A program made the translations under genes and the position numbers. A stretch of DNA of 64,000 bases from Rivularia sp. MS3 (GTDB taxonomy: Bacteria; Cyanobacteriota; Cyanobacteriia; Cyanobacteriales; Nostocaceae), in the NCBI GenBank assembly GCA_019192545.1, contig JAHCMI010000042.1, forward strand, positions 1 through 64,000. Reading direction: 5' to 3'. The notes beneath the pieces were generated by a model. That model did not search any database. It had not been told where the DNA came from and worked only from the letters and a program-made list of their open reading frames with translations. This document shows, piece after piece, positions 1 to 64,000 of this stretch. Position 1 is the stretch's first letter. Every line of letters starts with the position of its first letter.

Positions 1-60
1 CAAGTCGGCTCGTAGATCAAAGAATCCCCGTGCGTTTAACGCCGGGGAGTGTCAAAACAA
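1..60 (+). mobile_element. Right end of an IS200/IS605-type element (candidate)
   Basis: Positions 26-47 form a hairpin: CCCCG (26-30) and GCG (32-34) pair with CGC (40-42) and CGGGG (43-47), with a bulged T and a TTTAA loop. It is followed by AGTGTCAA. This layout (GAATCCCC hairpin, GGGGAGTGTCAA) is what I recall from right ends of cyanobacterial IS200/IS605 elements carrying tnpB, where the right end also makes the 3' part of the omega/reRNA. No transposase or tnpB frame is inside the window; it would lie to the left. The identification rests on motif recall only. Confidence 0.5.
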
Positions 61-200
61 CTCTTTAATGTCAGGTTCGTTTCAAAAGTATGACGATAGT
101 AAAGCCGATGTAAAGAGGACAAATTTTTCTCACATGAAAAAATTAAACCTTTTTATCGGGTTTAATTTAAATGTTGATCAAATTAGTAACAGATAAAAAT

Positions 201-226
201 AAAGGGCTGCGAAAGCAACCCTTTTT
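201..226 (-). terminator. Terminator of the ferredoxin operon
   Basis: AAAGGG (201-206) pairs with CCCTTT (219-224), with an inner TGC/GCA stem around a GAAA loop and one C/A mismatch. Read on the minus strand it lies about 20 bases after the ferredoxin stop codon and is followed by a T-rich stretch, as in an intrinsic terminator. Confidence 0.65.
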
Positions 227-246
227 ATTAAATCCAATCTAAAATT

Positions 247-702
247 TTAAATCCGAGGCTTTTTCTTTTTCAGTTTTTGCTTTCTTCTACGAGTTTGAGT
301 GGCAACAACTGCAACGTCAAGCGGATAACCAACAACAGGAATCACTTGATATTTACGTTCTTCTTCAAACTTTCTCAGCTCCGTATAGTCAAGCCAATGA
401 ATGCAGTCCACAGGACAAGTATCAATCGCTTCTTGAATTACTTCTTCTGAGTCGCCATCTTGACGCATAACGCGGGCACGCCCATAATCAGATTCTATAT
501 AGAAAGTATTACGAGCAACGTGAGAACAATGCTTGCAGCCGATACAGGTAATTTCGTCTACATATACCCCCTTTTGACGCAGCATACCTCCTAACTCCGG
601 TTCCAAACCAGAACGTTGAGAATTATCTCGTAAGAAACCCCCTAATTCCGGCTCAAAACCAGAACGCTCGCTTTGTTTATCGGGCGGCAAAGAATCAGAC
701 AT
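247..702 (-). CDS. [4Fe-4S] ferredoxin of the DUF1257/DUF2997 operon
   Basis: This is a small soluble electron carrier of 151 residues. The cluster ligands are visible as C53xxC56xxC59 and C96-P, and C100 (CPVDC) is an extra cysteine. The spacing fits a single-cluster ferredoxin. The N-terminus has two tandem 17-residue repeats (residues 11-27 and 28-44, core SGFEPELGGFLR / SGLEPELGGMLR) ahead of the domain, and the C-terminus is basic (RRRKQKLKKKK). The ATG overlaps the TAA of the upstream DUF1257 gene by one base (TAATG), so translation is probably coupled. The DUF2997-DUF1257-ferredoxin order is a known conserved cyanobacterial grouping; the electron-transfer partner is not known to me. 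Confidence 0.9.
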   Translation of the reverse strand: MSDSLPPDKQSERSGFEPELGGFLRDNSQRSGLEPELGGMLRQKGVYVDEITCIGCKHCSHVARNTFYIESDYGRARVMRQDGDSEEVIQEAIDTCPVDCIHWLDYTELRKFEEERKYQVIPVVGYPLDVAVVATQTRRRKQKLKKKKPRI

Positions 703-1088
703 TAAGAACTCCAGCGCTGTACTACCAAGCGAATTGAACCATCTTGATTTTGTTTTTGCTCGCTAACTTGAAAACCAGCTTTAGCAGTCTCTTCAACTAC
801 TGTTCTGTAAGCGTAGCGCTGGGTAACTTGCCGTAAAAACCCTTCTACAGAAAGATTCTGCGCCCAGTACTGTAAATCGGCTACCAACTCGTATTCTTTC
901 CCATTCCACTTAAAGCCGATATCGTAGCCATTATCTTGCTCGATTGCTATTTCAGCAGTATGGGTTATACCTTGATAGCCCCGTAAACAATGAGATCCAT
1001 CTTTCCAAGCTACACCTAAATCAGTGAGAGCATTCTTCAGCGATTTAAGATTGCGAATTTGTGTCTTAATCTGGCTAAAATGTGACAT
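702..1088 (-). CDS. ycf35: DUF1257 / Ycf35 family protein
   Basis: The product belongs to the DUF1257 (Ycf35) family, conserved in cyanobacteria and some plastids and of uncertain biochemical role. I place the start at the ATG giving MSHFSQIKTQIRNL, the usual family N-terminus, for a length of 128 residues. The frame stays open upstream to 1175, but that extension looks unrelated to the family. The protein is small and soluble with no membrane segment, and it carries the family's WKDGSHCLRGYQG and YDIGFKWNGKEYELVADL segments. It sits 49 bases after the DUF2997 gene and overlaps the ferredoxin start by one base, so all three genes form one minus-strand operon. Confidence 0.87.
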   Translation of the reverse strand: MSHFSQIKTQIRNLKSLKNALTDLGVAWKDGSHCLRGYQGITHTAEIAIEQDNGYDIGFKWNGKEYELVADLQYWAQNLSVEGFLRQVTQRYAYRTVVEETAKAGFQVSEQKQNQDGSIRLVVQRWSS

Positions 1089-1137
1089 AATCTCTATTTT
1101 TGGCTGTGAGGCTAAATGATTAAGTTGGGTGAAAAAA

Positions 1138-1350
1138 TTACCACTCACTGAATGTTGCTTGAGCATTCGCAACATTATTTTGAGAAACTACTTTCTTCTC
1201 GAAATATTCTGAGGTTGGCTCATTGGCGAGTACAATCCCTAACTGCGCTTCAATTGCAGCAGTAACTTCCGCACAAGAAGCACCGACTATTCCAGTCACT
1301 TTTTCTTGTACTCTACCGTCTGGATAAATTATAAATTCTAATGTCTCCAT
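1138..1350 (-). CDS. DUF2997 family small protein
   Basis: This 70-residue protein starts METLEFIIYPDGRVQEKVTG, characteristic of DUF2997. A TTG 12 bases upstream (1362) could extend it by four residues, but the ATG matches the family start. The family is small and soluble and usually lies beside DUF1257 and a ferredoxin, as here, where it is the first gene of the operon. No function is established. The segment GASCAEVTAAIEAQLG holds a single conserved-looking cysteine. The operon promoter should lie in the long AT-rich region upstream (1351-2275). Confidence 0.82.
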   Translation of the reverse strand: METLEFIIYPDGRVQEKVTGIVGASCAEVTAAIEAQLGIVLANEPTSEYFEKKVVSQNNVANAQATFSEW

Positions 1351-2275
1351 ACTTTTGACCAACCATAATGATTGAGGTTTTTACATGCTTGCCCAAATTG
1401 GAATATAAGATTCTGCTTCAAGCTACAACATTTTCCTTAACGATAAAATCAGTCATTAAATAACTAATTTTGCATACCCTGAAATATGTTTATTAAAAAA
1501 ATTTACAAAAATTATTATTTTGAGCAGTGTTTACATCAATTATATGTAAGTTTCTCTTAACCAAGCACATTAGTCAAGTTGAAAATCAATCATAATCAAC
1601 AATCTATTACGAAAGTTATAGAATCGGGGTATGCCCAAAGGTGTAAAACTAAAGTTTGAAAAAATGCTTATTAAACTTATGGTAGTGATTGATTTTTGCC
1701 TATAAACTCCAAAAAATAAGGATTTTTATGCCGAATTACTGGAATTTAAAATAATTACATAGTTATAGAATAGTCTGCTGCTGTTTTTTGTTGAGTAAAT
1801 CCTGATTAATTAGAAATGCTTCACATAGAATTATAAGTTAAAGCTTTATATGGTTTAGATAAAAATTACCATATAACTCGTATTCAATTGATGTGCAGCA
1901 AGCATTGTATAATCAAGAAAAACAAAAATTATGCTAGCGCCAGCCGAATAGCATATGTATTGTATCAAAATCAAATTTGTAATAGCCCATCGGTATGCTG
2001 ATTAGTAATTTAGCTAACCGATCGTGCAAAAAAATAGACTTTAACAAAGTTAAAGCCTTACAAAAGCTGAAAATCATCAAATATAAGCTATTTAATTAAA
2101 ATAAATGCTTGATGTACTTATGATAATTATCGATTAGCCAAAAAAACATTATTGAGTATTAAGCCATAGCGTATTTAATTTGTATATGAAAAATGTGGTT
2201 GTTCCGGCACTACAATGATTTAATTTTTTGTTTTTGCACTATAAAATGCCCGCTGCATATAAGCTTAATCAATTA
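1351..2275. other. 925-bp gene-free AT-rich region
   Basis: I found no convincing frame or RNA gene here. It should hold the promoter of the DUF2997 operon. The only clear structure is a perfect 9-bp inverted repeat, TTATATGGT (1846-1854) with ACCATATAA (1868-1876), of unknown meaning. Confidence 0.5.
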
Positions 2276-2830
2276 TTAATTTTCTAACTGTTGCTCTTCC
2301 TCTTGAATTTCTTCATCAAAGATTAATTGTGGTGTTTGAACAATGTATGGAGCTTGCGAAGCCAGTAAACCGCGCTTTATTCGTTCTGATGTTTCAGGGA
2401 AAACCACAAATAAGGGATATATAGTATTTGTGCCTTCATTCAAAATATGACTATAGCGAGGAGGCATAAACCATTCGTAATCTTTATCTAGCCAAACTTG
2501 GGTTTGTCGCCATCTTCCTAGTAACTCAGAAAAATCCTCTTGGGGGCGATGAATAAATACAAGAATCTCAATTCCTGTTTTAATTTTCCATTCTGGATCG
2601 CACATTAAAATTGCTACATCGCAGGGAAGGCAAGTAGAGCAGGGTAAATCTGTTTCTGTTTTACGAATGCGGATAATTGGTAAAGGAATTGTCACAAGAC
2701 TTTCATCTGGGCGACGTAGACTAGGAATCATTTCCAAATAGGGACGATGCTGCTTTAAAAGAGCAACCGCTGCTGAGCGATCGCTGTATTGGGCTAAACT
2801 GATTTCATATTGAGATTTTTGTACCAGCAT
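2276..2830 (-). CDS. Hypothetical protein with a CSTCLPC cluster
   Basis: I do not recognise this 184-residue soluble protein. It has a cysteine group (CSTCLPC, about residues 64-70) plus a later cysteine in LMCDPEW, which could bind metal or form a disulfide. Aromatic-rich segments (KDYEWFMPPRY) follow, and the tail is very acidic and glutamine-rich (EEIQEEEQQLEN). No signal peptide or membrane span is seen. It lies downstream of pilC on the same strand, separated by a heptad-repeat array and a small hairpin, so membership in the pil operon is possible but not shown. Confidence 0.6.
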   Translation of the reverse strand: MLVQKSQYEISLAQYSDRSAAVALLKQHRPYLEMIPSLRRPDESLVTIPLPIIRIRKTETDLPCSTCLPCDVAILMCDPEWKIKTGIEILVFIHRPQEDFSELLGRWRQTQVWLDKDYEWFMPPRYSHILNEGTNTIYPLFVVFPETSERIKRGLLASQAPYIVQTPQLIFDEEIQEEEQQLEN

Positions 2831-2833
2831 AAA

Positions 2834-2884
2834 GTAAGTTAGGAGTTAGGAGTTAGGAGTTAAGAGTTAAGAGTGAGGAGTTGA
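2834..2884. repeat. Heptanucleotide tandem array (GGAGTTA type)
   Basis: There are about seven head-to-tail copies of a 7-base unit (GGAGTTA/AGAGTTA/TGAGGAG variants) between the hypothetical gene and pilC. Such STRR arrays are typical of heterocystous cyanobacteria. A short hairpin CACCC-TCC-GGGTG (2933-2945) follows closely. Confidence 0.85.
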
Positions 2885-2970
2885 AAGCGAACAGTTATCA
2901 ATTAACTTTTTGACTTTATAACTGATGATCCACACCCTCCGGGTGAACAACTGGTAACTGGTAATTGTTC

Positions 2971-4200
2971 TTAACCCAGTTCTTCAAAGACTTTAAACAT
3001 TGGTAGGTACATTGACAGTAGAATCACGGCAACCATACCACCAATAACCACAATCATGACTGGTTCTAAAACACTGGTTAAAGATTTGACTGCTTGTTCA
3101 ACTTCATCTTCGTAGAAGTCGGCAACTTTCATTAACATTCCATCTAATTCTCCAGTTTCTTCTCCAATACTCATCATTTGAATTGCCATCGGAGGAAACA
3201 CATTTTCTTTTTGTAAGGCAAAACTAATCATGCCACCTTGCTGTACTTCGTTTTTAGCAGCTTCGATAGCGTTAGCAATTATTTGGTTTCCCGAAGTGTC
3301 TCGAACAATTTCTAAAGAAGTTAAAATGGGAACCCCTGAACGAGTTAAAGAACCAAAGGTACGGCTAAATCTAGCAATTGAAGATTTTTGAATCAAGTCA
3401 CCAAATAAAGGTAATTTTAAGGAAATTGCGTCAATATTTAATTTACCTACAGGTGTCTTATAGTACATATCAAAAGCAATTTTTACTCCTACAACGACAC
3501 CGATAATAACGAAAAGTCTCCAGCTAGTAAGTACACCACTGATCCAAAGCATAAACTGCGTTAAAGGTGGTAATTCTGTTCCTAAATCTTTAAATATATT
3601 GGCAAAAATTGGAATTAGAAAAACAGTCATAGCAACAAAAATGATTACCGCTAAACCACCTACTACCGTAGGATAAGACATTGCCGATTTGATTTGGTTT
3701 TGCAGTCGAGCTGTATCCTCTAATAGCTTTGCCAAACGATTGAGAACTTCATCCAAAACACCCCCAACTTCGCCAGCTTGAATCATACTGACATACAAAC
3801 CATCAAAACATTGAGGATGCTTCCGCATGGCATCGGAAAGATTAACACCATTTTGGACTTCACTACTAATATCTAATAGTGCTTCTTTTAACTTGGGATT
3901 GCCGCATTGTTCGGAAAGCACTCCTAAACTTCTGACAATAGCAACCCCTGCATTTGTCAAAGCAGCAAACTGACGAGAAAAAATAGCTTTATCTTTAACG
4001 GCAACTGTAGCAAGTTTGTTTTGTAGTTTTGTTAAATCAAGGGCATTACCGATATCAAAACCTTTGAATTCTTGTAAATCCTGGATTACGAAACCTTGTT
4101 GTCTTAACTCAGTGCGAGCATCTGCTAAAGAGTTTGCACTAATTTTTTCTTGCTTGGATTTTCCTTCTGAATCGCGAACTTTAGCAACGAAAGTAGGCAT
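2971..4200 (-). CDS. pilC: PilC, type IV pilus inner-membrane platform protein
   Basis: This 409-residue protein is the polytopic platform of the type IV pilus (GspF/PilC family), which couples the cytoplasmic ATPases to pilin assembly. Two homologous T2SSF helical domains are visible (about residues 70-200 and 275-400). Membrane spans lie near 179-201, 226-246 and 380-402. The N-terminal soluble part contains the usual SANSLADARTELRQQGF segment, and FSRQFAALTNAGV and FSRTFGSLTRSGV mark the start of each repeat. Length is normal for the family. It is the last of three pil genes on this strand (pilB, pilT, pilC), with a 150-bp spacer after pilT. Cyanobacteria use this machine for twitching motility and DNA uptake. 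Confidence 0.96.
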   Translation of the reverse strand: MPTFVAKVRDSEGKSKQEKISANSLADARTELRQQGFVIQDLQEFKGFDIGNALDLTKLQNKLATVAVKDKAIFSRQFAALTNAGVAIVRSLGVLSEQCGNPKLKEALLDISSEVQNGVNLSDAMRKHPQCFDGLYVSMIQAGEVGGVLDEVLNRLAKLLEDTARLQNQIKSAMSYPTVVGGLAVIIFVAMTVFLIPIFANIFKDLGTELPPLTQFMLWISGVLTSWRLFVIIGVVVGVKIAFDMYYKTPVGKLNIDAISLKLPLFGDLIQKSSIARFSRTFGSLTRSGVPILTSLEIVRDTSGNQIIANAIEAAKNEVQQGGMISFALQKENVFPPMAIQMMSIGEETGELDGMLMKVADFYEDEVEQAVKSLTSVLEPVMIVVIGGMVAVILLSMYLPMFKVFEELG

Positions 4201-4350
4201 GATTTATATAGTTTAAATTCAAAAAAATTAAAAAATTAGAACTTTGAGAGGATGAAATAAAAAATACTTAGTAGTTAGTCATTGAACATTAATTAATAAA
4301 TAATAAATAATTAACTAATAAATAACTAACTACAAGTAATTGTTTTAGCA

Positions 4351-5463
4351 TTAACGTCTTACACCAGCTTTGGCTTTACCATTTGTTGGTGCAGAGCCTA
4401 TTAAACGTTGAATTTCATCTGGCTTAGAAGTTTTTGACATTGCAGCTTCAAAAGAAATAACTCCTGCCTTCACGTAATCAGCAAGAACTTTTTCCAAAGT
4501 TTGCATTCCTAATTTTGCACCAGTTTGAATCGATGAATAAATTTGAGATGTTTTTCCTTCACGAATCATGTTGGAAATAGCAGGAGTAATAACCATAATT
4601 TCTTGAGCCATTACTCTACCAAATTCATCAGGTTTAGGATTTTTCTTTGGTACTAAAGTTTGGCTAAATACTGCTACTAAAGAGTTAGATAGCTGTACGC
4701 GCACCTGAGTTTGTCTATCTGCTGGAAAAACGTCAATAATTCTATCAACAGTTTGTGCTGCTGAAGATGTGTGTAAGGTTCCGAAGACTAAGTGACCAGT
4801 TTCTGCTGCGGAAATAGCCAGAGAAATTGTTTCTAAATCGCGCATTTCTCCAATCAAAATAATATCTGGATCTTCACGCAAAGAACCCTTTAAAGCATTA
4901 GCAAAACTTTTAGTATCTTCACCAAGTTGACGTTGATGAACCAGACTTTTGATTGGTTCGTAAACAAATTCAATCGGGTCTTCAATTGTTAATATATGTT
5001 CTGATTTTGTGCGGTTGATTAAATCAATCATTGCCGCCAAAGTTGTTGTTTTACCTGAACCAGTAGGACCAGTGACCAATATCATTCCTTTGGGTTTGTC
5101 GCACATTTCTCGAACGACATCTGGTAAGCCTAATTTATCAAAGTTAGGAATTTTAGAACTTAATGCTCTTAAACAAGCTGCATAAGTACCGCGTTCTTTA
5201 TAAACGTTTACCCGGAAACGCGCTAATCCTTTTACACCGTAAGAGCAATCTAATTCCCAATTTTGTTCGAGTATTTTACGTTGGGAATTGTTTAACATAC
5301 TAAAAATTAATCTCTGACATTGATCGGAACTTAAGGCTTCTTCTCCGATAGGTGTTAATTTACCGCTGATACGAAAATAAGGAGGTAAACCAGCGGATAA
5401 ATGCATATCCGAACCTCCCATTTCAATCATTTGTTCCATCAAATCTTCAATCATCATTTCCAT
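4351..5463 (-). CDS. pilT: PilT, twitching motility retraction ATPase
   Basis: The 370-residue cytoplasmic hexameric ATPase powers pilus retraction. Walker A is GPTGSGKT at 132-139, the Asp box region is TIEDPIEFVY, Walker B is IILIGEMRD near 201-209, and the His box is GHLVFGTLHTSSAAQT. The N-terminal PAS-like part starts LMEQMIEMGGSDMHLSAGLPP, typical of PilT. The AIRNLIRE-like motif appears as SNMIREGKTSQIYS. These features separate it from the extension ATPase PilB encoded just upstream. The start MEMMIEDL sits at the expected family N-terminus. It lies between pilB and pilC, with a heptad-rich spacer on the pilB side. Confidence 0.96.
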   Translation of the reverse strand: MEMMIEDLMEQMIEMGGSDMHLSAGLPPYFRISGKLTPIGEEALSSDQCQRLIFSMLNNSQRKILEQNWELDCSYGVKGLARFRVNVYKERGTYAACLRALSSKIPNFDKLGLPDVVREMCDKPKGMILVTGPTGSGKTTTLAAMIDLINRTKSEHILTIEDPIEFVYEPIKSLVHQRQLGEDTKSFANALKGSLREDPDIILIGEMRDLETISLAISAAETGHLVFGTLHTSSAAQTVDRIIDVFPADRQTQVRVQLSNSLVAVFSQTLVPKKNPKPDEFGRVMAQEIMVITPAISNMIREGKTSQIYSSIQTGAKLGMQTLEKVLADYVKAGVISFEAAMSKTSKPDEIQRLIGSAPTNGKAKAGVRR

Positions 5464-5486
5464 TTTTCTGCACCTTTTATTTTTTG

Positions 5487-5626
5487 TTTGATATTTGATA
5501 GTTGTTAGTTGATAGTTGATAGTTGATGGTCCACATCCTGCGGATGAAAGTTGAAAGTTGATAGTCGATAATTAATAGTTGTGAATTCTTAATTTCTACT
5601 AACCACTAACCACTAACTACTAACTA
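5487..5626. repeat. Heptad arrays and hairpin between pilB and pilT
   Basis: Two heptad arrays (TTGATAG type at about 5490-5530, ACTAACC/ACTAACT type at about 5595-5626) flank a small hairpin CATCC-TGC-GGATG (5534-5546). The second array begins directly at the pilB stop codon. The hairpin is a sequence variant of the one at 2933-2945 with both arms changed together. Confidence 0.85.
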
Positions 5627-7663
5627 CTAATCTTGAAATCTCGATGTCATACAGTAAGGACAATCCAACCATTCAGGTTGTAATTCTGCTTCGCAATTTC
5701 GACAAGTCAAACCACTTTTACGTTTCGCTTTTAACTCAGCTTCCAAGCCTGTATCGGTAAACGTTACCCGCTCTACTTCTTCGAGGGTAGTAGCTCCTTG
5801 ACGCACCAAATCCAAACTGTAAGCCAGCAAGGTTTTCATTCCTTCTTCCACTGCTGCTTCTTTAATTAATTCTGTTGGTGCTTCCTCGTTGATTAAAGTT
5901 TGAATGCGTTCGGTAATTCTCATTACTTCATAAACACCGCAGCGTCCTTTGTAACCAATGCCATTACATTTTTCACAAAGCGTATTGTTGCTTCTAGCTT
6001 CTTGAACCTGCTCGATGCTGAGTGTATTAGCTTTATAGAAGGTGACATCAGCTTCTTGAGATGCCGATAAACCGTAACGCGCTAGTTCTTGCGCCGACGG
6101 ACTGTATTCAATACGACATTCGCTGCATACGCGACGCATCAAACGCTGTGCCAGCACCCCGATTAACGAACTAGAAATCATGAAAGATTCGATACCCATT
6201 TCTCCGAGACGCGCGATCGCACCAGGAGCATCGTTTGTGTGCAGGGTTGTTAATACTAAGTGTCCCGTTAATGCTGCTTCGATAGCTGTTTTTGCAGTTT
6301 CTTTATCTCGGGTTTCACCAACAAGTAATACATCTGGATCTTGTCGTAAAAATGCTCGTAGTGCCGTACCAAAATCCAAACCTTTTTCCCGAATTACCTG
6401 TACCTGAGTAATTCCTGGTAAACTATATTCCACCGGGTCTTCTACAGTACTAATATTGATATCGGGAGAATTCCGTTCGGCAAGAGCAGAATACAGAGAT
6501 GTTGTTTTACCAGAACCCGTCGGTCCGGTAACAAGAATCAAGCCAAAAGGACGGCTTACCATCTCCTGCACAATTTGTAATGTTTCAGGGTCGGTAATTA
6601 ATTTATCCAATCCCAATTGAGTTGAAGAGTTATCTAGAATTCGGAGTACTACTTTTTCTCCGTAACGACTTGGTAACGTATTTACCCGGAAATCTACTTT
6701 GCGTCCTTCAAATAAACGCCGGATGCGTCCATCTTGGGGAAGACGACGTTCGGCGATATCTAAGTTAGCAATAATTTTGAAACGGGCTGTAATTGCTGGA
6801 ACAATTTTTTTCGGTAAAGGATCGAAAGCTTCCCTTAATACACCATCCTTACGAAAACGTATACGTAAATTTTCTTCTTGAGGTTCGATGTGAATATCGG
6901 AAACCCCTTCATGCAATGCTTTGGCAAGAATTCTATTCACCAAGTTAATGATTGGTGCATCCTCAGCACCTTTCATCGCCGAACCTAAATCCGCTTCAGC
7001 TTCTTCAGGAGCATCTTCTAAATCGAGATTATCTAGATTTTCTAAATCTTGATTAATATCGGTAAACTGTTGCTTTTCTATATGCTTCTGTTTGACAGCC
7101 ATTTCATCCAAGAATTGGTTGATAAGCTGCTGATAATCCTCAGCCGTAATTACCATTCTTTGCAAACTGAAGCCTTGAGGACGTAGAATCCTGTTCAAGT
7201 CGTCGGAAGCTTCCAGATTATCTGGATCTACCATCGCTACTAAAATGTAGGGTGGATTCTCATCTTCATGTTTTGACAATGGAATTAGGCGATGCCGACG
7301 ACAAATATCCACGGGAACAAGAGTTTCAATCAACCCCCCCACCGAAGTTGTGCCGACTTGGCTCACTTCCGGATCTAAGGATTCTACGCCGTAAAGAATT
7401 TTAAGTTCAAATAGCTGTTGCTTTTTATATTCGCGAAGTAGCTCTGGTGATAGTTGTCGCCCTGCAATCGATTCGATAACCTCGATTAAAGGTCTACCCG
7501 ATTTGCGACTTTCTATTAGTGCTTGCTTCATCTGACTGTTGTCCACAAAGCCAGATTGAACAAGTTTGTTACCGAAAGGCGAAAACTCCGATTTAACGCT
7601 CAGAGCGGTACTACGCCTTTGTTGCGACGAGTAAGTCATATATTGAGATGATGGATGCTGCAC
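5627..7663 (-). CDS. pilB: PilB, type IV pilus extension ATPase
   Basis: This 678-residue GspE/PilB ATPase drives pilus polymerisation. An MshE-N type N-terminal domain (about 25-190) is followed by an acidic linker (205-225) and the ATPase core, with Walker A GPTGSGKT at 380-387, DPVEY Asp box, Walker B DVLLVGETRD and His box GHLVLTTLHTNDAPGA. The family zinc site appears as CSEC...CEKCNGIGYKGRC. There is in addition a C-terminal zinc-ribbon-like CRNC-x11-CPYC near 653-670. The gene is first in pilB-pilT-pilC and diverges from grpE. The alternative start MTYSSQQRR at residue 9 is equally plausible. The stop codon TAG abuts a heptad array. Confidence 0.96.
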   Translation of the reverse strand: MQHPSSQYMTYSSQQRRSTALSVKSEFSPFGNKLVQSGFVDNSQMKQALIESRKSGRPLIEVIESIAGRQLSPELLREYKKQQLFELKILYGVESLDPEVSQVGTTSVGGLIETLVPVDICRRHRLIPLSKHEDENPPYILVAMVDPDNLEASDDLNRILRPQGFSLQRMVITAEDYQQLINQFLDEMAVKQKHIEKQQFTDINQDLENLDNLDLEDAPEEAEADLGSAMKGAEDAPIINLVNRILAKALHEGVSDIHIEPQEENLRIRFRKDGVLREAFDPLPKKIVPAITARFKIIANLDIAERRLPQDGRIRRLFEGRKVDFRVNTLPSRYGEKVVLRILDNSSTQLGLDKLITDPETLQIVQEMVSRPFGLILVTGPTGSGKTTSLYSALAERNSPDINISTVEDPVEYSLPGITQVQVIREKGLDFGTALRAFLRQDPDVLLVGETRDKETAKTAIEAALTGHLVLTTLHTNDAPGAIARLGEMGIESFMISSSLIGVLAQRLMRRVCSECRIEYSPSAQELARYGLSASQEADVTFYKANTLSIEQVQEARSNNTLCEKCNGIGYKGRCGVYEVMRITERIQTLINEEAPTELIKEAAVEEGMKTLLAYSLDLVRQGATTLEEVERVTFTDTGLEAELKAKRKSGLTCRNCEAELQPEWLDCPYCMTSRFQD

Positions 7664-8152
7664 AAACCGTACTATTTGAGTATTCCCAAGCTAGAGGAAT
7701 AAATTTTCATCTCAACCAAGAAATCTTTGCTAATTTTTTTTTAAACCATTAGCGTTACTGTATTTGCGCGTATTTTTAGAATTAATGGGTTGGAGGTCAA
7801 AATAATCTCGATGGTGCTTAAGAATAAATTCTTAGATTCCCACAGCATGAGGGAACCCCTACTTATTTAAGTGAGAAATTTCTACAACAAAGCTTACCAA
7901 TAACACTCATCAAGGCGTTCAGCATTTGTCATAATACATGACTGAGATACCACTTCCGTGGAATATTTGGCAGACTGTCTACGCCTAACTTCCCCTTGCA
8001 GTAATTGAATTTTTTAGCTGCCCTGAATTAATGGCTGTAACAAGTTACCTGTAAACTATCCCTAAATGATTAGATTAAATTGACCCCATAACGGTCATTT
8101 ACAAACTACACAGCAGTGCCCGAACGGCGAACAAACAGAGGTAAATTAAGTT
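7664..8152. other. Divergent pilB / grpE promoter region
   Basis: This 489-bp spacer must carry both the pilB (minus) and grpE (plus) promoters. I looked for a CIRCE operator (TTAGCACTC-N9-GAGTGCTAA) and saw none. A small inverted repeat TTCCC (7837-7841) / GGGAA (7851-7855) is present. AGAGG at 8137-8141 serves as the grpE ribosome binding site. Confidence 0.5.
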
Positions 8153-8812
8153 ATGAACAGCGACTCTCCAGAAACAAATACTAACAGCGATGTTAACGAG
8201 CCAATCACAATTGAGACGAACGTAGCAGAAAACGCTACCGTTAATCCAGAAGATGCTAACAATCAAACCCAAACAACTGTTCCCAATAATACTGGTGCTT
8301 CAGAATCGGCTGAAATAAAGTCGTTGAAAGCACAGCTAGATGAGCGTAGCAGTCAGTATATGCGAATTGCAGCAGACTTCGAGAATTACCGTAAACGGAC
8401 GCTCAAAGAAAAAGACGATTTAGAACTACAGGTTAAGCGCAATACAATTACAGAATTATTACCAATTATTGATAACTTTGAACGAGCGCGAGCGCAAATT
8501 AAACCCCAAAATGACGGGGAAATGGCTATTCACAAAAGTTATCAAGGCGTTTACAAACAGCTAGTAGACTGTCTCAAGCGCTTAGGGGTTTCGCCAATGC
8601 GTCCTGAAGGTCAAGAGTTCGACCCCAACGAACATGAAGCAGTTATGCGCGAACCTACGGATGAATATCCGGAAGGAACAGTGTTAGAAGAGTTAGTACG
8701 CGGATACTTTCTTGGCGATCGCGTGCTACGTCATGCAATGGTTAAAGTAGCTGCTCAAAAGGAAGATGCCCCTTCTGAGGAGAACTCCCAGGCTGGGGAA
8801 ACAAGTACTTAA
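8153..8812 (+). CDS. grpE: GrpE, nucleotide exchange factor for DnaK
   Basis: This cytoplasmic co-chaperone releases ADP from DnaK. Its 219 residues contain an acidic, Asn/Thr-rich disordered N-terminus (1-55), a long coiled-coil helix containing FENYRKRT, and the [17 protein letters not shown] signature. The C-terminal beta domain ([20 protein letters not shown], then [26 protein letters not shown]) is typical. A ribosome binding site AGAGG stands 11 bases before the ATG. It is first in a grpE-dnaK-dnaJ chaperone cluster. A long hairpin lies between it and dnaK, so the two genes may be differently expressed. Confidence 0.96.
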
Positions 8813-8925
8813 GAGTCGCTCGCTTCCACTAACTAAAGCTGCTATCGGTTACTCATAATCGGACGAGCATCGCATCCGGGTTTATTTAATAGTCCCATCC
8901 GCGCTTTTTATTACCAATGAGGTGG

Positions 8926-8969
8926 ACAGTTTCCCATAAACAAACGTTGTTTGATAAACGGGAAACTGT
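8926..8969 (+). promoter_or_regulatory. Long hairpin in the grpE-dnaK spacer
   Basis: ACAGTTTCCC (8926-8935) pairs perfectly with GGGAAACTGT (8960-8969). Inside, CAAAC (8941-8945) pairs with GTTTG (8949-8953) around a 3-base loop. It ends 63 bases before the dnaK start and is not followed by a T run, so an attenuator, processing site or structured 5' leader is likelier than a terminator. Its function is inferred only. Confidence 0.5.
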
Positions 8970-9032
8970 TCGACTTAATTTGTTGTAAAAAATGCCGCTT
9001 TATAGAATTAATCAGTACAAATACCGATAGTT

Positions 9033-11057
9033 ATGGGAAAAGTTATTGGGATCGACTTGGGCACTACCAACAGTTGTGTCGCAGTTTTGGAAGGTGGACA
9101 ACCCCTTGTAATTGCTAATTCAGAAGGCGGACGTACTACTCCATCCATTGTTGGATTTGGCAAAGGTGGTGAGCGCCTGGTTGGTCCTCTGGCAAAGCGC
9201 CAAGCAGTAACTAATGCAGAAAACACTATATATAGTATTAAGCGATTTATTGGTCGTCGTTGGGATGATACTCAAGAGGAACGCGCTCGCGTACCATATA
9301 GCTGTGACAAAGGTCGAGACGATACTGTTGATGTCCAAATTCGCGGACGTAACTATACTCCTCAAGAAATCTCCGCAATGATTTTACAGAAGTTAAAGCA
9401 AGATGCGGAAAATTTTTTAGGAGAGGATGTAACTCAGGCAGTAATAACGGTTCCAGCGTACTTTACTGATGCTCAAAGACAAGCAACTAAAGACGCTGGA
9501 ACAATTGCTGGATTGGAAGTACTGCGAATTATCAATGAGCCAACCGCAGCGGCTTTAGCATTTGGTTTAGATAAGCAAGACGAAGAACAACTAATTCTTG
9601 TATTTGACTTGGGAGGTGGAACTTTTGATGTTTCTATACTCCAACTTGGAGATGGAGTATTTGAAGTAAAAGCAACTTGTGGTAACAATCACCTCGGAGG
9701 AGACGATTTTGATAACTGTATCGTCCAATGGATGATGGAGGTTTTCTACTACCAAGAAAAAATCGACCTTTCTGAAGACAAGATGGCGCTACAACGCTTG
9801 CGGGAAGCTGCGGAAAAAGCAAAGATTGAACTCTCTACTATGCCGAGTACTTCAATCAACTTACCGTTTATTACCGCCAATGAAACTGGGCCAAAACATT
9901 TGGAAATGGAGCTTAGCCGTTCCAAATTTGAAGAACTTAGTGAGGATTTGATTCAAGCTATTGTTGAACCAATGGTTCAGTCTCTCAAAGATGCTGACTT
10001 GAAGCCAGAGATGATGGACAAGATAATTCTGGTGGGTGGCTCTACTCGTATTCCTGCCGTGCAGAATGCTTTAATGAAGTTTTTTGGTGGCAAAGCCCCC
10101 GATCGTTCCATTAACCCAGATGAAGCTGTAGCTTTAGGTGCTGCAATCCAAGCTGGGGTATTGGGCGGAGAAGTTGATGATTTGCTACTTTTAGATGTCA
10201 CTCCTTTGTCTTTGGGATTGGAAACTTTGGGAGAAGTATTTACCAAAATCATGGAGCGTAATACTACAATTCCTACTAGTAAATCCCAAGTATTTTCCAC
10301 AGCCGTTGATGGGCAAAATTCAGTGGAAATTCACGTTCTTCAGGGTGAAAGAGCTATGGCACGGGATAATAAAAGTTTAGGTAAATTTCTTTTGAATGGA
10401 ATTCCTCCCGCTCCTCGTGGCGTACCGCAAATTGAAGTATCTTTTGAAATTGATGTTAACGGAATTCTAAAAGTTGGCGCTCAGGATAAAGGAACTGGCA
10501 GAGAGCAAAGTATTCGGATTACTAATACAGGTGGTTTGAGTCAGAACGAAGTAGAGAGAATGCGTCAAGAAGCCGAAACCTTTGCTGAAGAAGACAGAAG
10601 ACGGTTAGAATTAATCGAATTAACCAACCAAGCTAATACTCTTTTACACAGTTACGAAAACTCTTTAATAGATAATGCGGATTTAATTGACGAGCAGCTT
10701 AAAGCTTCTATTGATGAAAAATTAGCAATATTGCAAGCAGCAATGGCTAATGAAGGAATATCTGTAGCAGAATTTAAACAAAGCTTGGATGAGTTTCAAC
10801 AAACTGTATTCGCGATTGGTGCAGAAGTATATAGTCGCGTCAATACTGGAAGTTACGAGGAAACGGCTGAAACTTCTAGTAATCCGGATAGCCCCAATAG
10901 TCCCGATAGTCCCGATAGTTCCGATAGTTCCGATAGTTCCGATAGTCCTGCAATTCCAGAAGACAGCGAGGCTTCAAAAGAAGCTTTCGCACCACAATTC
11001 AACTTTGATTTTGAAGAAGATCATACAGTGCAAGCTGATTACGAAGCTATAGACTAA
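9033..11057 (+). CDS. dnaK: DnaK, Hsp70 chaperone
   Basis: This is the main Hsp70 chaperone, 674 residues and longer than the usual ~635. The nucleotide-binding domain has [12 protein letters not shown] near the N-terminus, [25 protein letters not shown] and [12 protein letters not shown]. The substrate-binding domain ([22 protein letters not shown]) and helical lid follow. The extra length is a C-terminal disordered tail with seven DSP/DSS-type tripeptides, encoded by 9-base DNA repeats, and an acidic end ([17 protein letters not shown]). Cyanobacteria carry several DnaK paralogues; linkage to grpE and dnaJ suggests the housekeeping/stress form. A hairpin follows at 11121-11150. Confidence 0.95.
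10884..10946 (+). repeat. Seven 9-base repeats inside dnaK
   Basis: Seven consecutive 9-mers of the CCCGATAGT / TCCGATAGT type encode the Pro/Ser-Asp-Ser tripeptides of the DnaK tail. The unit is a multiple of three, so copy-number change would keep the frame. Confidence 0.9.
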
Positions 11058-11480
11058 TAAACTTGTTATAGTAATTAGCTGTTTTGCTTAACTGTATTGC
11101 AGCGATTAACTTTTATTTTAAAACCTCTTCTGCTTTAGTAGAAGGGGTTTCTAAATTGAGTGCCTGCTCCACTAAGTATTTTTAATGCCGTAAAATATTA
11201 CATGGTGGGTTTTCCGCACTAAGACGGTGCGGCTAGCCCTTCTGGTTAGAGTCTGCTTATTGCACATCTACGTAGCACAATTATAAGAGAGTAGGCGAGC
11301 AGACTTAATAATAAATGTCGTCCTTACTCAGGTCACACCTGTACCTTAATCTAAAAGTGATGATTTTTATCAAGCGTAAAGGGTAAAATCAATAATTAAT
11401 AATAAAACTTAACTTTTTGCCTTCTGCCCGACTTGTAGCTGCATATTTGTTTCCAACATTTTAACTTTTACCTTTGCTTT
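11058..11480. other. Structured 423-bp dnaK-dnaJ spacer
   Basis: No gene is seen. Besides the hairpin at 11121-11150 it holds CCGCAC (11214-11219) / GTGCGG (11227-11232), and a wider pairing AGTCTGCT (11250-11257) / AGCAGACT (11298-11305) enclosing a CTACGTAG palindrome. A dnaJ promoter probably lies in the right part. Confidence 0.5.
11121..11150 (+). terminator. Candidate terminator after dnaK
   Basis: AAACC-T-CTTCT (11121-11131) pairs with AGAAG-G-GGTTT (11140-11150) around an 8-base loop, giving an 11-bp stem with one G-T pair. It sits 64 bases after the dnaK stop. The T tract that follows is poor, so termination may be partial. Confidence 0.5.
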
Positions 11481-12605
11481 ATGGCTCGCGACTATTATGA
11501 AATTCTAGGTGTCTCTCGTGACACTGACAAAGAAGAAATGAAAAGTGCTTACCGCCGCCTAGCCCGGAAGTATCACCCAGACGTGAACAAAGAGCCCGGA
11601 GCTGAGGAGCGGTTTAAGGAAATCAACCGCGCTTATGAAGTGCTTTCGGAACCGGAAACCCGCGCTCGTTACGACCGCTTTGGAGAACAAGGAGTCTCGG
11701 GTGCTGGAGCTGCTGGCTTCCAAGACTTCGGAGATATGGGTGGTTTTGCCGATATATTTGAAAGTATTTTTAGTGGCTTTGCTGGAGGCGCAGGTCAATC
11801 TCAAAGACGACGTAGCGGACCTGTTAGAGGTGATGACCTCCGCTTGGACTTAAAGCTTGATTTTCGGGAAGCAGTATTTGGTGGCGAAAAAGAAATTCGC
11901 ATCTCTCATCTGGAAACTTGCGACGTTTGTAGCGGTTCTGGTGCGAAACCAGGTACCCGTCCTCGCGCTTGTTCTACATGTAGCGGTTCTGGTCAAGTTC
12001 GTCGCGTAACTCGAACCCCTTTTGGTAGCTTTACCCAAGTCTCAACCTGTCCTACCTGTAACGGAACGGGAATGGTCATTGAAGACAAATGCGATGCCTG
12101 TGAAGGTAAAGGCGCAAATCAAGTTACCAAAAAACTTAAAATTACTATTCCAGCCGGTGTTGACAACGGTACCCGCTTGCGTATATCCAATGAAGGTGAT
12201 GCCGGAATGCGAGGTGGTGCCCCCGGAGATTTATACGTTTACTTATTTGTAAATGAAGATGAAGAATTTCAGCGTGATGGTATTAATGTACTGTCCGAAA
12301 TCAAAGTTAGTTATCTTCAAGCAATTTTAGGATGTCGTTTAGAAGTAAATACTGTAGACGGTCCGGTAGAAATGATTATTCCCCCTGGAACTCAGCCCAA
12401 TACGGTTATGAAGTTGGAAAATCGCGGCGTGCCACGTTTGGGAAATCCCGTAAGTAGGGGCGACCATATGATTACAGTATTAATTGATATTCCTACCAAG
12501 GTGACACCAGATGAAAGAGAATTACTGGAAAAACTAGCTAAAATTAAAGGAGAGCGAACTGGTAAAGGCGGTTTAGAAGGATTTTTGGGAAAACTATTTA
12601 ATTAA
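11481..12605 (+). CDS. dnaJ: DnaJ, Hsp40 co-chaperone
   Basis: This type I J-protein of 374 residues stimulates the DnaK ATPase and delivers substrates. The J domain (1-70) has HPD at 32-34. The Gly/Phe-rich region (about 73-105) is followed by four CxxCxGxG zinc motifs ([32 protein letters not shown]) and the C-terminal peptide-binding domains ending [13 protein letters not shown]. Length and architecture are normal. The next gene starts four bases after the stop, so dnaJ, the TusA-like gene and rsgA form an operon. Confidence 0.96.
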
Positions 12606-12609
12606 AGTA

Positions 12610-12867
12610 ATGAGTGTATCTTCACTTTTATCTCCCGATGCTCAACTTGACTTACGGGGTACTCCTTGTCCAATTAATTTTGTACGGACTAAACTGCGTT
12701 TGCAGCAAATGCAAGCAGGGGAATTACTTGAAGTCTGGTTAGATCCGGGAGAACCAATCGAGCAAGTTCCCGATAGCTTGACAATGGCTGGTTATAAAAT
12801 TGAAAAAATTACTGACTGTTCTGGCTATTTCTCCTTATTAGTACGCTGTCGTGTTATTGACTCATGA
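12610..12867 (+). CDS. TusA/SirA-family sulfur carrier-like protein
   Basis: This small 85-residue protein has the TusA/SirA/YedF fold. LDLRGTPCPINFVRTKLRL near the N-terminus contains the conserved Cys20-Pro21 that carries persulfide sulfur in the family, here CPINFV instead of the common CPEPVM. The remainder (GELLEVWLDPGEPIEQVPDSL, then GYKIEKI) is typical. The exact sulfur acceptor cannot be told from sequence. The gene is packed between dnaJ (4 bp) and rsgA (4-bp ATGA overlap), so all three are translated from one message. Confidence 0.9.
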   Translation: MSVSSLLSPDAQLDLRGTPCPINFVRTKLRLQQMQAGELLEVWLDPGEPIEQVPDSLTMAGYKIEKITDCSGYFSLLVRCRVIDS

Positions 12868-14006
12868 GTGGCGAAGCATTATTAATTAATCCTGGAGATT
12901 TAACAGGTATAGTTCTTGCAGTGCAAGCCAACTATTATAGAGTTCAGCTTGATTTACAAGCAGAGGAAGCACGGAAAGGAAAAAAAGAAAAAAGTTTGTT
13001 GCCTTCCCCCCAATCCTCTGCTACTTCTGCTTTAATTACCCCTAATTCCCCGATTCTTTTATGTACTCGCAGAAGCCGTTTAAAAAAAATTGGTCAACAG
13101 GTAATAGTTGGCGATCGCGTTGTCATAGAGGAACCAGATTGGGCTGGTGGTAGGGGTGCTATCGCCGATGTTTTCCCCCGCCATTCCGAACTGGATCGTC
13201 CGGCGATCGCCAATGTAAATCAAATTTTATTAGTATTCGCGGTTACAGATCCACCCTTAGAGCCTTATCAACTCAGTCGTTTTTTAGTTAAGGGTGAGTC
13301 AACAGGCTTAGATGTGGTTTTATGTTTAAATAAAAGCGATTTAATCGCTTCTCAAGAGCAAGCAGAAATTAAGCAGCGTCTGAATGCTTGGGGCTATCAA
13401 CCGAAGTTTATCAGCGTTTATAAAGATATCAATATAGACGTTGTGAAAAACATTCTTAAAAGTAAAATTACTGTTATTGCCGGAGCTTCCGGAGTCGGAA
13501 AATCCAGTTTAATTAATACTTTGATTCCCAGCGCCAATTTAAGGGTTGCAGAAGTTTCTGGGAAATTAGCTCGCGGAAGACATACTACTCGTCACGTAGA
13601 ACTATTTGAGATTCCTGGGGGAGGTTTACTAGCGGATACCCCAGGTTTTAATCAACCAGACCTTGATTGTACGCCAGAAGAACTAATCAGTTACTTTCCA
13701 GAAGCTATGCAAAGGTTGGAAAATGGTAGCTGTAGGTTTAGTGATTGCCTGCATAGAAATGAACCAGATTGTGTAGTGCGAGGAGATTGGGAACGTTACG
13801 AAGACTATTTAGAATTTCTACAAGAAGCAATTGAACGTCAAACTTGGCTCAAGCAACAAGCCGATCCAGAATCTAATTTGAAGCTAAAAACAAAAGGAAA
13901 AGGGCGACAACAATACGAGCCGAGATTAGAAAGCAAAAAATATCGTCGCGTTTCTCGCAAGAAGCAGCAGCAAAAATTGCAGGAACTATATCAAGAAGAA
14001 GAATAA
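12864..14006 (+). CDS. rsgA: RsgA (YjeQ), small ribosomal subunit GTPase
   Basis: This circularly permuted GTPase acts in late maturation of the 30S subunit. Its 380 residues hold an N-terminal OB fold, then G4 (LNKSD), G1 (GASGVGKSS), G3 (DTPG) and the C-terminal zinc motif CRFSDCLHRNEPDC. Switch I appears as GRHTTRHVEL. The OB fold is interrupted by a Lys-rich and Ser/Pro-rich stretch (about residues 30-60, EARKGKKEKSLLPSP onwards) absent from compact homologues I recall. The C-terminal tail is long and basic. The start overlaps the preceding stop by 4 bases. Confidence 0.95.
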   Translation: MSGEALLINPGDLTGIVLAVQANYYRVQLDLQAEEARKGKKEKSLLPSPQSSATSALITPNSPILLCTRRSRLKKIGQQVIVGDRVVIEEPDWAGGRGAIADVFPRHSELDRPAIANVNQILLVFAVTDPPLEPYQLSRFLVKGESTGLDVVLCLNKSDLIASQEQAEIKQRLNAWGYQPKFISVYKDINIDVVKNILKSKITVIAGASGVGKSSLINTLIPSANLRVAEVSGKLARGRHTTRHVELFEIPGGGLLADTPGFNQPDLDCTPEELISYFPEAMQRLENGSCRFSDCLHRNEPDCVVRGDWERYEDYLEFLQEAIERQTWLKQQADPESNLKLKTKGKGRQQYEPRLESKKYRRVSRKKQQQKLQELYQEEE

Positions 14007-14342
14007 ATAATTGGGGATTGGTAATTGGTAATTGGTAATTGGTAATTGGAAAAAAATAAATTCCTTACTTGCTACTTACTACTTACTACTCTTAATTCCC
14101 TAAGCTATCCCTATGCCCATACTTAATAAAATTAGCAACGATAGCTAACTCATCCCCATAAAGTCTTAAAATATTGTTAACTTCTGACTAAATGGGAATG
14201 TTCCTTCGGCAAGTTAAAACGCTTTTAAGCTTTATTTATCTAGCCCCACAATTAAGTTGTGGAATAGATTTGTGCTTGATTTGCGAAGGAATACTTCTGC
14301 TTAATCACAACAATATATAGATATCAGCTCGGAATTAATACT
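14007..14342. other. 336-bp spacer with heptad array
   Basis: A GGTAATT heptad array at about 14017-14050 starts ten bases after the rsgA stop and is followed by a CTTACTA-type run (about 14065-14090). No frame or terminator is evident. The branching enzyme promoter should lie in the right half. Confidence 0.6.
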
Positions 14343-15932
14343 ATGGCTATTGGCTACGTCGCGCTTGTACTTCACGCACATCTGCCCTTCGTTCGTCACC
14401 CAGAAAGTGACTATGTGCTGGAGGAAGAATGGCTTTATGAAGCTATTACAGAAACTTACATACCTTTATTACGAGTCTTTGAAGGACTCAAAAGGGACGG
14501 TGTTGATTTTAAAATCACCATGAGTATGACACCCCCTTTGGTTTCGATGTTGCGCGACCCGTTATTGCAAGAACGTTATGACGAACACCTCGCAAAACTA
14601 CAGGAGCTTGTAGAACTAGAAAGCGAACATAATGCTGAAAATGGTCATCTCAAATATTTAGCCGAGCATTATATAAAGGAATTTGATGCTACTAGGGAAA
14701 TTTGGGAACGATATAAAGGCGATTTGGTAACTGCCTTCAAGCAATTCCAAGACTCCAATAATATTGATATCATCACCTGTGGTGCAACTCACGGTTATTT
14801 GCCGCTAATGAAAATGTATCCCCAAGCGGTTTGGGCACAACTTCAAGTAGCCGTAGAGCATTACGAAGAAAACTTTGGTCGTCCACCCAAAGGAATTTGG
14901 TTGCCAGAATGCGCTTATTATGAAGGTTTAGAGCGCATGGTAGCTGATGCTGGGCTGCGTTATTTTCTTACCGACGGACATGGTATTTTGTATGCTCGTC
15001 CTCGTCCTCGATTTGGTACTTATGCACCAATTTTTACCGAAAGCGGTGTTGCAGCTTTTGGCAGAGACCATGAATCTTCTCAACAAGTGTGGTCTTCTGA
15101 AGTGGGTTATCCTGGTGCTGCTGAATATCGGGAATTTTATAAGGATTTGGGCTGGGAAGCTGAATATGAGTATATTAAGCCTTATATTATGCCCAACGGT
15201 CAGCGGAAAAATACGGGCATCAAATATCATAAAATTACCGGTCGCGGTTTAGGACTTGGAGATAAGCAACTTTATGACCCCTATTGGGCAAGAGAAAAAA
15301 CCGCAGAACATGCTTCTAATTTTATGTTCAACCGCGAGCGTCAGGTCGAGCATCTGCATAATATGATGCATCGTCCCCCAATTGTAGTTTCCCCATACGA
15401 TGCCGAATTATTTGGACATTGGTGGTATGAAGGTCCTTGGTTTATTGATTATCTATATCGTAAATCCTGGTTTGACCAAGGAACCTATGATATGACTCAC
15501 TTATCTGACTACTTGAGGGCAAATTCGGTTCAACAAGTTTGTCGCCCTTCTCAGTCAAGCTGGGGATACAAGGGCTTTCACGAGTATTGGCTAAATGAAA
15601 CTAATACTTGGATTTATCCCCATTTACATAAAGCTGCCGAACGGATGATTGAATTGGCAAGTCGAGAAGCAGAGGATGAGTTAGAGTGGAAGGCTCTTAA
15701 TCAAGCAGCACGAGAATTACTTCTAGCACAATCTTCTGACTGGGCTTTTATTATGCGAACTGGAACAATGGTTCCTTATGCTGTAAGAAGAACCCGTTCT
15801 CATTTAATGCGATTTAATAAGCTTTACGAAGATATTAATATTGGAAAAATTGATAGCGGATGGTTGGAGAAAGTTGAATATATGGACAATATTTTTCCTA
15901 GCATTAACTATCGAGCATACCGCACTTTGTAA
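14343..15932 (+). CDS. GH57 family 1,4-alpha-glucan branching enzyme
   Basis: This is a glycoside hydrolase family 57 protein of 529 residues, most like the GH57 glycogen branching enzymes. Family motifs run in order: HAHLPFVRHPE (11-21), GATHGYLPL, WLPECAYYEG with the probable nucleophile Glu189, PYDAELFGHWWYEGP with the probable acid/base Asp353, then a DUF1957-type C-terminal domain rich in Trp (SSWGYKGFHEYWLNETNTWIY). Both catalytic residues are present. It would form alpha-1,6 branches in glycogen in the cytoplasm. The gene stands alone on the plus strand with its own terminator at 15956-15977. Other GH57 activities (amylase, 4-alpha-glucanotransferase) are less likely. Confidence 0.88.
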   Translation: MAIGYVALVLHAHLPFVRHPESDYVLEEEWLYEAITETYIPLLRVFEGLKRDGVDFKITMSMTPPLVSMLRDPLLQERYDEHLAKLQELVELESEHNAENGHLKYLAEHYIKEFDATREIWERYKGDLVTAFKQFQDSNNIDIITCGATHGYLPLMKMYPQAVWAQLQVAVEHYEENFGRPPKGIWLPECAYYEGLERMVADAGLRYFLTDGHGILYARPRPRFGTYAPIFTESGVAAFGRDHESSQQVWSSEVGYPGAAEYREFYKDLGWEAEYEYIKPYIMPNGQRKNTGIKYHKITGRGLGLGDKQLYDPYWAREKTAEHASNFMFNRERQVEHLHNMMHRPPIVVSPYDAELFGHWWYEGPWFIDYLYRKSWFDQGTYDMTHLSDYLRANSVQQVCRPSQSSWGYKGFHEYWLNETNTWIYPHLHKAAERMIELASREAEDELEWKALNQAARELLLAQSSDWAFIMRTGTMVPYAVRRTRSHLMRFNKLYEDINIGKIDSGWLEKVEYMDNIFPSINYRAYRTL

Positions 15933-15955
15933 TTTAAAAGCGTAATTATCTAGAG

Positions 15956-15977
15956 GGTGGGCTATGTCCACCTTTTT
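15956..15977 (+). terminator. Terminator of the GH57 gene
   Basis: GGTGG (15956-15960), loop GCTATGT and CCACC (15968-15972) are followed by TTTTT (15973-15977). The hairpin starts 24 bases after the stop codon. Confidence 0.7.
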
Positions 15978-16045
15978 CATATAAATATTTCATATAAATG
16001 GGCAAGTAACGATATTTTAATCAACGCCATAACTGCATAAGATTA

Positions 16046-16072
16046 ACCCCCAGCATGGCTATACTGAGGGTT
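16046..16072. terminator. Hairpin between convergent genes
   Basis: AACCC-C-CAG (left arm) pairs with CTG-A-GGGTT (right arm) with one mismatch, between the GH57 gene and the oppositely oriented small membrane protein gene. T runs are weak on both sides, so the terminator role is uncertain. Confidence 0.35.
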
Positions 16073-16114
16073 TCGTTATGAAAATTTATGCCGTTATTAA
16101 AGCATTTCATTCTC

Positions 16115-16348
16115 TTATTCTTTACCCAATTGCTTACCAGCGTAGGCATCAATCGCGTAAGCAGGTACGCGATCGATATAATCGGTTTCTTTACCAGTCA
16201 ATGATTTAGCTAAGAAATCAAAAGATTCAGAACTCCAGTTGCGCTCGTGAATCGGCTTTCTTTGCTCTCCTCGAAAATATGCTTGGCTACCTATTAGTGC
16301 AGCAGCTACCCAACCAACCACGAACAGTGAAATTAATATAGTCATCAT
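16115..16348 (-). CDS. Small single-span membrane protein, cyanobacterial
   Basis: This 77-residue protein has one N-terminal membrane segment (about residues 2-22, ILISLFVVGWVAAALIGSQA). A polar C-terminal part follows (FRGEQRKPIHERNWSSESF, then LTGKETDYIDRVPAYAIDAYAGKQL). It looks like a conserved cyanobacterial small thylakoid-type protein. From memory it could belong to the Psb35 (Ssl2148-like) photosystem II assembly family, but I cannot confirm this. The gene is monocistronic and has no functional partner beside it. Confidence 0.72.
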   Translation of the reverse strand: MMTILISLFVVGWVAAALIGSQAYFRGEQRKPIHERNWSSESFDFLAKSLTGKETDYIDRVPAYAIDAYAGKQLGKE

Positions 16349-16571
16349 ATAACTTATGTCCTTAAACTAAAGTTTTGTGTCTTTATGTAAATAAAATTAA
16401 CAAAAAATTACAAAGTAGTTAAAGGTGTGTTAACCGATTGATTAGATAGGGTATTCCACCTTGTATTATTGTCATTCAACTGCATTGCAAGAAACATGAT
16501 GATGGTTTTTCGGTTAATATTCCACTTATTGCAGATACACATCTGTATTTATAGATAAGCAGTAAACAAAA

Positions 16572-16698
16572 ATATAGCGGTTTTAATGCTTGATGGAATA
16601 CACGAAAACACTCCCCTTCCCCTCTCCTGGCGAAAGGGGTGCGCGTCAGCGCGGAGTGAGGTTTCAAGTGTATTGGACTCAACTGAAATTCGCTATAT
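16572..16698. mobile_element. MITE-like element, copy 1
   Basis: The 127-bp element is bounded by ATATAGCG (16572-16579) and CGCTATAT (16691-16698). The inverted similarity continues for about 30 bases on each side (left GGAATACAC, right GTGTATTGG). The centre is a GC-rich palindromic stretch. A second copy with the same ends is at 44260-44387. There is no coding capacity, so movement would need a transposase in trans. Confidence 0.7.
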
Positions 16699-16720
16699 TC
16701 GCCGTCATTATGTTGAAGGG

Positions 16721-16752
16721 TAGTATTAAGAAAAGCTGCGAACCATCGCAGC
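16721..16752 (-). terminator. Terminator of the mys cluster
   Basis: GCTGCGA (16735-16741), loop ACCA and TCGCAGC (16746-16752) form a perfect 7-bp stem. Read on the minus strand it is followed by TTTTCTTAAT, so it should end mysABC transcripts about 85 bases after the mysC stop. A GC-rich dispersed repeat (CCTCCGGGAGACGCTGCGC, 16771-16789) lies in between. Confidence 0.65.
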
Positions 16753-16836
16753 CCTTGCGGTTGCTATCTTCCTCCGGGAGACGCTGCGCTAACGTTCTAC
16801 TTGCAATGTAATTAATTTGTTTAACTGCCTAAAAAA

Positions 16837-18246
16837 TCAATCTCCACCCAACTCTACAAGCTTACCGATGTTGAAATCTATTCTTGTCCAACCTTTTAAC
16901 TTGGATAAGTTTTTTAGCAGTAGCAAAGGAATTTGCCAATGATGCACCATTAAAAATGGTAGAGAATCGTTAAATGTGTAAATCGCATCTGTACCTCGGA
17001 ACATATTTTTAACCCAATTTCCTAATTGAGATAAAGAACGAATTTCATTTAGTCGCCAAAATTCATGATAAGTCCAATAAGTAGGTTTGCTATTTGGCAA
17101 TGCTTGTAAAGGTTCTTCTATGGCTTCTTGACTCAAGTAAGCATCGGCTGCTTGTTGCAATTGGTCGTGAAATATAGTTATGGCAGAATGAGTACGAGGA
17201 TTACATTCAATCGCATAAACATTACCATCTTCAGCTTCTATGAAATCAAAAGAAAGCTGTCCTGTAACTCCTAATTCTTTTACAAAATGAGTTACCCATT
17301 CACGAATTTTTGCATGTTCTACGTTTTCGTAGTTAACTTGAAAAGCCGATGATTCGCAACAACAATGCAGCCTTACGACACCATCGCGAATAGTACTATG
17401 AGTACAATATTCTTTACCAGGAATAAATTCCTGCATTATCCAAGGTTTTTGCGGGCTAATTGGTAAACTTCTGACAAAAGCTTCTGTTTCTTCGGAAGTA
17501 TCGCAAGGAAGCTTAGTTAAATCTAAACGTCTGACTGAGTCGTAAGGAATACTTTTAAGAATATATTTACGAGTTTCTTCAGAAAAATCAAAATTTAAAA
17601 CTTGTTCGGGACTAGTTATTTTAAAGGATTTAGGAACCGATAAACCAAAACTTCGCGCTTTCTCGCTGAAAGCAAATTTATCATCAAGCATTTCGCACTT
17701 AGCAGCATCTATGTGAAATACTTCGCAATGTTCTGATAGTGTTTGTTTTGCTAAAGCATCGTAGTAGCTAGCTATCGGGCTTGTTACCGGAATGTATATA
17801 TCAATGTTTTCTTTATTTACAATATCTATTAAAGCTTGAGTGTAAATTTGTGAATCTTTTTGCGGTACGGGAGTTGTATAAAATTTATCTACTGCTTGAG
17901 AGAAACGATGACCCGACAACCAATATTTATGAGTTTCTGTTAATACTACCCGATGCCCTGCGGCATGAAAAAATCGAGCAAGCTGTAGTGCTTTGGTCAT
18001 TTTCCCACCGCTGATAAGGATATTTTTTCGTTCGGCGGCAGTTACTGTTGTCTGTCTTTTTTGAAACGGAGAAACAAGTATGTTTAACAGTAAAGATATT
18101 AAAACAATAGTGGCATTAATTGGTAAAGCCAGCAAAAGTAAAGTTAAAGTTGCGAGGTTTTGAAATAAGGCGATAAAACGCATACCTATGGAAATAGAAG
18201 GCGTTGCACTTTGAGATGAGGAGACAGAAATAGATGATTGTGCCAT
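16837..18246 (-). CDS. mysC: MysC-type ATP-grasp ligase (mycosporine-glycine synthase)
   Basis: This 469-residue ATP-grasp protein should join glycine to 4-deoxygadusol to give mycosporine-glycine, a UV sunscreen. An N-terminal hydrophobic segment (about 25-55) precedes the PreATP-grasp part (NILISGGKMTKALQLARFFH). The ATP-grasp region shows KSIPYDSVRR, WIMQEFIPGKEYCTHS and the metal-binding end LSFDFIEAEDGNVYAIECNPRTHSA. Assignment rests on position directly after the cyclase and O-methyltransferase genes, the known mys order. A 309-bp structured spacer separates it from mysB. No mysD or mysE ligase follows, so the end product may be mycosporine-glycine unless that gene lies elsewhere. Confidence 0.9.
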   Translation of the reverse strand: MAQSSISVSSSQSATPSISIGMRFIALFQNLATLTLLLLALPINATIVLISLLLNILVSPFQKRQTTVTAAERKNILISGGKMTKALQLARFFHAAGHRVVLTETHKYWLSGHRFSQAVDKFYTTPVPQKDSQIYTQALIDIVNKENIDIYIPVTSPIASYYDALAKQTLSEHCEVFHIDAAKCEMLDDKFAFSEKARSFGLSVPKSFKITSPEQVLNFDFSEETRKYILKSIPYDSVRRLDLTKLPCDTSEETEAFVRSLPISPQKPWIMQEFIPGKEYCTHSTIRDGVVRLHCCCESSAFQVNYENVEHAKIREWVTHFVKELGVTGQLSFDFIEAEDGNVYAIECNPRTHSAITIFHDQLQQAADAYLSQEAIEEPLQALPNSKPTYWTYHEFWRLNEIRSLSQLGNWVKNMFRGTDAIYTFNDSLPFLMVHHWQIPLLLLKNLSKLKGWTRIDFNIGKLVELGGD

Positions 18247-18555
18247 TTTCTAATTTCTAATAAATAGTTTTGATAGAAATATGTTAAGGGAGTGGTACTT
18301 GAGAAACAGGAAACATAAAACGGTAAAATATTACTGTTTTTTGAGAGTGCTATGAAACAAACCCATAAAAAATTCTGAATGAGTTTCTTGTGACACTTAG
18401 ACTCATTTTTAACTTGATAATAGAGCTTGTAGTGTCACACAGCAATCGACCGGCTGACCGGGTTTTGTAACAATTGCGGCCATTCCCGAGCTTATAACTT
18501 TTACCCTCTTAAAGAAAAGAAAGTAAAAGTTATAAGTTTAACGAGCTTGTTAATT
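18247..18555. promoter_or_regulatory. Structured mysB-mysC spacer with two inverted repeats
   Basis: The 309-bp spacer contains a perfect 14-bp inverted repeat CTTATAACTTTTAC (18491-18504) / GTAAAAGTTATAAG (18523-18536) with an 18-base loop. It also has a perfect 9-bp repeat TGTGACACT (18389-18397) / AGTGTCACA (18431-18439). Neither is followed by a good T run on the minus strand. They may attenuate or process the message between mysB and mysC, or be repeat remnants. No gene is visible. Confidence 0.5.
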
Positions 18556-19386
18556 TTATAACCGTCGGATGATGGTTAAACCATCTCGTACAGGAAGTAG
18601 CACTTGTTCGACACGTTTATCTTCAGCGACGACGCGGTTAAACTCGGCGATCGCCTTTCCATTGGCAGTACGTTCTGCTGTCTGTAGATAAGGCTGTCCT
18701 TGAAGCAATGTATTATCAACGCAGATAAACCCGGATGGTGCTAACAAGTTTTTCTCTAGCAAAGTGTTGAAATAATCTACGTACCCTGCTTTGTCTGCAT
18801 CGATAAACACAAATTCAAATGACTCTCCAGATGCTGCGAGTTTATCCAAAGCTGCGGCTGCTGGTCCTATTTCAACTTGGATTTTTTCGCCGTGGGGAGA
18901 TTCCCGAAAAGCAGCTTTGCCGAATTCTGCTGTATAAGGATCAACTTCGCAAGCAATTAGTTTTCCATCTGCCGGTAATGCTTCTGCCATTGCTAAGGCT
19001 GAATAACCCGTAAACATTCCGATTTCTAATACTCGCTTTGCTTTGGTCATATGGATGAACATTTTTAAGGTTTGTCCTTCTATATGACCAGAAAGCATTT
19101 CCTGCTCTAGAGCGACAACGGTTTCACCGCCCTTAAAGCGATTATCCCACTGTTCTCGCGCCGTTTTTTGGGCGAGAGCTTTTAAAGCTGCTGATTCAGA
19201 GGTAGTGGTTTTTTCTAAATAAGGGTCTAAGCCTGATGCTAACCGGGAAGCAAAGTTGAGCTTTTCTTTGATTTGTGCTGGCAATGTTTCTGTATCCAAT
19301 GCTTGCACCACAGCTTCTAACTCTTGGGCTAATATCCCTAAAGGCGTAACTGGCCTAGCTACTGGCTTCTTTACAACACCCGTCAT
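18556..19386 (-). CDS. mysB: MysB-type SAM O-methyltransferase
   Basis: The 276-residue class I O-methyltransferase (caffeoyl-CoA OMT-like) should methylate 2-demethyl-4-deoxygadusol to 4-deoxygadusol. SAM motif I is VLEIGMFTGYSALAMAEAL, the acidic motif is LIACEVDPY, and the metal/substrate motif is FVFIDADKAGYVDYF. The N-terminal helical region (1-70) is typical of the mycosporine enzymes. Its ATG overlaps the TAA of the cyclase gene by one base (TAATG), so the two are translationally coupled, fitting the known pathway pair. Confidence 0.94.
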   Translation of the reverse strand: MTGVVKKPVARPVTPLGILAQELEAVVQALDTETLPAQIKEKLNFASRLASGLDPYLEKTTTSESAALKALAQKTAREQWDNRFKGGETVVALEQEMLSGHIEGQTLKMFIHMTKAKRVLEIGMFTGYSALAMAEALPADGKLIACEVDPYTAEFGKAAFRESPHGEKIQVEIGPAAAALDKLAASGESFEFVFIDADKAGYVDYFNTLLEKNLLAPSGFICVDNTLLQGQPYLQTAERTANGKAIAEFNRVVAEDKRVEQVLLPVRDGLTIIRRL

Positions 19387-20627
19387 TAGCTTTCACTCCC
19401 TACAAGTTCGGCTTCTGATTCAGAATAAACCGGGTACATGTCAACTCCTTCGCCACCGCGAGGGAATTTCTTACAAACTTCTTTATGTTCTGCTAAAGCT
19501 TCAGCTAATTCTTCGCGAGTTAAATCGTTAACAAAGAAACACTCGCCAATGGGTTTTGGCATAGCGGCTCTTTGCTTACCATCTCTTGTCAGAGAAATAG
19601 ATTCAGTCGCATGCCATAAAAGGTCTGCTTCCAATAAAGGATGATCCAAGGAAAGCCCAATACGGCTCATTGTGCCTAAAATACGGTCTCTATCTTCTAC
19701 AGTGATATAGCCTCTTCTAGCAGCAATTGTTGCAGATAAAGCCATATCGATATTAACTGCATGACCGTGGAAAATAGGTACGCGAGGTGCTAATTCAAGA
19801 GTCGGACTCCAACTGTGACCATAGGCTATAACTCTATCTAGGTCTAACTCGTGTAAGTTGGGTACTTCATATTCCAACATCTTTTTGATGGCTTTGTAAG
19901 TCAATTTATGAGCGACTTCTTTAATCTCATCAGTGGCATCATTGTTACCAAAGTGAGTACGAAGCAATTCTTCGCCGTATTCTTCGAGCAATTCAAATAC
20001 TTCTTTATGCCCAACTACAGCAATCTTGACTAATTCTGCCATACCGTTGCGTACTTGATCGGTAGGTAAGGTACCCAAGAAGGAGAAATCAAGGAATACT
20101 TTAGAAGAAGCATGGTAAGCACCAAGACGATTTTTCAGCTTCTTATGATTTACCGCTACCTTGATAGCAACACTAGCGTCAATTAATCCAATTAAAGTAG
20201 TAGGAATGCGGATATAGTTACTGCTGCGACGATAAGCAGAACAAGCAAAACCGGCAACATCTGTTACCAATCCACCACCGATTACCAAAACAGGCTCTTT
20301 ACGAACCAGCTTAAAATCAGCGAATGCATCTATAATTTTCTCGAATGTTTGGATTGTTTTATTAGGCTCGGTGATAGTAACGGGGAAAGCAGTCATGTCG
20401 ATGTTGTAATGCTCGAAGTACTGCTGCATTTTAGTGCTGAAATGCTTGTAGACATTAGAATCTACAACTGCTAAGCATCGGCCAAAATTTTGATAGCACT
20501 CTGCCAATTGTGGATTATTTATGTCAAAAATTCCATCAACATAGACGAGGCTATACTCGATTTTCTCATAAGCTTCTACATGAAAAGCTGATTCAGTAGC
20601 TTCTAACTTTGACTGAACAATACCCAT
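19386..20627 (-). CDS. mysA: MysA, 2-demethyl-4-deoxygadusol synthase
   Basis: This 413-residue sugar phosphate cyclase of the dehydroquinate synthase superfamily converts sedoheptulose 7-phosphate to 2-demethyl-4-deoxygadusol, the first committed step to mycosporines. NAD-binding [19 protein letters not shown] and the active-site region [22 protein letters not shown] are clear, as are the metal ligands in [21 protein letters not shown] and [11 protein letters not shown]. The clustered O-methyltransferase and ATP-grasp genes favour this over DHQ synthase or 2-epi-valiolone synthase. A GAAGG ribosome binding site precedes the ATG. It is the first gene of the cluster, and UV-dependent regulation is known for relatives but not visible here. 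Confidence 0.95.
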
Positions 20628-22819
20628 AGTTGTTGACCTTCAATTAATGGAAAACTTTTACTTGTAAATGTGCGTTCGATTCTCTACCCAGAGCGGTAGA
20701 TGATGCAGAGATTTAGCTCTACATTTAGTGGTATTTTGCCGCAATCTGCCATCTTACCTAGCTTCTTAATCTTTTGGGTGAGAAATTTATTATTACAATA
20801 AGCTTCTTATACTAAAAGAAGTCTAGAAAGTTCGGGGATTAAAAGAGGACTCCGATAAATATCAGCTTGCTCAAAATCAGTAAAGATGAGAGTTTCGTAT
20901 CTCAAGCTATTACTTACTTGAATAAGTTTCATAACTTGAAAATTGACGCTTGTTATTGAAATAGCGCGTTTACTTGTGTAAGCCAAGCAGAAACCACGTG
21001 AAATCTCCACCAAATTTTAAGACTTCCCATCAGAAGGCAAGATAATTACATACGGTTCCTCAAGGTTTAACCCTGTTTAACTAACTATGATTGCGGGAAA
21101 AAAGGCTTGTGTGACTTTAATACTGGATTATGAGCCAGAAAGTCAAGCAGTTAATTTAACCGCTTAAATTGACAAAGAAATAGACCACTCTATTACAGTA
21201 CCATTCGTTGCACCTTATTTAACAACCAGTGTGAAGACAAATTTCCTTTTACCTTCCTCAAAAAAGGTAATTTCTATATCTAGGACGAGGAATTTCAACT
21301 ACTTCAAGTGAAAAGCTATTGCTTTCATAATACTTGAATACCATAATTCATATCCAGCTTTGCCCTAAAGATTCTTGATTTGCTTTATTACGAGCAAACC
21401 CCTTTCGATAGACTAACTCATTCTCAAGTTGCCCAATAAACTCAAGCTAGAAAATAAATTCTAACAGTTTTGAAATGCAACTCTGTCTGTTTTAACTAAA
21501 CTGCCTTGATTTAAAATAACAACTGCTAAAACAACAGAGCTAATTCATTTTCCTTGAGATTCCGAAGTCGCCTTCTGCTTTGACTTCGGAGAAATCCTAT
21601 CGTGACAAACATCTCCTCCTGGTAGTCTCTAGGCTTATGCTTAAGATTACAACCTAGATTTACTTTTAAGGAAGGGTCTGATGGCTTATTGATTATCGCA
21701 GACTTGAACATCCCTTTACAACCTTGAAGCTGAACATTAACAGAAGTTATCTCGAATACTTTGATTAACCGAACTAAAGAATGTACTGCCGCTCATGATG
21801 TTTGATTGGATAATACTAGTTAGGGGTTAAACAAACAATAGTCAAAAATTGCTGCTACACAAAGAGCATCGCTAAAGGCAAAGAAAACTGAGCCATGACA
21901 ATAACGAGCTTATACTAAAGCCCTATGACCCAGTTCTGTAAGGTTCGCAAAATCGAAAAATGCTTGATACAGAATATCGTTCCTCAATGTGAAAGAACGA
22001 TAGCATATGCCAAAGTTGACCCAGGAGATAGAAGGATTTGTCAAGATAGGTTCAATGTTTTACTTATGTTGGTAATTTTCACTGTATCAAAATTTTGATA
22101 AAAATTTTAATTTTTTTGTTTTAAATAAAAATTTTTTTTTCAGAGACTGGAGTAAAATCAGCTTTGTTACATGCAACAACCTTCTAAGGTGTAGTTTATA
22201 TCTGACCTTAGACTGATTTCAAATCCTCATACGATGCTTATTCCTAACATTTACGAGATAAATCTTGGTTAAGATTTGTAGTCTCCCAATTTGTTTAAAT
22301 ATCCAATTGTCGCATTGATTGTAATTTTAAAAACTTATATATATGCGTAAATACCGTTTTTTGTTCGTCAGCTATAAAAATAATATCTGTAATTATAAAC
22401 CTGAATTTTGAGAAAAAATACGAGAATTTCGGTTCTATTGATTGGCGATAGAAAATTAAATATGATTTTTGCTGGTTTGTTAAATTAATTATTTATTACA
22501 TTTTTTTTTCATTATGAGAACTCAAACTAATTGATGTGTTTTTCGAGCAAATTTTCAGTTTACGTAGATAAATTTCAAAATAATTTTGCGAAATTTAGAT
22601 GATTTTTATACTAGATTGAGGATATCAAACTTTTTAACCGATCGTATCAGTCATTTACAATGCTGGTTTCGAGCAGCTTACCCGTAGAGCAGGTTAGGTT
22701 TTGTATGACACACAAATTCAGAACCGCTATCTCGATTTATTTCTCAGTTGTCTCTAAAAATAAAAAAAGACAGGTTGGGAACCTGTCCGTATAGGAATTA
22801 TTTAGAATGACAATTATGC
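20628..22819. other. 2.2-kb gene-free region upstream of mysA
   Basis: I see no believable gene in this long AT-rich stretch. Two short minus-strand frames (20807-21013, 21526-21711) lack recognisable features. It should include the mysA promoter at its left edge. The right edge holds the petA terminator. Long T/A runs occur near 22105-22140. It could be the remains of lost genes, for instance the missing fourth mys gene, or host small RNAs. Confidence 0.5.
22755..22787 (-). terminator. Intrinsic terminator of petC-petA
   Basis: GACAGGTT (22769-22776), loop GGG and AACCTGTC (22780-22787) form a perfect 8-bp stem. On the minus strand it is followed by TTTTTTTATTTTT. It ends 33 bases after the petA stop codon and is the clearest terminator in the window. 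Confidence 0.92.
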
Positions 22820-23818
22820 TTAAAAGTTCATTTCAGCAGCTTGAACTTTTTCTACCTGCTTCTTCTTAAGGATAAGCATTATTTGAGCCAACATCACCAG
22901 AGCTACAAATGCGATTAATCCTCTAACTCTACCTGCACTTTGCAGTACTATTTCGGTATCATGCTGACCAAAACCACCTACATTCGGGTTATTGGTTAAA
23001 GCTTCACCTGCGGCTACTTCTTGTCCTTCAGAAACTATCAATTCGGGTCCTGCAGGAATTGTGGTGGTAACGGTTTCACCTTCAGCAGTTTGAACGTCTA
23101 CCGCATATTTTGTACCACCAAAATCATCTTCTTGTTTAGCAATTTTGGTAATTGTACCAGCAGCAGAAGTGGTGAAAACATTATTGTTGCTATTCTCGCC
23201 GGTGGGGTAAACTTGTCCCCGTCCGCGGTTTCCACCAACGTATACAGCATATTTACCAAAGTTGATATTTTTATTGGTTGCCGGGTTAGGAGAAAGAATT
23301 GGAAAAACGATTTCTTGATACTGTTCTCCAGGAAGCGGTCCAACTAAGTAGATGTTATCTTTCTCTTCGCTGTAAGGCTGGAAGTAGACATCCCCGACTT
23401 CTTCTTTTAGTTCTTCGGACATGCGTTCGGGAGGAGCGAGTTTAAAGCCTTCAGGCAACATTAACACCGCACCAACGTTTAAACCAACTTTGGAACCGTC
23501 AGCACCTACTTGCTTGACATCGGTATCGTAAGGAATCTTAACTACCGCTTTAAATACACTATCCGGTAAAACTGACTGAGGAACTTCTACATCAGTGTTC
23601 TTTGCTGCTAAATGGCAGTTAGCACAAACAATACGTCCTGTAGGTTCTCTAGGTGTCTCCGGATAGCTTGCTTGTGCCCAGAAAGGATAAGCAGCAGCAG
23701 CTTGGGGAAGTGCTAGATCGCTAGTAAAAAAGAATGCCACTGCGGCGATCGCCACCAGCAATGTTTTGGAAATCGCTTTAAATACGCGATTTAACCGTCG
23801 TGTACAAGTATTTCTCAT
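22820..23818 (-). CDS. petA: PetA, cytochrome f (apocytochrome)
   Basis: This c-type cytochrome of the b6f complex passes electrons from the Rieske protein to plastocyanin or cytochrome c6. The 332-residue precursor has a basic N-terminus and a signal peptide ending AAA, so the mature protein should start YPFWAQ, whose Tyr is the axial haem ligand. The haem-binding motif CANCH follows. The large and small lumenal domains end in a C-terminal membrane anchor ([18 protein letters not shown]) and the stromal tail [15 protein letters not shown]. It is cotranscribed after petC with a 168-bp spacer, the usual cyanobacterial order, and ends at a strong terminator. Confidence 0.98.
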
Positions 23819-23986
23819 CTCTTCGTCGGAATTGGTCGTTAGTTATTAGTTACTAGCTCTTGTTTCAAGAACTAAGAAAGCAGGATTAAAAGTTAATACA
23901 GCTAACAGCCAGCAGTTATTAGAATTGACCTCAAGAAGAAATTATGAAATTTTTAGTCTAGCTGATAACTGATAACTGGTCACTGT

Positions 23987-24526
23987 TTAAGCCCACCAAG
24001 GTTCTTCTTCGGTGCGGAAGTCGGTTTCAGTCCAAGGGGTGATTACCATTTGGTCATCTTGTACCGCTACATGACTCAACGCTAAAGATAATGGTGCCGG
24101 ACCGCGAACCACCTTACCAGTAGCATCATACTGGGAACCGTGACAGGGGCACTTAAATTTATTTTCAGCAATATTCCAAGGTACAACGCAACCCAAATGA
24201 GTACAGATAGCGTTGATTCCATAATCTTGAATGGATTCGCTTCCATCTACCACAATGTAAGTGGGGTCTCCCTTTAACCCCTGCACCAAAACGCGATCGC
24301 CAGCGTTGTGCTTACCTAAAAAGTCGGAAACGCTGACAGTATCGCCAAGTTCATCTTTTGCTGTGGTACCACCACCAGCACCACCACTCGAAGGCGGAAT
24401 AAAATACTTGACAACGGGATACAATACTCCCAGAGCAACTCCGGTAACTGTTCCGAAAGTCAGAAGATTCATGAATTGGCGGCGACCCATATCGGGTACA
24501 TCCATTGATTCAGAGAATTGAGCCAT
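23987..24526 (-). CDS. petC: PetC, Rieske iron-sulfur protein of cytochrome b6f
   Basis: The 179-residue Rieske protein oxidises plastoquinol in the b6f complex. [21 protein letters not shown] carries the twin-arginine-type RR motif and the single N-terminal membrane anchor. A Gly-rich hinge ([12 protein letters not shown]) follows. The [2Fe-2S] ligands are in CTHLGC and CPCHGS, with the expected disulfide cysteines. Length and C-terminus (EEPWWA) match cyanobacterial PetC. It is first in the petC-petA operon. The 228-bp upstream region is shared with the divergent DUF3067 gene, and tatC, needed for Tat export, lies about 2 kb away. Confidence 0.98.
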
Positions 24527-24754
24527 AATCTACGGGTTCGAGGTTGATTTTTGTTAACTTTTTTTGACTTGAGTTCTTTTTATTGGGAAACTCCAGTCTT
24601 GGATTGCCCATGCCCTATATAAATGCCAAATTCGATCTTTGCTAGATTTTAATTCGGCATCCTTTTTTTAGCATTACATTTCTTTATATTCCTATCATAC
24701 TGGAGTTACGGAACTTCATATCATTACTAAATGTAAACTACGAAAAGTAAAGTT

Positions 24755-25063
24755 ATGACAGGACAAGAATTACGTCAAATATTGATTGAGAAGTGGGGAC
24801 GCTCCTATGATGTTCAGTTGCGTCGTACACAGGGAAAGCTGTTTCTACAGGTAATGTGGAAATATTTAGAGCAAGCTTCGTTTCCTTTAAATGAAAATGA
24901 GTACCTAGAACACTTGGAATTAGTAGCAAATTATCTTGATGGGATGGGTGGAACCAAGCAGGTACAGGGATTTATTCAGGAAACCCGAGAACGTCCGCGA
25001 CTTGGTAAAGCTGTGAGCGTTCCTTTGGATTTAGGCGAGCGTACTTCTGAGTGGATATTATAG
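24755..25063 (+). CDS. DUF3067 family protein
   Basis: This 102-residue soluble protein matches DUF3067, a family of cyanobacteria and photosynthetic eukaryotes. Its recognisable pieces are GQELRQILIEKWGRSYDVQLRR, then KLFLQVMWKYLEQASFPL, YLEHLELVANYL, and FIQETRERPRLGKAVSVPLDL. No cofactor motif or membrane segment is seen. No function is established in my knowledge. Divergent placement from petC hints at a link with photosynthetic electron transport, but this is inference. The stop codon lies inside the stem of a terminator-like hairpin. Confidence 0.85.
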   Translation: MTGQELRQILIEKWGRSYDVQLRRTQGKLFLQVMWKYLEQASFPLNENEYLEHLELVANYLDGMGGTKQVQGFIQETRERPRLGKAVSVPLDLGERTSEWIL

Positions 25064-25096
25064 CTTTTTAGTTAATGCAAAGCTACAGCATTTTTT
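25061..25096 (+). terminator. Candidate terminator of the DUF3067 gene
   Basis: TAGCTTT (25061-25067, including the stop codon) pairs with AAAGCTA (25079-25085). TTTTTT follows at 25091-25096. The five-base gap before the T run makes it imperfect. Confidence 0.45.
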
Positions 25097-25494
25097 CTCA
25101 CTAAAACCGGATAGTTTTGTTGAGAAAATTTTTAATTAAGAGGGGAGAATTTCGGATTAGAAAATTAGTAAGCCGTATTTACGTATAGTTGTTGCTTTTA
25201 TTTATTAAGTGTGATGAGCGGCGTTTAAAACGGTTTGTGCAAAAACCAAATCTAACAAATGAGTTCAGAAATTTGTAGCTTAGGTAACATTCTTTGTAAT
25301 TTATTGTTTTTTCTTGTTACTATAACCAGCTTATTTAATTAAAATAAACGTATGAAAGATATCAAGACTAATAGTTGAAATGGCTTTTGGGCAAAATTAA
25401 GGTGCATCAGTAGCTTGTAAGTTTGTAAATTAGATAAAAATATTTGCAATTTATTATCTTTCTTCAGTTGACTACGCCTTGAAATAAAAAATAT
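25097..25494. other. Gene-free spacer upstream of the DUF2087 gene
   Basis: About 400 bp of AT-rich DNA with no frame, RNA gene or repeat that I can support. It presumably contains the DUF2087 promoter. Confidence 0.45.
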
Positions 25495-25815
25495 ATGACA
25501 AATAATAAGTTAGAAACTTGGGAAAATAAGGTTCTCAAAAGTTATCTTGATGGTATTCAAATAATTAGGATTCCCGCATCAAGGAAAAAGCGGTTAGTTG
25601 TGCTTCGATGGTTGGTAAGAAAGTTTGAATTAAATTTAATTTATAAAGAATCTCAGGTAAATGAAATTATTAGTAACCATCATTCTGATTTCGCTACTTT
25701 AAGAAGAGAATTGATTGGCTATCAGCTTATGGAAAGGGAAAATAGTATGTACTGGCGACTACCGGCTTCTCTTTGGAAGTCGGAAAATGAAATTATGCAG
25801 CATAGGATTTGGTAA
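25495..25815 (+). CDS. DUF2087 domain protein
   Basis: This 106-residue soluble protein has a DUF2087 domain over most of its length: RKKRLVVLRWLVRKFELN, then YKESQVNEIISNHHSDFATL, RRELIGYQLMERENSMYWRLP. The domain looks like a small winged-helix-type module and is often attached to DNA-binding or acetyltransferase proteins; here it stands alone. A regulatory or nucleic-acid-binding role is possible but not shown. The last codon (Trp) and the stop TAA are formed by the first units of a GGTAATT heptad array, and only 33 bases separate it from the convergent csaA-like gene. Confidence 0.8.
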   Translation: MTNNKLETWENKVLKSYLDGIQIIRIPASRKKRLVVLRWLVRKFELNLIYKESQVNEIISNHHSDFATLRRELIGYQLMERENSMYWRLPASLWKSENEIMQHRIW

Positions 25816-25845
25816 TTGGTAATTGATAATTGGTAATTGGTAAAT
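25809..25845. repeat. GGTAATT heptad array at two convergent stops
   Basis: Five head-to-tail GGTAATT/GATAATT units begin inside the last codons of the DUF2087 gene, supply its stop codon, and fill the gap to the convergent CsaA-like gene. Confidence 0.85.
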
Positions 25846-25848
25846 TAA

Positions 25849-26181
25849 TTACAAAACTCTTTTCCCTAAATCTACTTCTCTATCTGGTTGAATTAATACT
25901 ACTTCGCCATCATCAAGTACTACTCCTAAAACCAGAACTTCAGACATAAAATCTGCTATTTGACGGGGTGGAAAGTTTGTTACGGCTAATATTGATTTAT
26001 TGATTAAATCTTCTGGCTGGTAAAGTTTGGTGATTTGAGCGCTAGATTTTTTGACTCCCAAATCACCAAAGTCTATCCACAATTTGTAGGCTGGTTTTCT
26101 TGCTTTGAGAAAACTTTCGGTTTTTACAATTTTCCCGACGCGAATTTCTACTTTTTCAAAGTCTTCGTAGGTAATTGGCAT
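25849..26181 (-). CDS. csaA: CsaA-like tRNA-binding domain protein
   Basis: The product is a single EMAP-II-type tRNA-binding OB fold of about 110 residues, the size of bacterial CsaA. FEKVEIRVGKIVKTESFLKA, then KLWIDFGDLGVKKSSAQITKLY, AVTNFPPRQIADFMSEVLVLG are typical CsaA segments. CsaA has been described as an export-related chaperone in Bacillus and binds tRNA-like ligands in the family. I take the ATG at 26181 (MPITYEDFEKVEIRVG), the normal family start; the frame extends 12 codons further upstream. tatC lies upstream on the same strand with a 118-bp gap. Confidence 0.86.
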   Translation of the reverse strand: MPITYEDFEKVEIRVGKIVKTESFLKARKPAYKLWIDFGDLGVKKSSAQITKLYQPEDLINKSILAVTNFPPRQIADFMSEVLVLGVVLDDGEVVLIQPDREVDLGKRVL

Positions 26182-26299
26182 ATTAGTTCTCCGGCGGTTA
26201 AAATCGCATCTACACAAGGAAAGTTCACCTGCGTGGACTAATAGACGGGTTTCGCTTGTGTAGCAGTGAATTATATTCGCCGATTCATATTAATTTCTA

Positions 26300-27085
26300 T
26301 TACTTACCGATTAGTTTCACTAAACCAATTCCACCAAAGTATAATCCTAAAACTGCTCCAGCTAAAAGACTTTGTGTAAGTGGATCTGTGGAAGGTGTAA
26401 GAATTGCTCCTAAAACCACCGCCCCCATAATCACGTAGCGCCAACCTGAAAGCATCACTTTAGAAGAAACAATTCCCAAGGCTCCCAGCAAAAGTTGAAT
26501 TACAGGAATTTGAAAAGCTAAACCCGTACTAAATAGCAATAATAAAACAAATTCAAAATATTTGTCGATTGACCAACTTTGCTCGACTACATCCGCACCG
26601 TAATTAATAAAAAATTTCAACGCTGCGGGAATCAGCGCAAAATAAGCAAATACCAATCCCGAAAGAAACAGTACGCTAGAACCCATAAATACGGGTATAA
26701 GTAATCGTCTTTCTCGTCGAGTTAACCCCGGTAGAACAAATTGAACTATTTGATATAAAACAAATGGGCTAGCTAAAACCAAACCACTGTAACCAGCAAC
26801 TTTGATAGATACGAAAAAATATTCACCAGGAGCTAGCTGAAGAAACTTGACTCCTTGGGCTGGTATTTCCAACAGTTGGACAATTTGCTTTACAAAAATG
26901 AAACAGCCAATAGCACTTAACACCACAGCTATCAGCGAATAAAAAATTCTCGTTCGCAATTCTTCTAAATGATCGAAAAGCGACATTTCTACTTCACCGG
27001 GTAACTCATCGAGAAATTCCGATTGTGAAGTCGCGTCAACGTCAATATCTTTTGTAGTAGTTTTAGCTTCTTGTGAACTAGTCAT
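26300..27085 (-). CDS. tatC: TatC, twin-arginine translocase subunit
   Basis: TatC is the membrane receptor for twin-arginine signal peptides. The 261-residue protein has an acidic cytoplasmic N-terminus (1-35) and the signature [17 protein letters not shown]. Six hydrophobic spans follow, ending [20 protein letters not shown] periplasmic loop after span 1 contains the conserved [16 protein letters not shown]. Length is normal. Upstream lies a heptad array (27114-27154). In cyanobacteria it serves folded exports including the Rieske protein, whose gene is nearby. Confidence 0.96.
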
Positions 27086-27113
27086 TTTAAATTAGTGAGC
27101 AGTTAATTATTAG

Positions 27114-27154
27114 TTTATAAGTTAGAAGTTAGGAGTTAAAAGTTAGAAGTGAGA
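27114..27154. repeat. Heptad array upstream of tatC
   Basis: About six tandem units of the TTAGAAG/TTAGGAG type start roughly 30 bases upstream of the tatC start codon. A CT-rich low-complexity stretch follows (27198-27240). Confidence 0.75.
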
Positions 27155-27416
27155 AATGCAGTGGGAGCGTCTGGGGTTCCCTACTTGCAATTATGTTTCT
27201 CCTTCTCCCCATCTACCTCATCTCCCCATCTTCCCCTATAGGCATCTCCCTATCTTTTAAATTTTTATCCGGTTTTGTGAAAAAAAGACTGGATAAGTTA
27301 TCAGAAAAGTGTAAGTTGATTGTCAATTTACGCGAATCTGCTGTAAAAGGTATTTTCTGTTTGCTTGAGAGGGAATCTACTGTCTGTGTAACCTACAATT
27401 CTACTTGAGCTTGAAG

Positions 27417-27653
27417 ATGCATAATACAGTTTGTTGTGCCATGTTGGCATTACCTATGATTGGGTTGAATGCTTTGGGTAACTTTGCTAATAGTGGTTTA
27501 CAGCGTTTCGACAGCGATAAATCTAAAATTACCGATTTTGTGAGTGATGAGACAATTGTTCAACAATTTCAACCATATTTTACATCGTTTCAAATTTCGG
27601 CTAGAGACGATCGCATAAAAGATTGTCTTCGTTCGGGAAATTGTAAAAATTAA
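27417..27653 (+). CDS. Hypothetical small exported protein (weak)
   Basis: This 78-residue frame starts at an ATG (a TTG at 27405 is an alternative). The first 25 residues (CCAMLALPMIGLNALGNF) are hydrophobic and might be a signal sequence. The rest is polar, with two cysteines near the end (DCLRSGNCKN). No family is recognised and no good ribosome binding site is seen. Codon use is compatible with the host. I regard it as possible rather than established. Confidence 0.4.
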   Translation: MHNTVCCAMLALPMIGLNALGNFANSGLQRFDSDKSKITDFVSDETIVQQFQPYFTSFQISARDDRIKDCLRSGNCKN

Positions 27654-28438
27654 TGCAATAATGTTTTTTCTTGTTGGTTATTGTATTTTAAATTATTACT
27701 TTTTTATTTAGGTATTTTTATTTATATACAATAAGTTTTACCTAGACAATTTTACTTAATTTGAGTTATATATAAATAGTATTTAAGAAGCTTCATTTGT
27801 TTTTGCACCGGGAAATAAAAGGTAAGAATAATATCATTCTCATAATTTAGAATGACATTAGTTATGCCATCGAGAAAGCAGTTACGAATTTTATGCAAGT
27901 AGTTCATTTTGATGAACTGAAAAATATTGCTGATGTAATAGCTCTATTTATTGGAATTACGTTTATTGTTTATTGTTTTTTACTGTCTGGTTACAAGATT
28001 TCGATTATCTTGGCAGTTATGTTTGATATATCTACAATACTTAATTAGCAATTTGATTACAGATAAATTGTAGGTATATTGCTGTTAAGCATTGAATTAT
28101 AATCGAACAAAATCGACAGTATATATTGTAGCTAGCATTTAGATAAAGCTATTTAGTATAAAAAATGGCGATATTTATCAATATTTATAGCTATTATCTA
28201 AAACTAAGCAATATTGGAAATTACATAAATAGTAAGAGCCTTGATGAGAGTTATTTAGATAATCAAAAAAATGAATAAATCTGTAACTATTTTGTCAAAA
28301 TATTAGCAAATTAAACTTATTTATAATTCCGGAATACTGCATTCAAAAATTGTATTCAGAGTGAAAATTGCTCAATAGAAAAAACCCTCATAGTGTTTTA
28401 AGTCTCGTCTTTCCTTCTAGAGCGAGTCGTAGTTTTTT
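27654..28438. other. 785-bp AT-rich spacer before the ATPase/STAND pair
   Basis: Mostly featureless AT-rich DNA, carrying one short hydrophobic frame at 27893-28048 (listed separately). The promoter of the ATPase gene must be in the right part. No repeat array is seen. Confidence 0.45.
27893..28048 (+). CDS. Possible 51-residue hydrophobic protein
   Basis: An ATG-initiated frame of 51 codons encodes MQVVHFDELKN followed by a hydrophobic stretch (IADVIALFIGITFIVYCFLL, residues 12-31) and a second, weaker one (ISIILAVMF). This reads as one or two membrane spans. It is too short for standard gene calling and no strong ribosome binding site is visible. It lies about 390 bp upstream of the ATPase + STAND-WD40 pair on the same strand. 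It could be chance in AT-rich DNA, where hydrophobic codons are common. Confidence 0.3.
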   Translation: MQVVHFDELKNIADVIALFIGITFIVYCFLLSGYKISIILAVMFDISTILN

Positions 28439-29776
28439 ATGCTCTTAAACTTAGAAAGATTTTATCAAGCGTGTAATCCGAGCCAACCTCTAGTAATGGG
28501 AGATGCTGATGCTCGAAGATATTATATTGATTTCGCTACAGTCAGGGGCGGAAAAATTATTGAAGTTTTAGGAAGAACTATTACTAGAATATCCCCGGAT
28601 GCACCTACAACTCAACTTTTTACAGGACACATCGGTTGCGGTAAATCTACAGAATTACTGCGATTAAAGGCAGAATTAGAACTAAAACAGTTTCATGTTG
28701 TCTATTTTGAATCTACTCATGTTTTAGAGATGGTAGATTTAGATGTTACCGATATATTTTTAGCAATTGCAGGACAAGTATCCCAAAGTTTAGAGTCAAT
28801 CAAAATTAGCTTAAAGCCTTCTTATTTTGCGAAATTATTTGGCGAAATTATTGATTTTCTGCAAACACCGATTGATATGAATTTGGAAGGAGAATTGTCA
28901 GTTGGAATTGCTAAAATTACGGCTAAAACTAAAGAAAGCCCACAATTACGACGACGTTTAAGGGATTATTTAGAACCGCGAACTTTGAATATTTTACACT
29001 CTATTAATAATGAGTTGTTAGCTCGTGCTAATAAGGAACTTAAAGCTAGAGGTAAAAAAGGATTAGTGGTAATTGTTGATAATTTAGATCGAGTTGCAAT
29101 TCGTCCTTTACCATCGGGACGTTCCTTACCGGAGTATTTATTTATTGATAGAGGAGAACAGTTACGTAAACTCAATTGTCATATGGTTTATACCATTCCT
29201 TTGGGTTTAACTTTTTCCAACGATAGCGCTCAATTACAGCATCGTTTGGGTGGTGGTGTTGCACCAAAAGTTTTACCGATGATACCCGTGCGTAAACGTA
29301 CTGGTGAAATTTTTACTCCCGGTTTAGATAGTTTGCGACAAATGGTTTTAGCAAGAGCTTTTCCTACTATTAATCCCGCAGAAAGGTTACATTTTATAAC
29401 AGAACTATTCGAGACTCCGGAAGTTTTGAATCGGTTGTGTTTAATTAGTGGCGGTCACGTGCGAGACTTGCTAGGATTATTGTTTGATTGTATCAGGGAA
29501 CAAGACCCTCCTTTTAGTAAGGAATGTGTAGAATTAGTAATTCAAAGACATCGCGATTATCGAGCCAATGCTATTGATTCTCCGGAGTGGGATTTAATTT
29601 TTCAAGTGGTACAGCAGCAGAGAGTTAGAGGTGATATTGAGTATCATACTTTGTTGCGAAGCTTGTTTGTTTTTGAATATCGTGACAATCAAGGAGTTTG
29701 GTTTGCAGTGAATCCAGTTTTAGCAGAAACCAGGAAGTTTAAATCGTGGTTGGAAAAGCACAACAATCAGATTTAG
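28439..29776 (+). CDS. P-loop ATPase coupled to the STAND-WD40 gene
   Basis: This 445-residue cytoplasmic AAA/STAND-like NTPase has Walker A GHIGCGKST near residues 63-71 and Walker B GLVVIVDNLDR near 210-220. A C-terminal region that looks like winged-helix (DIEYHTLLRSLFVFEYRDNQGVWFAVNPVL) follows. There is no membrane span. The stop TAG overlaps a GTG start of the following giant STAND gene (TAGTG), so the two proteins are probably made together and may work as a pair. The family recurs in cyanobacteria, but I know of no assigned function. A regulatory or switch ATPase in a conflict-type or signalling module is inference. Confidence 0.78.
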   Translation: MLLNLERFYQACNPSQPLVMGDADARRYYIDFATVRGGKIIEVLGRTITRISPDAPTTQLFTGHIGCGKSTELLRLKAELELKQFHVVYFESTHVLEMVDLDVTDIFLAIAGQVSQSLESIKISLKPSYFAKLFGEIIDFLQTPIDMNLEGELSVGIAKITAKTKESPQLRRRLRDYLEPRTLNILHSINNELLARANKELKARGKKGLVVIVDNLDRVAIRPLPSGRSLPEYLFIDRGEQLRKLNCHMVYTIPLGLTFSNDSAQLQHRLGGGVAPKVLPMIPVRKRTGEIFTPGLDSLRQMVLARAFPTINPAERLHFITELFETPEVLNRLCLISGGHVRDLLGLLFDCIREQDPPFSKECVELVIQRHRDYRANAIDSPEWDLIFQVVQQQRVRGDIEYHTLLRSLFVFEYRDNQGVWFAVNPVLAETRKFKSWLEKHNNQI

Positions 29777-32700
29777 TGGAGAAAAATGCTTCTGCTTTAA
29801 GAAGTTTAACGCGAGCGATTACCCTTTCTAATGAGGAATTTTCGCTCGTGTTAGTATGCTGTAATTATCAAGTTTTACAGCAGCAAATATTACAGCATCT
29901 ACAAGAAGTTTTAGGTAACAAATTTCTGCTACAAAAAGTTTGCTTACCGTCTCATGCTAGAAGTTTATATAGTACGATTCGTACAAAAATAGTTGATAAT
30001 CGCGAGCAAAAAAGTGAAAATTTATCCAAAATAGCATTAATAGTTTTGGGTTTGGAATCGGTGGATGGACTCGATGATTTATTAAGTACTATAAATCACG
30101 TGCGAGACGAATTTCGTAAACAACATCCTTTTCCAATGGTGTTATGGGTAAACGAAGAAGTATTGCGAAAACTAAGACGCTTAGCTCCCGATTTTGCTAG
30201 TTGGGCAGCTACACCGATTAAATTTGAAATGACGACGGTACAGTTGCGACAGTTTTTGCAACAAGAAACCGATTCATTATTTACCACTGTTTTAAATATT
30301 GCGGCAGCAAGAGAAAAAAAGCCCCAAATTATTAAGGATAATCGATGCGGTAGAAACTGTTTAGTCAAAAACCAGGAAAATTCATCTGAGGATGACTGTC
30401 AATGTACTTTGGAACAAATTTGGCAGCACAAAAACGAACTGCATTATGCAATTAAGGATTTACAGAGTCGCGGAATTAATTTAACACCAGAATTACAAGC
30501 GAGTTTACAATTTGTGTTTGGTTTAGATGAATATGTCAAAGACTGTATTGAAAAAGCAATCAACCATTTTCGTAATAGTTTTCAGCTTTCACCCGGAAGG
30601 TGTGGATCGTTAGTTAATAGCGAACAGTTAACAGTTAACAGTGACAAATTAATAATAGATTATCGAAACAGTGAAAGCGTAATTTCTTCCCCCTCTACCC
30701 CCTCTACCCCCTCTTCTTCTCCTCACCTTCTCCATCAAGGAGTAATCCTCTTTTATCTTGGTTTGTGTTTTTACCGTCTTGCCGAGCGAAATCACGGAGA
30801 GCAATGTGGTAATTGGCAATCTGCTGTGAGTTATTTCGAGCAGTGCCTGCAAGTATTTGAGTTGGCAGAGCATCCAGTTTTAGTAGCGCAATTTATCGAG
30901 CAGTTAGCCGAAGTTTTACAACAACTTCAGGATTGGAATAAACTACGGGCGATCGCTCATAAATCTTTGGAGTTACACCAGCAATATGGTAGCTACACTC
31001 AACTTGCTTGTGATTGTGGTTATTTAGCAGATGTAGCTTTGCAAGAATCAAAATGGAAACAGGCGAGTAAATATGCTCAAGCTTCGCTGTTTTATTTAGC
31101 AGAGGCAAAAAATAACCATGCAGCACATCAAAGTTTATTTCCTTTGCTGTTAGAGCAAATATATCAGTTAGTTTTGGTAAAAGCGCTGCAATATTTGGGC
31201 GAGGAAAACGTAGCACAACAACATTTGGAGAATGCCAGTAAGAAGTTATCCATAGCTTTGGAAAACAGCGATTATCGTTATGATGCTCATCGCTATATCA
31301 GGCTTTTACGGCGGTTAAGATGGCTTTACTATCAATCTGGCAAGTATTTAGAAGCTTTTTTCATTCGTCGCAAACGACGTTCCATAGAGCAGCAATATGG
31401 TTTGCGTGCTTTCATTGGTGCGGGTAGGTTACAACCCCAAAGAAAAGCAAAAAATCCAGTGTTAGTTTCACCTGCGAGAAATACTCATGTTGCTTTGGAA
31501 ATTACTGCTTCGGGTAGGGAGCGAGATATTAATTTATTGATTGGAAAAATTAGCCGCTCGGATCGAAAATTAACTTTGATTCACGGTGAATCGGGAGTCG
31601 GTAAAAGTTCTATTGTTAATGCTGGTTTGGTTCCAGCTTTGCAAAATAGACCACTTGGAGACCAAATTGCGGTTCCGGTGGTGTTACAAATTTATACCGA
31701 TTGGGTGCGGGAATTGGGTAAGTCTTTGAGTGAAGCTATGTTTGTAGATAACACGGCGACTCGATACGCTTACGGTAAAGAATTAACTACATCAACTTTG
31801 CGGGCTACACCGATTACCATCCCCGGTATTTTAGAACAGTTACAAGAAAATGCGAATAATCATCTGATTACTGTATTGATTTTTGACCAGTTAGAAGAAT
31901 TTTTCTTTATTTATACCGATAGAAATCAAAAGGAAGAATTCGATAATTTTATTTGTGCGTGTTTGAATATTGCTTTTGTAAAAATTATTTTTTCACTCAG
32001 AGAAGATTATTTACACCATTTGCTGGATTTGAAACGTCTAGCGAAACAAGATTCTATCAGTCATAACATCTTGGATAAGGATATTCGCTACCAAGTTAAC
32101 AATCTTTCCTCGGAAGATGCTAAAAGCGTGATTCAGAAGTTAACCGAGCGCTCCGAATATAATATTGAACCGGCTTTAATTGATAGCTTGGTAGAAGATT
32201 TATCATCAGAAATAGGAGAAGTTCGTCCGATTGAGTTGCAGGTAGTAGGAGCGCAGCTTCAGGATGAAAGAATTACAACTTTAGCTAAATACGAACCCTA
32301 TCGACCAAATAAATTAATTGAACGATATATCAAGGAAATTATTAAGGATTGCGGCTCGGAAAACGAACAAGCTGCTCTACTCGTTTTATATTTGTTAACT
32401 GATGAAAATCATAAACGTCCTTTTAAAACTAAGGCTGAATTAGCCGCAGAATTAGCTGAGTTAGATGTAGCAGATAAATTAGAATTAGTTTTAGAAATTT
32501 TGGTTCGTTCGGGTTTAGTAGTTTTGTTTGCGGATGTAACCGAACGCTATCAATTAATCCACGATTATTTAGTTGCTTTGATTCGTTCTTTGCAACAGGA
32601 GGAATTAAGTTTTCAAACTCAATTAAAAGAGTTAAGAAATCAAGTACAGCAAAGAGAAGCAGAAATTACTCAGCTTCATAGCGAACTGAGGAGGAAAAAG

Positions 32701-34977
32701 CAGTTAAAAATAGCCCATACACAACCCCATGAAAGCTTAGATTTGTTTGCAGAATTAAAAGAACTCCGCAAGCGTGAAGAACATAGCCGTAGGGAAACTG
32801 AACGACTATTAGCTGAATTAGAACAGCAAAGACTGCAAGCTCAATTAGCAGAAAGTCAACAGCAGCAAAAACTTAGCGAAGTAAAAGTCAATCGTTCTTT
32901 AAAAATAGCTCTTGCGGGTTCTGTTACAGCTATTTTAGCGCTAACAACTTCTACCTTAATGTCAGTTTATTTGTGGAGACAATCTTTAATTAGCGAAATT
33001 CAAGCTATTAGCGCATCGGCAGAAGAACTTGCTTCCTCCGGTAAAGATTTCGATGCTTTAAAGCAAGGTTTGAAAGCGGCAAAGAAATTTGAAACAGCTT
33101 TTTTACCGGATGCTAATACCAAAGCTCAGGTAATGACAGTTTTACATCAAGTAGTGCCGCAAATTAGGGAAAGAGAAACTATCACGGGGCATTTATTAGG
33201 TGTTAATAGCATTGCTTTTAGTCCTCTCAACTCTTTTATCGCTTCTGCAAGTGCCGATAATACTGTGAAACTTTGGTATCCAAACGGAAAATTTTTTCGG
33301 ACTTTATCCGGACATACCGATGTAGTTAACAGCGTTACCTTTAGCCCAGATGCGACTACGCTTGCTTCTGCTTCTCAGGATAAAACAGTTAAATTTTGGA
33401 CTGTAGATGGTAGAGAAAATTTAACTTTATTCGGACATAAAAATATAGTTAATAGCGTTGCTTTTAGTCCCGACGGCAGCATTATTGCTTCTGGAAGTAC
33501 CGATAAAACAATTAAACTTTGGAATCGTCAAGGTAAATTAATCAAAACACTTTTAGGTCATAATGATGCGGTTTTACAAGTTGCTTTTTCCCCTAATGGT
33601 GAAACTCTGGTTTCTGCAAGCAGCGACAAGACTATTAAACTTTGGAATAAAAACGGTGAAAACATTCGTACCATTAGAGGGCATCGCGATGCAATTACCA
33701 GCATTGCTTTATCTAACGACAGCAAAATCATCGCTTCGGCAAGTTTAGATAACACTGTCAAATTGTGGAATCTACAAGGAAAGTTGTTGAAAGTAATTAA
33801 TGCTCATTCGGAAGCTGTAACTGCCGTTAATTTTAGCCCTGATAATCAAATTATTGCTACGGTAAGCACCGATGGAACCGTTAAACTTTGGCGTTGGGAA
33901 GATGGCATACTATTAGGAACCCTTAAAGGACATCAAGATTGGGTAAATGATGTCAGCTTCAGCCCCGATAATAAAACTTTAGCATCTGCTAGTAGAGACA
34001 AAACAATAAAACTGTGGTCTTGGCAAGATTTATTATTAGGAAATCTGAAAACTCATAATCAAGCAGTTACTAGCGTTAGTTTTTCCCCGAATGGTAATTT
34101 AATTGCTTCTGCAAGCGTCGATAGTACTATTAAATTATGGACTAATAAGGGTAAACAAATCACAACAATAAAACCTTCTCAAGAAGAAATATGGGATGTT
34201 AGCTTCAGTCCGGACGGTAAAATTTTGGCTTCTGCTGGTAAAGATAAAACTATTAATTTATGGCAAAATGACGGCAAATTAATTAAAAGCATTGCCGCTC
34301 ATAATTATGTAGTTTTAAGTATTGATTGGTCAATAGATGGTGATATATTTGCTTCGGCAAGTAAGGATAAAACTGTCAAATTATGGCGTAAAAATGGCAA
34401 ACTAATTAAAACTCTATCGGGACATAAACAAGCAGTAAATTGGGTAAATTTTAGTTCCGACGGTAAATTTATTGCCTCAGCTAGCGATGATAGTACGGTC
34501 AAAATTTGGGATAAATCTGGTAAATTACTACATACCTTAACCGGACATAAACGCCCTGTATTTGGTGTGGCATGGTCTAGTAAAGGTAACATACTAGCTT
34601 CCGCCAGCCTTGACGGTACGGTTAAATTATGGAATAACAAAGGCGAATTACAGCAAACTTTGATTGCAGAAGGTGAAGAATTCACTGGTGTAACATTTAG
34701 TTCCGACGGTGAATTATTAGCCGCTACTAGCGAAGATAAAGTCAAACTTTGGCAAAGTGACGGCACTTTATTAATTACTTTAAAAGCCGATAGAGAAGAA
34801 TTTACTAGTATTAGCTTTAATCCAGATGGTAATACTTTAATAAGCGGTACTAATAGGGGAACAATAATTTTAAGAAATTTGGATAGTTTAACTTTAGAGA
34901 AATTGCTAAATAAAGGATGCGATGCTTTGCGAGATTATGGTAAAGGAGGAGATAAGGTATGTCTTAACAAGAGTTAG
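29776..34977 (+). CDS. Giant TPR-STAND NTPase with membrane span and WD40 propellers
   Basis: The protein has about 1,733 residues. In order: an N-terminal region resembling a degenerate ATPase (PFPMVLWVNEEVLRKL), TPR-like helices (about 200-560), a novel-STAND-type NTPase with Walker A GESGVGKSS (about 604-612) and Walker B VLIFDQLEEFF, a coiled coil (about 950-1035), one membrane span (about 1043-1065, LAGSVTAILALTTSTLMSVY), and 14 WD40 repeats (about 1138-1725) that would make two seven-bladed propellers. I prefer the GTG at 29776, which overlaps the upstream TAG; a GTG at 29746 adds ten residues. Residues about 275-319 are an in-frame insertion of intergenic-type repeat DNA. The stop lies in a heptad array. 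Sensor-driven oligomerisation is expected for STAND proteins; no effector domain is recognisable. Confidence 0.85.
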   Translation: MEKNASALRSLTRAITLSNEEFSLVLVCCNYQVLQQQILQHLQEVLGNKFLLQKVCLPSHARSLYSTIRTKIVDNREQKSENLSKIALIVLGLESVDGLDDLLSTINHVRDEFRKQHPFPMVLWVNEEVLRKLRRLAPDFASWAATPIKFEMTTVQLRQFLQQETDSLFTTVLNIAAAREKKPQIIKDNRCGRNCLVKNQENSSEDDCQCTLEQIWQHKNELHYAIKDLQSRGINLTPELQASLQFVFGLDEYVKDCIEKAINHFRNSFQLSPGRCGSLVNSEQLTVNSDKLIIDYRNSESVISSPSTPSTPSSSPHLLHQGVILFYLGLCFYRLAERNHGEQCGNWQSAVSYFEQCLQVFELAEHPVLVAQFIEQLAEVLQQLQDWNKLRAIAHKSLELHQQYGSYTQLACDCGYLADVALQESKWKQASKYAQASLFYLAEAKNNHAAHQSLFPLLLEQIYQLVLVKALQYLGEENVAQQHLENASKKLSIALENSDYRYDAHRYIRLLRRLRWLYYQSGKYLEAFFIRRKRRSIEQQYGLRAFIGAGRLQPQRKAKNPVLVSPARNTHVALEITASGRERDINLLIGKISRSDRKLTLIHGESGVGKSSIVNAGLVPALQNRPLGDQIAVPVVLQIYTDWVRELGKSLSEAMFVDNTATRYAYGKELTTSTLRATPITIPGILEQLQENANNHLITVLIFDQLEEFFFIYTDRNQKEEFDNFICACLNIAFVKIIFSLREDYLHHLLDLKRLAKQDSISHNILDKDIRYQVNNLSSEDAKSVIQKLTERSEYNIEPALIDSLVEDLSSEIGEVRPIELQVVGAQLQDERITTLAKYEPYRPNKLIERYIKEIIKDCGSENEQAALLVLYLLTDENHKRPFKTKAELAAELAELDVADKLELVLEILVRSGLVVLFADVTERYQLIHDYLVALIRSLQQEELSFQTQLKELRNQVQQREAEITQLHSELRRKKQLKIAHTQPHESLDLFAELKELRKREEHSRRETERLLAELEQQRLQAQLAESQQQQKLSEVKVNRSLKIALAGSVTAILALTTSTLMSVYLWRQSLISEIQAISASAEELASSGKDFDALKQGLKAAKKFETAFLPDANTKAQVMTVLHQVVPQIRERETITGHLLGVNSIAFSPLNSFIASASADNTVKLWYPNGKFFRTLSGHTDVVNSVTFSPDATTLASASQDKTVKFWTVDGRENLTLFGHKNIVNSVAFSPDGSIIASGSTDKTIKLWNRQGKLIKTLLGHNDAVLQVAFSPNGETLVSASSDKTIKLWNKNGENIRTIRGHRDAITSIALSNDSKIIASASLDNTVKLWNLQGKLLKVINAHSEAVTAVNFSPDNQIIATVSTDGTVKLWRWEDGILLGTLKGHQDWVNDVSFSPDNKTLASASRDKTIKLWSWQDLLLGNLKTHNQAVTSVSFSPNGNLIASASVDSTIKLWTNKGKQITTIKPSQEEIWDVSFSPDGKILASAGKDKTINLWQNDGKLIKSIAAHNYVVLSIDWSIDGDIFASASKDKTVKLWRKNGKLIKTLSGHKQAVNWVNFSSDGKFIASASDDSTVKIWDKSGKLLHTLTGHKRPVFGVAWSSKGNILASASLDGTVKLWNNKGELQQTLIAEGEEFTGVTFSSDGELLAATSEDKVKLWQSDGTLLITLKADREEFTSISFNPDGNTLISGTNRGTIILRNLDSLTLEKLLNKGCDALRDYGKGGDKVCLNKS
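30600..30732 (+). repeat. Intergenic-type repeat inserted in frame in the STAND gene
   Basis: Heptads (AACAGTT units, about 30623-30642) and a CT-rich run (CCCCCTCTACC units, about 30689-30722) interrupt the TPR region. They encode a low-complexity stretch rich in Ser, Pro and Thr. Both sequence types otherwise lie between genes in this window. Confidence 0.75.
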
Positions 34978-35002
34978 GAGTTATAAGTTAGAAGTTAAGA
35001 GT
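34969..35002. repeat. Heptad array starting at the STAND-WD40 stop
   Basis: Five units (AGAGTTA, GGAGTTA, TAAGTTA, GAAGTTA, AGAGTTT) begin in the last codons of the STAND-WD40 gene. The stop TAG is formed at the junction of units one and two. Confidence 0.85.
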
Positions 35003-35061
35003 TTTATTAAAAACCAAAAAACTTTTTAATATTGTTCCAATTTTTGTAAATATAGGAAATG

Positions 35062-35194
35062 ATATCATGTCCGGTTAAACAGTTATCATATCTGTGAAGG
35101 CTAAGTAAGAAGTAAGAAGTAAAACTTTATGTTAGCAATAACCGCCATCAAATTTATCTTATTTATATCGTAACTAATTCACCGGACTTGATAT
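35062..35194. mobile_element. Candidate MITE-like element with ATATCA-GTCCGGT ends
   Basis: ATATCATGTCCGGT (35062-35075) and the complement of ACCGGACTTGATAT (35181-35194) match at 13 of 14 positions as terminal inverted repeats. The 133-bp interior has no gene and contains a small AAGTAAG heptad run (35102-35122). Only one copy is in the window. The rest of the 34978-35381 spacer shows nothing else. Confidence 0.45.
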
Positions 35195-35381
35195 GATACC
35201 ATTACTAGCTATAGTTGGATTAGAAGCCTGTACTTGGAATATTTGCCAAATCCAACTTAGCAGTTAAGCTTTTAGGTAAACCTTTAGTAATACAGCTATA
35301 TTTTGCTGTAAGAAATGACAGAAACTTCGGCAATATTTCCCGTTGAAGCTTTAAATAAAAAAACTAGTAATAAGGCTTTGA

Positions 35382-36035
35382 TTAAACTTGCTCGCGTATC
35401 TTATTTAAGATTAAATAGGTTTTAGCGTTAAATATACGGTTCAATTGCTCGTTAGCTTCAATTCCGATCAAAAAGCTGTTAAACATTAATTTACGTAAGC
35501 CATTTTTTCCATCTGTAATTGCAGATTTATAAATATTTACACAGCAATCTTTTTCTGCCTCTTGTAACAACTGATTTTTAGCATTTTGTTTGACTTGCTC
35601 AGAAACTTCACAACCTGATTGAGATAGCTCCTTGACTAGCTTCTCCAAGTCACTGGGATTAATAAAAGATTTTTTCGCAAATAGTTTTTTATCAAATTGT
35701 TTTAACTGTTTTTCCAGGAATTTGATTTTATTTTCTAGTTTTCTAATGCCCGTATCATTTTCAGTCGGTTTATAAATTTTTGCTCCTCGATACTGGGTAT
35801 AAGTCGAATTCTTGATTAATTCGTCTCTGCATTTTTCGGCAATAATTTTATCGGAAGAATAAAAAGATTTCTTTAGTGCAACAGCTAAATCTTCACCTAC
35901 TTGTTTGTTACCCTTGATTTCATCAATTACAACTTGAAGGGCTTGCCAATTTTGCTTTGTAGAATCATAAGCTACATTGTCTTCCAAATCTTGCCAAATA
36001 ACTTGGAATAGCGTAAATACAATTGTTTCCGACAT
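35382..36035 (-). CDS. Hypothetical coiled-coil protein
   Basis: I do not recognise this 217-residue protein. It is predicted soluble and helical, with a Lys/Glu-rich coiled-coil segment near residues 97-120 (LENKIKFLEKQLKQFDKKL) and a conspicuous N-terminal part (IVFTLFQVIWQDLEDNVAYDS). The lower half contains a CC pair (KDCCVNIY). It is convergent with the STAND-WD40 gene and stands alone on the minus strand. Being next to STAND genes it might be an adaptor, but nothing in the sequence proves that. Confidence 0.65.
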   Translation of the reverse strand: MSETIVFTLFQVIWQDLEDNVAYDSTKQNWQALQVVIDEIKGNKQVGEDLAVALKKSFYSSDKIIAEKCRDELIKNSTYTQYRGAKIYKPTENDTGIRKLENKIKFLEKQLKQFDKKLFAKKSFINPSDLEKLVKELSQSGCEVSEQVKQNAKNQLLQEAEKDCCVNIYKSAITDGKNGLRKLMFNSFLIGIEANEQLNRIFNAKTYLILNKIREQV

Positions 36036-36265
36036 ACAGACAGCAAGTTTTTCTTAAGTAGGAATTACTTCTCTAATTTATACTAGGATTATTAGAAAAA
36101 CTTACGTAATAAGACTTAATCAACTCCAAGAACAGCGAGTTTTTTCATTAAGTAATAACACTCAATTTTTACTGCAATTCAGTTTGATACCTCACCGTAC
36201 CGTTTGTTTATAAAGCAGAGCAAATACGCAACCGAAAACTGCTATGTACCTTAAAAATAAATATC
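36036..36265. other. Spacer upstream of the coiled-coil gene
   Basis: Together with the hairpin at 36266-36301 this makes up most of a 361-bp gap. It should hold the promoter of the minus-strand coiled-coil gene. No other structure is seen. Confidence 0.4.
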
Positions 36266-36301
36266 GCGTAGGATGAATGACATATAAGTCACATCCTACG
36301 C
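36266..36301 (-). terminator. Long palindrome after the transglycosylase gene
   Basis: GCGTAGGATG (36266-36275) pairs perfectly with CATCCTACGC (36292-36301), with a nested TGAC/GTCA. On the minus strand it is followed by GATATTTATTTTTAA. It lies about 95 bases after the transglycosylase stop and could be its terminator, or a dispersed palindromic repeat. Confidence 0.5.
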
Positions 36302-36396
36302 AGAAAACAGTCAAGCAATGACGAATCAAAAATCTTCGTACTTATTCACCTGTCTACTTAGTTCTCAAACATTTTACTATTCGGTAACTAGTAACT

Positions 36397-38634
36397 TTAC
36401 TGACTATCAGTTGGTGTTGGTTTTGCGGTTGCTGGTGTTTGCTGTTGTTGCAATGGAAACTGCAATTGTTGTGTAGAATATTGTCCTACTAATTTAGATG
36501 TCTGAGGATTGTAAATCCGTAGATAATTCCAATAGTTTCCAAGTACTTGACGAACGTAATTTTTGGTTTCGGGAAAGGGAATGGCTTCGACGAACTCATC
36601 TGGGTCTGCAATTGGTAAAGTTTTTAACCATTTTGAGACATTTCCCGGTCCTGCATTGTAACTAGCAACTGCTAACAACGAGCTATTTTCGTATTGTTTA
36701 TGGGTGCTATCCAAATACCAGGTACCGTACATGATGTTGTCGTTAGGATCTGTCAAATCGGTATCGGTATAATCTACATCAATTTGTGGTGCAATCCATT
36801 CTGCCGTGCTTGGTAGCACCTGCATTAAACCCGTAGCATTAGCAATCGATTTAATTTTTTCTTGAAATCTCGATTCTTGACGTATCAAGGAAACTACTAA
36901 AAAAGGATTAAGATTACGTTCTTGAGACCATTTGCTAATTAAATCGAAGTAGGGGAACGGATAACGAGCCTGCCAGTACATATTTTTTTTGCTTAGTTCC
37001 TGGTATGCGGCTTTTTCTTCGGGGTCTTCCCTGTCTTCTAACTTAGCTACTATCGAAATTCCACCTACATAATTTTCCCTGGCTAACTGCATTAAACCTT
37101 CAGTAAACTGTTCGGCCACTGTTGGCTGTGCTTTATTCTGGAATTCTGTTTCCCATTGCAGCCAAGCATCTCTTTCCTGTCCCAATAAATACAACTCTTT
37201 AAAAGTATCGGAACCAGCCGGTGGTATAGGGCGTACCCTATCAACCATTTCCGGACTCATGTTACGTAAAGTATTAAAATCACCTACATCCAAACCTAAA
37301 GTCACAGCAGAACGCCAAGAGTAATAAGAGTAGGGAAAATTACTTACTACATATTCATAAGCTTGTTTAGCTTCTGCTTCCTTACCTAGTTTAGTCAGCC
37401 ATTTACCAACCCAAAAACCTGCTCTGGGAGCCAAAATACTAGTAGGATTTTTTACAGGAACTGGACCAGCCCATTCCCATGCTGCTTCATAGTCTCCGGC
37501 TTTTGCTTTTTGCTGGGCTACTTTCCAACGGTATTCTGCGGCTTCTTCGGTATTAGCAAACTTAGTAATAAGTAATTTTAAAGCATCTCTAGCACCCGAA
37601 TTATTGCTTTGCGATTGCAGAATTTTAGCTTTCTTAATTAAAGCTTCCCCAGCTTGTTCGGGAAAATTGGCAATTACTTGGTCTAAATAAGGTAAACTTT
37701 GACTACCAGTTCTGGTTAACTCAGCCAAACGTAGCAGTGCTTTTCCTGCTTCTCTTTCTTGAGGAAATTCGCTAAGTAGCTGTTGATAAGCCAAAGTAGC
37801 TTTTTCTCTCTCCCCACTTAACTGCAAACCCCTGCCATTACGGTAAATATTTTTAGCCGTGGGAGTAGCATTTCCGTAAGCAGTAGCTGCTTTACCAAAC
37901 TCTTTGTTTTCCCAGTACGCATTACCAATTACTTCCCAATCCTCCGGCTTGAGTGTTGGTTCGTTGACTAATTGATTTAACACCGGAACAATTCCGGGTT
38001 GTTCAAAAGCGTATTTTGCCAGGATTAACTGTAATTCTGGCTGATTGGGATTATTCCGCAATCGTCCCCGAATAATTTCCCACGTCAAAGGATGAGAAGG
38101 AAACTCGGCGATCGCCCGATCTTGGTATTCCTCAACTCCAATCAAATACAAAGCTTTAGCGGCAACCGGTTGTTCTCCATATTCTTTAACAACAGCCTGC
38201 CTTTTATCGGAAGCTTTGCCATTTTCACCAAGAATGCTGTACGCACGAGCCTGCTGTAATAAAACATAAGGCTTTAAAGCTTGATAATCATTTTCTAGTC
38301 CATCTAATAAATCCAATGCTTCCTTTGCTCGATCTTTGACAAGTAAATCATCAGCCAACAGATACCGAGCGCGATATTGTTCGATTGAAGACGAACCCTT
38401 GGCTATTTGTGCCAACTGAGCCGCACGTGTTTCTGGGGGTTGATTAACTAGGGGTAGAACAACAGATTTGGCTATATTCGCTTCCGAAATAACCGCCTCT
38501 TGATTATTGCCACCAAATAATCTCCCCAAATTTTTGCCAATTTGAGGGGCTGAAACCATAGCTCCAACCAGAAAGGCGCAGATTCCTGCACCTGCAATCA
38601 GAGAAATTTGTTTTTTCTGTAGCTTCTTCAGCAT
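36397..38634 (-). CDS. slt: Slt-type soluble lytic transglycosylase
   Basis: This 745-residue periplasmic murein transglycosylase cleaves peptidoglycan glycan strands. A basic N-terminus with one signal/anchor segment (about 9-28, ISLIAGAGICAFLVGAMVSA) is followed by a long superhelical TPR-like region (about 60-560) as in Slt70. The C-terminal SLT domain shows SLIRQESRF with the catalytic Glu, ATGLMQVLPSTAEW, NIMYGTWYL and ASYNAGPGNVSKWL. A Gln/Thr/Pro-rich tail ends the protein. Length is normal for the cyanobacterial form. It stands alone, with a palindrome downstream. Confidence 0.93.
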   Translation of the reverse strand: MLKKLQKKQISLIAGAGICAFLVGAMVSAPQIGKNLGRLFGGNNQEAVISEANIAKSVVLPLVNQPPETRAAQLAQIAKGSSSIEQYRARYLLADDLLVKDRAKEALDLLDGLENDYQALKPYVLLQQARAYSILGENGKASDKRQAVVKEYGEQPVAAKALYLIGVEEYQDRAIAEFPSHPLTWEIIRGRLRNNPNQPELQLILAKYAFEQPGIVPVLNQLVNEPTLKPEDWEVIGNAYWENKEFGKAATAYGNATPTAKNIYRNGRGLQLSGEREKATLAYQQLLSEFPQEREAGKALLRLAELTRTGSQSLPYLDQVIANFPEQAGEALIKKAKILQSQSNNSGARDALKLLITKFANTEEAAEYRWKVAQQKAKAGDYEAAWEWAGPVPVKNPTSILAPRAGFWVGKWLTKLGKEAEAKQAYEYVVSNFPYSYYSWRSAVTLGLDVGDFNTLRNMSPEMVDRVRPIPPAGSDTFKELYLLGQERDAWLQWETEFQNKAQPTVAEQFTEGLMQLARENYVGGISIVAKLEDREDPEEKAAYQELSKKNMYWQARYPFPYFDLISKWSQERNLNPFLVVSLIRQESRFQEKIKSIANATGLMQVLPSTAEWIAPQIDVDYTDTDLTDPNDNIMYGTWYLDSTHKQYENSSLLAVASYNAGPGNVSKWLKTLPIADPDEFVEAIPFPETKNYVRQVLGNYWNYLRIYNPQTSKLVGQYSTQQLQFPLQQQQTPATAKPTPTDSQ

Positions 38635-39002
38635 TGATACCCGCTGAGAATTTCACAAGAATATCTTGCACTTTAGCATCACTGGTGGTCAAATTAACCT
38701 ATCTTAGTTACCAATTTTGAATTTTTTATTAAATAATTTGAAAATTGCAGGCGAGGAATTGGCAATCGGACATGGGACACAGGTTATTTAGCTGTGAATG
38801 GTATTTGTTTAAACAAATAATTAAGTATTTAAATATTTTATGATTCCATGTTCATCCGCCAGAGAATACAAGTTCTCTGTCGCATCGCAAAAGTCTTCTA
38901 AAGAAGGCTAATCAAAATAAAACTTGTGCGTAAAATTGGTCGCACAAACTAAAAAATAATCTAACTCATAACTCCTAACTCATAACTCATAACTCCTAAC
39001 TC
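38635..39002. other. 368-bp spacer, heptads at the left-gene side
   Basis: Apart from the heptad array near 38961-39012, no structure or gene is seen. It must include the transglycosylase promoter. Confidence 0.45.
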
Positions 39003-39012
39003 CTAACTCCTA
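38961..39012. repeat. Heptad array overlapping a stop codon
   Basis: Seven units of GGAGTTA/TGAGTTA (minus-strand reading) run from the last codons of the UbiH-like gene outward. The stop TAG is part of the array. Confidence 0.88.
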
Positions 39013-40274
39013 TTTTCTACTTTCGCTAATTCAGGTGTTTTCCCTTTCAAGCCAATCATTAATTTGAGATTAAATATTCTGATTATAGGCATGTGCTGCA
39101 TTACCCATAAGCCAAAGCGTCTGGCTATGACTACGGGTAAGAATTTATTGGAAAATACTCTATCTAATAAATCTGTAAAACCTAATATTGCTAAATTTTC
39201 TCGCTTGCGCCAGCGTTCGTAGTTTTTGAGTACTTTAATATTTCCAATATCTTTACCAGCAGAATGTGCTTGTTTGATGACTTGGGCTAAGGCTGCTGCG
39301 TCGCGAATGCCCAAATTTAAACCTTGTCCGCCGACAGGATGGCATTTATGAGCAGCATCGCCGATTAATGCTAGTCGATTCAATACATAGCGATCGCTTT
39401 GCATTAATTGGACTTGAAAAATGAAGCGATCGCCGAGTAATTCCAATTTACCCATTTGCTCGCCGAAGCGTTGCTGCAACTGCTCTAAAAATTGTTCGTC
39501 ATTCAAAGCACATAAATCTTTGGCTTCGTTATGAGGTGCAGTCCAAACAATCCGACAGCGGTTTCCAGGAAGCGGTAAAATCGCAAATGGTCCGCTAGAC
39601 TGAAACTTCTCGTAAGCTGTATTATTATGAGATTTTTCTGGTTTGACAAATGCTACTATGCACGATTGCCAATATTTCCAGCCTTTAGTTTTAATTCCAG
39701 CAGCTTGACGAATTCGAGATTTACCTCCGTCAGCAGCTACTACTAAATGACTGCGAATCTGACATACTTCCCCCGCAATTTTCACCTCAACCGTAGCGAC
39801 GTTTTCAAGGTATTCCGTACTTACTACTTCCGCAGGACATAAGTAAGTAATATTAGGACTTTCTTTAACAAACTCTTGTAAGGGATAAAGTAGTGCTTGA
39901 TGCTCGGCAACGTAACCTAAATCCTGACTGCCGATATCGGAAGTATTAAATTCCACTACACCGGAATAATCTGCATCGGAAAGTTTTACTTTATTATAAG
40001 TTTCAATTTGGGGTAATATCTTATCCCAAATCCCGATTCCTTGATAAATTAATGCCGACAGCATATGTATTGCATAGGCTTGTCCCTTGGCTACCGATGC
40101 CGATTGAACTCTTGCTTCTATAAGCAGTATTCGCAATTCTGAGTTATTCAATGCAGCGGCTAAAGTCAAACCGATAATTCCGCCACCGACAATTATCAAA
40201 TCGTAATCGTACCCTCGTCTTTCTGCGAGGGATTGAGAAGGTGAAATAGTTTTAGGAAGCTGCGCTTGAGCCAT
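39003..40274 (-). CDS. UbiH/VisC-type FAD-dependent hydroxylase
   Basis: This 423-residue flavoprotein monooxygenase belongs to the UbiH/COQ6 group, which hydroxylates the ring of prenylated quinone precursors. The FAD dinucleotide fold is DLIIVGGGIIGLTLAAAL (about 25-42), the DG motif is VVAADGGKSRIRQAAG, and the second FAD motif is ALIGDAAHKCHPVGGQGLNLGIRDA. The C-terminal region is partly hydrophobic, as usual. In cyanobacteria plastoquinone or a related quinone is a reasonable target, but the substrate is inferred. The last two codons and stop are made of heptad repeat sequence. Confidence 0.86.
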   Translation of the reverse strand: MAQAQLPKTISPSQSLAERRGYDYDLIIVGGGIIGLTLAAALNNSELRILLIEARVQSASVAKGQAYAIHMLSALIYQGIGIWDKILPQIETYNKVKLSDADYSGVVEFNTSDIGSQDLGYVAEHQALLYPLQEFVKESPNITYLCPAEVVSTEYLENVATVEVKIAGEVCQIRSHLVVAADGGKSRIRQAAGIKTKGWKYWQSCIVAFVKPEKSHNNTAYEKFQSSGPFAILPLPGNRCRIVWTAPHNEAKDLCALNDEQFLEQLQQRFGEQMGKLELLGDRFIFQVQLMQSDRYVLNRLALIGDAAHKCHPVGGQGLNLGIRDAAALAQVIKQAHSAGKDIGNIKVLKNYERWRKRENLAILGFTDLLDRVFSNKFLPVVIARRFGLWVMQHMPIIRIFNLKLMIGLKGKTPELAKVENRS

Positions 40275-40397
40275 TGTTAAGATATATCACAGCGTTTTTA
40301 ACTATTGTGACGTATTTTGAAGCATTTGGGCAAGGGGAGGAGAGAAGAGCTTGACGACGGTTATCGATATAAAGATAATTCTTACTGAAAATCGTTA

Positions 40398-41891
40398 TCA
40401 AACGAAGGCTGTACGGTTTCTACCTGCTGATTTTGCTTTATATAACATCTTGTCAGCAGCAGTAATTAGGCTTTCTAATGAGTCATTACTGGGGTTGTTT
40501 GAGGCTGCACCTAGACTAACAGTAACGCAGTGACTCACATCAGAATTAATATGAGGAATATCTAAAGATTCAACTTTGGAAATGATTAGCTTAGCTAGAT
40601 GAATTGCTCCTTCTATAGAAGTATTTGGCAGGAGAATCACAAACTCTTCCCCACCATAACGAGCAGCTAAATCCAATGGACGTTTGATAGTTTCTTTTAA
40701 AACATAAGCAATTTGCTGCAAACATTTGTCTCCTGCTTGATGCCCATATGTGTCATTATATTTTTTAAAATAATCAACATCGCACATGATTAAAGACAAA
40801 CTTGTTTGTCCTCTTAATGAATTTTTCCACTCTTGTTGCAAACAATTATCAAAGTAACGGCGATTTGCTAATCCTGTTAAACCATCATAATTTGCCAGCT
40901 GTTGTAATTCCTGATTGGCAATTTCCAATTTTTCAGCTATGTAGCGATAATTCATTTCACTACTGCTTAATGCTGATTGCGCTAATAAACGTTCTTTTAT
41001 TTCATTTTGCAATTTTTGATTTTGTTGTTGGAGTTGCAGAGTTTGTTCGTCAACCGTTTGCTGCAAAATCTTAATTAAAGATTGCATCTCTATTGGATCT
41101 AATATTCGTAGCAAACTAGTCTGAGTAATAATTCCACATAATTTATCCTGCGAATCAATTACAACCAACCTGCGGATATTTTCTTGCTCCATTATTTGAT
41201 GAGCTAACCATAGAGAATCGGTGTTTTTGATTGGTTTTAGAGGAGTACTCATGACTTGTTTGGCTTGAGTTGAGGAAAAATCCAATCCCCTCGCCCGAAA
41301 TTTTACTATATCGACTTCTGTAATAATTCCTATAGGATAAGTATGGTCTTCAGTATTATTATCACTAATAACTACACAGCTAATTTTATTTTTAGCCATC
41401 AGCAGGGCTATATCTAAAATAGTTGTTGCAGGAGAAGCTTGGATTACTTGAGTTTCCATTAACTCGCTAATTAATCGAAACCTCAGCATATCTGAGGGTT
41501 TGAAAACTTTCCGAATTGTCTTAGGAGTCACAATACCAATCAATTGATCGAGTTCGTTCAAAACTGGTAAATGACGAATTCGGTAAGAGCGCATTAAATT
41601 CAATATCGTAAAAATATCAGTTACTTGGGATGCTGTAATAGAAATTAAGTTCTTTGACATCACAGTATCAATGGTAGATTCTGCTAAATCTAATATATTT
41701 GATGTCAATCTAACTACGTCTCTTTCTGTAAAAATACCAATAAGCTTTTGGTTTTCTACGATGAGAACGCAGCTAGCTCTATTTTGGCTTAATAAGCTAA
41801 TTACATCTTTGATTAATGCACTAGCGTCAATTGTAAGAGGTTGGAAGTTAATCGCTTGATGAAGACAAAATCCTGACTTCTGATTGGTCAT
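40398..41891 (-). CDS. Four-CBS diguanylate cyclase (GGDEF)
   Basis: This 497-residue cytoplasmic signalling protein has two CBS pairs (about residues 15-130 and 145-270), a coiled-coil linker rich in Gln (270-320) and a GGDEF domain (about 330-495). LTGLANRRYFD opens the cyclase domain. RYGGEEFVILLPN has the active-site GGEEF, and RPLD just upstream fits the inhibitory I-site. The enzyme should make cyclic di-GMP from two GTP, with CBS domains sensing adenine nucleotides or similar ligands (family knowledge). It is monocistronic, divergent to nothing obvious, and 35 bp from yebC. Confidence 0.92.
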   Translation of the reverse strand: MTNQKSGFCLHQAINFQPLTIDASALIKDVISLLSQNRASCVLIVENQKLIGIFTERDVVRLTSNILDLAESTIDTVMSKNLISITASQVTDIFTILNLMRSYRIRHLPVLNELDQLIGIVTPKTIRKVFKPSDMLRFRLISELMETQVIQASPATTILDIALLMAKNKISCVVISDNNTEDHTYPIGIITEVDIVKFRARGLDFSSTQAKQVMSTPLKPIKNTDSLWLAHQIMEQENIRRLVVIDSQDKLCGIITQTSLLRILDPIEMQSLIKILQQTVDEQTLQLQQQNQKLQNEIKERLLAQSALSSSEMNYRYIAEKLEIANQELQQLANYDGLTGLANRRYFDNCLQQEWKNSLRGQTSLSLIMCDVDYFKKYNDTYGHQAGDKCLQQIAYVLKETIKRPLDLAARYGGEEFVILLPNTSIEGAIHLAKLIISKVESLDIPHINSDVSHCVTVSLGAASNNPSNDSLESLITAADKMLYKAKSAGRNRTAFV

Positions 41892-41926
41892 ATCAGTGTA
41901 TCATTATTACGCACCCAATACTGATA

Positions 41927-42685
41927 TTAACTTAAGCTCGCAGCCATTAAATCGTCGGGCATATCGAAGTTAGCTGTAACGTTTTGCACATCATCTATAG
42001 ATTCAAGGGTATCAATTAGTTTTATTAATGACCGTGCTTGTTCGGAATCAGTAACATCTATGTTATTGCTGGGAATCCAGCGTAATTCAACATCGGTAAC
42101 ATTAAAATCTTTCTGTTGAAGTGTTTGATTGAGGTTTTCTAAATCGGCGACTTCCGATACAACTTCAGCCATATCATCATCGCTGATTTCGTAAAATTCG
42201 GCACCTCCTTCTAAAGAAGCTTCGAGGAGTTGTTCTTCGTTGGAAATATTTTTTACAGTACAAATGCCTTTTTGGTCAAACATCCAGCTAACGCAACCTG
42301 TTTCTCCAAGATTTCCGCCATTTTTGCTAAATGCTGCTCTTAAATCGGCTGCGGTGCGGTTGCGGTTATCGGTTAAAGCTTCAACTAAAATCGCTACACC
42401 CCCCGGTCCGTAACCCTCGTAGCGAATCTCTTCTAACTTGGCTCCGTCGTCAGAAAATGTACCCGCACCTTTGGCGATCGCCCGCTCTATATTATCATTG
42501 GGAATACCGGCAGCTTTGGCTTTTTCAATTGCGGTACGAAGTTGAAAATTACCGTTGGGGTCTGGTACACCATTTCTAGCTGCAACAATAATTGCGCGGG
42601 ATAGCTGAGTAAAAGTTTTACCTCTTTTAGCATCTACCCGCGCTTTTTGACGCTTAATATTTGCCCATTTACTATGTCCTGCCAT
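41927..42685 (-). CDS. yebC: YebC/PmpR family regulator
   Basis: A YebC/TACO1-family protein of about 252 residues. The N-terminus MAGHSKWANIKRQKARVDAKRGK is diagnostic, so I take the ATG at 42685; an ATG two codons upstream also exists. Further family parts are NGVPDPNGNFQLRTAIEKAKAAGIPNDNIERAI (in pieces), EGYGPGGVAILVE and GCVSWMFDQKG. The family acts as transcription regulator or as a ribosome-associated factor easing difficult sequences in translation. The C-terminal half is acidic. It lies upstream of the CBS-GGDEF gene on the same strand. Confidence 0.94.
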   Translation of the reverse strand: MAGHSKWANIKRQKARVDAKRGKTFTQLSRAIIVAARNGVPDPNGNFQLRTAIEKAKAAGIPNDNIERAIAKGAGTFSDDGAKLEEIRYEGYGPGGVAILVEALTDNRNRTAADLRAAFSKNGGNLGETGCVSWMFDQKGICTVKNISNEEQLLEASLEGGAEFYEISDDDMAEVVSEVADLENLNQTLQQKDFNVTDVELRWIPSNNIDVTDSEQARSLIKLIDTLESIDDVQNVTANFDMPDDLMAASLS

Positions 42686-42812
42686 AACCATTACCTATAA
42701 AATGAACTAATTTACGAACAATATATGAATTTTCTCTAAAATTAACTTTAGCAAAAACCGCAGAAGTCTCTACTTTACAAGCCTGTTTATATTTCTTAAG
42801 GACTTAACAAGA

Positions 42813-44093
42813 ATGTCTTATAAAAAAATACTAGCTTTACTAATAGCTGTAGCTTTTACTGTTACCGGATGCCAATTTTCTCCTACTTCGGTACAGGATA
42901 ACGTAACGCATCTGACTTTATGGCAAGGAGTAAACCCACCTTCTAATCGGGATGTTTTGCAAAAGCTAGTAGATAAATTTAATCAAAAGCATCCTAATAT
43001 TCAAGTAGATTCGCTGTATGTTGGTCAACCCGATCAACAAATGCCGAAGATTTTAGCGGCAGTAGTGGGAAATGCACCACCGGATTTATTATGGTTTAAT
43101 CCAACAATTGCAGGACAATTGGTTGAATTAGATGCTTTAGTTCCATTGGATGAAATGCTAAACAAATCGCCGGTAAAAGATGAAATTGACCCGGCTTTAT
43201 TTGATTCAATGAAATATCAAGGAAAAATTTGGTCAGTTCCTTTTGCTACTAATAATGTAGGAATATTTTACCGTCCGAGTTTATTTAAAGCTGCGGGAAT
43301 TAAGGAACTACCTAAAACTTGGGAAGAGTTTCGTCAAGTTGCAAAAACATTAACTCGCGATACCAACGGTGATAATAAAATTGACCGGTACGGTATATTC
43401 TTACCTTTAGGAAAAGGCGAATTTACAGTGTTTATTTGGCTGCCGTTTATGTGGAGCGGCGGGGGAGAATTAGCGGAAATAGCGGCTAAAGTAGATTTAG
43501 CTGATAATCAAGGGGCAATATCAGCTTTACAATTATGGCAGGATTTAGTTAAAGATGGTTCTGCAATCTTATCTGCACCAGAAAGAGGTTTTGAAACTGA
43601 TGCTTTTGTATCTGGTAAAGTGGCAATGCAGGTAACGGGACCTTGGACTTTAACTTATATTAATAATGATATTAAAGATGGCGACTTTGGCGTATTTCCT
43701 ATTCCTGCGAACGAACGTCAAGCTACTAGTATTGGTGGAGAAAATTTATTTATATTTAAAACTGAATCCGCAAGAGAAAAAGCAGCTTTTGAATTTGCTG
43801 AATATGTAGCAAGTGAAAATTTTCAAACTGAATGGGCTTTAGGTACGGGATATTTACCTGCTAATTTAAAGTCACGCCAAAGCGAAAAATATCAAGCTTA
43901 TGTTAAAGAAAATCCCACAGCAAAAGTCTTTTTAGAACAAGCACAATATGGGCGCAGCCGTCCAGTTTTTGCTGGTTATACAAGAGTTTCCGAAAGTATT
44001 GGGAGAGCTATGGAAGCAGTTTTGCTAAATAAAAGTAGTCCGAAACAAGCTTTGCAAGAGTCGCAGCAAAGATTGGATTTGATTTTTAAGTAA
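42813..44093 (+). CDS. ABC transporter sugar-binding lipoprotein
   Basis: This 426-residue extracellular solute-binding protein (family 1, maltose-binding type) carries a lipobox with the modified Cys at position 20 (AFTVTGC). Family segments include LTLWQGVNPPSNRDVLQKLVDKFN, DLLWFNPTIAGQLVELDALVPL, VPFATNNVGIFYRPSLFKAAGI and WEEFRQVAKTLT. SGKVAMQVTGPWTL is also typical. It should capture a sugar or glycoside at the outer face of the inner membrane. No permease or ATPase gene is adjacent, so it is an orphan binding protein or uses components encoded elsewhere. Confidence 0.9.
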   Translation: MSYKKILALLIAVAFTVTGCQFSPTSVQDNVTHLTLWQGVNPPSNRDVLQKLVDKFNQKHPNIQVDSLYVGQPDQQMPKILAAVVGNAPPDLLWFNPTIAGQLVELDALVPLDEMLNKSPVKDEIDPALFDSMKYQGKIWSVPFATNNVGIFYRPSLFKAAGIKELPKTWEEFRQVAKTLTRDTNGDNKIDRYGIFLPLGKGEFTVFIWLPFMWSGGGELAEIAAKVDLADNQGAISALQLWQDLVKDGSAILSAPERGFETDAFVSGKVAMQVTGPWTLTYINNDIKDGDFGVFPIPANERQATSIGGENLFIFKTESAREKAAFEFAEYVASENFQTEWALGTGYLPANLKSRQSEKYQAYVKENPTAKVFLEQAQYGRSRPVFAGYTRVSESIGRAMEAVLLNKSSPKQALQESQQRLDLIFK

Positions 44094-44259
44094 GGGAATA
44101 GGTAGTAGGTAATTAGTAAGTTGGGTTAGGCAGAGCATAAATAAAAAACAAATCTAAATAATTAAATTCTGCCGTAACTCAACATCATAATTTATCGGAA
44201 ATTCAGCATATTAAAGTAATCATAAAAACATTGATCTTGGGTTACGACACAGTTAATTG
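44094..44259. other. Left part of a 323-bp convergent spacer
   Basis: Contains no gene. With the MITE-like element that follows it separates the convergent sugar-binding protein and monooxygenase genes. Confidence 0.4.
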
Positions 44260-44387
44260 ATATAGCGCTTTTCATTTGAGCGGAGCCGGAGACGCTCCGC
44301 CGAGGCGTGCAATACACTTAGATGAACCTTACACTCTTCCTTATTAAGGAAGAGGAATGTATTCTATTCAACTGAAAACTGCTATAT
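44260..44387. mobile_element. MITE-like element, copy 2, with nested insertion
   Basis: ATATAGCG (44260-44267) opens and GCTATAT (44381-44387) closes a 128-bp element related to the one at 16572-16698. The right arm (CAACTGAAA next to the end) is shared. The left arm is interrupted after TTTTCATTTGAG by a GC-rich segment (about 44281-44310, containing CGGAG...CTCCG) before AATACAC resumes. The centre is a CTCTTCCTT-ATT-AAGGAAGAG hairpin. Confidence 0.7.
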
Positions 44388-44416
44388 TTTTGTAATCAAA
44401 TAAATTATTTTCGTGT

Positions 44417-45868
44417 CTAACCCAACCTACTTGATACCAACACCAAGACAATAAATACCAAAATTACATACAAGATTCGAGTTGTCCGTTCGGCTTTTGC
44501 TAATATTTCGCTGTAGGAAAGCTGATGATTTTGGACTAGAAAAAACGCTGGTGGGCTAAATGCAAAAGGTAGTATTTTACTTAATGCAAGTCGCAGCAAG
44601 AAATTAACATTCCACAGTTTTTTACGTAACGGGGCTTGATTATATTGCCAGGGATAACCAACTTGCATCAATCTTATTAAAGCTTTTGTATCGGGCAGTC
44701 TTGATGATTCATACAAGGGTAAAGCTTCAGACAGATTATTGTTGCTTTTTTCTAAGGTTTCGTTCAGGATACATACGTCTTCTAATGCCGAATTTACACC
44801 TTGTCCTAAATCTGGGGGAAAGCTGTGAATTGCATCTCCAAGCAGAACTATAAATGCTTCGTCATTTAATTTTGAGTAGAATCCATTGCAGTGTTGAGGA
44901 ATCGGAAATTCTCCACCCTGACTTACAGCAAATCTTTCGGCTTCTCGAAGAGAAACTATTTTCTGGATGGGTAATTGTGGAAATGATTGATTGAAAAAAT
45001 TATGTATTTCTTTGCCGTCTTTCAATTTCCAGATATGATGATTTGGTTTGGTAACAATATTAGCGCTACGAACCTCATCTGGATTTTTTACGGGTAGTAA
45101 TCCCAGAGATATTGAATTATTTTTATCTTTAAATACACTACGAATAGCATAAGCCATTTCGCTTGTACTTAGTTCATCGCCGTTTTCAGTTAAAGGAAAT
45201 TTTGGCGGTAAAGTTAGTATTTTGTATTTTAATCCGGAACTTGGTGAAGGGAAATATTGCATTTCAAACTTGCTTGATAGTGAATCTTCCCATTTATTAA
45301 GAGTATTTCGGACAATTGAGTTAATGCCATCGCAGCCTACTAGTAAAAGCGGTTGAAATTGCTGAAGTTTATTGTTATCAATTTCAGCAGTAACTTTGAT
45401 TTTTTCGAGTTTTTCTTTACCGTCACTGTTCTTAGTTATCCCAACACATTTGGAATTAAAAATAATATTTATATAATTATGCCATTTGTGTTGAATTTCT
45501 TCATAAAGTAAACCGACAAATGTTTGACGAGTTATCCAATAAGCAGCTTTTCTATTTGGGTCTACAATTGGTAGTTTTAATGTTTTTCTGTTTCCATTTG
45601 ACTCAACTTTTGTTAAATAAAAATCAGTACTAGAAACTCCGTTTTGAGAAAGTTTATCGGCGATTTCAATATAATCAATTAACTTTTGACCGCGACCATC
45701 AATTAAATAGTTAAATGATTTATCCGGTTCGTAATAATTAGCAGAAGGACGTTTTTCTAATACCGTAATATTTTGAAAGCCTCGTTTAGCTAAAATTATT
45801 GCTGTCGCTAGCCCCGCAGGACCACCTCCAATAATTAATACTTGTCCATCGTTTTCAGCTATTTTCAT
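44417..45868 (-). CDS. KMO-like FAD monooxygenase with C-terminal membrane anchor
   Basis: This 483-residue flavoprotein is related to kynurenine 3-monooxygenase and similar aromatic hydroxylases. The FAD fold is VLIIGGGPAGLATAIILAKRG (about residues 9-29, in two parts), DG motif LLVGCDGINSIVRNTL, and GDAIHSFPPDLGQGVNSALED as in KMO. A C-terminal hydrophobic region (RLALSKILPFAFSPPAFFLV) and a terminal span (ILYVILVFIVLVLVSS) suggest membrane association, also known for eukaryotic KMO. No other tryptophan catabolism gene is near, so the substrate is open. It ends near the MITE-like element. Confidence 0.8.
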   Translation of the reverse strand: MKIAENDGQVLIIGGGPAGLATAIILAKRGFQNITVLEKRPSANYYEPDKSFNYLIDGRGQKLIDYIEIADKLSQNGVSSTDFYLTKVESNGNRKTLKLPIVDPNRKAAYWITRQTFVGLLYEEIQHKWHNYINIIFNSKCVGITKNSDGKEKLEKIKVTAEIDNNKLQQFQPLLLVGCDGINSIVRNTLNKWEDSLSSKFEMQYFPSPSSGLKYKILTLPPKFPLTENGDELSTSEMAYAIRSVFKDKNNSISLGLLPVKNPDEVRSANIVTKPNHHIWKLKDGKEIHNFFNQSFPQLPIQKIVSLREAERFAVSQGGEFPIPQHCNGFYSKLNDEAFIVLLGDAIHSFPPDLGQGVNSALEDVCILNETLEKSNNNLSEALPLYESSRLPDTKALIRLMQVGYPWQYNQAPLRKKLWNVNFLLRLALSKILPFAFSPPAFFLVQNHQLSYSEILAKAERTTRILYVILVFIVLVLVSSRLG

Positions 45869-46036
45869 TTGTTTTTTATTTGAATTGAGATATGTTTAAT
45901 GTTTTTCAATATCTAAATCTGATTCAAATATTATTTGTAGTATTATTACTGAGCCGAAAAATACATAGTTAGTTTTTAATACTTATATATACTTGATGAA
46001 TTTTATTTTTAAATTTTACTATAACCAACCGAACAG

Positions 46037-48970
46037 ATGAGCAAGAAAAAGCTGACAAAATTTTGGCTGGGGTTGGAAGCTTCAGTGTTGTGCATGGGAT
46101 TGATTTTATTACCCTGTGGAAAAGCTTTAACCCAGGAAGATAATAACAATAGGGAAATAAAACAGTATTTAGAGATTTTAAGCAATTCTTCGCAACGCAA
46201 AAGGGTTAATTTTCGTTTAAAGAAAATAATCGATTCGGAAAATGTAGAACAGCTTTTTATACATTTAAAAGATGAAAATCCTCAAATCAGGGCTGGTGTA
46301 GCTGCGGCATTAGGAAGTTTTCCAGAAAAAGCTGAAGAAGTGGTTCCTAAATTAATTTCTGCCTTACAAGATAAAAATTCTTTGGTGCGTGCAAATGCAG
46401 CTTATGCTCTAACACGTATTGGCTCAAGAGCCGAATTAGCGATTCCCGAGCTACTTAAAGCTTTAGAAGATAGTAACCCAGAAGTAAGGGCTAATTCAGT
46501 GGATGCTCTAGGGCGTATGAAGTCTAAAGTGTCTTCCTCTATTCCAAATTTAGTTATAGCCCTCGAAGATAAAGATGAACAGGTACGCTCTTATGCTGCT
46601 TACGCTTTAGGGGGTATGGGAAAAGAAGCAGTTTCAGCAATTCCTAGTTTAACTAAAGCTTTAAAAGATGATTACTTTAAAGTTCGTTCTCGTGCGGCTC
46701 AATCTTTAGGGCGTATAGGCTCCCCAGCAAAATCTTCAGTTCCCAAACTGACTAAACTTCTCAGGGATGAAAATACTAAAGTTCGTTCTGATGCAATTAC
46801 AGCTTTGATGGCGATAGATTCCCAAAATGTATTAATAGTACCCATACTTGCAGAAACTCTCAACGATACCAATCTAGAAATTCGTATCAAAGCAGCTAAT
46901 GCTTTGGGAGACATGGGGATTAAAGCAGCCGATGCAGTACCAGCACTTACAAAAGCCTTGCAAAATAAAGAACCGCAACTGCGCGATAAAGCTGCTGAGG
47001 CTTTAGGGAAAATTGGCTCGGAATCAGCGGTAAAACCGCTTACTAAAGCTTTAGAAGATAAAGAAGCATGGGTTCGTAGAAAAGCTAGTCATGCATTAGG
47101 TAAAATCGGTGCTAAAGCTGCACCAGCTTTTACAAAGCTTACCGAAGTATTAAAAGATAAAGATAAAAAAGTTAGTTCTGCTGCTGCTGACGCTTGGGGA
47201 AAAATAGCAGAAGATTATCAAGATGAAGTCACAAAATTATCTGATAAAGAATTAGAAACAGCAGTTTCTAGTTTAAAATCTGTTTTAAAAATTGTAGAAG
47301 ATCCTGCTGCTAATTTTAACGGAAAGCAGCTAGCACCCATAAGGCGATCGCTGTTTACAATTCAAACAGAAAAAGATTCCCGAATTTTGGCTATTGCTTT
47401 AAAGTGGGTTGGAAAAAACCCGTGGCTGGCTGTAATTGCTATCTACTTAATATTTTTCCCTTCTTTATGGGCGACTGTATTATGGATACGTCCTTTATGG
47501 TTGCTTAAAGCTAATGGTGTGCTGCAACCTTTAAGTAATATACAATTACCGGAAGCTCTTGGTGGTTGGACAATATCGATTCCTAGCTTAATATTTCTCA
47601 AATCATTTGCATATCGTTCGCAAGTACTTTCTGCTTGGGTGGAAACACATATTAAAGCAGCCCAAGAAACTTTTTCTGAGAAAAAAACTGTCAGCGCTTG
47701 TTTGGACAGGATTTCGATTCCGGTAATTCTTGATGGTAAAACTGTGAATAATCTTTCGGCTGAAGATTTAAAGTCAAGTTTTGATAAAAAACTAACTAAT
47801 ATTTTGATTTGGGCTGAAGGTGGTGCAGGAAAAACAAGTTTGGCTTGTCAAATCGCACAAATGGCTATGTCGGATGATGTTAAAGAACGTCCTTGTAAAC
47901 ATAGAATGTTACCCATAATCATCGAACAAGAATTAGATTTTGATGTTGCAGAAGGGGAACATCTTTTAACCGAAACAGTTGCAGGGCAATTACAAATATT
48001 AATCGGCGAATCCCAAGCAATTCCGAAAGAGTTAGTCGAAAAATTACTACGTCAAAGAAGAATTTTAGTTATTATCGACCACCTTTCAGAGATGAGTGAA
48101 GCGACAAGAAAACAAATTCGTCCGGCTTCGCCTGGATTTCCTGCAAATGCTTTGATTGTTACTTCTAGATTAGAAGAATCTCTTGATAATGTTCCCAAAA
48201 CTACGATTAAACCTTTACGAGTAGCAGGAAATCAGCTTTCATCTTTTATGGAAGCTTATTTAAATCAACGAGGTAAGCGTCATTTGTTTAATGATGCTGA
48301 ATATTTCGATGCTTGTAAACGTTTATCTTTGATGGTGGGAAACCGGAATATTACGGTGTTATTAGCAAAACTTTACGCCGAGCAAATGATTTCTCGTGCC
48401 GATAAAGAACAGGATAAGTTTGTTGATGATTTGCCGTTGAGTATTCCTGATTTAATGCTTTCATATCTCAATGAATTGAATAGAGGTGCGTCGGATATTC
48501 AATTAGATAATCGAACTATTCAAAAATTTGCTAAAGCTATCGCTTGGGAATGTTTGAAGCATAGTTATCGTCCCAGCCCTGCTAAATTAGATGAGGTTTT
48601 AGCAGCCCTCAAAGATAGCAATAGCACCAATATTTATTTACAGCATTTAGAGAAAAGATTGCGAGTTATTCAAATCAGCGAACCCGGTAGAGATAAAGTT
48701 CGTTTTGCTATCGAACCTTTGGCAGAATATTTAGCTGCTTTACACTTAGTTGATACTTATGGGCAGGATAACCATAAATGGATGGAGTTTATTAACAAAG
48801 CTAAATCCCTGCCCGATTTAGATGCTATTCAAGGTTTCTTATTAGCAGTACAAGATTGTTGCATGACTAATTCGGAAGAAGTTCCTAGTTTTGTTGTGGC
48901 TTCGCTATCCGAATTTACAGGTGTAATGTTAGAAGCAAATACGCAAAGCTTAATTACGTCGATTTTGTAG
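46037..48970 (+). CDS. HEAT-repeat/TM/NACHT-like ATPase, paralogue 1
   Basis: The 977-residue protein begins with a signal-peptide-like segment (about 10-33). About ten PBS-lyase-type HEAT repeats follow (65-390, units like [20 protein letters not shown]). A linker leads to one membrane span (about 460-485, [20 protein letters not shown]). The second half is a NACHT/STAND-like NTPase with Walker [10 protein letters not shown] near 593-601 and Walker [13 protein letters not shown] near 673-684. The helical C-terminus includes [12 protein letters not shown]. The signal peptide and span place the HEAT array outside the cytoplasm and the ATPase inside. No effector domain is recognised. A close paralogue starts 34 bp downstream. 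Confidence 0.82.
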
Positions 48971-49004
48971 GTGTTTAGAGCTAATATTTTTATTTTTTAC
49001 AGCT

Positions 49005-52000
49005 ATGAGTAAAATTAAAAAAAATATACATTTACATATTTTGGGAATTTATTTATTCTCTATAGGATTATATTTGACAAATATAAATCACGTTAGGGGA
49101 GAAATTAGTGACAGCATAATCCAAAAATATGGAGAAAATATCGATAAAATTGAGGATTATAAGTTAAGTAAATTTAATTTAGAAAATACTACCAGCGAAA
49201 ATATTCACGAAGTAGTTGAAAAGTTAACAAGTACAAATCCTAAAGTTCGCGCTGGTGCTGCAAATATTCTTAATAGCGTAGACAGCAAATCGGTAATCCC
49301 AGCGCTTATCAAAGCTTTACAAGACGAAAATGCACAAGTTCGCTCGAATGCTGCTCTTTCATTAGGAGAAATAGAAAAAAACAATCCATCACCATCAATA
49401 GTTACAGCACTTAGTGAAGCTTTAAAAGATGAAAATGTAACCGTTCGTTATAGTGCTGCTCATTCATTAGGAAAAATTGCAACAGGATATGAAGGATATA
49501 AAAAAATCTATGGAGCAATTCCGGCACTTATTCAAACTCTACAAGACAAAAATGCCAAAGTGCGTTCAAAAGCTGCGTTTGCTTTAAATAAATTAGAAAT
49601 AATTGATAGACAAGAGCTTGTAAACGAGCAGGCAGAAGCAATTGCAAAACAAATACCTGTATTTACCCAAGCTTTAGTAAATAAAGATGCACAAGTTCGT
49701 TTATCTGCTGCTATCGCTTTGGCTCTTTTGAAAGATAAAGCAGCATCATCAGTACAATCGCTTGTAAAAATTTTACAAGACAACAATCCAAAAGTTCGTT
49801 TATCTGCTGCGATCGCTTTGGGAAATATTGGGGATAAAGCAGCAGTAGAGCCACTTCTTGCAGTTTTGGAAGATAAAAATTCACAAGTTCGTTCATCTGC
49901 TGCTAAAGCCTTGGGAAATATTGGAGATAAAGCAGCAGTAGAGCCACTTCTTGCAGCTTTGGAAGATAAAGATTCACAAGTTCGTTCATCTGCTGCTGAA
50001 GCTTTGGGGCTTATTGAAGACAAAGCAGCAGTAAAACAACTTATTAAAGCTCTCAAAGATGAAGAAGAAAAAGTTCGTGCGTCTGCTGCTCAAGCTTTAG
50101 GGCTGATTAAAGACAAAGCAGCAGTAAAACCTCTTACCAAAGCTTTGGAAGACGAAGAATCTATGGTTCGTTTAATTGCTAATATTGCTTTGGGCAGAAT
50201 GGGGAAAACAGCAGCTTCAGCAGTACCAGAAATTATCCTAACTTTGAAAGATACGGATAGATTTGTTCGCTCATCTGCTGGTACAGCTTTATCTTCTATT
50301 AGTAAAGACTACAGAAATCAAGCCGAAAAACTATCCAATCAAGAGTTAGAAATTGGGATTACTACCTTAGAAACAGCTTTAAAAGCATTAGAAGCAATCA
50401 AAGAAAAATTTGAAGATGAGCAAGAATCTCTGAAAGCAGATTTAACCGCCCTAAAAAAAGAAAAAGACTCGCGTTTAACATCGCGCATCCTGGAATGGAT
50501 GGTAAAACACCCTTGGTTTGCAGGTACATTTATCTACCTAATATTCTTCCCCTTATTTTGGTCAAGTTTATTATTAATACGTCCTTTATGGCTGCTAAAA
50601 CTTAATCAGAAACTTCAACCCTTAAGCAATTTACAATTACCAGAAGCCCTCGGTGGTTGGACAATCTCTATTCCCTCCATCATATTTTTACAGCCATTTA
50701 GCTATCATCCGAGAGTTTTAGATGCATGGGTAGCAACTAATATCAAAGCCGCTAGCGATAACTTCTCACAGAAAAAGACAGTCAGCAATCGAGCCGAACA
50801 TATTTCTCTACCAGTTGTTGTCGATAAAAAAACCGTCGCCAATTTCTCCGGTAACGATTTAAAAGCTTGCTTTGACAAAAAACTTACTAATATCTTAATT
50901 CATGCCGAAGGAGGCTCTGGTAAAACAAGTTTGGCTTGTCAATTAGCAAAATGGGGAATGTCAGACGACATCAATATTCGCCCTTGTAAACACCGGATGC
51001 TACCGATACTAATCGAACAAGAATTAGATATTGAAACACAAGGTAATCAAGCTTTTATACAAGAAATTACAGGGCAGTTACAAGTATTAATTGGTGAATC
51101 GGAAGTTATTCCCACCAAATTAGTTGAAAACTTATTACGTCAACGACGAATTTTAGTTATAATCGACCATTTTTCCGAAATGAGCGAAGCTACCAGAAAA
51201 CAAATTCGTCCCGCTTCTGGTAACTTTCCCGCCAACGCTTTAATAGTAACTTCCCGTTTAGAAGAATCTCTCGATAACGTTCCCAAAACAACTTTAAAAC
51301 CGCTACGAGTATCTGGTAATCAACTTTCATCATTTATGGAAGCTTACTTAACTCAAAGAGGAAAGCGAGATTTATTTGATGATGCCGAATATTTTGATGC
51401 TTGTCGTCGTTTATCTTTGATGGTAGGTAAGCGTAATATTACAGCTTTATTTGCTAAACTTTATGCCGAGCAGATGATAGCCAAAGTTACAGTTGATAGC
51501 GATGATTTTGTCGATGATTTACCGTTAACTATTCCCGATTTAATGTTGGGGTATCTCAACGAATTGAATCGAGATAATGCTGACGGTGAATTAGATAATC
51601 GTACAGTTCAAAAAGACGCGAAAATTATTGCTTGGGAGTGTTTGAAGAAAACTTTTCGTCCCGGTAGTAGAAAATTAGATGATGTTGTTGCCGTACTTGA
51701 TAACCAAGATAGTGTTAATTCAAGATTGCATCATTTAGAAAAAAGATTGCGAATTATTCAAATTAGCGAGCCTGGTAGAGATAAAATTCGTTTTGCTTTA
51801 GATCCACTTGCGGAATATTTAGCTGCTTTGTATTTAATTGATAATTATGGACAAGATAACGATAAATGGATTGAGTTTATTAATGCTACTAAATCTGTAA
51901 ATGATTTGGAAGCAATTAAAGGTTTCTTGCTAGCGGTGCAGGATTGTTGTGCTAGCAATGCTGAAGATGTTCCAGATTCGGTGGTTGCGGCATTATCTGA

Positions 52001-52058
52001 ATTAACTGGTGTGGTTTTACAAGTTAATCGGGAGAGTTTGATTGCATCAGGTTTCTAG
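49005..52058 (+). CDS. HEAT-repeat/TM/NACHT-like ATPase, paralogue 2
   Basis: This is the tandem duplicate of the preceding gene, 1,017 residues. A hydrophobic N-terminus ([18 protein letters not shown]) precedes about eleven HEAT repeats (75-430). The span lies near 500-525 ([20 protein letters not shown]). The NTPase has Walker [10 protein letters not shown] near 633-641 and [12 protein letters not shown]. From the membrane span on, the two paralogues are very alike (for example [20 protein letters not shown] against [13 protein letters not shown]); the HEAT halves differ in number and sequence. Two HEAT units are recent 93-base DNA duplications (49818-50003). This suggests a conserved signalling half with a fast-changing external sensor. 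Confidence 0.82.
49818..50003 (+). repeat. Recent 93-base HEAT unit duplication
   Basis: Units 49818-49910 and 49911-50003 are nearly identical in DNA, each coding for a 31-residue HEAT repeat ([13 protein letters not shown] core). The following units share the frame but have diverged more. Confidence 0.88.
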
Positions 52059-52706
52059 ATTACTAAGAAATTAACTAATCTCTGTCAATAAACTCGGTAA
52101 TTCTCTTGAAAGCATATTTCTAGAAACTCACCACATTAATTTTGATGTGTGATTCAAGAATTTAAAAAACAGCAGAGTACGCTGAGTACGCTGAGGAAGA
52201 AAATTTAGAGGATTAATCTTATTAAAATAAAATTGGTGTTACACCTCATAACTTATATGGTGGAATATTAGTATTGTGTCCCATAAAATATGATGGGTAA
52301 AAATCGCTTCTCAACTTCTCTTATTTTTCTTTTCTCAGCGTACTCTGCGCTCTCTGCGGTTATATTAATTAAACCATCAAAACTAACGGGACAAACTACT
52401 AGTTGTGGAATCCACAGATATGAATAATCAACAATTCAGAGATTTCGCCGATGCTAACCTAAGTAAATATCTGCATAATATACAGAATATATAGTACTTA
52501 TACTATTAATTGGGGCTTATGCAACTGGCATATTCTCATTGCGCTATACCATGACAGAGTATAGGAAAGCAAACAAATGCCTTTAGGAAGACTTACATAT
52601 TAAGGTGAATACTTCGCTGTCGTTCCTAATAACGCAGTTGACTTACTTTTGCATAATTCCTAAAACATAAAAACAGTTTTTAAAATAATGAATTTTGATA
52701 AATTAC
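52059..52706. other. About 640-bp spacer with an inverted-repeat element
   Basis: No convincing gene. It holds the inverted repeat listed at 52168-52361 and, in its right part, presumably the promoter for the receiver/MscS pair. Confidence 0.5.
52168..52361. repeat. Inverted repeat element (GCAGAGTACGCTGAG arms)
   Basis: The left arm (52168-52202) and the right arm (52327-52361) are imperfect inverted copies about 35 bases long, sharing GCAGAGTACGCTGAG and AAGAAAA. The spacing is about 125 bases. Similar AGAGTACGC-type repeats are familiar from cyanobacterial spacers. It may be a small non-autonomous element. Confidence 0.6.
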
Positions 52707-52796
52707 ATGCAAAAGCAGACACTATCATCTAGAATGCTACCTCGCTCTACAAATGTAAATTTCTTATTTACTGAAGAGAATTGTTTAGGTGCGAAT

Positions 52797-53294
52797 ATGG
52801 TTTTGATTGCAGATGAAGAAGAACAAGTTCGCGATGCTTTATCAGTTGCAGTTCACAGATGGGCACAAGAAGAACAAAGAAACGTAGAAACTATTAAAGT
52901 TGAAAACGGACAACAAACCATAGATTCAATACATCATATGGTACGCTATCATAAACCACCAACTTTAGTGATTGCAGACCTAAGAATGCCCGATATGAGC
53001 GGAGTGGAAGTAGCTGAAATAATTAATAGAAAATACGCTCAAATACCTATAGTTATTACAGCATCATACGATGAAAACGACGAAAATTTAATACAAAAAG
53101 CTGACGATTTTGCCGACCAATATTCTCATGTTAGTTTTATTATTCGGACAAAAAGTTCTCCACTTTTAAAAGTGGTTTTAGAATCTGAAATCAAAAAGAT
53201 TTTATCTAAACCAGGTACCCACAGACAAGATACTCAAAGTCAATTTGGTACTCTGAGAAAAAAACTTAGCAGGCTTTGGAATAATTCTTTTTAG
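52797..53294 (+). CDS. Receiver-domain protein paired with an MscS-like channel
   Basis: A single CheY-like receiver domain makes up this protein of about 165 residues. MVLIADEEEQVRDAL carries the acidic pocket, LVIADLRMPDMSG has the phosphoacceptor Asp (residue 61 with this start), ITAS gives the conserved Thr/Ser position and RTKSS the Lys. There is no output domain, only a basic C-terminal tail (about 35 residues). I choose the ATG at 52797, where the domain begins; an ATG at 52707 would add 30 residues. It lies 9 bases before the MscS-like gene and is surely cotranscribed with it. No histidine kinase gene is adjacent. Confidence 0.8.
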   Translation: MVLIADEEEQVRDALSVAVHRWAQEEQRNVETIKVENGQQTIDSIHHMVRYHKPPTLVIADLRMPDMSGVEVAEIINRKYAQIPIVITASYDENDENLIQKADDFADQYSHVSFIIRTKSSPLLKVVLESEIKKILSKPGTHRQDTQSQFGTLRKKLSRLWNNSF

Positions 53295-53303
53295 GAATAA
53301 ACA

Positions 53304-54269
53304 ATGGAACATATCCCCATCCGCATTGCCAAAGCTTTGGTTACAGCGCTTATTTTAACTATCCTATATTTTGTAACTCACCCTCACATCAAAAAATTAG
53401 GAAGTAATGGCAGAGCAGTTGCTTACATTACGAGTATGTTTTCTATCCCCGGAATTCTTGTCGCTTCTTTAGCGATCGCCGAGGTTCCTTTTAATGTATT
53501 AGCACCTATAACCGGTTCTTTAGCTTTGGGTTTTTCCTTTGGTGCTAAGCAAGCTGTAGAAAATACTGCAACAGTTTTTCTTAATTTAAGTGATGATGTT
53601 TACGAGGTTGGAGATATTCTTAGTTTTCCCCACGATGATGATTTTTACAAAGTTTCTGCAATCAAAACTTCTAGTATCAAGCTGCTTTCATTAGGTAAAG
53701 GTGCTGGAAAAATTCTGAATATTTCTCCTAGCGTACTGGCGCAAAGAGAGATTATAAATTATACCCAAGATGGTGCAAGTAATTTATGCAAATGGACTTT
53801 TGAAATTTCTTTGAAAGCTCCTATTTCACAACCAGGTGAAGGAGATATTACAAAGATGGAAGATACTTTACTAAAAGCAGCTAAAGAAGTTCAAAACTGG
53901 ATTATTCAAAATACAAAACATCCCAAAGCGATAGCTGCTTTCCAAGCTGAATTGCAAAAAGATAGCGGTCGTAAAGACGTACCGGCGGGTGTATTCTTAA
54001 CGAAAGTAGAAAAATTTATTCATCATTATATTGTTGCTTTGTGGGTTCCTGGTATTGAAATATATCGAGTAAATGCGGTTCAAAATGAATTGCTACATCG
54101 TGTATGGTATTACGCCGTGGAATACCACAATATAGAGCTAGCAAAACCCGATTCTCATGACAATACTGATATTGTCGAAGCAACTCATGCTATAGCTGTA
54201 TCCTTGAAACAAGGTTTAAGTCAAATTAGTAATTCTGATAGTATTATGCAACGTAAAATAGAAGTTTAA
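53304..54269 (+). CDS. MscS-like mechanosensitive channel protein
   Basis: This 321-residue protein has the MscS core in short form. Membrane segments lie near residues 8-24 (AKALVTALILTILYFV) and 45-62 (SIPGILVASLAIAEV). The pore-lining helix region is LAPITGSLALGFSFGAKQAVENTATVFL, followed by the beta domain (DVYEVGDILSF, then KVSAIKTSSIKLLSL) and a cytoplasmic alpha/beta part. A long C-terminal helix-rich tail (200-321) replaces the usual small vestibule end. It should form a tension- or ligand-gated channel in the inner membrane. The operon with a receiver domain hints at phosphorylation-linked control, which is inference. Confidence 0.82.
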   Translation: MEHIPIRIAKALVTALILTILYFVTHPHIKKLGSNGRAVAYITSMFSIPGILVASLAIAEVPFNVLAPITGSLALGFSFGAKQAVENTATVFLNLSDDVYEVGDILSFPHDDDFYKVSAIKTSSIKLLSLGKGAGKILNISPSVLAQREIINYTQDGASNLCKWTFEISLKAPISQPGEGDITKMEDTLLKAAKEVQNWIIQNTKHPKAIAAFQAELQKDSGRKDVPAGVFLTKVEKFIHHYIVALWVPGIEIYRVNAVQNELLHRVWYYAVEYHNIELAKPDSHDNTDIVEATHAIAVSLKQGLSQISNSDSIMQRKIEV

Positions 54270-54333
54270 TAAATTTACTCGTATCAGTATTAATTAATTT
54301 TATTTAAATCAAGCAACCTATCTAAATATATCT

Positions 54334-54357
54334 CCCTCTCCAAAATAGCGGAGAGGG
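54334..54357. repeat. Palindromic repeat CCCTCTCC / GGAGAGGG
   Basis: CCCTCTCC (54334-54341) and GGAGAGGG (54350-54357) form an 8-bp perfect stem, followed by TTGGGGTGAAG. The same stem and flanks occur, with another loop, inside the hybrid kinase gene at 60007-60029. It lies between the convergent channel and uppS genes. Confidence 0.85.
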
Positions 54358-54397
54358 TTGGGGTGAAGTTTAAAATCAATAATTAATTTCCACAATA

Positions 54398-55147
54398 TTA
54401 AGCCGATAAGACAGCTTTAACTTTACCAAAACGCCGTTCTCGATTTTGATAACTTAGTATTGCATGATGAAATGCATCTCGATCAAAATCAGGCCATAAA
54501 ATATCTGTAAAATACATTTCAGAATAAGCCATTTGCCATAAAAGAAAATTGCTTAACCGTTTCTCTCCGCTAGTACGAATGAGTAAATCTGGCGCGGGAA
54601 TTTGGGCTGTATATAAATTATTATTGATTAAATCTTCGCTTATGTCTTCTGGCTTAATTTCTCCTTTTTCAACTAATTCTGCTACTTTGCGGCAAGCATG
54701 AATAATTTCTTTACGACTACCATAATTAACTGCAACATTAAATTGCACATCATGGTTATTTGACGTTTCTAGCATCGAGCGCTGCATTTCATTTTGCAAC
54801 GATTTTGGTAAAGCAGTTAAATCACCAACAAAATTGATTCTTACTCCTTCTCGATGCATTTCCTCCAATTCGCGACGCAACATTTTCTCAAATAAAAGCA
54901 TAAGGAAATCAACTTCTTCAGTTGGTCGTCGCCAATTTTCGGTAGAAAAAGCATAAGCTGTTAGTATCTCGATTCCCCAATCTTTACAGCAGCGTAATAG
55001 TTCTTTGAGGGTTTTTGCACCTTGCCTGTGCCCCGCAATACGAGGTAATTTTTGTTGAGTAGCCCATCTGCCATTACCATCCATAATTACGGCTACATGT
55101 CTCGGTAAATTTTGAGAGTTTAAATCTGCGGGTAGTTTAGAATTCAT
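54398..55147 (-). CDS. uppS: UppS-type isoprenyl transferase
   Basis: This 249-residue cis-prenyltransferase should make undecaprenyl diphosphate, the lipid carrier for peptidoglycan and other surface polymers. The signature [14 protein letters not shown] holds the catalytic Asp, then [32 protein letters not shown] and the C-terminal [20 protein letters not shown] and WPDF. All key parts are present at normal length. The ferritin-like gene ends 59 bp upstream on the same strand, so the two may be cotranscribed. Confidence 0.95.
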
Positions 55148-55206
55148 AAGATTATAGATTTTAGAACAGATAGGTTGGTTTTAGAATTTAGATTTATTAC
55201 CGTAGA

Positions 55207-56178
55207 TTAAGCATTAGGTACGAAGGATTTCGAGTAATGAATTCCTGTATCTCCAAATAGTTCATTTAAATATGGTGGTGTCAGGGTATTATTCCAAATC
55301 CATAACTGATGTATTGCAGAGGTAAAAGTAAATAACAAGCTCGTTTTGTTACTAAAACTCCAGGAATCCCATTGCAGGGTTTGCATCATCCGTTTCAAAG
55401 TTCTGATTAAGCTATTGCGTTTATAGTTTTGATGGCGAGTTTTAATCAAAGTTTTGGTTATTTTAATTGCAGAAGTATCGGGATAAGCCCAAACGCCGAA
55501 TCCCCAAAATTTTGTCATATGATTAATTTCATCTATTGCTAACTGTTCCAAAATATCTTGCAGCGAACCGGTTGTATGAGCCATCAGCCATAAATACAGG
55601 CAGGTAGCACCGAACTCAGTCGCTATGCGATGCAAGGCGTGACGGTACAAATCTTCGTAGGGGTTGTTAGTGGGTAAATAGCCTCTGACGGTACGGAGTT
55701 TAGGAGTAATTTTTTCACCAGTTAACTGCTGATAAACCCTGATTAATGCCGGAGTATGCTGCCGCTCTTCTTTTTCCCATAAACCTGGTTCTATTAGCTT
55801 TCCATTATCATCAATCGTTCCTCCTACATACTGAGCCATTTGTGGATGTAATTTCTGTAAATATAACCGACTCGTTTGAGTATATCCTCGGATAGGCGCT
55901 TCGGTATCTATCGCGCCAATTAAAATTGATAAAAATACTTCTAAATCAATACCGATTATTTGTTCGCAGTTAATACTTTGCCAGTCTATCGGTTTCCAAG
56001 GGCGCGGTTGTGGTTGCTGAAGTTGCAATGGTAAGTCTTTTAGGCGTTCGTTTAATTCTTCTTTTGTAAGATAATATTTGATGAGAGATTTTATATTTTG
56101 CTGAATTTGCCAATAGTTTGTATCACAGTTTGCGTTATTTTCCCGATTAATATGGGATTTGCTAAGTATTTTTATCAT
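55207..56178 (-). CDS. Ferritin-like di-iron protein (desaturase-like)
   Basis: This 323-residue soluble protein appears to have a four-helix di-iron site of the ferritin-like superfamily. Candidate ligands are Glu in GAIDTEAPIRG, EExxH in KEERQHTPALIRVY, Glu in RIATEFGATCLYLWL and DExxH-like DEINHMTKFW. This E-EExxH-E-DExxH order resembles acyl-ACP (type 2) desaturases, but I cannot place it in a named family. The N-terminus is basic and polar. It sits directly upstream of uppS on the same strand, so a role with lipid or prenyl substrates is conceivable but unproven. Confidence 0.7.
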   Translation of the reverse strand: MIKILSKSHINRENNANCDTNYWQIQQNIKSLIKYYLTKEELNERLKDLPLQLQQPQPRPWKPIDWQSINCEQIIGIDLEVFLSILIGAIDTEAPIRGYTQTSRLYLQKLHPQMAQYVGGTIDDNGKLIEPGLWEKEERQHTPALIRVYQQLTGEKITPKLRTVRGYLPTNNPYEDLYRHALHRIATEFGATCLYLWLMAHTTGSLQDILEQLAIDEINHMTKFWGFGVWAYPDTSAIKITKTLIKTRHQNYKRNSLIRTLKRMMQTLQWDSWSFSNKTSLLFTFTSAIHQLWIWNNTLTPPYLNELFGDTGIHYSKSFVPNA

Positions 56179-56608
56179 TCTTTTTTTATTAAAGTATTTA
56201 ATTTTGCTTTGCTATGACTACTTTAGATGTAGGTAATGATATTTGTCAGTCGGGCAAAGTAGGGTAAAAAGTATGATGGATAAATTAGAGCTTAGATAAA
56301 AATTAAAAATATACGGGTATGCTGAAGTTTTCGCCAAATCAGCTAAATAATATCCAAATAAAGTATAAGTATTAACAAAAATACTAATTGAACTGTTTTC
56401 TTCATCTCTTCTTTAAAAAAGAAATTGATGGTAATTTCTTGATATTTATTTGTGATTCCTTATTAGAAGATAAGAGTAAATAAAAATGAAAAATTAGGTT
56501 AAAAGTCAAGTTTACATAAACTTGTCCTTAAAGACTGGTTTCCAACTGTAGACTAAGATAAAGCTTGCTCCTTACACTAGTAAACAAAACTACCTTGGTA
56601 GCTAAACA
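56179..56608. other. 430-bp divergent spacer
   Basis: AT-rich spacer between the divergent ferritin-like and NB-ARC genes, with both promoters expected. I see no repeat or RNA gene. Confidence 0.45.
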
Positions 56609-59080
56609 ATGGATGATGAGGCAGTATTAGTATGGTTGGATACCGTCGTACCTTCTAAAACTGGAGAACAATTAAGCGAATTAGAAAAAATTATTCTTCA
56701 ACAAGTTTGGCTGGGAAGAAAATACTTAGAAATTGCTGATTTTTATGGCTGTACTGAAGGGCATGCTAAAGATGTAGGCTCTCGGTTATGGAAATTACTT
56801 TCTAAGGTAATGCGTCAGAAAATTACTAAAAGTAACTGTCGCAGGGTTTTAGAAAAGTGTTTTCGTAAAGCTGGTACGATATCGGGATTGTTTGATTATC
56901 AAGTTACCCCTAACAGTTCCTTTATTGAAAACTTGGCGGAAAACCTAAGCCCCCAGCCTGCTTTAAGAGGAAATAATCAAAATTTGATCGAGCCGTTGTT
57001 GCTGGAGAATAATGTTGAACACGAAGATATCAATTTTATCGGTAGAAGCGATGCTATAGATCGTATCCATAATTTAGTAAATCTTGGTAACAAAGTTATT
57101 GTTATTCAAGGTGAAGGTGGTTTGGGGAAAACAACTTTAGCTCAGCAATACCTGCATTCTCAGCAATTTGATGTGGTTTTGGAATTGTTGATGGCGAAGG
57201 AGACTCAAAACATCACTTCAGCGCAACGGGTAGTGGAAGAGTGGTTAAAATATGATTTGGCACAAGAGCCGGGATTAGAGTTTGGAGTAACTTTAGGAAG
57301 ATTGAAACGACAACTCCACAGCAAGCGAATTGGAATTTTAATTGATAATTTAGAACCTGCACTCGATGGAAAAGGAAGATTTATTATCCCCCATCGCAAC
57401 TATATTGAATTGTTTCGGATTTTAACTGATGCGAGAATACAGTGTACAACTTTAATTACTAGTAGAGATAGACTTTGCGAACCTGAATTAAATGTAACTC
57501 ACTACCGACTTCCCGGTTTAAATGAGCAAAGTTGGCAACAATATTTTAGTAAGCGTGCAGTTAAAGTTGATTTACCCACTTTAGAAAAGATGCATCATGC
57601 TTATGGTGGAAATGCTAAAGCAATGGGAATTCTTTGCGGTTCAATTCAGGAAGATTTTGACGGTGATATTAATGCTTACTGGCAAGAAAATTATGCCGAT
57701 CCTTTAGCGGTAACCGATTTAAAAAATTTAGCTGCAAGTCAAATCAACCGCTTGCAAAATCTCGATTCTCAAGCATATCGTCTGCTGTGTCGTTTGGGAT
57801 GTTATCGCTACCAAGATGTTTCTAGCGTTCCCACTCAGGGGCTTTTGAGTTTGTTATGGGATGTGCCTTCAGAGCAGCACCGTCAAATTATCGCTTCATT
57901 AAAAAATCGTTCTTTGATAGAGTGCAATAAAGGTAAATATTGGCTGCATCCGGTAATTAGAGCCGAAGTTATTTCACGATTGCGTAAGTGTGAAGATTGG
58001 GCGATCGCCAATCACAAAGCAGCAGAATTTTGGACGCATAGTGTAGAAACAATCGAAACTTTTCAAGATGCTCTGCAAGCGTTGGAAGCTTATTATCACT
58101 ATATTGAAATCAATCAATTTGAATTAGCCGGAAAGCTGATTATCAAAAGTCGAAACAATCAGTGGGGACAATTTCTACCCCTCGGCAGCACTTTATACCG
58201 CATGGGTTTAATTCAACCAGTTTTATCTGCCATAATTCATATTATTAATCATATTGACGACGATAAGAAAATCAGCGAACTATATAATATTTTAGGTGAT
58301 TTGTATTGGATTAGCGGTAAAGTTGATGCTGCAATTTCATATCAAGAAAAAACTATTTTTTTAGCCAGACAATCACTAGCAAGTTTGGAGAATAAAAAAG
58401 ATAACAACCAAGCATTTTACTATTATCGAATGCTGGAAGTTGATTCTTTATTAAGCATCGGACTTTATAAAATAGATTTATGGGAATTGCAAGAATCCGC
58501 TCAATTTTTTCAACAGGTAATTAACTTAGCTCAGAATACCGCACATCATCCCTGGGCAGAAAAAGCAGCAGTTTGTTTATCTTTAGTTAATTCCTATTTA
58601 GAACAATACCCATCTGCTTATTTACTTGCGGATGAGTGTTACAACAATATTAAAGCAGAGCCGAATATTGAAAAAACTGGAAGATTTGCTTATTTTATTC
58701 AAATACTCGGTCAAACCTATATAAAATTAGCAGACTTTAGTAAAGCAAAAGAAATGTTTTCGATGGCTTTGGCTTTTGCAGAAGAAAGCCACTATACACA
58801 AGTAAAAGCCAAAAGTTTAAATGGTTTAGCAGAAATTCATCGCAGCAATAAAGAATTTGAATTGGCTTTGAAAAATCATTTAGAAGCAATCGAGCTATTA
58901 GATAAAATCGGTGCGAAATGCGATTTAGCAGAAGCTTATTTTCAACTTGGTTTGACTTATAAGAATATGGGAAAAGAGAGTGAAAGTCAGGTAAATACTG
59001 ATAAGGCTATTCGCTTGTTTTCCGAGATCAAAGCGCCAAAGCAGGTGGAGAAAATTAGCAGTCAGTTAGCAGTTGTGTAG
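56609..59080 (+). CDS. vMAP-like HTH / NB-ARC / TPR STAND protein
   Basis: This 823-residue cytoplasmic STAND ATPase starts with about 90 residues resembling the helix-turn-helix module of vWA-MoxR-associated proteins (LSELEKIILQQVWLGRKYL, then EIADFYGCTEGHAKDVGSRL). An NB-ARC core follows, with Walker A GEGGLGKTT near residues 170-178, Walker B IGILIDNLEPAL and the ITSRDRL sensor. A winged-helix part (WLHPVIRAEVISRL) comes next, then TPR repeats from about 540 to 823. Such proteins switch on when the TPR sensor binds a ligand. The N-terminal module usually recruits a partner; no separate effector is adjacent, but a hybrid kinase gene starts 129 bp downstream. Confidence 0.83.
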   Translation: MDDEAVLVWLDTVVPSKTGEQLSELEKIILQQVWLGRKYLEIADFYGCTEGHAKDVGSRLWKLLSKVMRQKITKSNCRRVLEKCFRKAGTISGLFDYQVTPNSSFIENLAENLSPQPALRGNNQNLIEPLLLENNVEHEDINFIGRSDAIDRIHNLVNLGNKVIVIQGEGGLGKTTLAQQYLHSQQFDVVLELLMAKETQNITSAQRVVEEWLKYDLAQEPGLEFGVTLGRLKRQLHSKRIGILIDNLEPALDGKGRFIIPHRNYIELFRILTDARIQCTTLITSRDRLCEPELNVTHYRLPGLNEQSWQQYFSKRAVKVDLPTLEKMHHAYGGNAKAMGILCGSIQEDFDGDINAYWQENYADPLAVTDLKNLAASQINRLQNLDSQAYRLLCRLGCYRYQDVSSVPTQGLLSLLWDVPSEQHRQIIASLKNRSLIECNKGKYWLHPVIRAEVISRLRKCEDWAIANHKAAEFWTHSVETIETFQDALQALEAYYHYIEINQFELAGKLIIKSRNNQWGQFLPLGSTLYRMGLIQPVLSAIIHIINHIDDDKKISELYNILGDLYWISGKVDAAISYQEKTIFLARQSLASLENKKDNNQAFYYYRMLEVDSLLSIGLYKIDLWELQESAQFFQQVINLAQNTAHHPWAEKAAVCLSLVNSYLEQYPSAYLLADECYNNIKAEPNIEKTGRFAYFIQILGQTYIKLADFSKAKEMFSMALAFAEESHYTQVKAKSLNGLAEIHRSNKEFELALKNHLEAIELLDKIGAKCDLAEAYFQLGLTYKNMGKESESQVNTDKAIRLFSEIKAPKQVEKISSQLAVV

Positions 59081-59209
59081 AGTAGATTTTTAAGTCAATA
59101 TTCCACGGAAAAACATTTTGTTATCTCAACCGTTCAAAGTTTACCATTAATGATTTTTTTTAGAATGATTTGGGAATACTAAATCCAGAAGCGTCAGGTA
59201 TTAAGCATT

Positions 59210-62200
59210 ATGGTTCATATTCAAGGATATCAAATCAACGAACAACTCTATAATGGTTCGAGAACGTTAGTGTATCGTGCTGTCCGAGAAAATGACCAAA
59301 AACCTGTTGTAATCAAAGTACTGCAAAATGCTTACCCAAGCTTTAACGAGCTTTTGCAATTTCGTAACCAATATACAATTGCCAAAAACTTAGATATTCA
59401 TGGAATTGTTCGTCCTTACAGTCTGGAGTCATTAGACAATAGCTATGCTTTAGTGATGGAAGATTTTGGTGGGGTTTCTCTGGATGAATACATGCAGATG
59501 AATAATGGTTTGTGTTTGCAGAAACTATTATCAATAGTAGTACAAGTCAGCGATATTCTTCACAATCTGCATCAAAATCGAGTTGTTCATAAAGATATTA
59601 AACCAGCAAATATATTAATTAATCCCGAAACACAACAAGTTAAATTAATTGATTTTAGTATCGCTTCATTGCTTCCTAAAGAAAGCCAAGAAATTAAGAA
59701 TCCGAACAGTTTAGAAGGAACGCTTGCTTATATATCACCCGAACAAACTGGAAGGATGAATCGGGGTATTGACTATCGGGCTGATTTTTATGCTTTGGGT
59801 GTCACTTTTTATGAGTTATTGACGGGAAAATTACCGTTTCAATCGGATGATGCTATGGAATTGCTGCATTGTCATATTGCAAAAAACCCTCCAGTAATAA
59901 AGAAATCTCACCCTAATCTTCTGCTTGGTAATGTTCAAGGAATAAGCAAACCTCACCCGAACTCTGGGGTTGGCAATTCTGCGGAAATAAAAAAACCTCA
60001 CCCTAACCCTCTCCTTGGTAAGGAGAGGGGACAGGATTTTCCTCAAGTTTTGTCAGATATCGTCATGAAAATGATGGCGAAAAATGCTGAAGATAGATAT
60101 CAAAGTGCTTTGGGTTTAAAGCATGATTTAGAAATTTGTTTGTATCAGTTAAAAGATACTGGCAATATAGCATCCTTTGAAATTGCTCAGCGAGATATTA
60201 GTGAGAGATTTTTGATTCCGGAAAAGTTATACGGTAGAGAAAATGAAGTTCAACAACTACTATCAGCATTTGAACGGGTATCCAATGGATATAACGAATT
60301 AATGTTGGTTGCGGGTTTTTCTGGTATCGGTAAAACTGCGGTAGTTAATGAAGTTCATAAACCCATTGTTAAGCAGCGGGGTTATTTTATAAAGGGTAAG
60401 TTTGACCAGTTTAATCGGAATATTCCTTTAGATGCTTTTGTACAAGCTTTTAAAAATTTAGTTGCACAGTTAAGAACGGAAAGCGATGTTCAATTATCAA
60501 TTTGGAAGAGTCAGATATTAATGGTTTTGGGAGATAATGCCCAAGTAATTATTGATGTTATTCCCGAATTAGAACAAATTATTGGTAAGCAATCTCCCGT
60601 TACAGAATTATCGGGTACTGCTGCTCAAAATAGGTTTAATTCATTATTTCAAAAATTTATTCAAGTTTTTACTACTAAAGAACACCCTTTAGTTATTTTC
60701 TTGGATGACTTACAGTGGGCTGATTCTGCTTCTTTAAAATTGATGCAGTTGCTAATGAGTGAATCGGAAAATGCCTATTTATTTTTAATTGGTGCCTATC
60801 GCGATAATGAAGTGTTTCCGGCTCATCCTTTGATGTTAACTTTGGAGGAAATCGATAAAGCCGAAGCTGCGATTAATACTATTACTTTAGCTCCGTTAAA
60901 TGAAAGAAGTTTAAATCAACTGGTTGCCGATACTTTAAATTGTCTTTCTTCGAGGGCAGAAGCATTAACTCAACTCATATATCAAAAAACTCAAGGAAAT
61001 CCATTTTTTAGCACGCAATTTTTAAAATATCTGTATGAAGATGGTTTAATAAAATTTAATTTTGATGATGGTTTTTGGCAGTGCGATATTTCTGAAGTTA
61101 TAGCTTTAGCGCTTACCGATAATGTGGTTGAATTTATGGCTTTGCAGCTATATAAACTTTCTGAATCTAGCCAGAATATTTTGAAATTAGCAGCTTGTAT
61201 TGGAAATCAATTTGATTTAAATACTTTGGCAATCGTTTGCGAAAAATCAGAAGCCGATGCTGCTGTTGATTTATGGAAAGCTCTACAATTTGGATTGATT
61301 TTACCTCAAAGTGAAGTTTATAAATTTTATATTGGGGAACAGCAACAAGTTAATCAAAAACAAATTTCTGAAGTTGTTAACTATAAATTTTTACATGACA
61401 GAGTTCAACAAGCTGCTTATTCTTTGATTCCCGATGATAAAAAACAAGCAACTCATTTAAAAATTGGGCAATTATTATTAGAGCAAACCTCAAAGAAAGA
61501 GCGAGACGAAAAACTTTTTGATATTGTTAACCATTTGAATGTCGGTAAATCTTTAATTACTCAACCATCAAAACGTTCGGAATTAGCTCAGTTGAATTTG
61601 GAAGTTGGACGTAAAGCTAAATCTGCGACAGCATACAGCGCTGCAATTGCTTATTTCAATATTGGGATTGAATTATTAGAGGAGAATTGTTGGGAATCGC
61701 AATATGAATTAACTCTTGCTTTATACCAAGCAAAAGCAGAAGCAATTTACTTAAATGGTGAGTTTGAACAACTAGATGCAGTTGTTAATCTAACGCTACA
61801 GTCTGCTAAATCTCTATTAGATAAAATCGCAACTTACGAAACCCAAATTCAAGCCTGTATGGCACAAAATCAGCTTTCAGAAGCAATCAAAACCGCTCTT
61901 GATGTTCTGAAAAAACTGGGGATTGATTTACCACAGACTCCGAATATGGCAAGGGTTTTACTCGGATTAGCTCAAACCAAGCTGATTCTAGCCGCAAAAA
62001 AACCCCAAGACTTAGCGAATCTGCCAACCATGACTAATCCCGAAAAATTAGCAGCCATGCGGATTCTTTCCAGTGCTTTATCTGCGGCGTTTATTGGTGC
62101 CCCGAAACTATTACCTTTACTAGTTTTCCAGCAAGTTAACTTATCGATCAAGTATGGCAATATGCCTTTATCAGCTTTTGCCTATGCTTGGTATGGAACC

Positions 62201-64000
62201 ATTTTATGTGGTGTTGTACTCGATATTAATACGGGCTATGAATTTGGACAATTAGCTGTACAAGTATTAGAACAATTCCATGCTCAAAATCTTCGCTGTA
62301 AAACTATATTTATGGTGAATTCTTTTATCAACCATTGGAAACAGCATCTCAAATCTACCTTCTGTGGACTTCAGGAAGCTTATCAAAGTGGAATTGAAAA
62401 TGGTGATGTAGAGTACGGAGCCTGGTCTGCTTTATTGCACGGTATACACTTGTACTTTAATGGGAGAGAACTCTTTGATTTAGAGCAAACTTTGTATCAT
62501 TACGGCGAAGCTGTCAAGCAGTCGAAGCAGAATAATGCTTTGGTTTACATCAATATTTATCGTCAGTGTGCATTGAACTTAATGGGAAAAACCCCATCAC
62601 CGAGCTTGTTTGACGGTCCTTGCTATAGCGAGACAGACAACCTTCCCACACAAATCAAAACTGGCGATCGCACTGGAATTTTCTTCTACTATGTGAATCA
62701 ACTTCAACTACATTATTTATTTAGTGAATTTGAAACTGCGGTAGAAATAGTGAATCGTTTTCAAGATTACGAAGAAGCAGGAATGGCGCTGCTTCCGAAT
62801 GTAGCGCTTTACCTGTACGATTCTTTAGCACGACTCGCACTATATTCTACAGCGATTAAAAGACAAAGGTTGCGCTTGTTAAATAAAGTCAGGAAAAACC
62901 AGAAAAAACTGAAAAAGTGGGCGGATTTTGCTCCCATGAATTCGCTACATAAATGGAATCTTGTAGAAGCAGAACGTTACCGGGTTTTAGGTAAATATAC
63001 AAAAGCAATGACCTATTATGATTGTGCTATTTCCGGAGCCAAAGAAAATGGTTATTGTAACGAAGAAGCTTTAGCAAACGAACTTGCAGGTCAATTTTAT
63101 CTTGAATGGAATAAACAAAAAGTTGCTGCTGGATATATGCAAGAAGCTTACTACTGTTATTCCCGTTGGGGAGCCAAAGCCAAAACCGATGATTTAGAAA
63201 AACGCTATCCCGATTTACTCCGTCCAATATTCGAGCAAGCTACACAGGTAATAAATCCCTTAGAAACTTTAACCACAATTGCAGCACCTAATTTCTCAAT
63301 TCATAGTTCTACAACCAGAACTTCTACTTCTAGCACCAGCATCAACGCTGCTTTAGATTTTGCGGCTATCATCAAAGCTTCCCAAGCCCTTTCGAGTACC
63401 ATTGAACAATCAGAATTACTGAGTCAACTTACCCAAATTATTCTGCAAAATTCTGGTGGTGATTACTGCGCGTTAATTCTACCAAATACTGATAGTGAAT
63501 GGTGTGTCCAAGCCATCGCGACACCCGAAACCATAGAACTTTGTTCCCAACCCTTGGACGGTAATCAAAATTTACCCGTCAAATTAATTAATTATGTCAA
63601 AAACACTCAACAATTAGCAGTAATCGATAATCTTAAAACTGATTCACCCGTTATTGATGAATATTTTGATAAACAGCAACCATCAAGTATTTTATGTTTA
63701 CCCATCCTTGCTCAAGGACATTTGATGGGAATTCTGTACTTAAAAAACAGCTTGGCTAGTGGTGTATTTTCCAACAAACGGTTACTGATTCTCAATTTTC
63801 TTTGCACCCAAGCCGCTATTTCTTTAGAAAATGCTCGGCTTTATCAACAAGCTCAAATATATGCCCAGCAACTGGAAGAATCGCAGCTACAAGTAGTGCA
63901 AAATGAAAAAATGGCGACTTTGGGTAACTTAGTTGCAGGAGTAGCACACGAGGTTAATAATCCGATTGGATTTCTCACAGGAAGTATCAGCAATGCCGAA
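59210..64000 (+). CDS. Ser/Thr kinase-AAA-GAF-histidine kinase hybrid (3' end cut)
   Basis: The frame is open from the ATG at 59210 to the window end (1,597 codons, no stop), so the gene is partial. In order: an Hanks-type kinase (about 1-300) with Lys36, HKDIKPAN (catalytic Asp129) and DFS (148-150) in place of DFG; an AAA/STAND ATPase with Walker A GFSGIGKT at 369-376 and FLDDLQWAD; a long helical region (about 700-1370); a GAF domain (about 1395-1545); and the start of a histidine kinase with the H-box His1580 in AGVAHEVNNP. This is the HstK-type layout known from heterocystous cyanobacteria. Residues about 229-277 are an insertion of repeat DNA. The ATP-binding kinase core would follow outside the window. 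Confidence 0.9.
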   Translation, partial: MVHIQGYQINEQLYNGSRTLVYRAVRENDQKPVVIKVLQNAYPSFNELLQFRNQYTIAKNLDIHGIVRPYSLESLDNSYALVMEDFGGVSLDEYMQMNNGLCLQKLLSIVVQVSDILHNLHQNRVVHKDIKPANILINPETQQVKLIDFSIASLLPKESQEIKNPNSLEGTLAYISPEQTGRMNRGIDYRADFYALGVTFYELLTGKLPFQSDDAMELLHCHIAKNPPVIKKSHPNLLLGNVQGISKPHPNSGVGNSAEIKKPHPNPLLGKERGQDFPQVLSDIVMKMMAKNAEDRYQSALGLKHDLEICLYQLKDTGNIASFEIAQRDISERFLIPEKLYGRENEVQQLLSAFERVSNGYNELMLVAGFSGIGKTAVVNEVHKPIVKQRGYFIKGKFDQFNRNIPLDAFVQAFKNLVAQLRTESDVQLSIWKSQILMVLGDNAQVIIDVIPELEQIIGKQSPVTELSGTAAQNRFNSLFQKFIQVFTTKEHPLVIFLDDLQWADSASLKLMQLLMSESENAYLFLIGAYRDNEVFPAHPLMLTLEEIDKAEAAINTITLAPLNERSLNQLVADTLNCLSSRAEALTQLIYQKTQGNPFFSTQFLKYLYEDGLIKFNFDDGFWQCDISEVIALALTDNVVEFMALQLYKLSESSQNILKLAACIGNQFDLNTLAIVCEKSEADAAVDLWKALQFGLILPQSEVYKFYIGEQQQVNQKQISEVVNYKFLHDRVQQAAYSLIPDDKKQATHLKIGQLLLEQTSKKERDEKLFDIVNHLNVGKSLITQPSKRSELAQLNLEVGRKAKSATAYSAAIAYFNIGIELLEENCWESQYELTLALYQAKAEAIYLNGEFEQLDAVVNLTLQSAKSLLDKIATYETQIQACMAQNQLSEAIKTALDVLKKLGIDLPQTPNMARVLLGLAQTKLILAAKKPQDLANLPTMTNPEKLAAMRILSSALSAAFIGAPKLLPLLVFQQVNLSIKYGNMPLSAFAYAWYGTILCGVVLDINTGYEFGQLAVQVLEQFHAQNLRCKTIFMVNSFINHWKQHLKSTFCGLQEAYQSGIENGDVEYGAWSALLHGIHLYFNGRELFDLEQTLYHYGEAVKQSKQNNALVYINIYRQCALNLMGKTPSPSLFDGPCYSETDNLPTQIKTGDRTGIFFYYVNQLQLHYLFSEFETAVEIVNRFQDYEEAGMALLPNVALYLYDSLARLALYSTAIKRQRLRLLNKVRKNQKKLKKWADFAPMNSLHKWNLVEAERYRVLGKYTKAMTYYDCAISGAKENGYCNEEALANELAGQFYLEWNKQKVAAGYMQEAYYCYSRWGAKAKTDDLEKRYPDLLRPIFEQATQVINPLETLTTIAAPNFSIHSSTTRTSTSSTSINAALDFAAIIKASQALSSTIEQSELLSQLTQIILQNSGGDYCALILPNTDSEWCVQAIATPETIELCSQPLDGNQNLPVKLINYVKNTQQLAVIDNLKTDSPVIDEYFDKQQPSSILCLPILAQGHLMGILYLKNSLASGVFSNKRLLILNFLCTQAAISLENARLYQQAQIYAQQLEESQLQVVQNEKMATLGNLVAGVAHEVNNPIGFLTGSISNAE
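59894..60038 (+). repeat. Palindromic intergenic repeat inserted in the kinase domain
   Basis: Three loosely tandem, in-frame units (KKSHPNLLLGN, SKPHPNSGVGN, KKPHPNPLLGK) are encoded here. The third contains CCCTCTCC (60007-60014) / GGAGAGGG (60022-60029), identical in stem to the intergenic palindrome at 54334-54357. It interrupts the kinase C-lobe between HCHIAKNPP and LSDIVMKMMAKNAEDRYQSA. Confidence 0.82.

What the first reader, a model, noticed from the sequence alone, without database searches (positions are those of the whole stretch)
46037..52058. Tandem HEAT-TM-STAND receptors with external sensor arrays
Two paralogues each show a signal peptide, HEAT repeats, one span, then a NACHT-like ATPase. 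This is the layout of an outside-in receptor: an extracytoplasmic sensing solenoid joined to an intracellular NTPase switch. The ATPase halves are nearly the same while the HEAT halves diverge, as if sensor specificity is evolving. Most bacterial STAND sensors are cytoplasmic, so this architecture deserves attention.
Basis: partly seen in the sequence, partly recalled or inferred. Interest (0 to 1): 0.7.

Follow-up and report, generated by a model that had tools for sequence, protein, structure and literature searches.

The report
Membrane-spanning bacterial NLR-like receptor pair
Two neighbouring cyanobacterial genes appear to encode membrane-spanning relatives of immune NLR proteins, with a repeat-built binding arm predicted outside the inner membrane and an NLR-type ATP switch inside, a wiring that differs from the usual, wholly intracellular NLR layout.

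Summary
Genes A (46037-48970, 977 aa) and B (49005-52058, 1017 aa) each encode signal-peptide-like start - HEAT solenoid - one membrane span - NACHT-type STAND ATPase - NCH4. "Nearly the same" overstates the ATPase halves: 70% identity against 39% for HEAT. The family occurs in 74 of 388 genomes of the order and 15 of 386 drawn across the phylum. The ATPase model's best PDB matches are NAIP5, NOD2, NLRC4 and NLRP3. The layout is kept while the ectodomain changes: a Rhizobium relative carries a Ycf48-type beta-propeller in place of HEAT, and one cyanobacterial clade has a short outside part and its HEAT array at the C-terminus. In a same-genus genome the pair is an array of five; three copies share 95-97% identical TM+ATPase DNA but have old, divergent HEAT halves, and the trees of the halves conflict. 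So switch halves are shared while ectodomains stay distinct. Against strong "evolving specificity": HEAT is under purifying selection (omega 0.19 and 0.35 between orthologues) and changes do not favour one face. Topology is predicted, not measured; ligand and output are unknown.

The parts
46037..48970 (+). Gene A, 977 aa: signal-peptide-like start - HEAT - TM - NACHT STAND - NCH4
46037..46129 (+). A: signal-peptide-like segment (residues 1-31; KKK n-region, hydrophobic core, possible cleavage GKA|LTQ)
   Evidence: sequence; hydropathy; kept in the G006 orthologue
46136..47296 (+). A: HEAT solenoid (residues 34-420), predicted extracytoplasmic
   Evidence: Pfam HEAT_2 223.8 bits; AF2 model
47321..47416 (+). 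A: long stalk helix (residues 429-460) before the membrane
   Evidence: AF2 secondary structure
47420..47488 (+). A: single TM helix (residues 462-484)
   Evidence: hydropathy peak 2.25; AF2 helix
47492..47761 (+). A: juxtamembrane region (residues 486-575) with PLWLL and the family motif [10 protein letters not shown] (here [10 protein letters not shown])
   Evidence: alignments A3 and A4
47762..48808 (+). A: NACHT ATPase with HD/WHD/HD2-like region
   Evidence: AF2 model; Foldseek to NAIP5, NOD2, NLRC4, NLRP3
47813..47836 (+). A: P-loop AEGGAGKT (Walker A)
   Evidence: pattern; G, G, K, T invariant
48062..48079 (+). A: Walker B strand ILVIID (D681 invariant)
48812..48928 (+). A: NCH4
49005..52058 (+). 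Gene B, 1017 aa: same layout, 34 bp after A
49005..49100 (+). B: signal-peptide-like segment (residues 1-32), weaker than A's
   Evidence: sequence
49179..50354 (+). B: HEAT array (borders approximate)
   Evidence: Pfam HEAT_2 264.3 bits
49777..50126 (+). B: 93-bp tandem repeats (3.8 copies, 84% matches), i.e. duplicated 31-aa HEAT units
50523..50579 (+). B: single TM segment (residues 507-525)
50904..50927 (+). B: P-loop AEGGSGKT
51894..52016 (+). B: NCH4

Best explanation
A and B are single-pass membrane receptors. Sec export puts the HEAT solenoid in the periplasm (or a lumenal space) and leaves a NACHT-type STAND ATPase in the cytoplasm. The solenoid binds a protein or peptide ligand. The change is passed through the stalk helix and TM to the autoinhibited NACHT, which swaps ADP for ATP and clusters in the plane of the membrane. 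Shown by sequence or model: domain order, exported-type N-terminus, single TM, NACHT/NLR fold, NCH4, family-wide conservation with exchangeable ectodomains, and sharing of the TM+ATPase half in a related array. Inferred: topology in the cell, ligand binding, nucleotide switching and oligomerisation (by analogy with NLRs). Output unknown: no effector domain and no dedicated partner gene was found, so it either acts through shared host proteins or through the clustered membrane and juxtamembrane parts themselves.
For: Signal-peptide-like start in 64/72 members against 54/292 neighbours; TM helix and high-confidence models; NLRs as best PDB matches of the ATPase model; ectodomain similar to designed alphaRep binders, 42% identity and TMt 0.87 to 6bzx_A; Rhizobium relative with a Ycf48/BNR propeller in the same place (PSII_BNR 3.2e-59; ATPase 29.7% identical over 80% of the query, E 6e-35); HEAT at the C-terminus in one clade; conflicting half-gene trees in the G006 array.
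Against: No experiment on topology. Net charge is positive on both sides of the TM (+0.81 before, +1.96 after), so the positive-inside rule helps little. B's signal peptide is weak, and the annotated start of the Rhizobium protein lacks a basic n-region. HEAT substitutions show no concentration on one helix (47/260 against 61/300) and no omega above 1. Members with HEAT only at the C-terminus keep a TM with little outside, so an outside array is not indispensable to the family. Pfam finds neither NACHT nor NCH4 in the Rhizobium protein. No dedicated partner was found.
Confidence: 0.62

Rival explanations
1. Envelope or thylakoid-lumen assembly/quality-control factor: the ectodomain holds a client protein outside and the ATPase half drives or times its assembly; no non-self sensing.
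For: The Rhizobium ectodomain is a Ycf48-type propeller, and Ycf48 is known as a photosystem II assembly factor (recalled; the Pfam name says the same). HEAT halves are under purifying selection. In the window the neighbours look like ordinary genes (YebC- and UppS-like by eye).
Against: Patchy presence (74 of 388 genomes in the order), clean absence in a same-genus genome and expansion to five copies with divergent ectodomains are unlike a housekeeping factor. Rhizobium has no photosystem II (recalled).
Confidence: 0.18
2. Antiphage STAND protein (Avs/bNACHT-like) that watches phage adsorption or DNA entry at the inner membrane and triggers cell death.
For: NACHT/NLR fold; patchy, array-forming distribution; some relatives end in an FGE-sulfatase domain, a lectin-like fold used by DGR targets (recalled); STAND NTPases of multicellular bacteria are proposed antigen sensors (PMC10907252, passages seen).
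Against: PADLOC matches lie in the HEAT half, one reaching residue 510 of B, and none is an Avs or bNACHT model; no nuclease, TIR or other effector seen in the 12 members scanned with Pfam; no relative in phage records or in the pattern scan of viral contigs. Whether the other loci lie in defence islands was not tested.
Confidence: 0.25
3. Membrane-tethered but wholly cytoplasmic STAND: the N-terminal hydrophobic helix and the second segment form a hairpin or anchor, so HEAT stays inside, as in the C-terminal-HEAT members.
For: C-terminal HEAT members exist with a short outside part; both flanks of the TM are positively charged; B's N-terminal segment is weak.
Against: The second segment is one helix of about 23 residues in the model, too short for a hairpin. 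The N-terminal segment looks like a cleaved Sec signal (for instance ..SWA|Q) in many members. The Rhizobium ectodomain is of a kind usually exported (recalled).
Confidence: 0.1

Closest known systems
Animal NLRs (NAIP5, NOD2, NLRC4, NLRP3)
   Same: NACHT-HD-WHD-HD2-like fold; best PDB matches of the ATPase model (E 5.6e-9 to 2.1e-8); P-loop, Walker B and TSR motif
   Different: 10-16% identity among the 50 rows listed; no N-terminal effector domain; repeats N-terminal to the ATPase and beyond a TM, instead of C-terminal and cytoplasmic; HEAT instead of LRR
Bacterial bNACHT proteins (clades with NCH1 or SNaCT C-terminal domains; PMC12169576, passages seen)
   Same: Central NACHT with a C-terminal accessory domain; one clade is said to lack discernible effector domains
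   Different: NCH4 rather than NCH1/SNaCT; signal peptide, ectodomain and TM present; defence function untested here
Pfam NCH4 proteins (PF22731)
   Same: All 19 NCH4 matches in 41 genomes lie on genes of this family (positions compared)
   Different: Pfam names the C-terminal domain only; the exported ectodomain and its exchange are described here
DGR-diversified STAND targets in multicellular bacteria (PMC10907252, passages seen)
   Same: STAND/NACHT joined to a presumed sensor; some targets predicted to have TM segments and periplasmic parts
   Different: No DGR was looked for at this locus; diversity here comes from duplication, repeat turnover and sharing of the other half
alphaRep designed HEAT binders
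   Same: 42% identity and rmsd 2.7 over 291 columns to 6bzx_A
   Different: Artificial library proteins, not receptors

Membership tests
STAND NTPase, NACHT clade | P-loop, Walker B aspartate and TSR motif conserved | tested here: met
   K599, T600, D681 and R711 invariant in the 19- and 39-row alignments; motif names recalled
STAND NTPase, NACHT clade | Match to Pfam NACHT PF05729 | tested here: inconclusive
   not at 1e-3 for A or B; above cut-off in 5 of 10 family members scanned; not found in the Rhizobium relative
STAND NTPase, NACHT clade | NACHT + HD1 + WHD + HD2 fold | tested here: met
   the first eight Foldseek hits are NLRs over 464-531 alignment columns, but with TMq 0.36-0.52, so the arrangement of domains is only partly matched
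STAND NTPase, NACHT clade | ATP-dependent oligomeric switching | not testable with these tools
   needs biochemistry
NCH4 family (PF22731) | NCH4 above curated cut-off | tested here: met
   56.5 and 58.4 bits against 27
Single-pass transmembrane receptor | Signal peptide, ectodomain, one TM, cytoplasmic domain | tested here: inconclusive
   met by sequence and model; topology itself not measured, and B's signal peptide is weak
Avs / bNACHT antiphage systems | Match to known defence profiles | tested here: not met
   PADLOC returned only HEAT-, WGR- or RT-type models in the HEAT half, one reaching residue 510 of B
Avs / bNACHT antiphage systems | Effector domain at the N-terminus or in a partner gene | tested here: not met
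   none recognised by Pfam in 12 members; no dedicated neighbour; some bNACHT clades also lack one
Avs / bNACHT antiphage systems | Protection against phage | not testable with these tools
   -
DGR target | Adjacent reverse transcriptase, template and variable repeat | not tested
   no dedicated search was made

The most novel reading that the evidence does not exclude
A bacterial class of transmembrane NLRs: NACHT switches wired to periplasmic ectodomains (HEAT, Ycf48-type propeller) that report events outside the inner membrane, kept as a receptor repertoire in which recombination homogenises the TM+switch half while ectodomains diverge, and in which the recognition array can move across the membrane during evolution.
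Probability: 0.35. Interest if true: 0.85.

Novelty: new variant of a known kind. Interest (0 to 1): 0.6.

Why it matters
NLRs and most described bacterial STAND sensors read the cytoplasm (recalled). A family that joins the same switch to an exported, exchangeable binding arm would extend NLR logic to outside sensing, and would give a simple two-half system for asking how an outside signal is passed through a membrane to a NACHT. The sister genome's array, with nearly one switch sequence shared by several ectodomains, makes domain-swap tests straightforward.

Tried and rejected
Pfam NACHT on A and B gave nothing at 1e-3; resolved through relatives and structure. NCBIfam gave only HEAT or trivial matches. 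The sequence search of the PDB with the ATPase profile found no meaningful relative (best E 0.0019, a ribosomal protein). Rfam and tRNA scans of the window were empty. The phage-record search gave no match; the viral-contig scan used two peptide patterns and none of 450 matched stretches was a relative. The genome contigs pattern scan returned one named locus, Hassallia byssoidea.

Conserved partner genes. Recurring neighbours were sought in the fetched regions. The strongest, a TPR gene of 617-656 aa, lies downstream on the same strand, 495-2212 bp away, in nine loci (L088, L090-L093, L095, L096, L103, L123). It matches in 278 of 388 genomes of the order against 74 of 388 for the family, so it is a widespread gene beside which the family sits in this subgroup, and it was rejected as a dedicated partner. 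Uma2-type genes lie between the two in five of these loci. The response-regulator and MscS-like genes downstream of B travel with the island in G006. They also form a pair elsewhere in G006 where no family gene was matched, and were not found in the other 67 loci searched, whose flanks are limited, mostly about 5 kb or less; rejected as dedicated partners.

Hypervariable concave face: rejected; between orthologues 47/260 changes fall in the helix-A stretch and 61/300 in the helix-B stretch. Positive selection on HEAT: not supported. HEAT dN between paralogues may be inflated by misalignment of repeats; dS above 1 (A against B) is saturated. The clades tested by AU were named after I had seen the identities.

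Limits of the counts. The 72 family ORFs come from 65 fetched regions plus the window, chosen by hand from the hit lists and including near relatives; they are not a random sample. L091 (incomplete ATPase) was dropped from the tree. L134, L088 and L130 lack a clear N-terminus in the ORF as called. My HEAT profile missed diverged HEAT: Pfam found HEAT_2 above cut-off in the three 'otherLong' members scanned, of five (L110, L036, L127). My first, stricter signal-peptide rule failed both window proteins and gave 59/72 against 53/292, because it forbade a charged residue at -2; the relaxed rule was made after seeing this. The tree is a quick one rooted on a very long Rhizobium branch; the C-terminal-HEAT clade has SH-aLRT 91 and is not starred. 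Some hits are fragments or carry stop codons.

Full report
What is there. A (46037-48970, 977 aa) and B (49005-52058, 1017 aa) are adjacent on the + strand, 34 bp apart. Pfam finds HEAT repeats through the first half and NCH4 at the C-terminus of both. Hydropathy shows an N-terminal segment (1.86 in A, 1.32 in B), one strong segment at 464-482 (A) or 507-525 (B), and in A a peak of 1.66 at 253 inside the HEAT array. The AlphaFold2 model of A (39-row alignment, mean pLDDT 86.8, pTM 0.56) shows a HEAT solenoid 34-420, a long helix 429-460, a TM helix 462-484, a further helix 486-499 and a folded ATPase; the low pTM means the relative placing of the halves is not determined.

The ATPase. A separate model of the ATPase half (22-row alignment, pLDDT 85.3, pTM 0.83) retrieves NAIP5, NOD2, NLRC4 and NLRP3 as best PDB matches, E 5.6e-9 to 2.1e-8, with 10-16% identity among the 50 rows listed. 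P-loop, Walker B D and TSR positions are invariant or nearly so. Pfam NACHT is not at 1e-3 in A and B but is above cut-off in 5 of 10 family members scanned (L110, L107, L034, L128, L127). I conclude it is a NACHT-clade STAND ATPase; switching was not tested.

The family. Of 60 genomes (own included), 19 match at E<=1e-3: 14 by long matches at 43% identity or more, 5 only by short weak ones. With a profile, 74 of 388 genomes of the order match at E<=1e-40, some by fragments, and 15 of 386 genomes drawn across the phylum match at E<=1e-20, 3 of them outside the order. In 41 genomes all 19 NCH4 matches lie on genes of this family, and 0 of 14 control genomes match. A named member is in Hassallia byssoidea, Nostocales. 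Plasmid records give one Nostoc, one Scytonema and two Rhizobium phaseoli plasmids. Phage records give none, nor does the pattern scan of viral contigs.

Layout and its variants. Among 71 cyanobacterial rows of the tree, my own HEAT profile labels 45 as HEAT outside only, 12 as HEAT at the C-terminus only, 3 as both, 5 as long outside part without profile HEAT and 6 as short outside part without HEAT (per-protein table). Three of the five long ones were scanned by Pfam and have HEAT_2 above cut-off. The 12 C-terminal-HEAT rows fall in one part of the tree (17 rows: 12 C, 4 short, 1 both; SH-aLRT 91), with outside-HEAT rows around it; L117 and L135 have both in a separate place. So the array probably moved inside once and was added inside once more; the support is moderate and the root uncertain. 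Three members (L116, L128, L130) end in an FGE-sulfatase domain.

The Rhizobium relative. P0003 (1266 aa, conjugative plasmid pRphaN831c) has, read from the sequence, a hydrophobic N-terminus without a basic n-region and a hydrophobic stretch before the ATPase. Pfam finds Ycf48/BNR propeller repeats (PSII_BNR E 3.2e-59) but neither NACHT nor NCH4. The ATPase is 29.7% identical over 80% of the query, E 6e-35, and keeps [16 protein letters not shown] and [11 protein letters not shown]. Two plasmid records carry it at 100% identity, which counts as one case. A different binding fold in the same place is the best independent sign that the exported half is an exchangeable recognition module.

Export. 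With one rule applied to both sets, a signal-peptide-like start occurs in 64 of 72 family ORFs and in 54 of 292 neighbouring ORFs of at least 200 aa (a stricter first rule gave 59/72 and 53/292 and failed A and B). Of 70 members with a clear TM, 1 has another strong hydrophobic segment in the ectodomain and 3 after the TM. Charge is positive on both sides of the TM, so topology rests on the signal peptide, one span and the need of the ATPase for ATP.

Evolution of the halves. For A against its orthologue g1, dN is 0.068 in HEAT and 0.044 in ATPase, dS 0.38 and 0.31; the dN ratio is 1.55 (1.07-2.34) and omega 0.19 against 0.14. For B against g2 the dN ratio is 2.13 (1.66-3.13), omega 0.35 against 0.10. 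For A against B it is 2.85 (2.22-3.67), with dS above 1 in both halves (1.27, 1.39). Between g2, g3 and g5 the HEAT omega is 0.52-0.66. HEAT is thus less constrained, not shown to be positively selected. B also carries 93-bp tandem repeats, so HEAT units turn over.

Shared switches. The sister genome G006 has five tandem copies at the same place, flanked by the same genes. Copies g2, g3 and g5 have TM+ATPase DNA 95-97% identical (dS 0.10-0.17) but HEAT dS 0.70-0.87. Between g2 and g3 identity jumps from about 60% to 100% just before the TM; g5 differs in a patch after the TM (82-88%). The HEAT tree joins B with g2 (100/100) and rejects g2+g3+g5 (AU p 4.3e-5); the ATPase tree joins g2+g3+g5 (100/100) and rejects B+g2 (AU p 1.2e-6). 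Gene conversion, or replacement of the HEAT half, after the two lineages parted is the simplest reading; either way one switch half is shared by several ectodomains. In G005 the FAD monooxygenase gene lies next to UppS and A, B, the response regulator and the MscS-like gene are not found between; in G002 and G007 the SBP gene lies next to UppS. G001, G003 and G004 were not examined at this site.

Ectodomain. The HEAT half resembles alphaRep designed binders (42% identity, TMt 0.87 to 6bzx_A), which fits a binding role. Changes between orthologues are spread over both helices (47/260, 61/300), which does not support a single hypervariable face.

Mechanism. Most likely an outside-in receptor: ligand binding to the solenoid, a signal through stalk and TM, release of the NACHT, clustering in the membrane. 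The last steps are by analogy with NLRs. Output is unknown: no effector domain in the 12 members scanned, and the one strongly recurring neighbour, a TPR gene, is present in 278 of 388 genomes and so is not dedicated. An immune role is possible but not shown; an assembly role remains a serious rival because of the Ycf48 link.

Literature. Nine open-access searches listed no paper whose title, or start of abstract as shown, describes a signal-peptide-HEAT-TM-NACHT family. Passages only were seen of PMC7159879, PMC8195603, PMC10907252, PMC12169576 and PMC2853523. The library lacks most subscription papers, so absence there is weak evidence. PMC10907252 predicts that some DGR-linked NACHT targets reach the periplasm, so membrane-linked bacterial NACHTs are not unheard of; hence 'new variant of a known kind'.

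Noticed in passing
52695-54269: Response-regulator-like gene followed 10 bp later by a gene I read as MscS-like (no Pfam match above cut-off); the pair is inside the same presence/absence island and recurs elsewhere in the sister genome (L162).
   Followed up: partly
56609-59080: NB-ARC/TPR STAND protein downstream; matched at this site in G005 and, up to the end of the fetched stretch, in G006.
   Followed up: partly
29746-34977: 1743-aa protein with a very long WD40 array in its C-terminal part.
   Followed up: no
55207-56178: 323-aa protein kept in G005 and G006, weak rubrerythrin-like resemblance only (E 0.14).
   Followed up: no
52170-52360: Short repeats of the type GAGTACGCTGAGTACGCTGAG and, facing them, CAGCGTACTCTGCG, after gene B.
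   Followed up: no
L158:4371-7688: Nostoc sp. C057 plasmid: a family gene annotated as two CDS, a HEAT/TM part and an FGE-sulfatase part; XcyI restriction endonuclease and IS4 transposase nearby.
   Followed up: no
L160:2705-4585: Scytonema NIES-4073 plasmid: family gene whose ORF ends early in the ATPase, with transposase genes on both sides.
   Followed up: no
G294:C1:2491338-2494724 and G306:C3:58742-62077: Family fragments with stop codons lie close to the widespread TPR gene, as do intact members elsewhere: probable decayed copies at one site.
   Followed up: no
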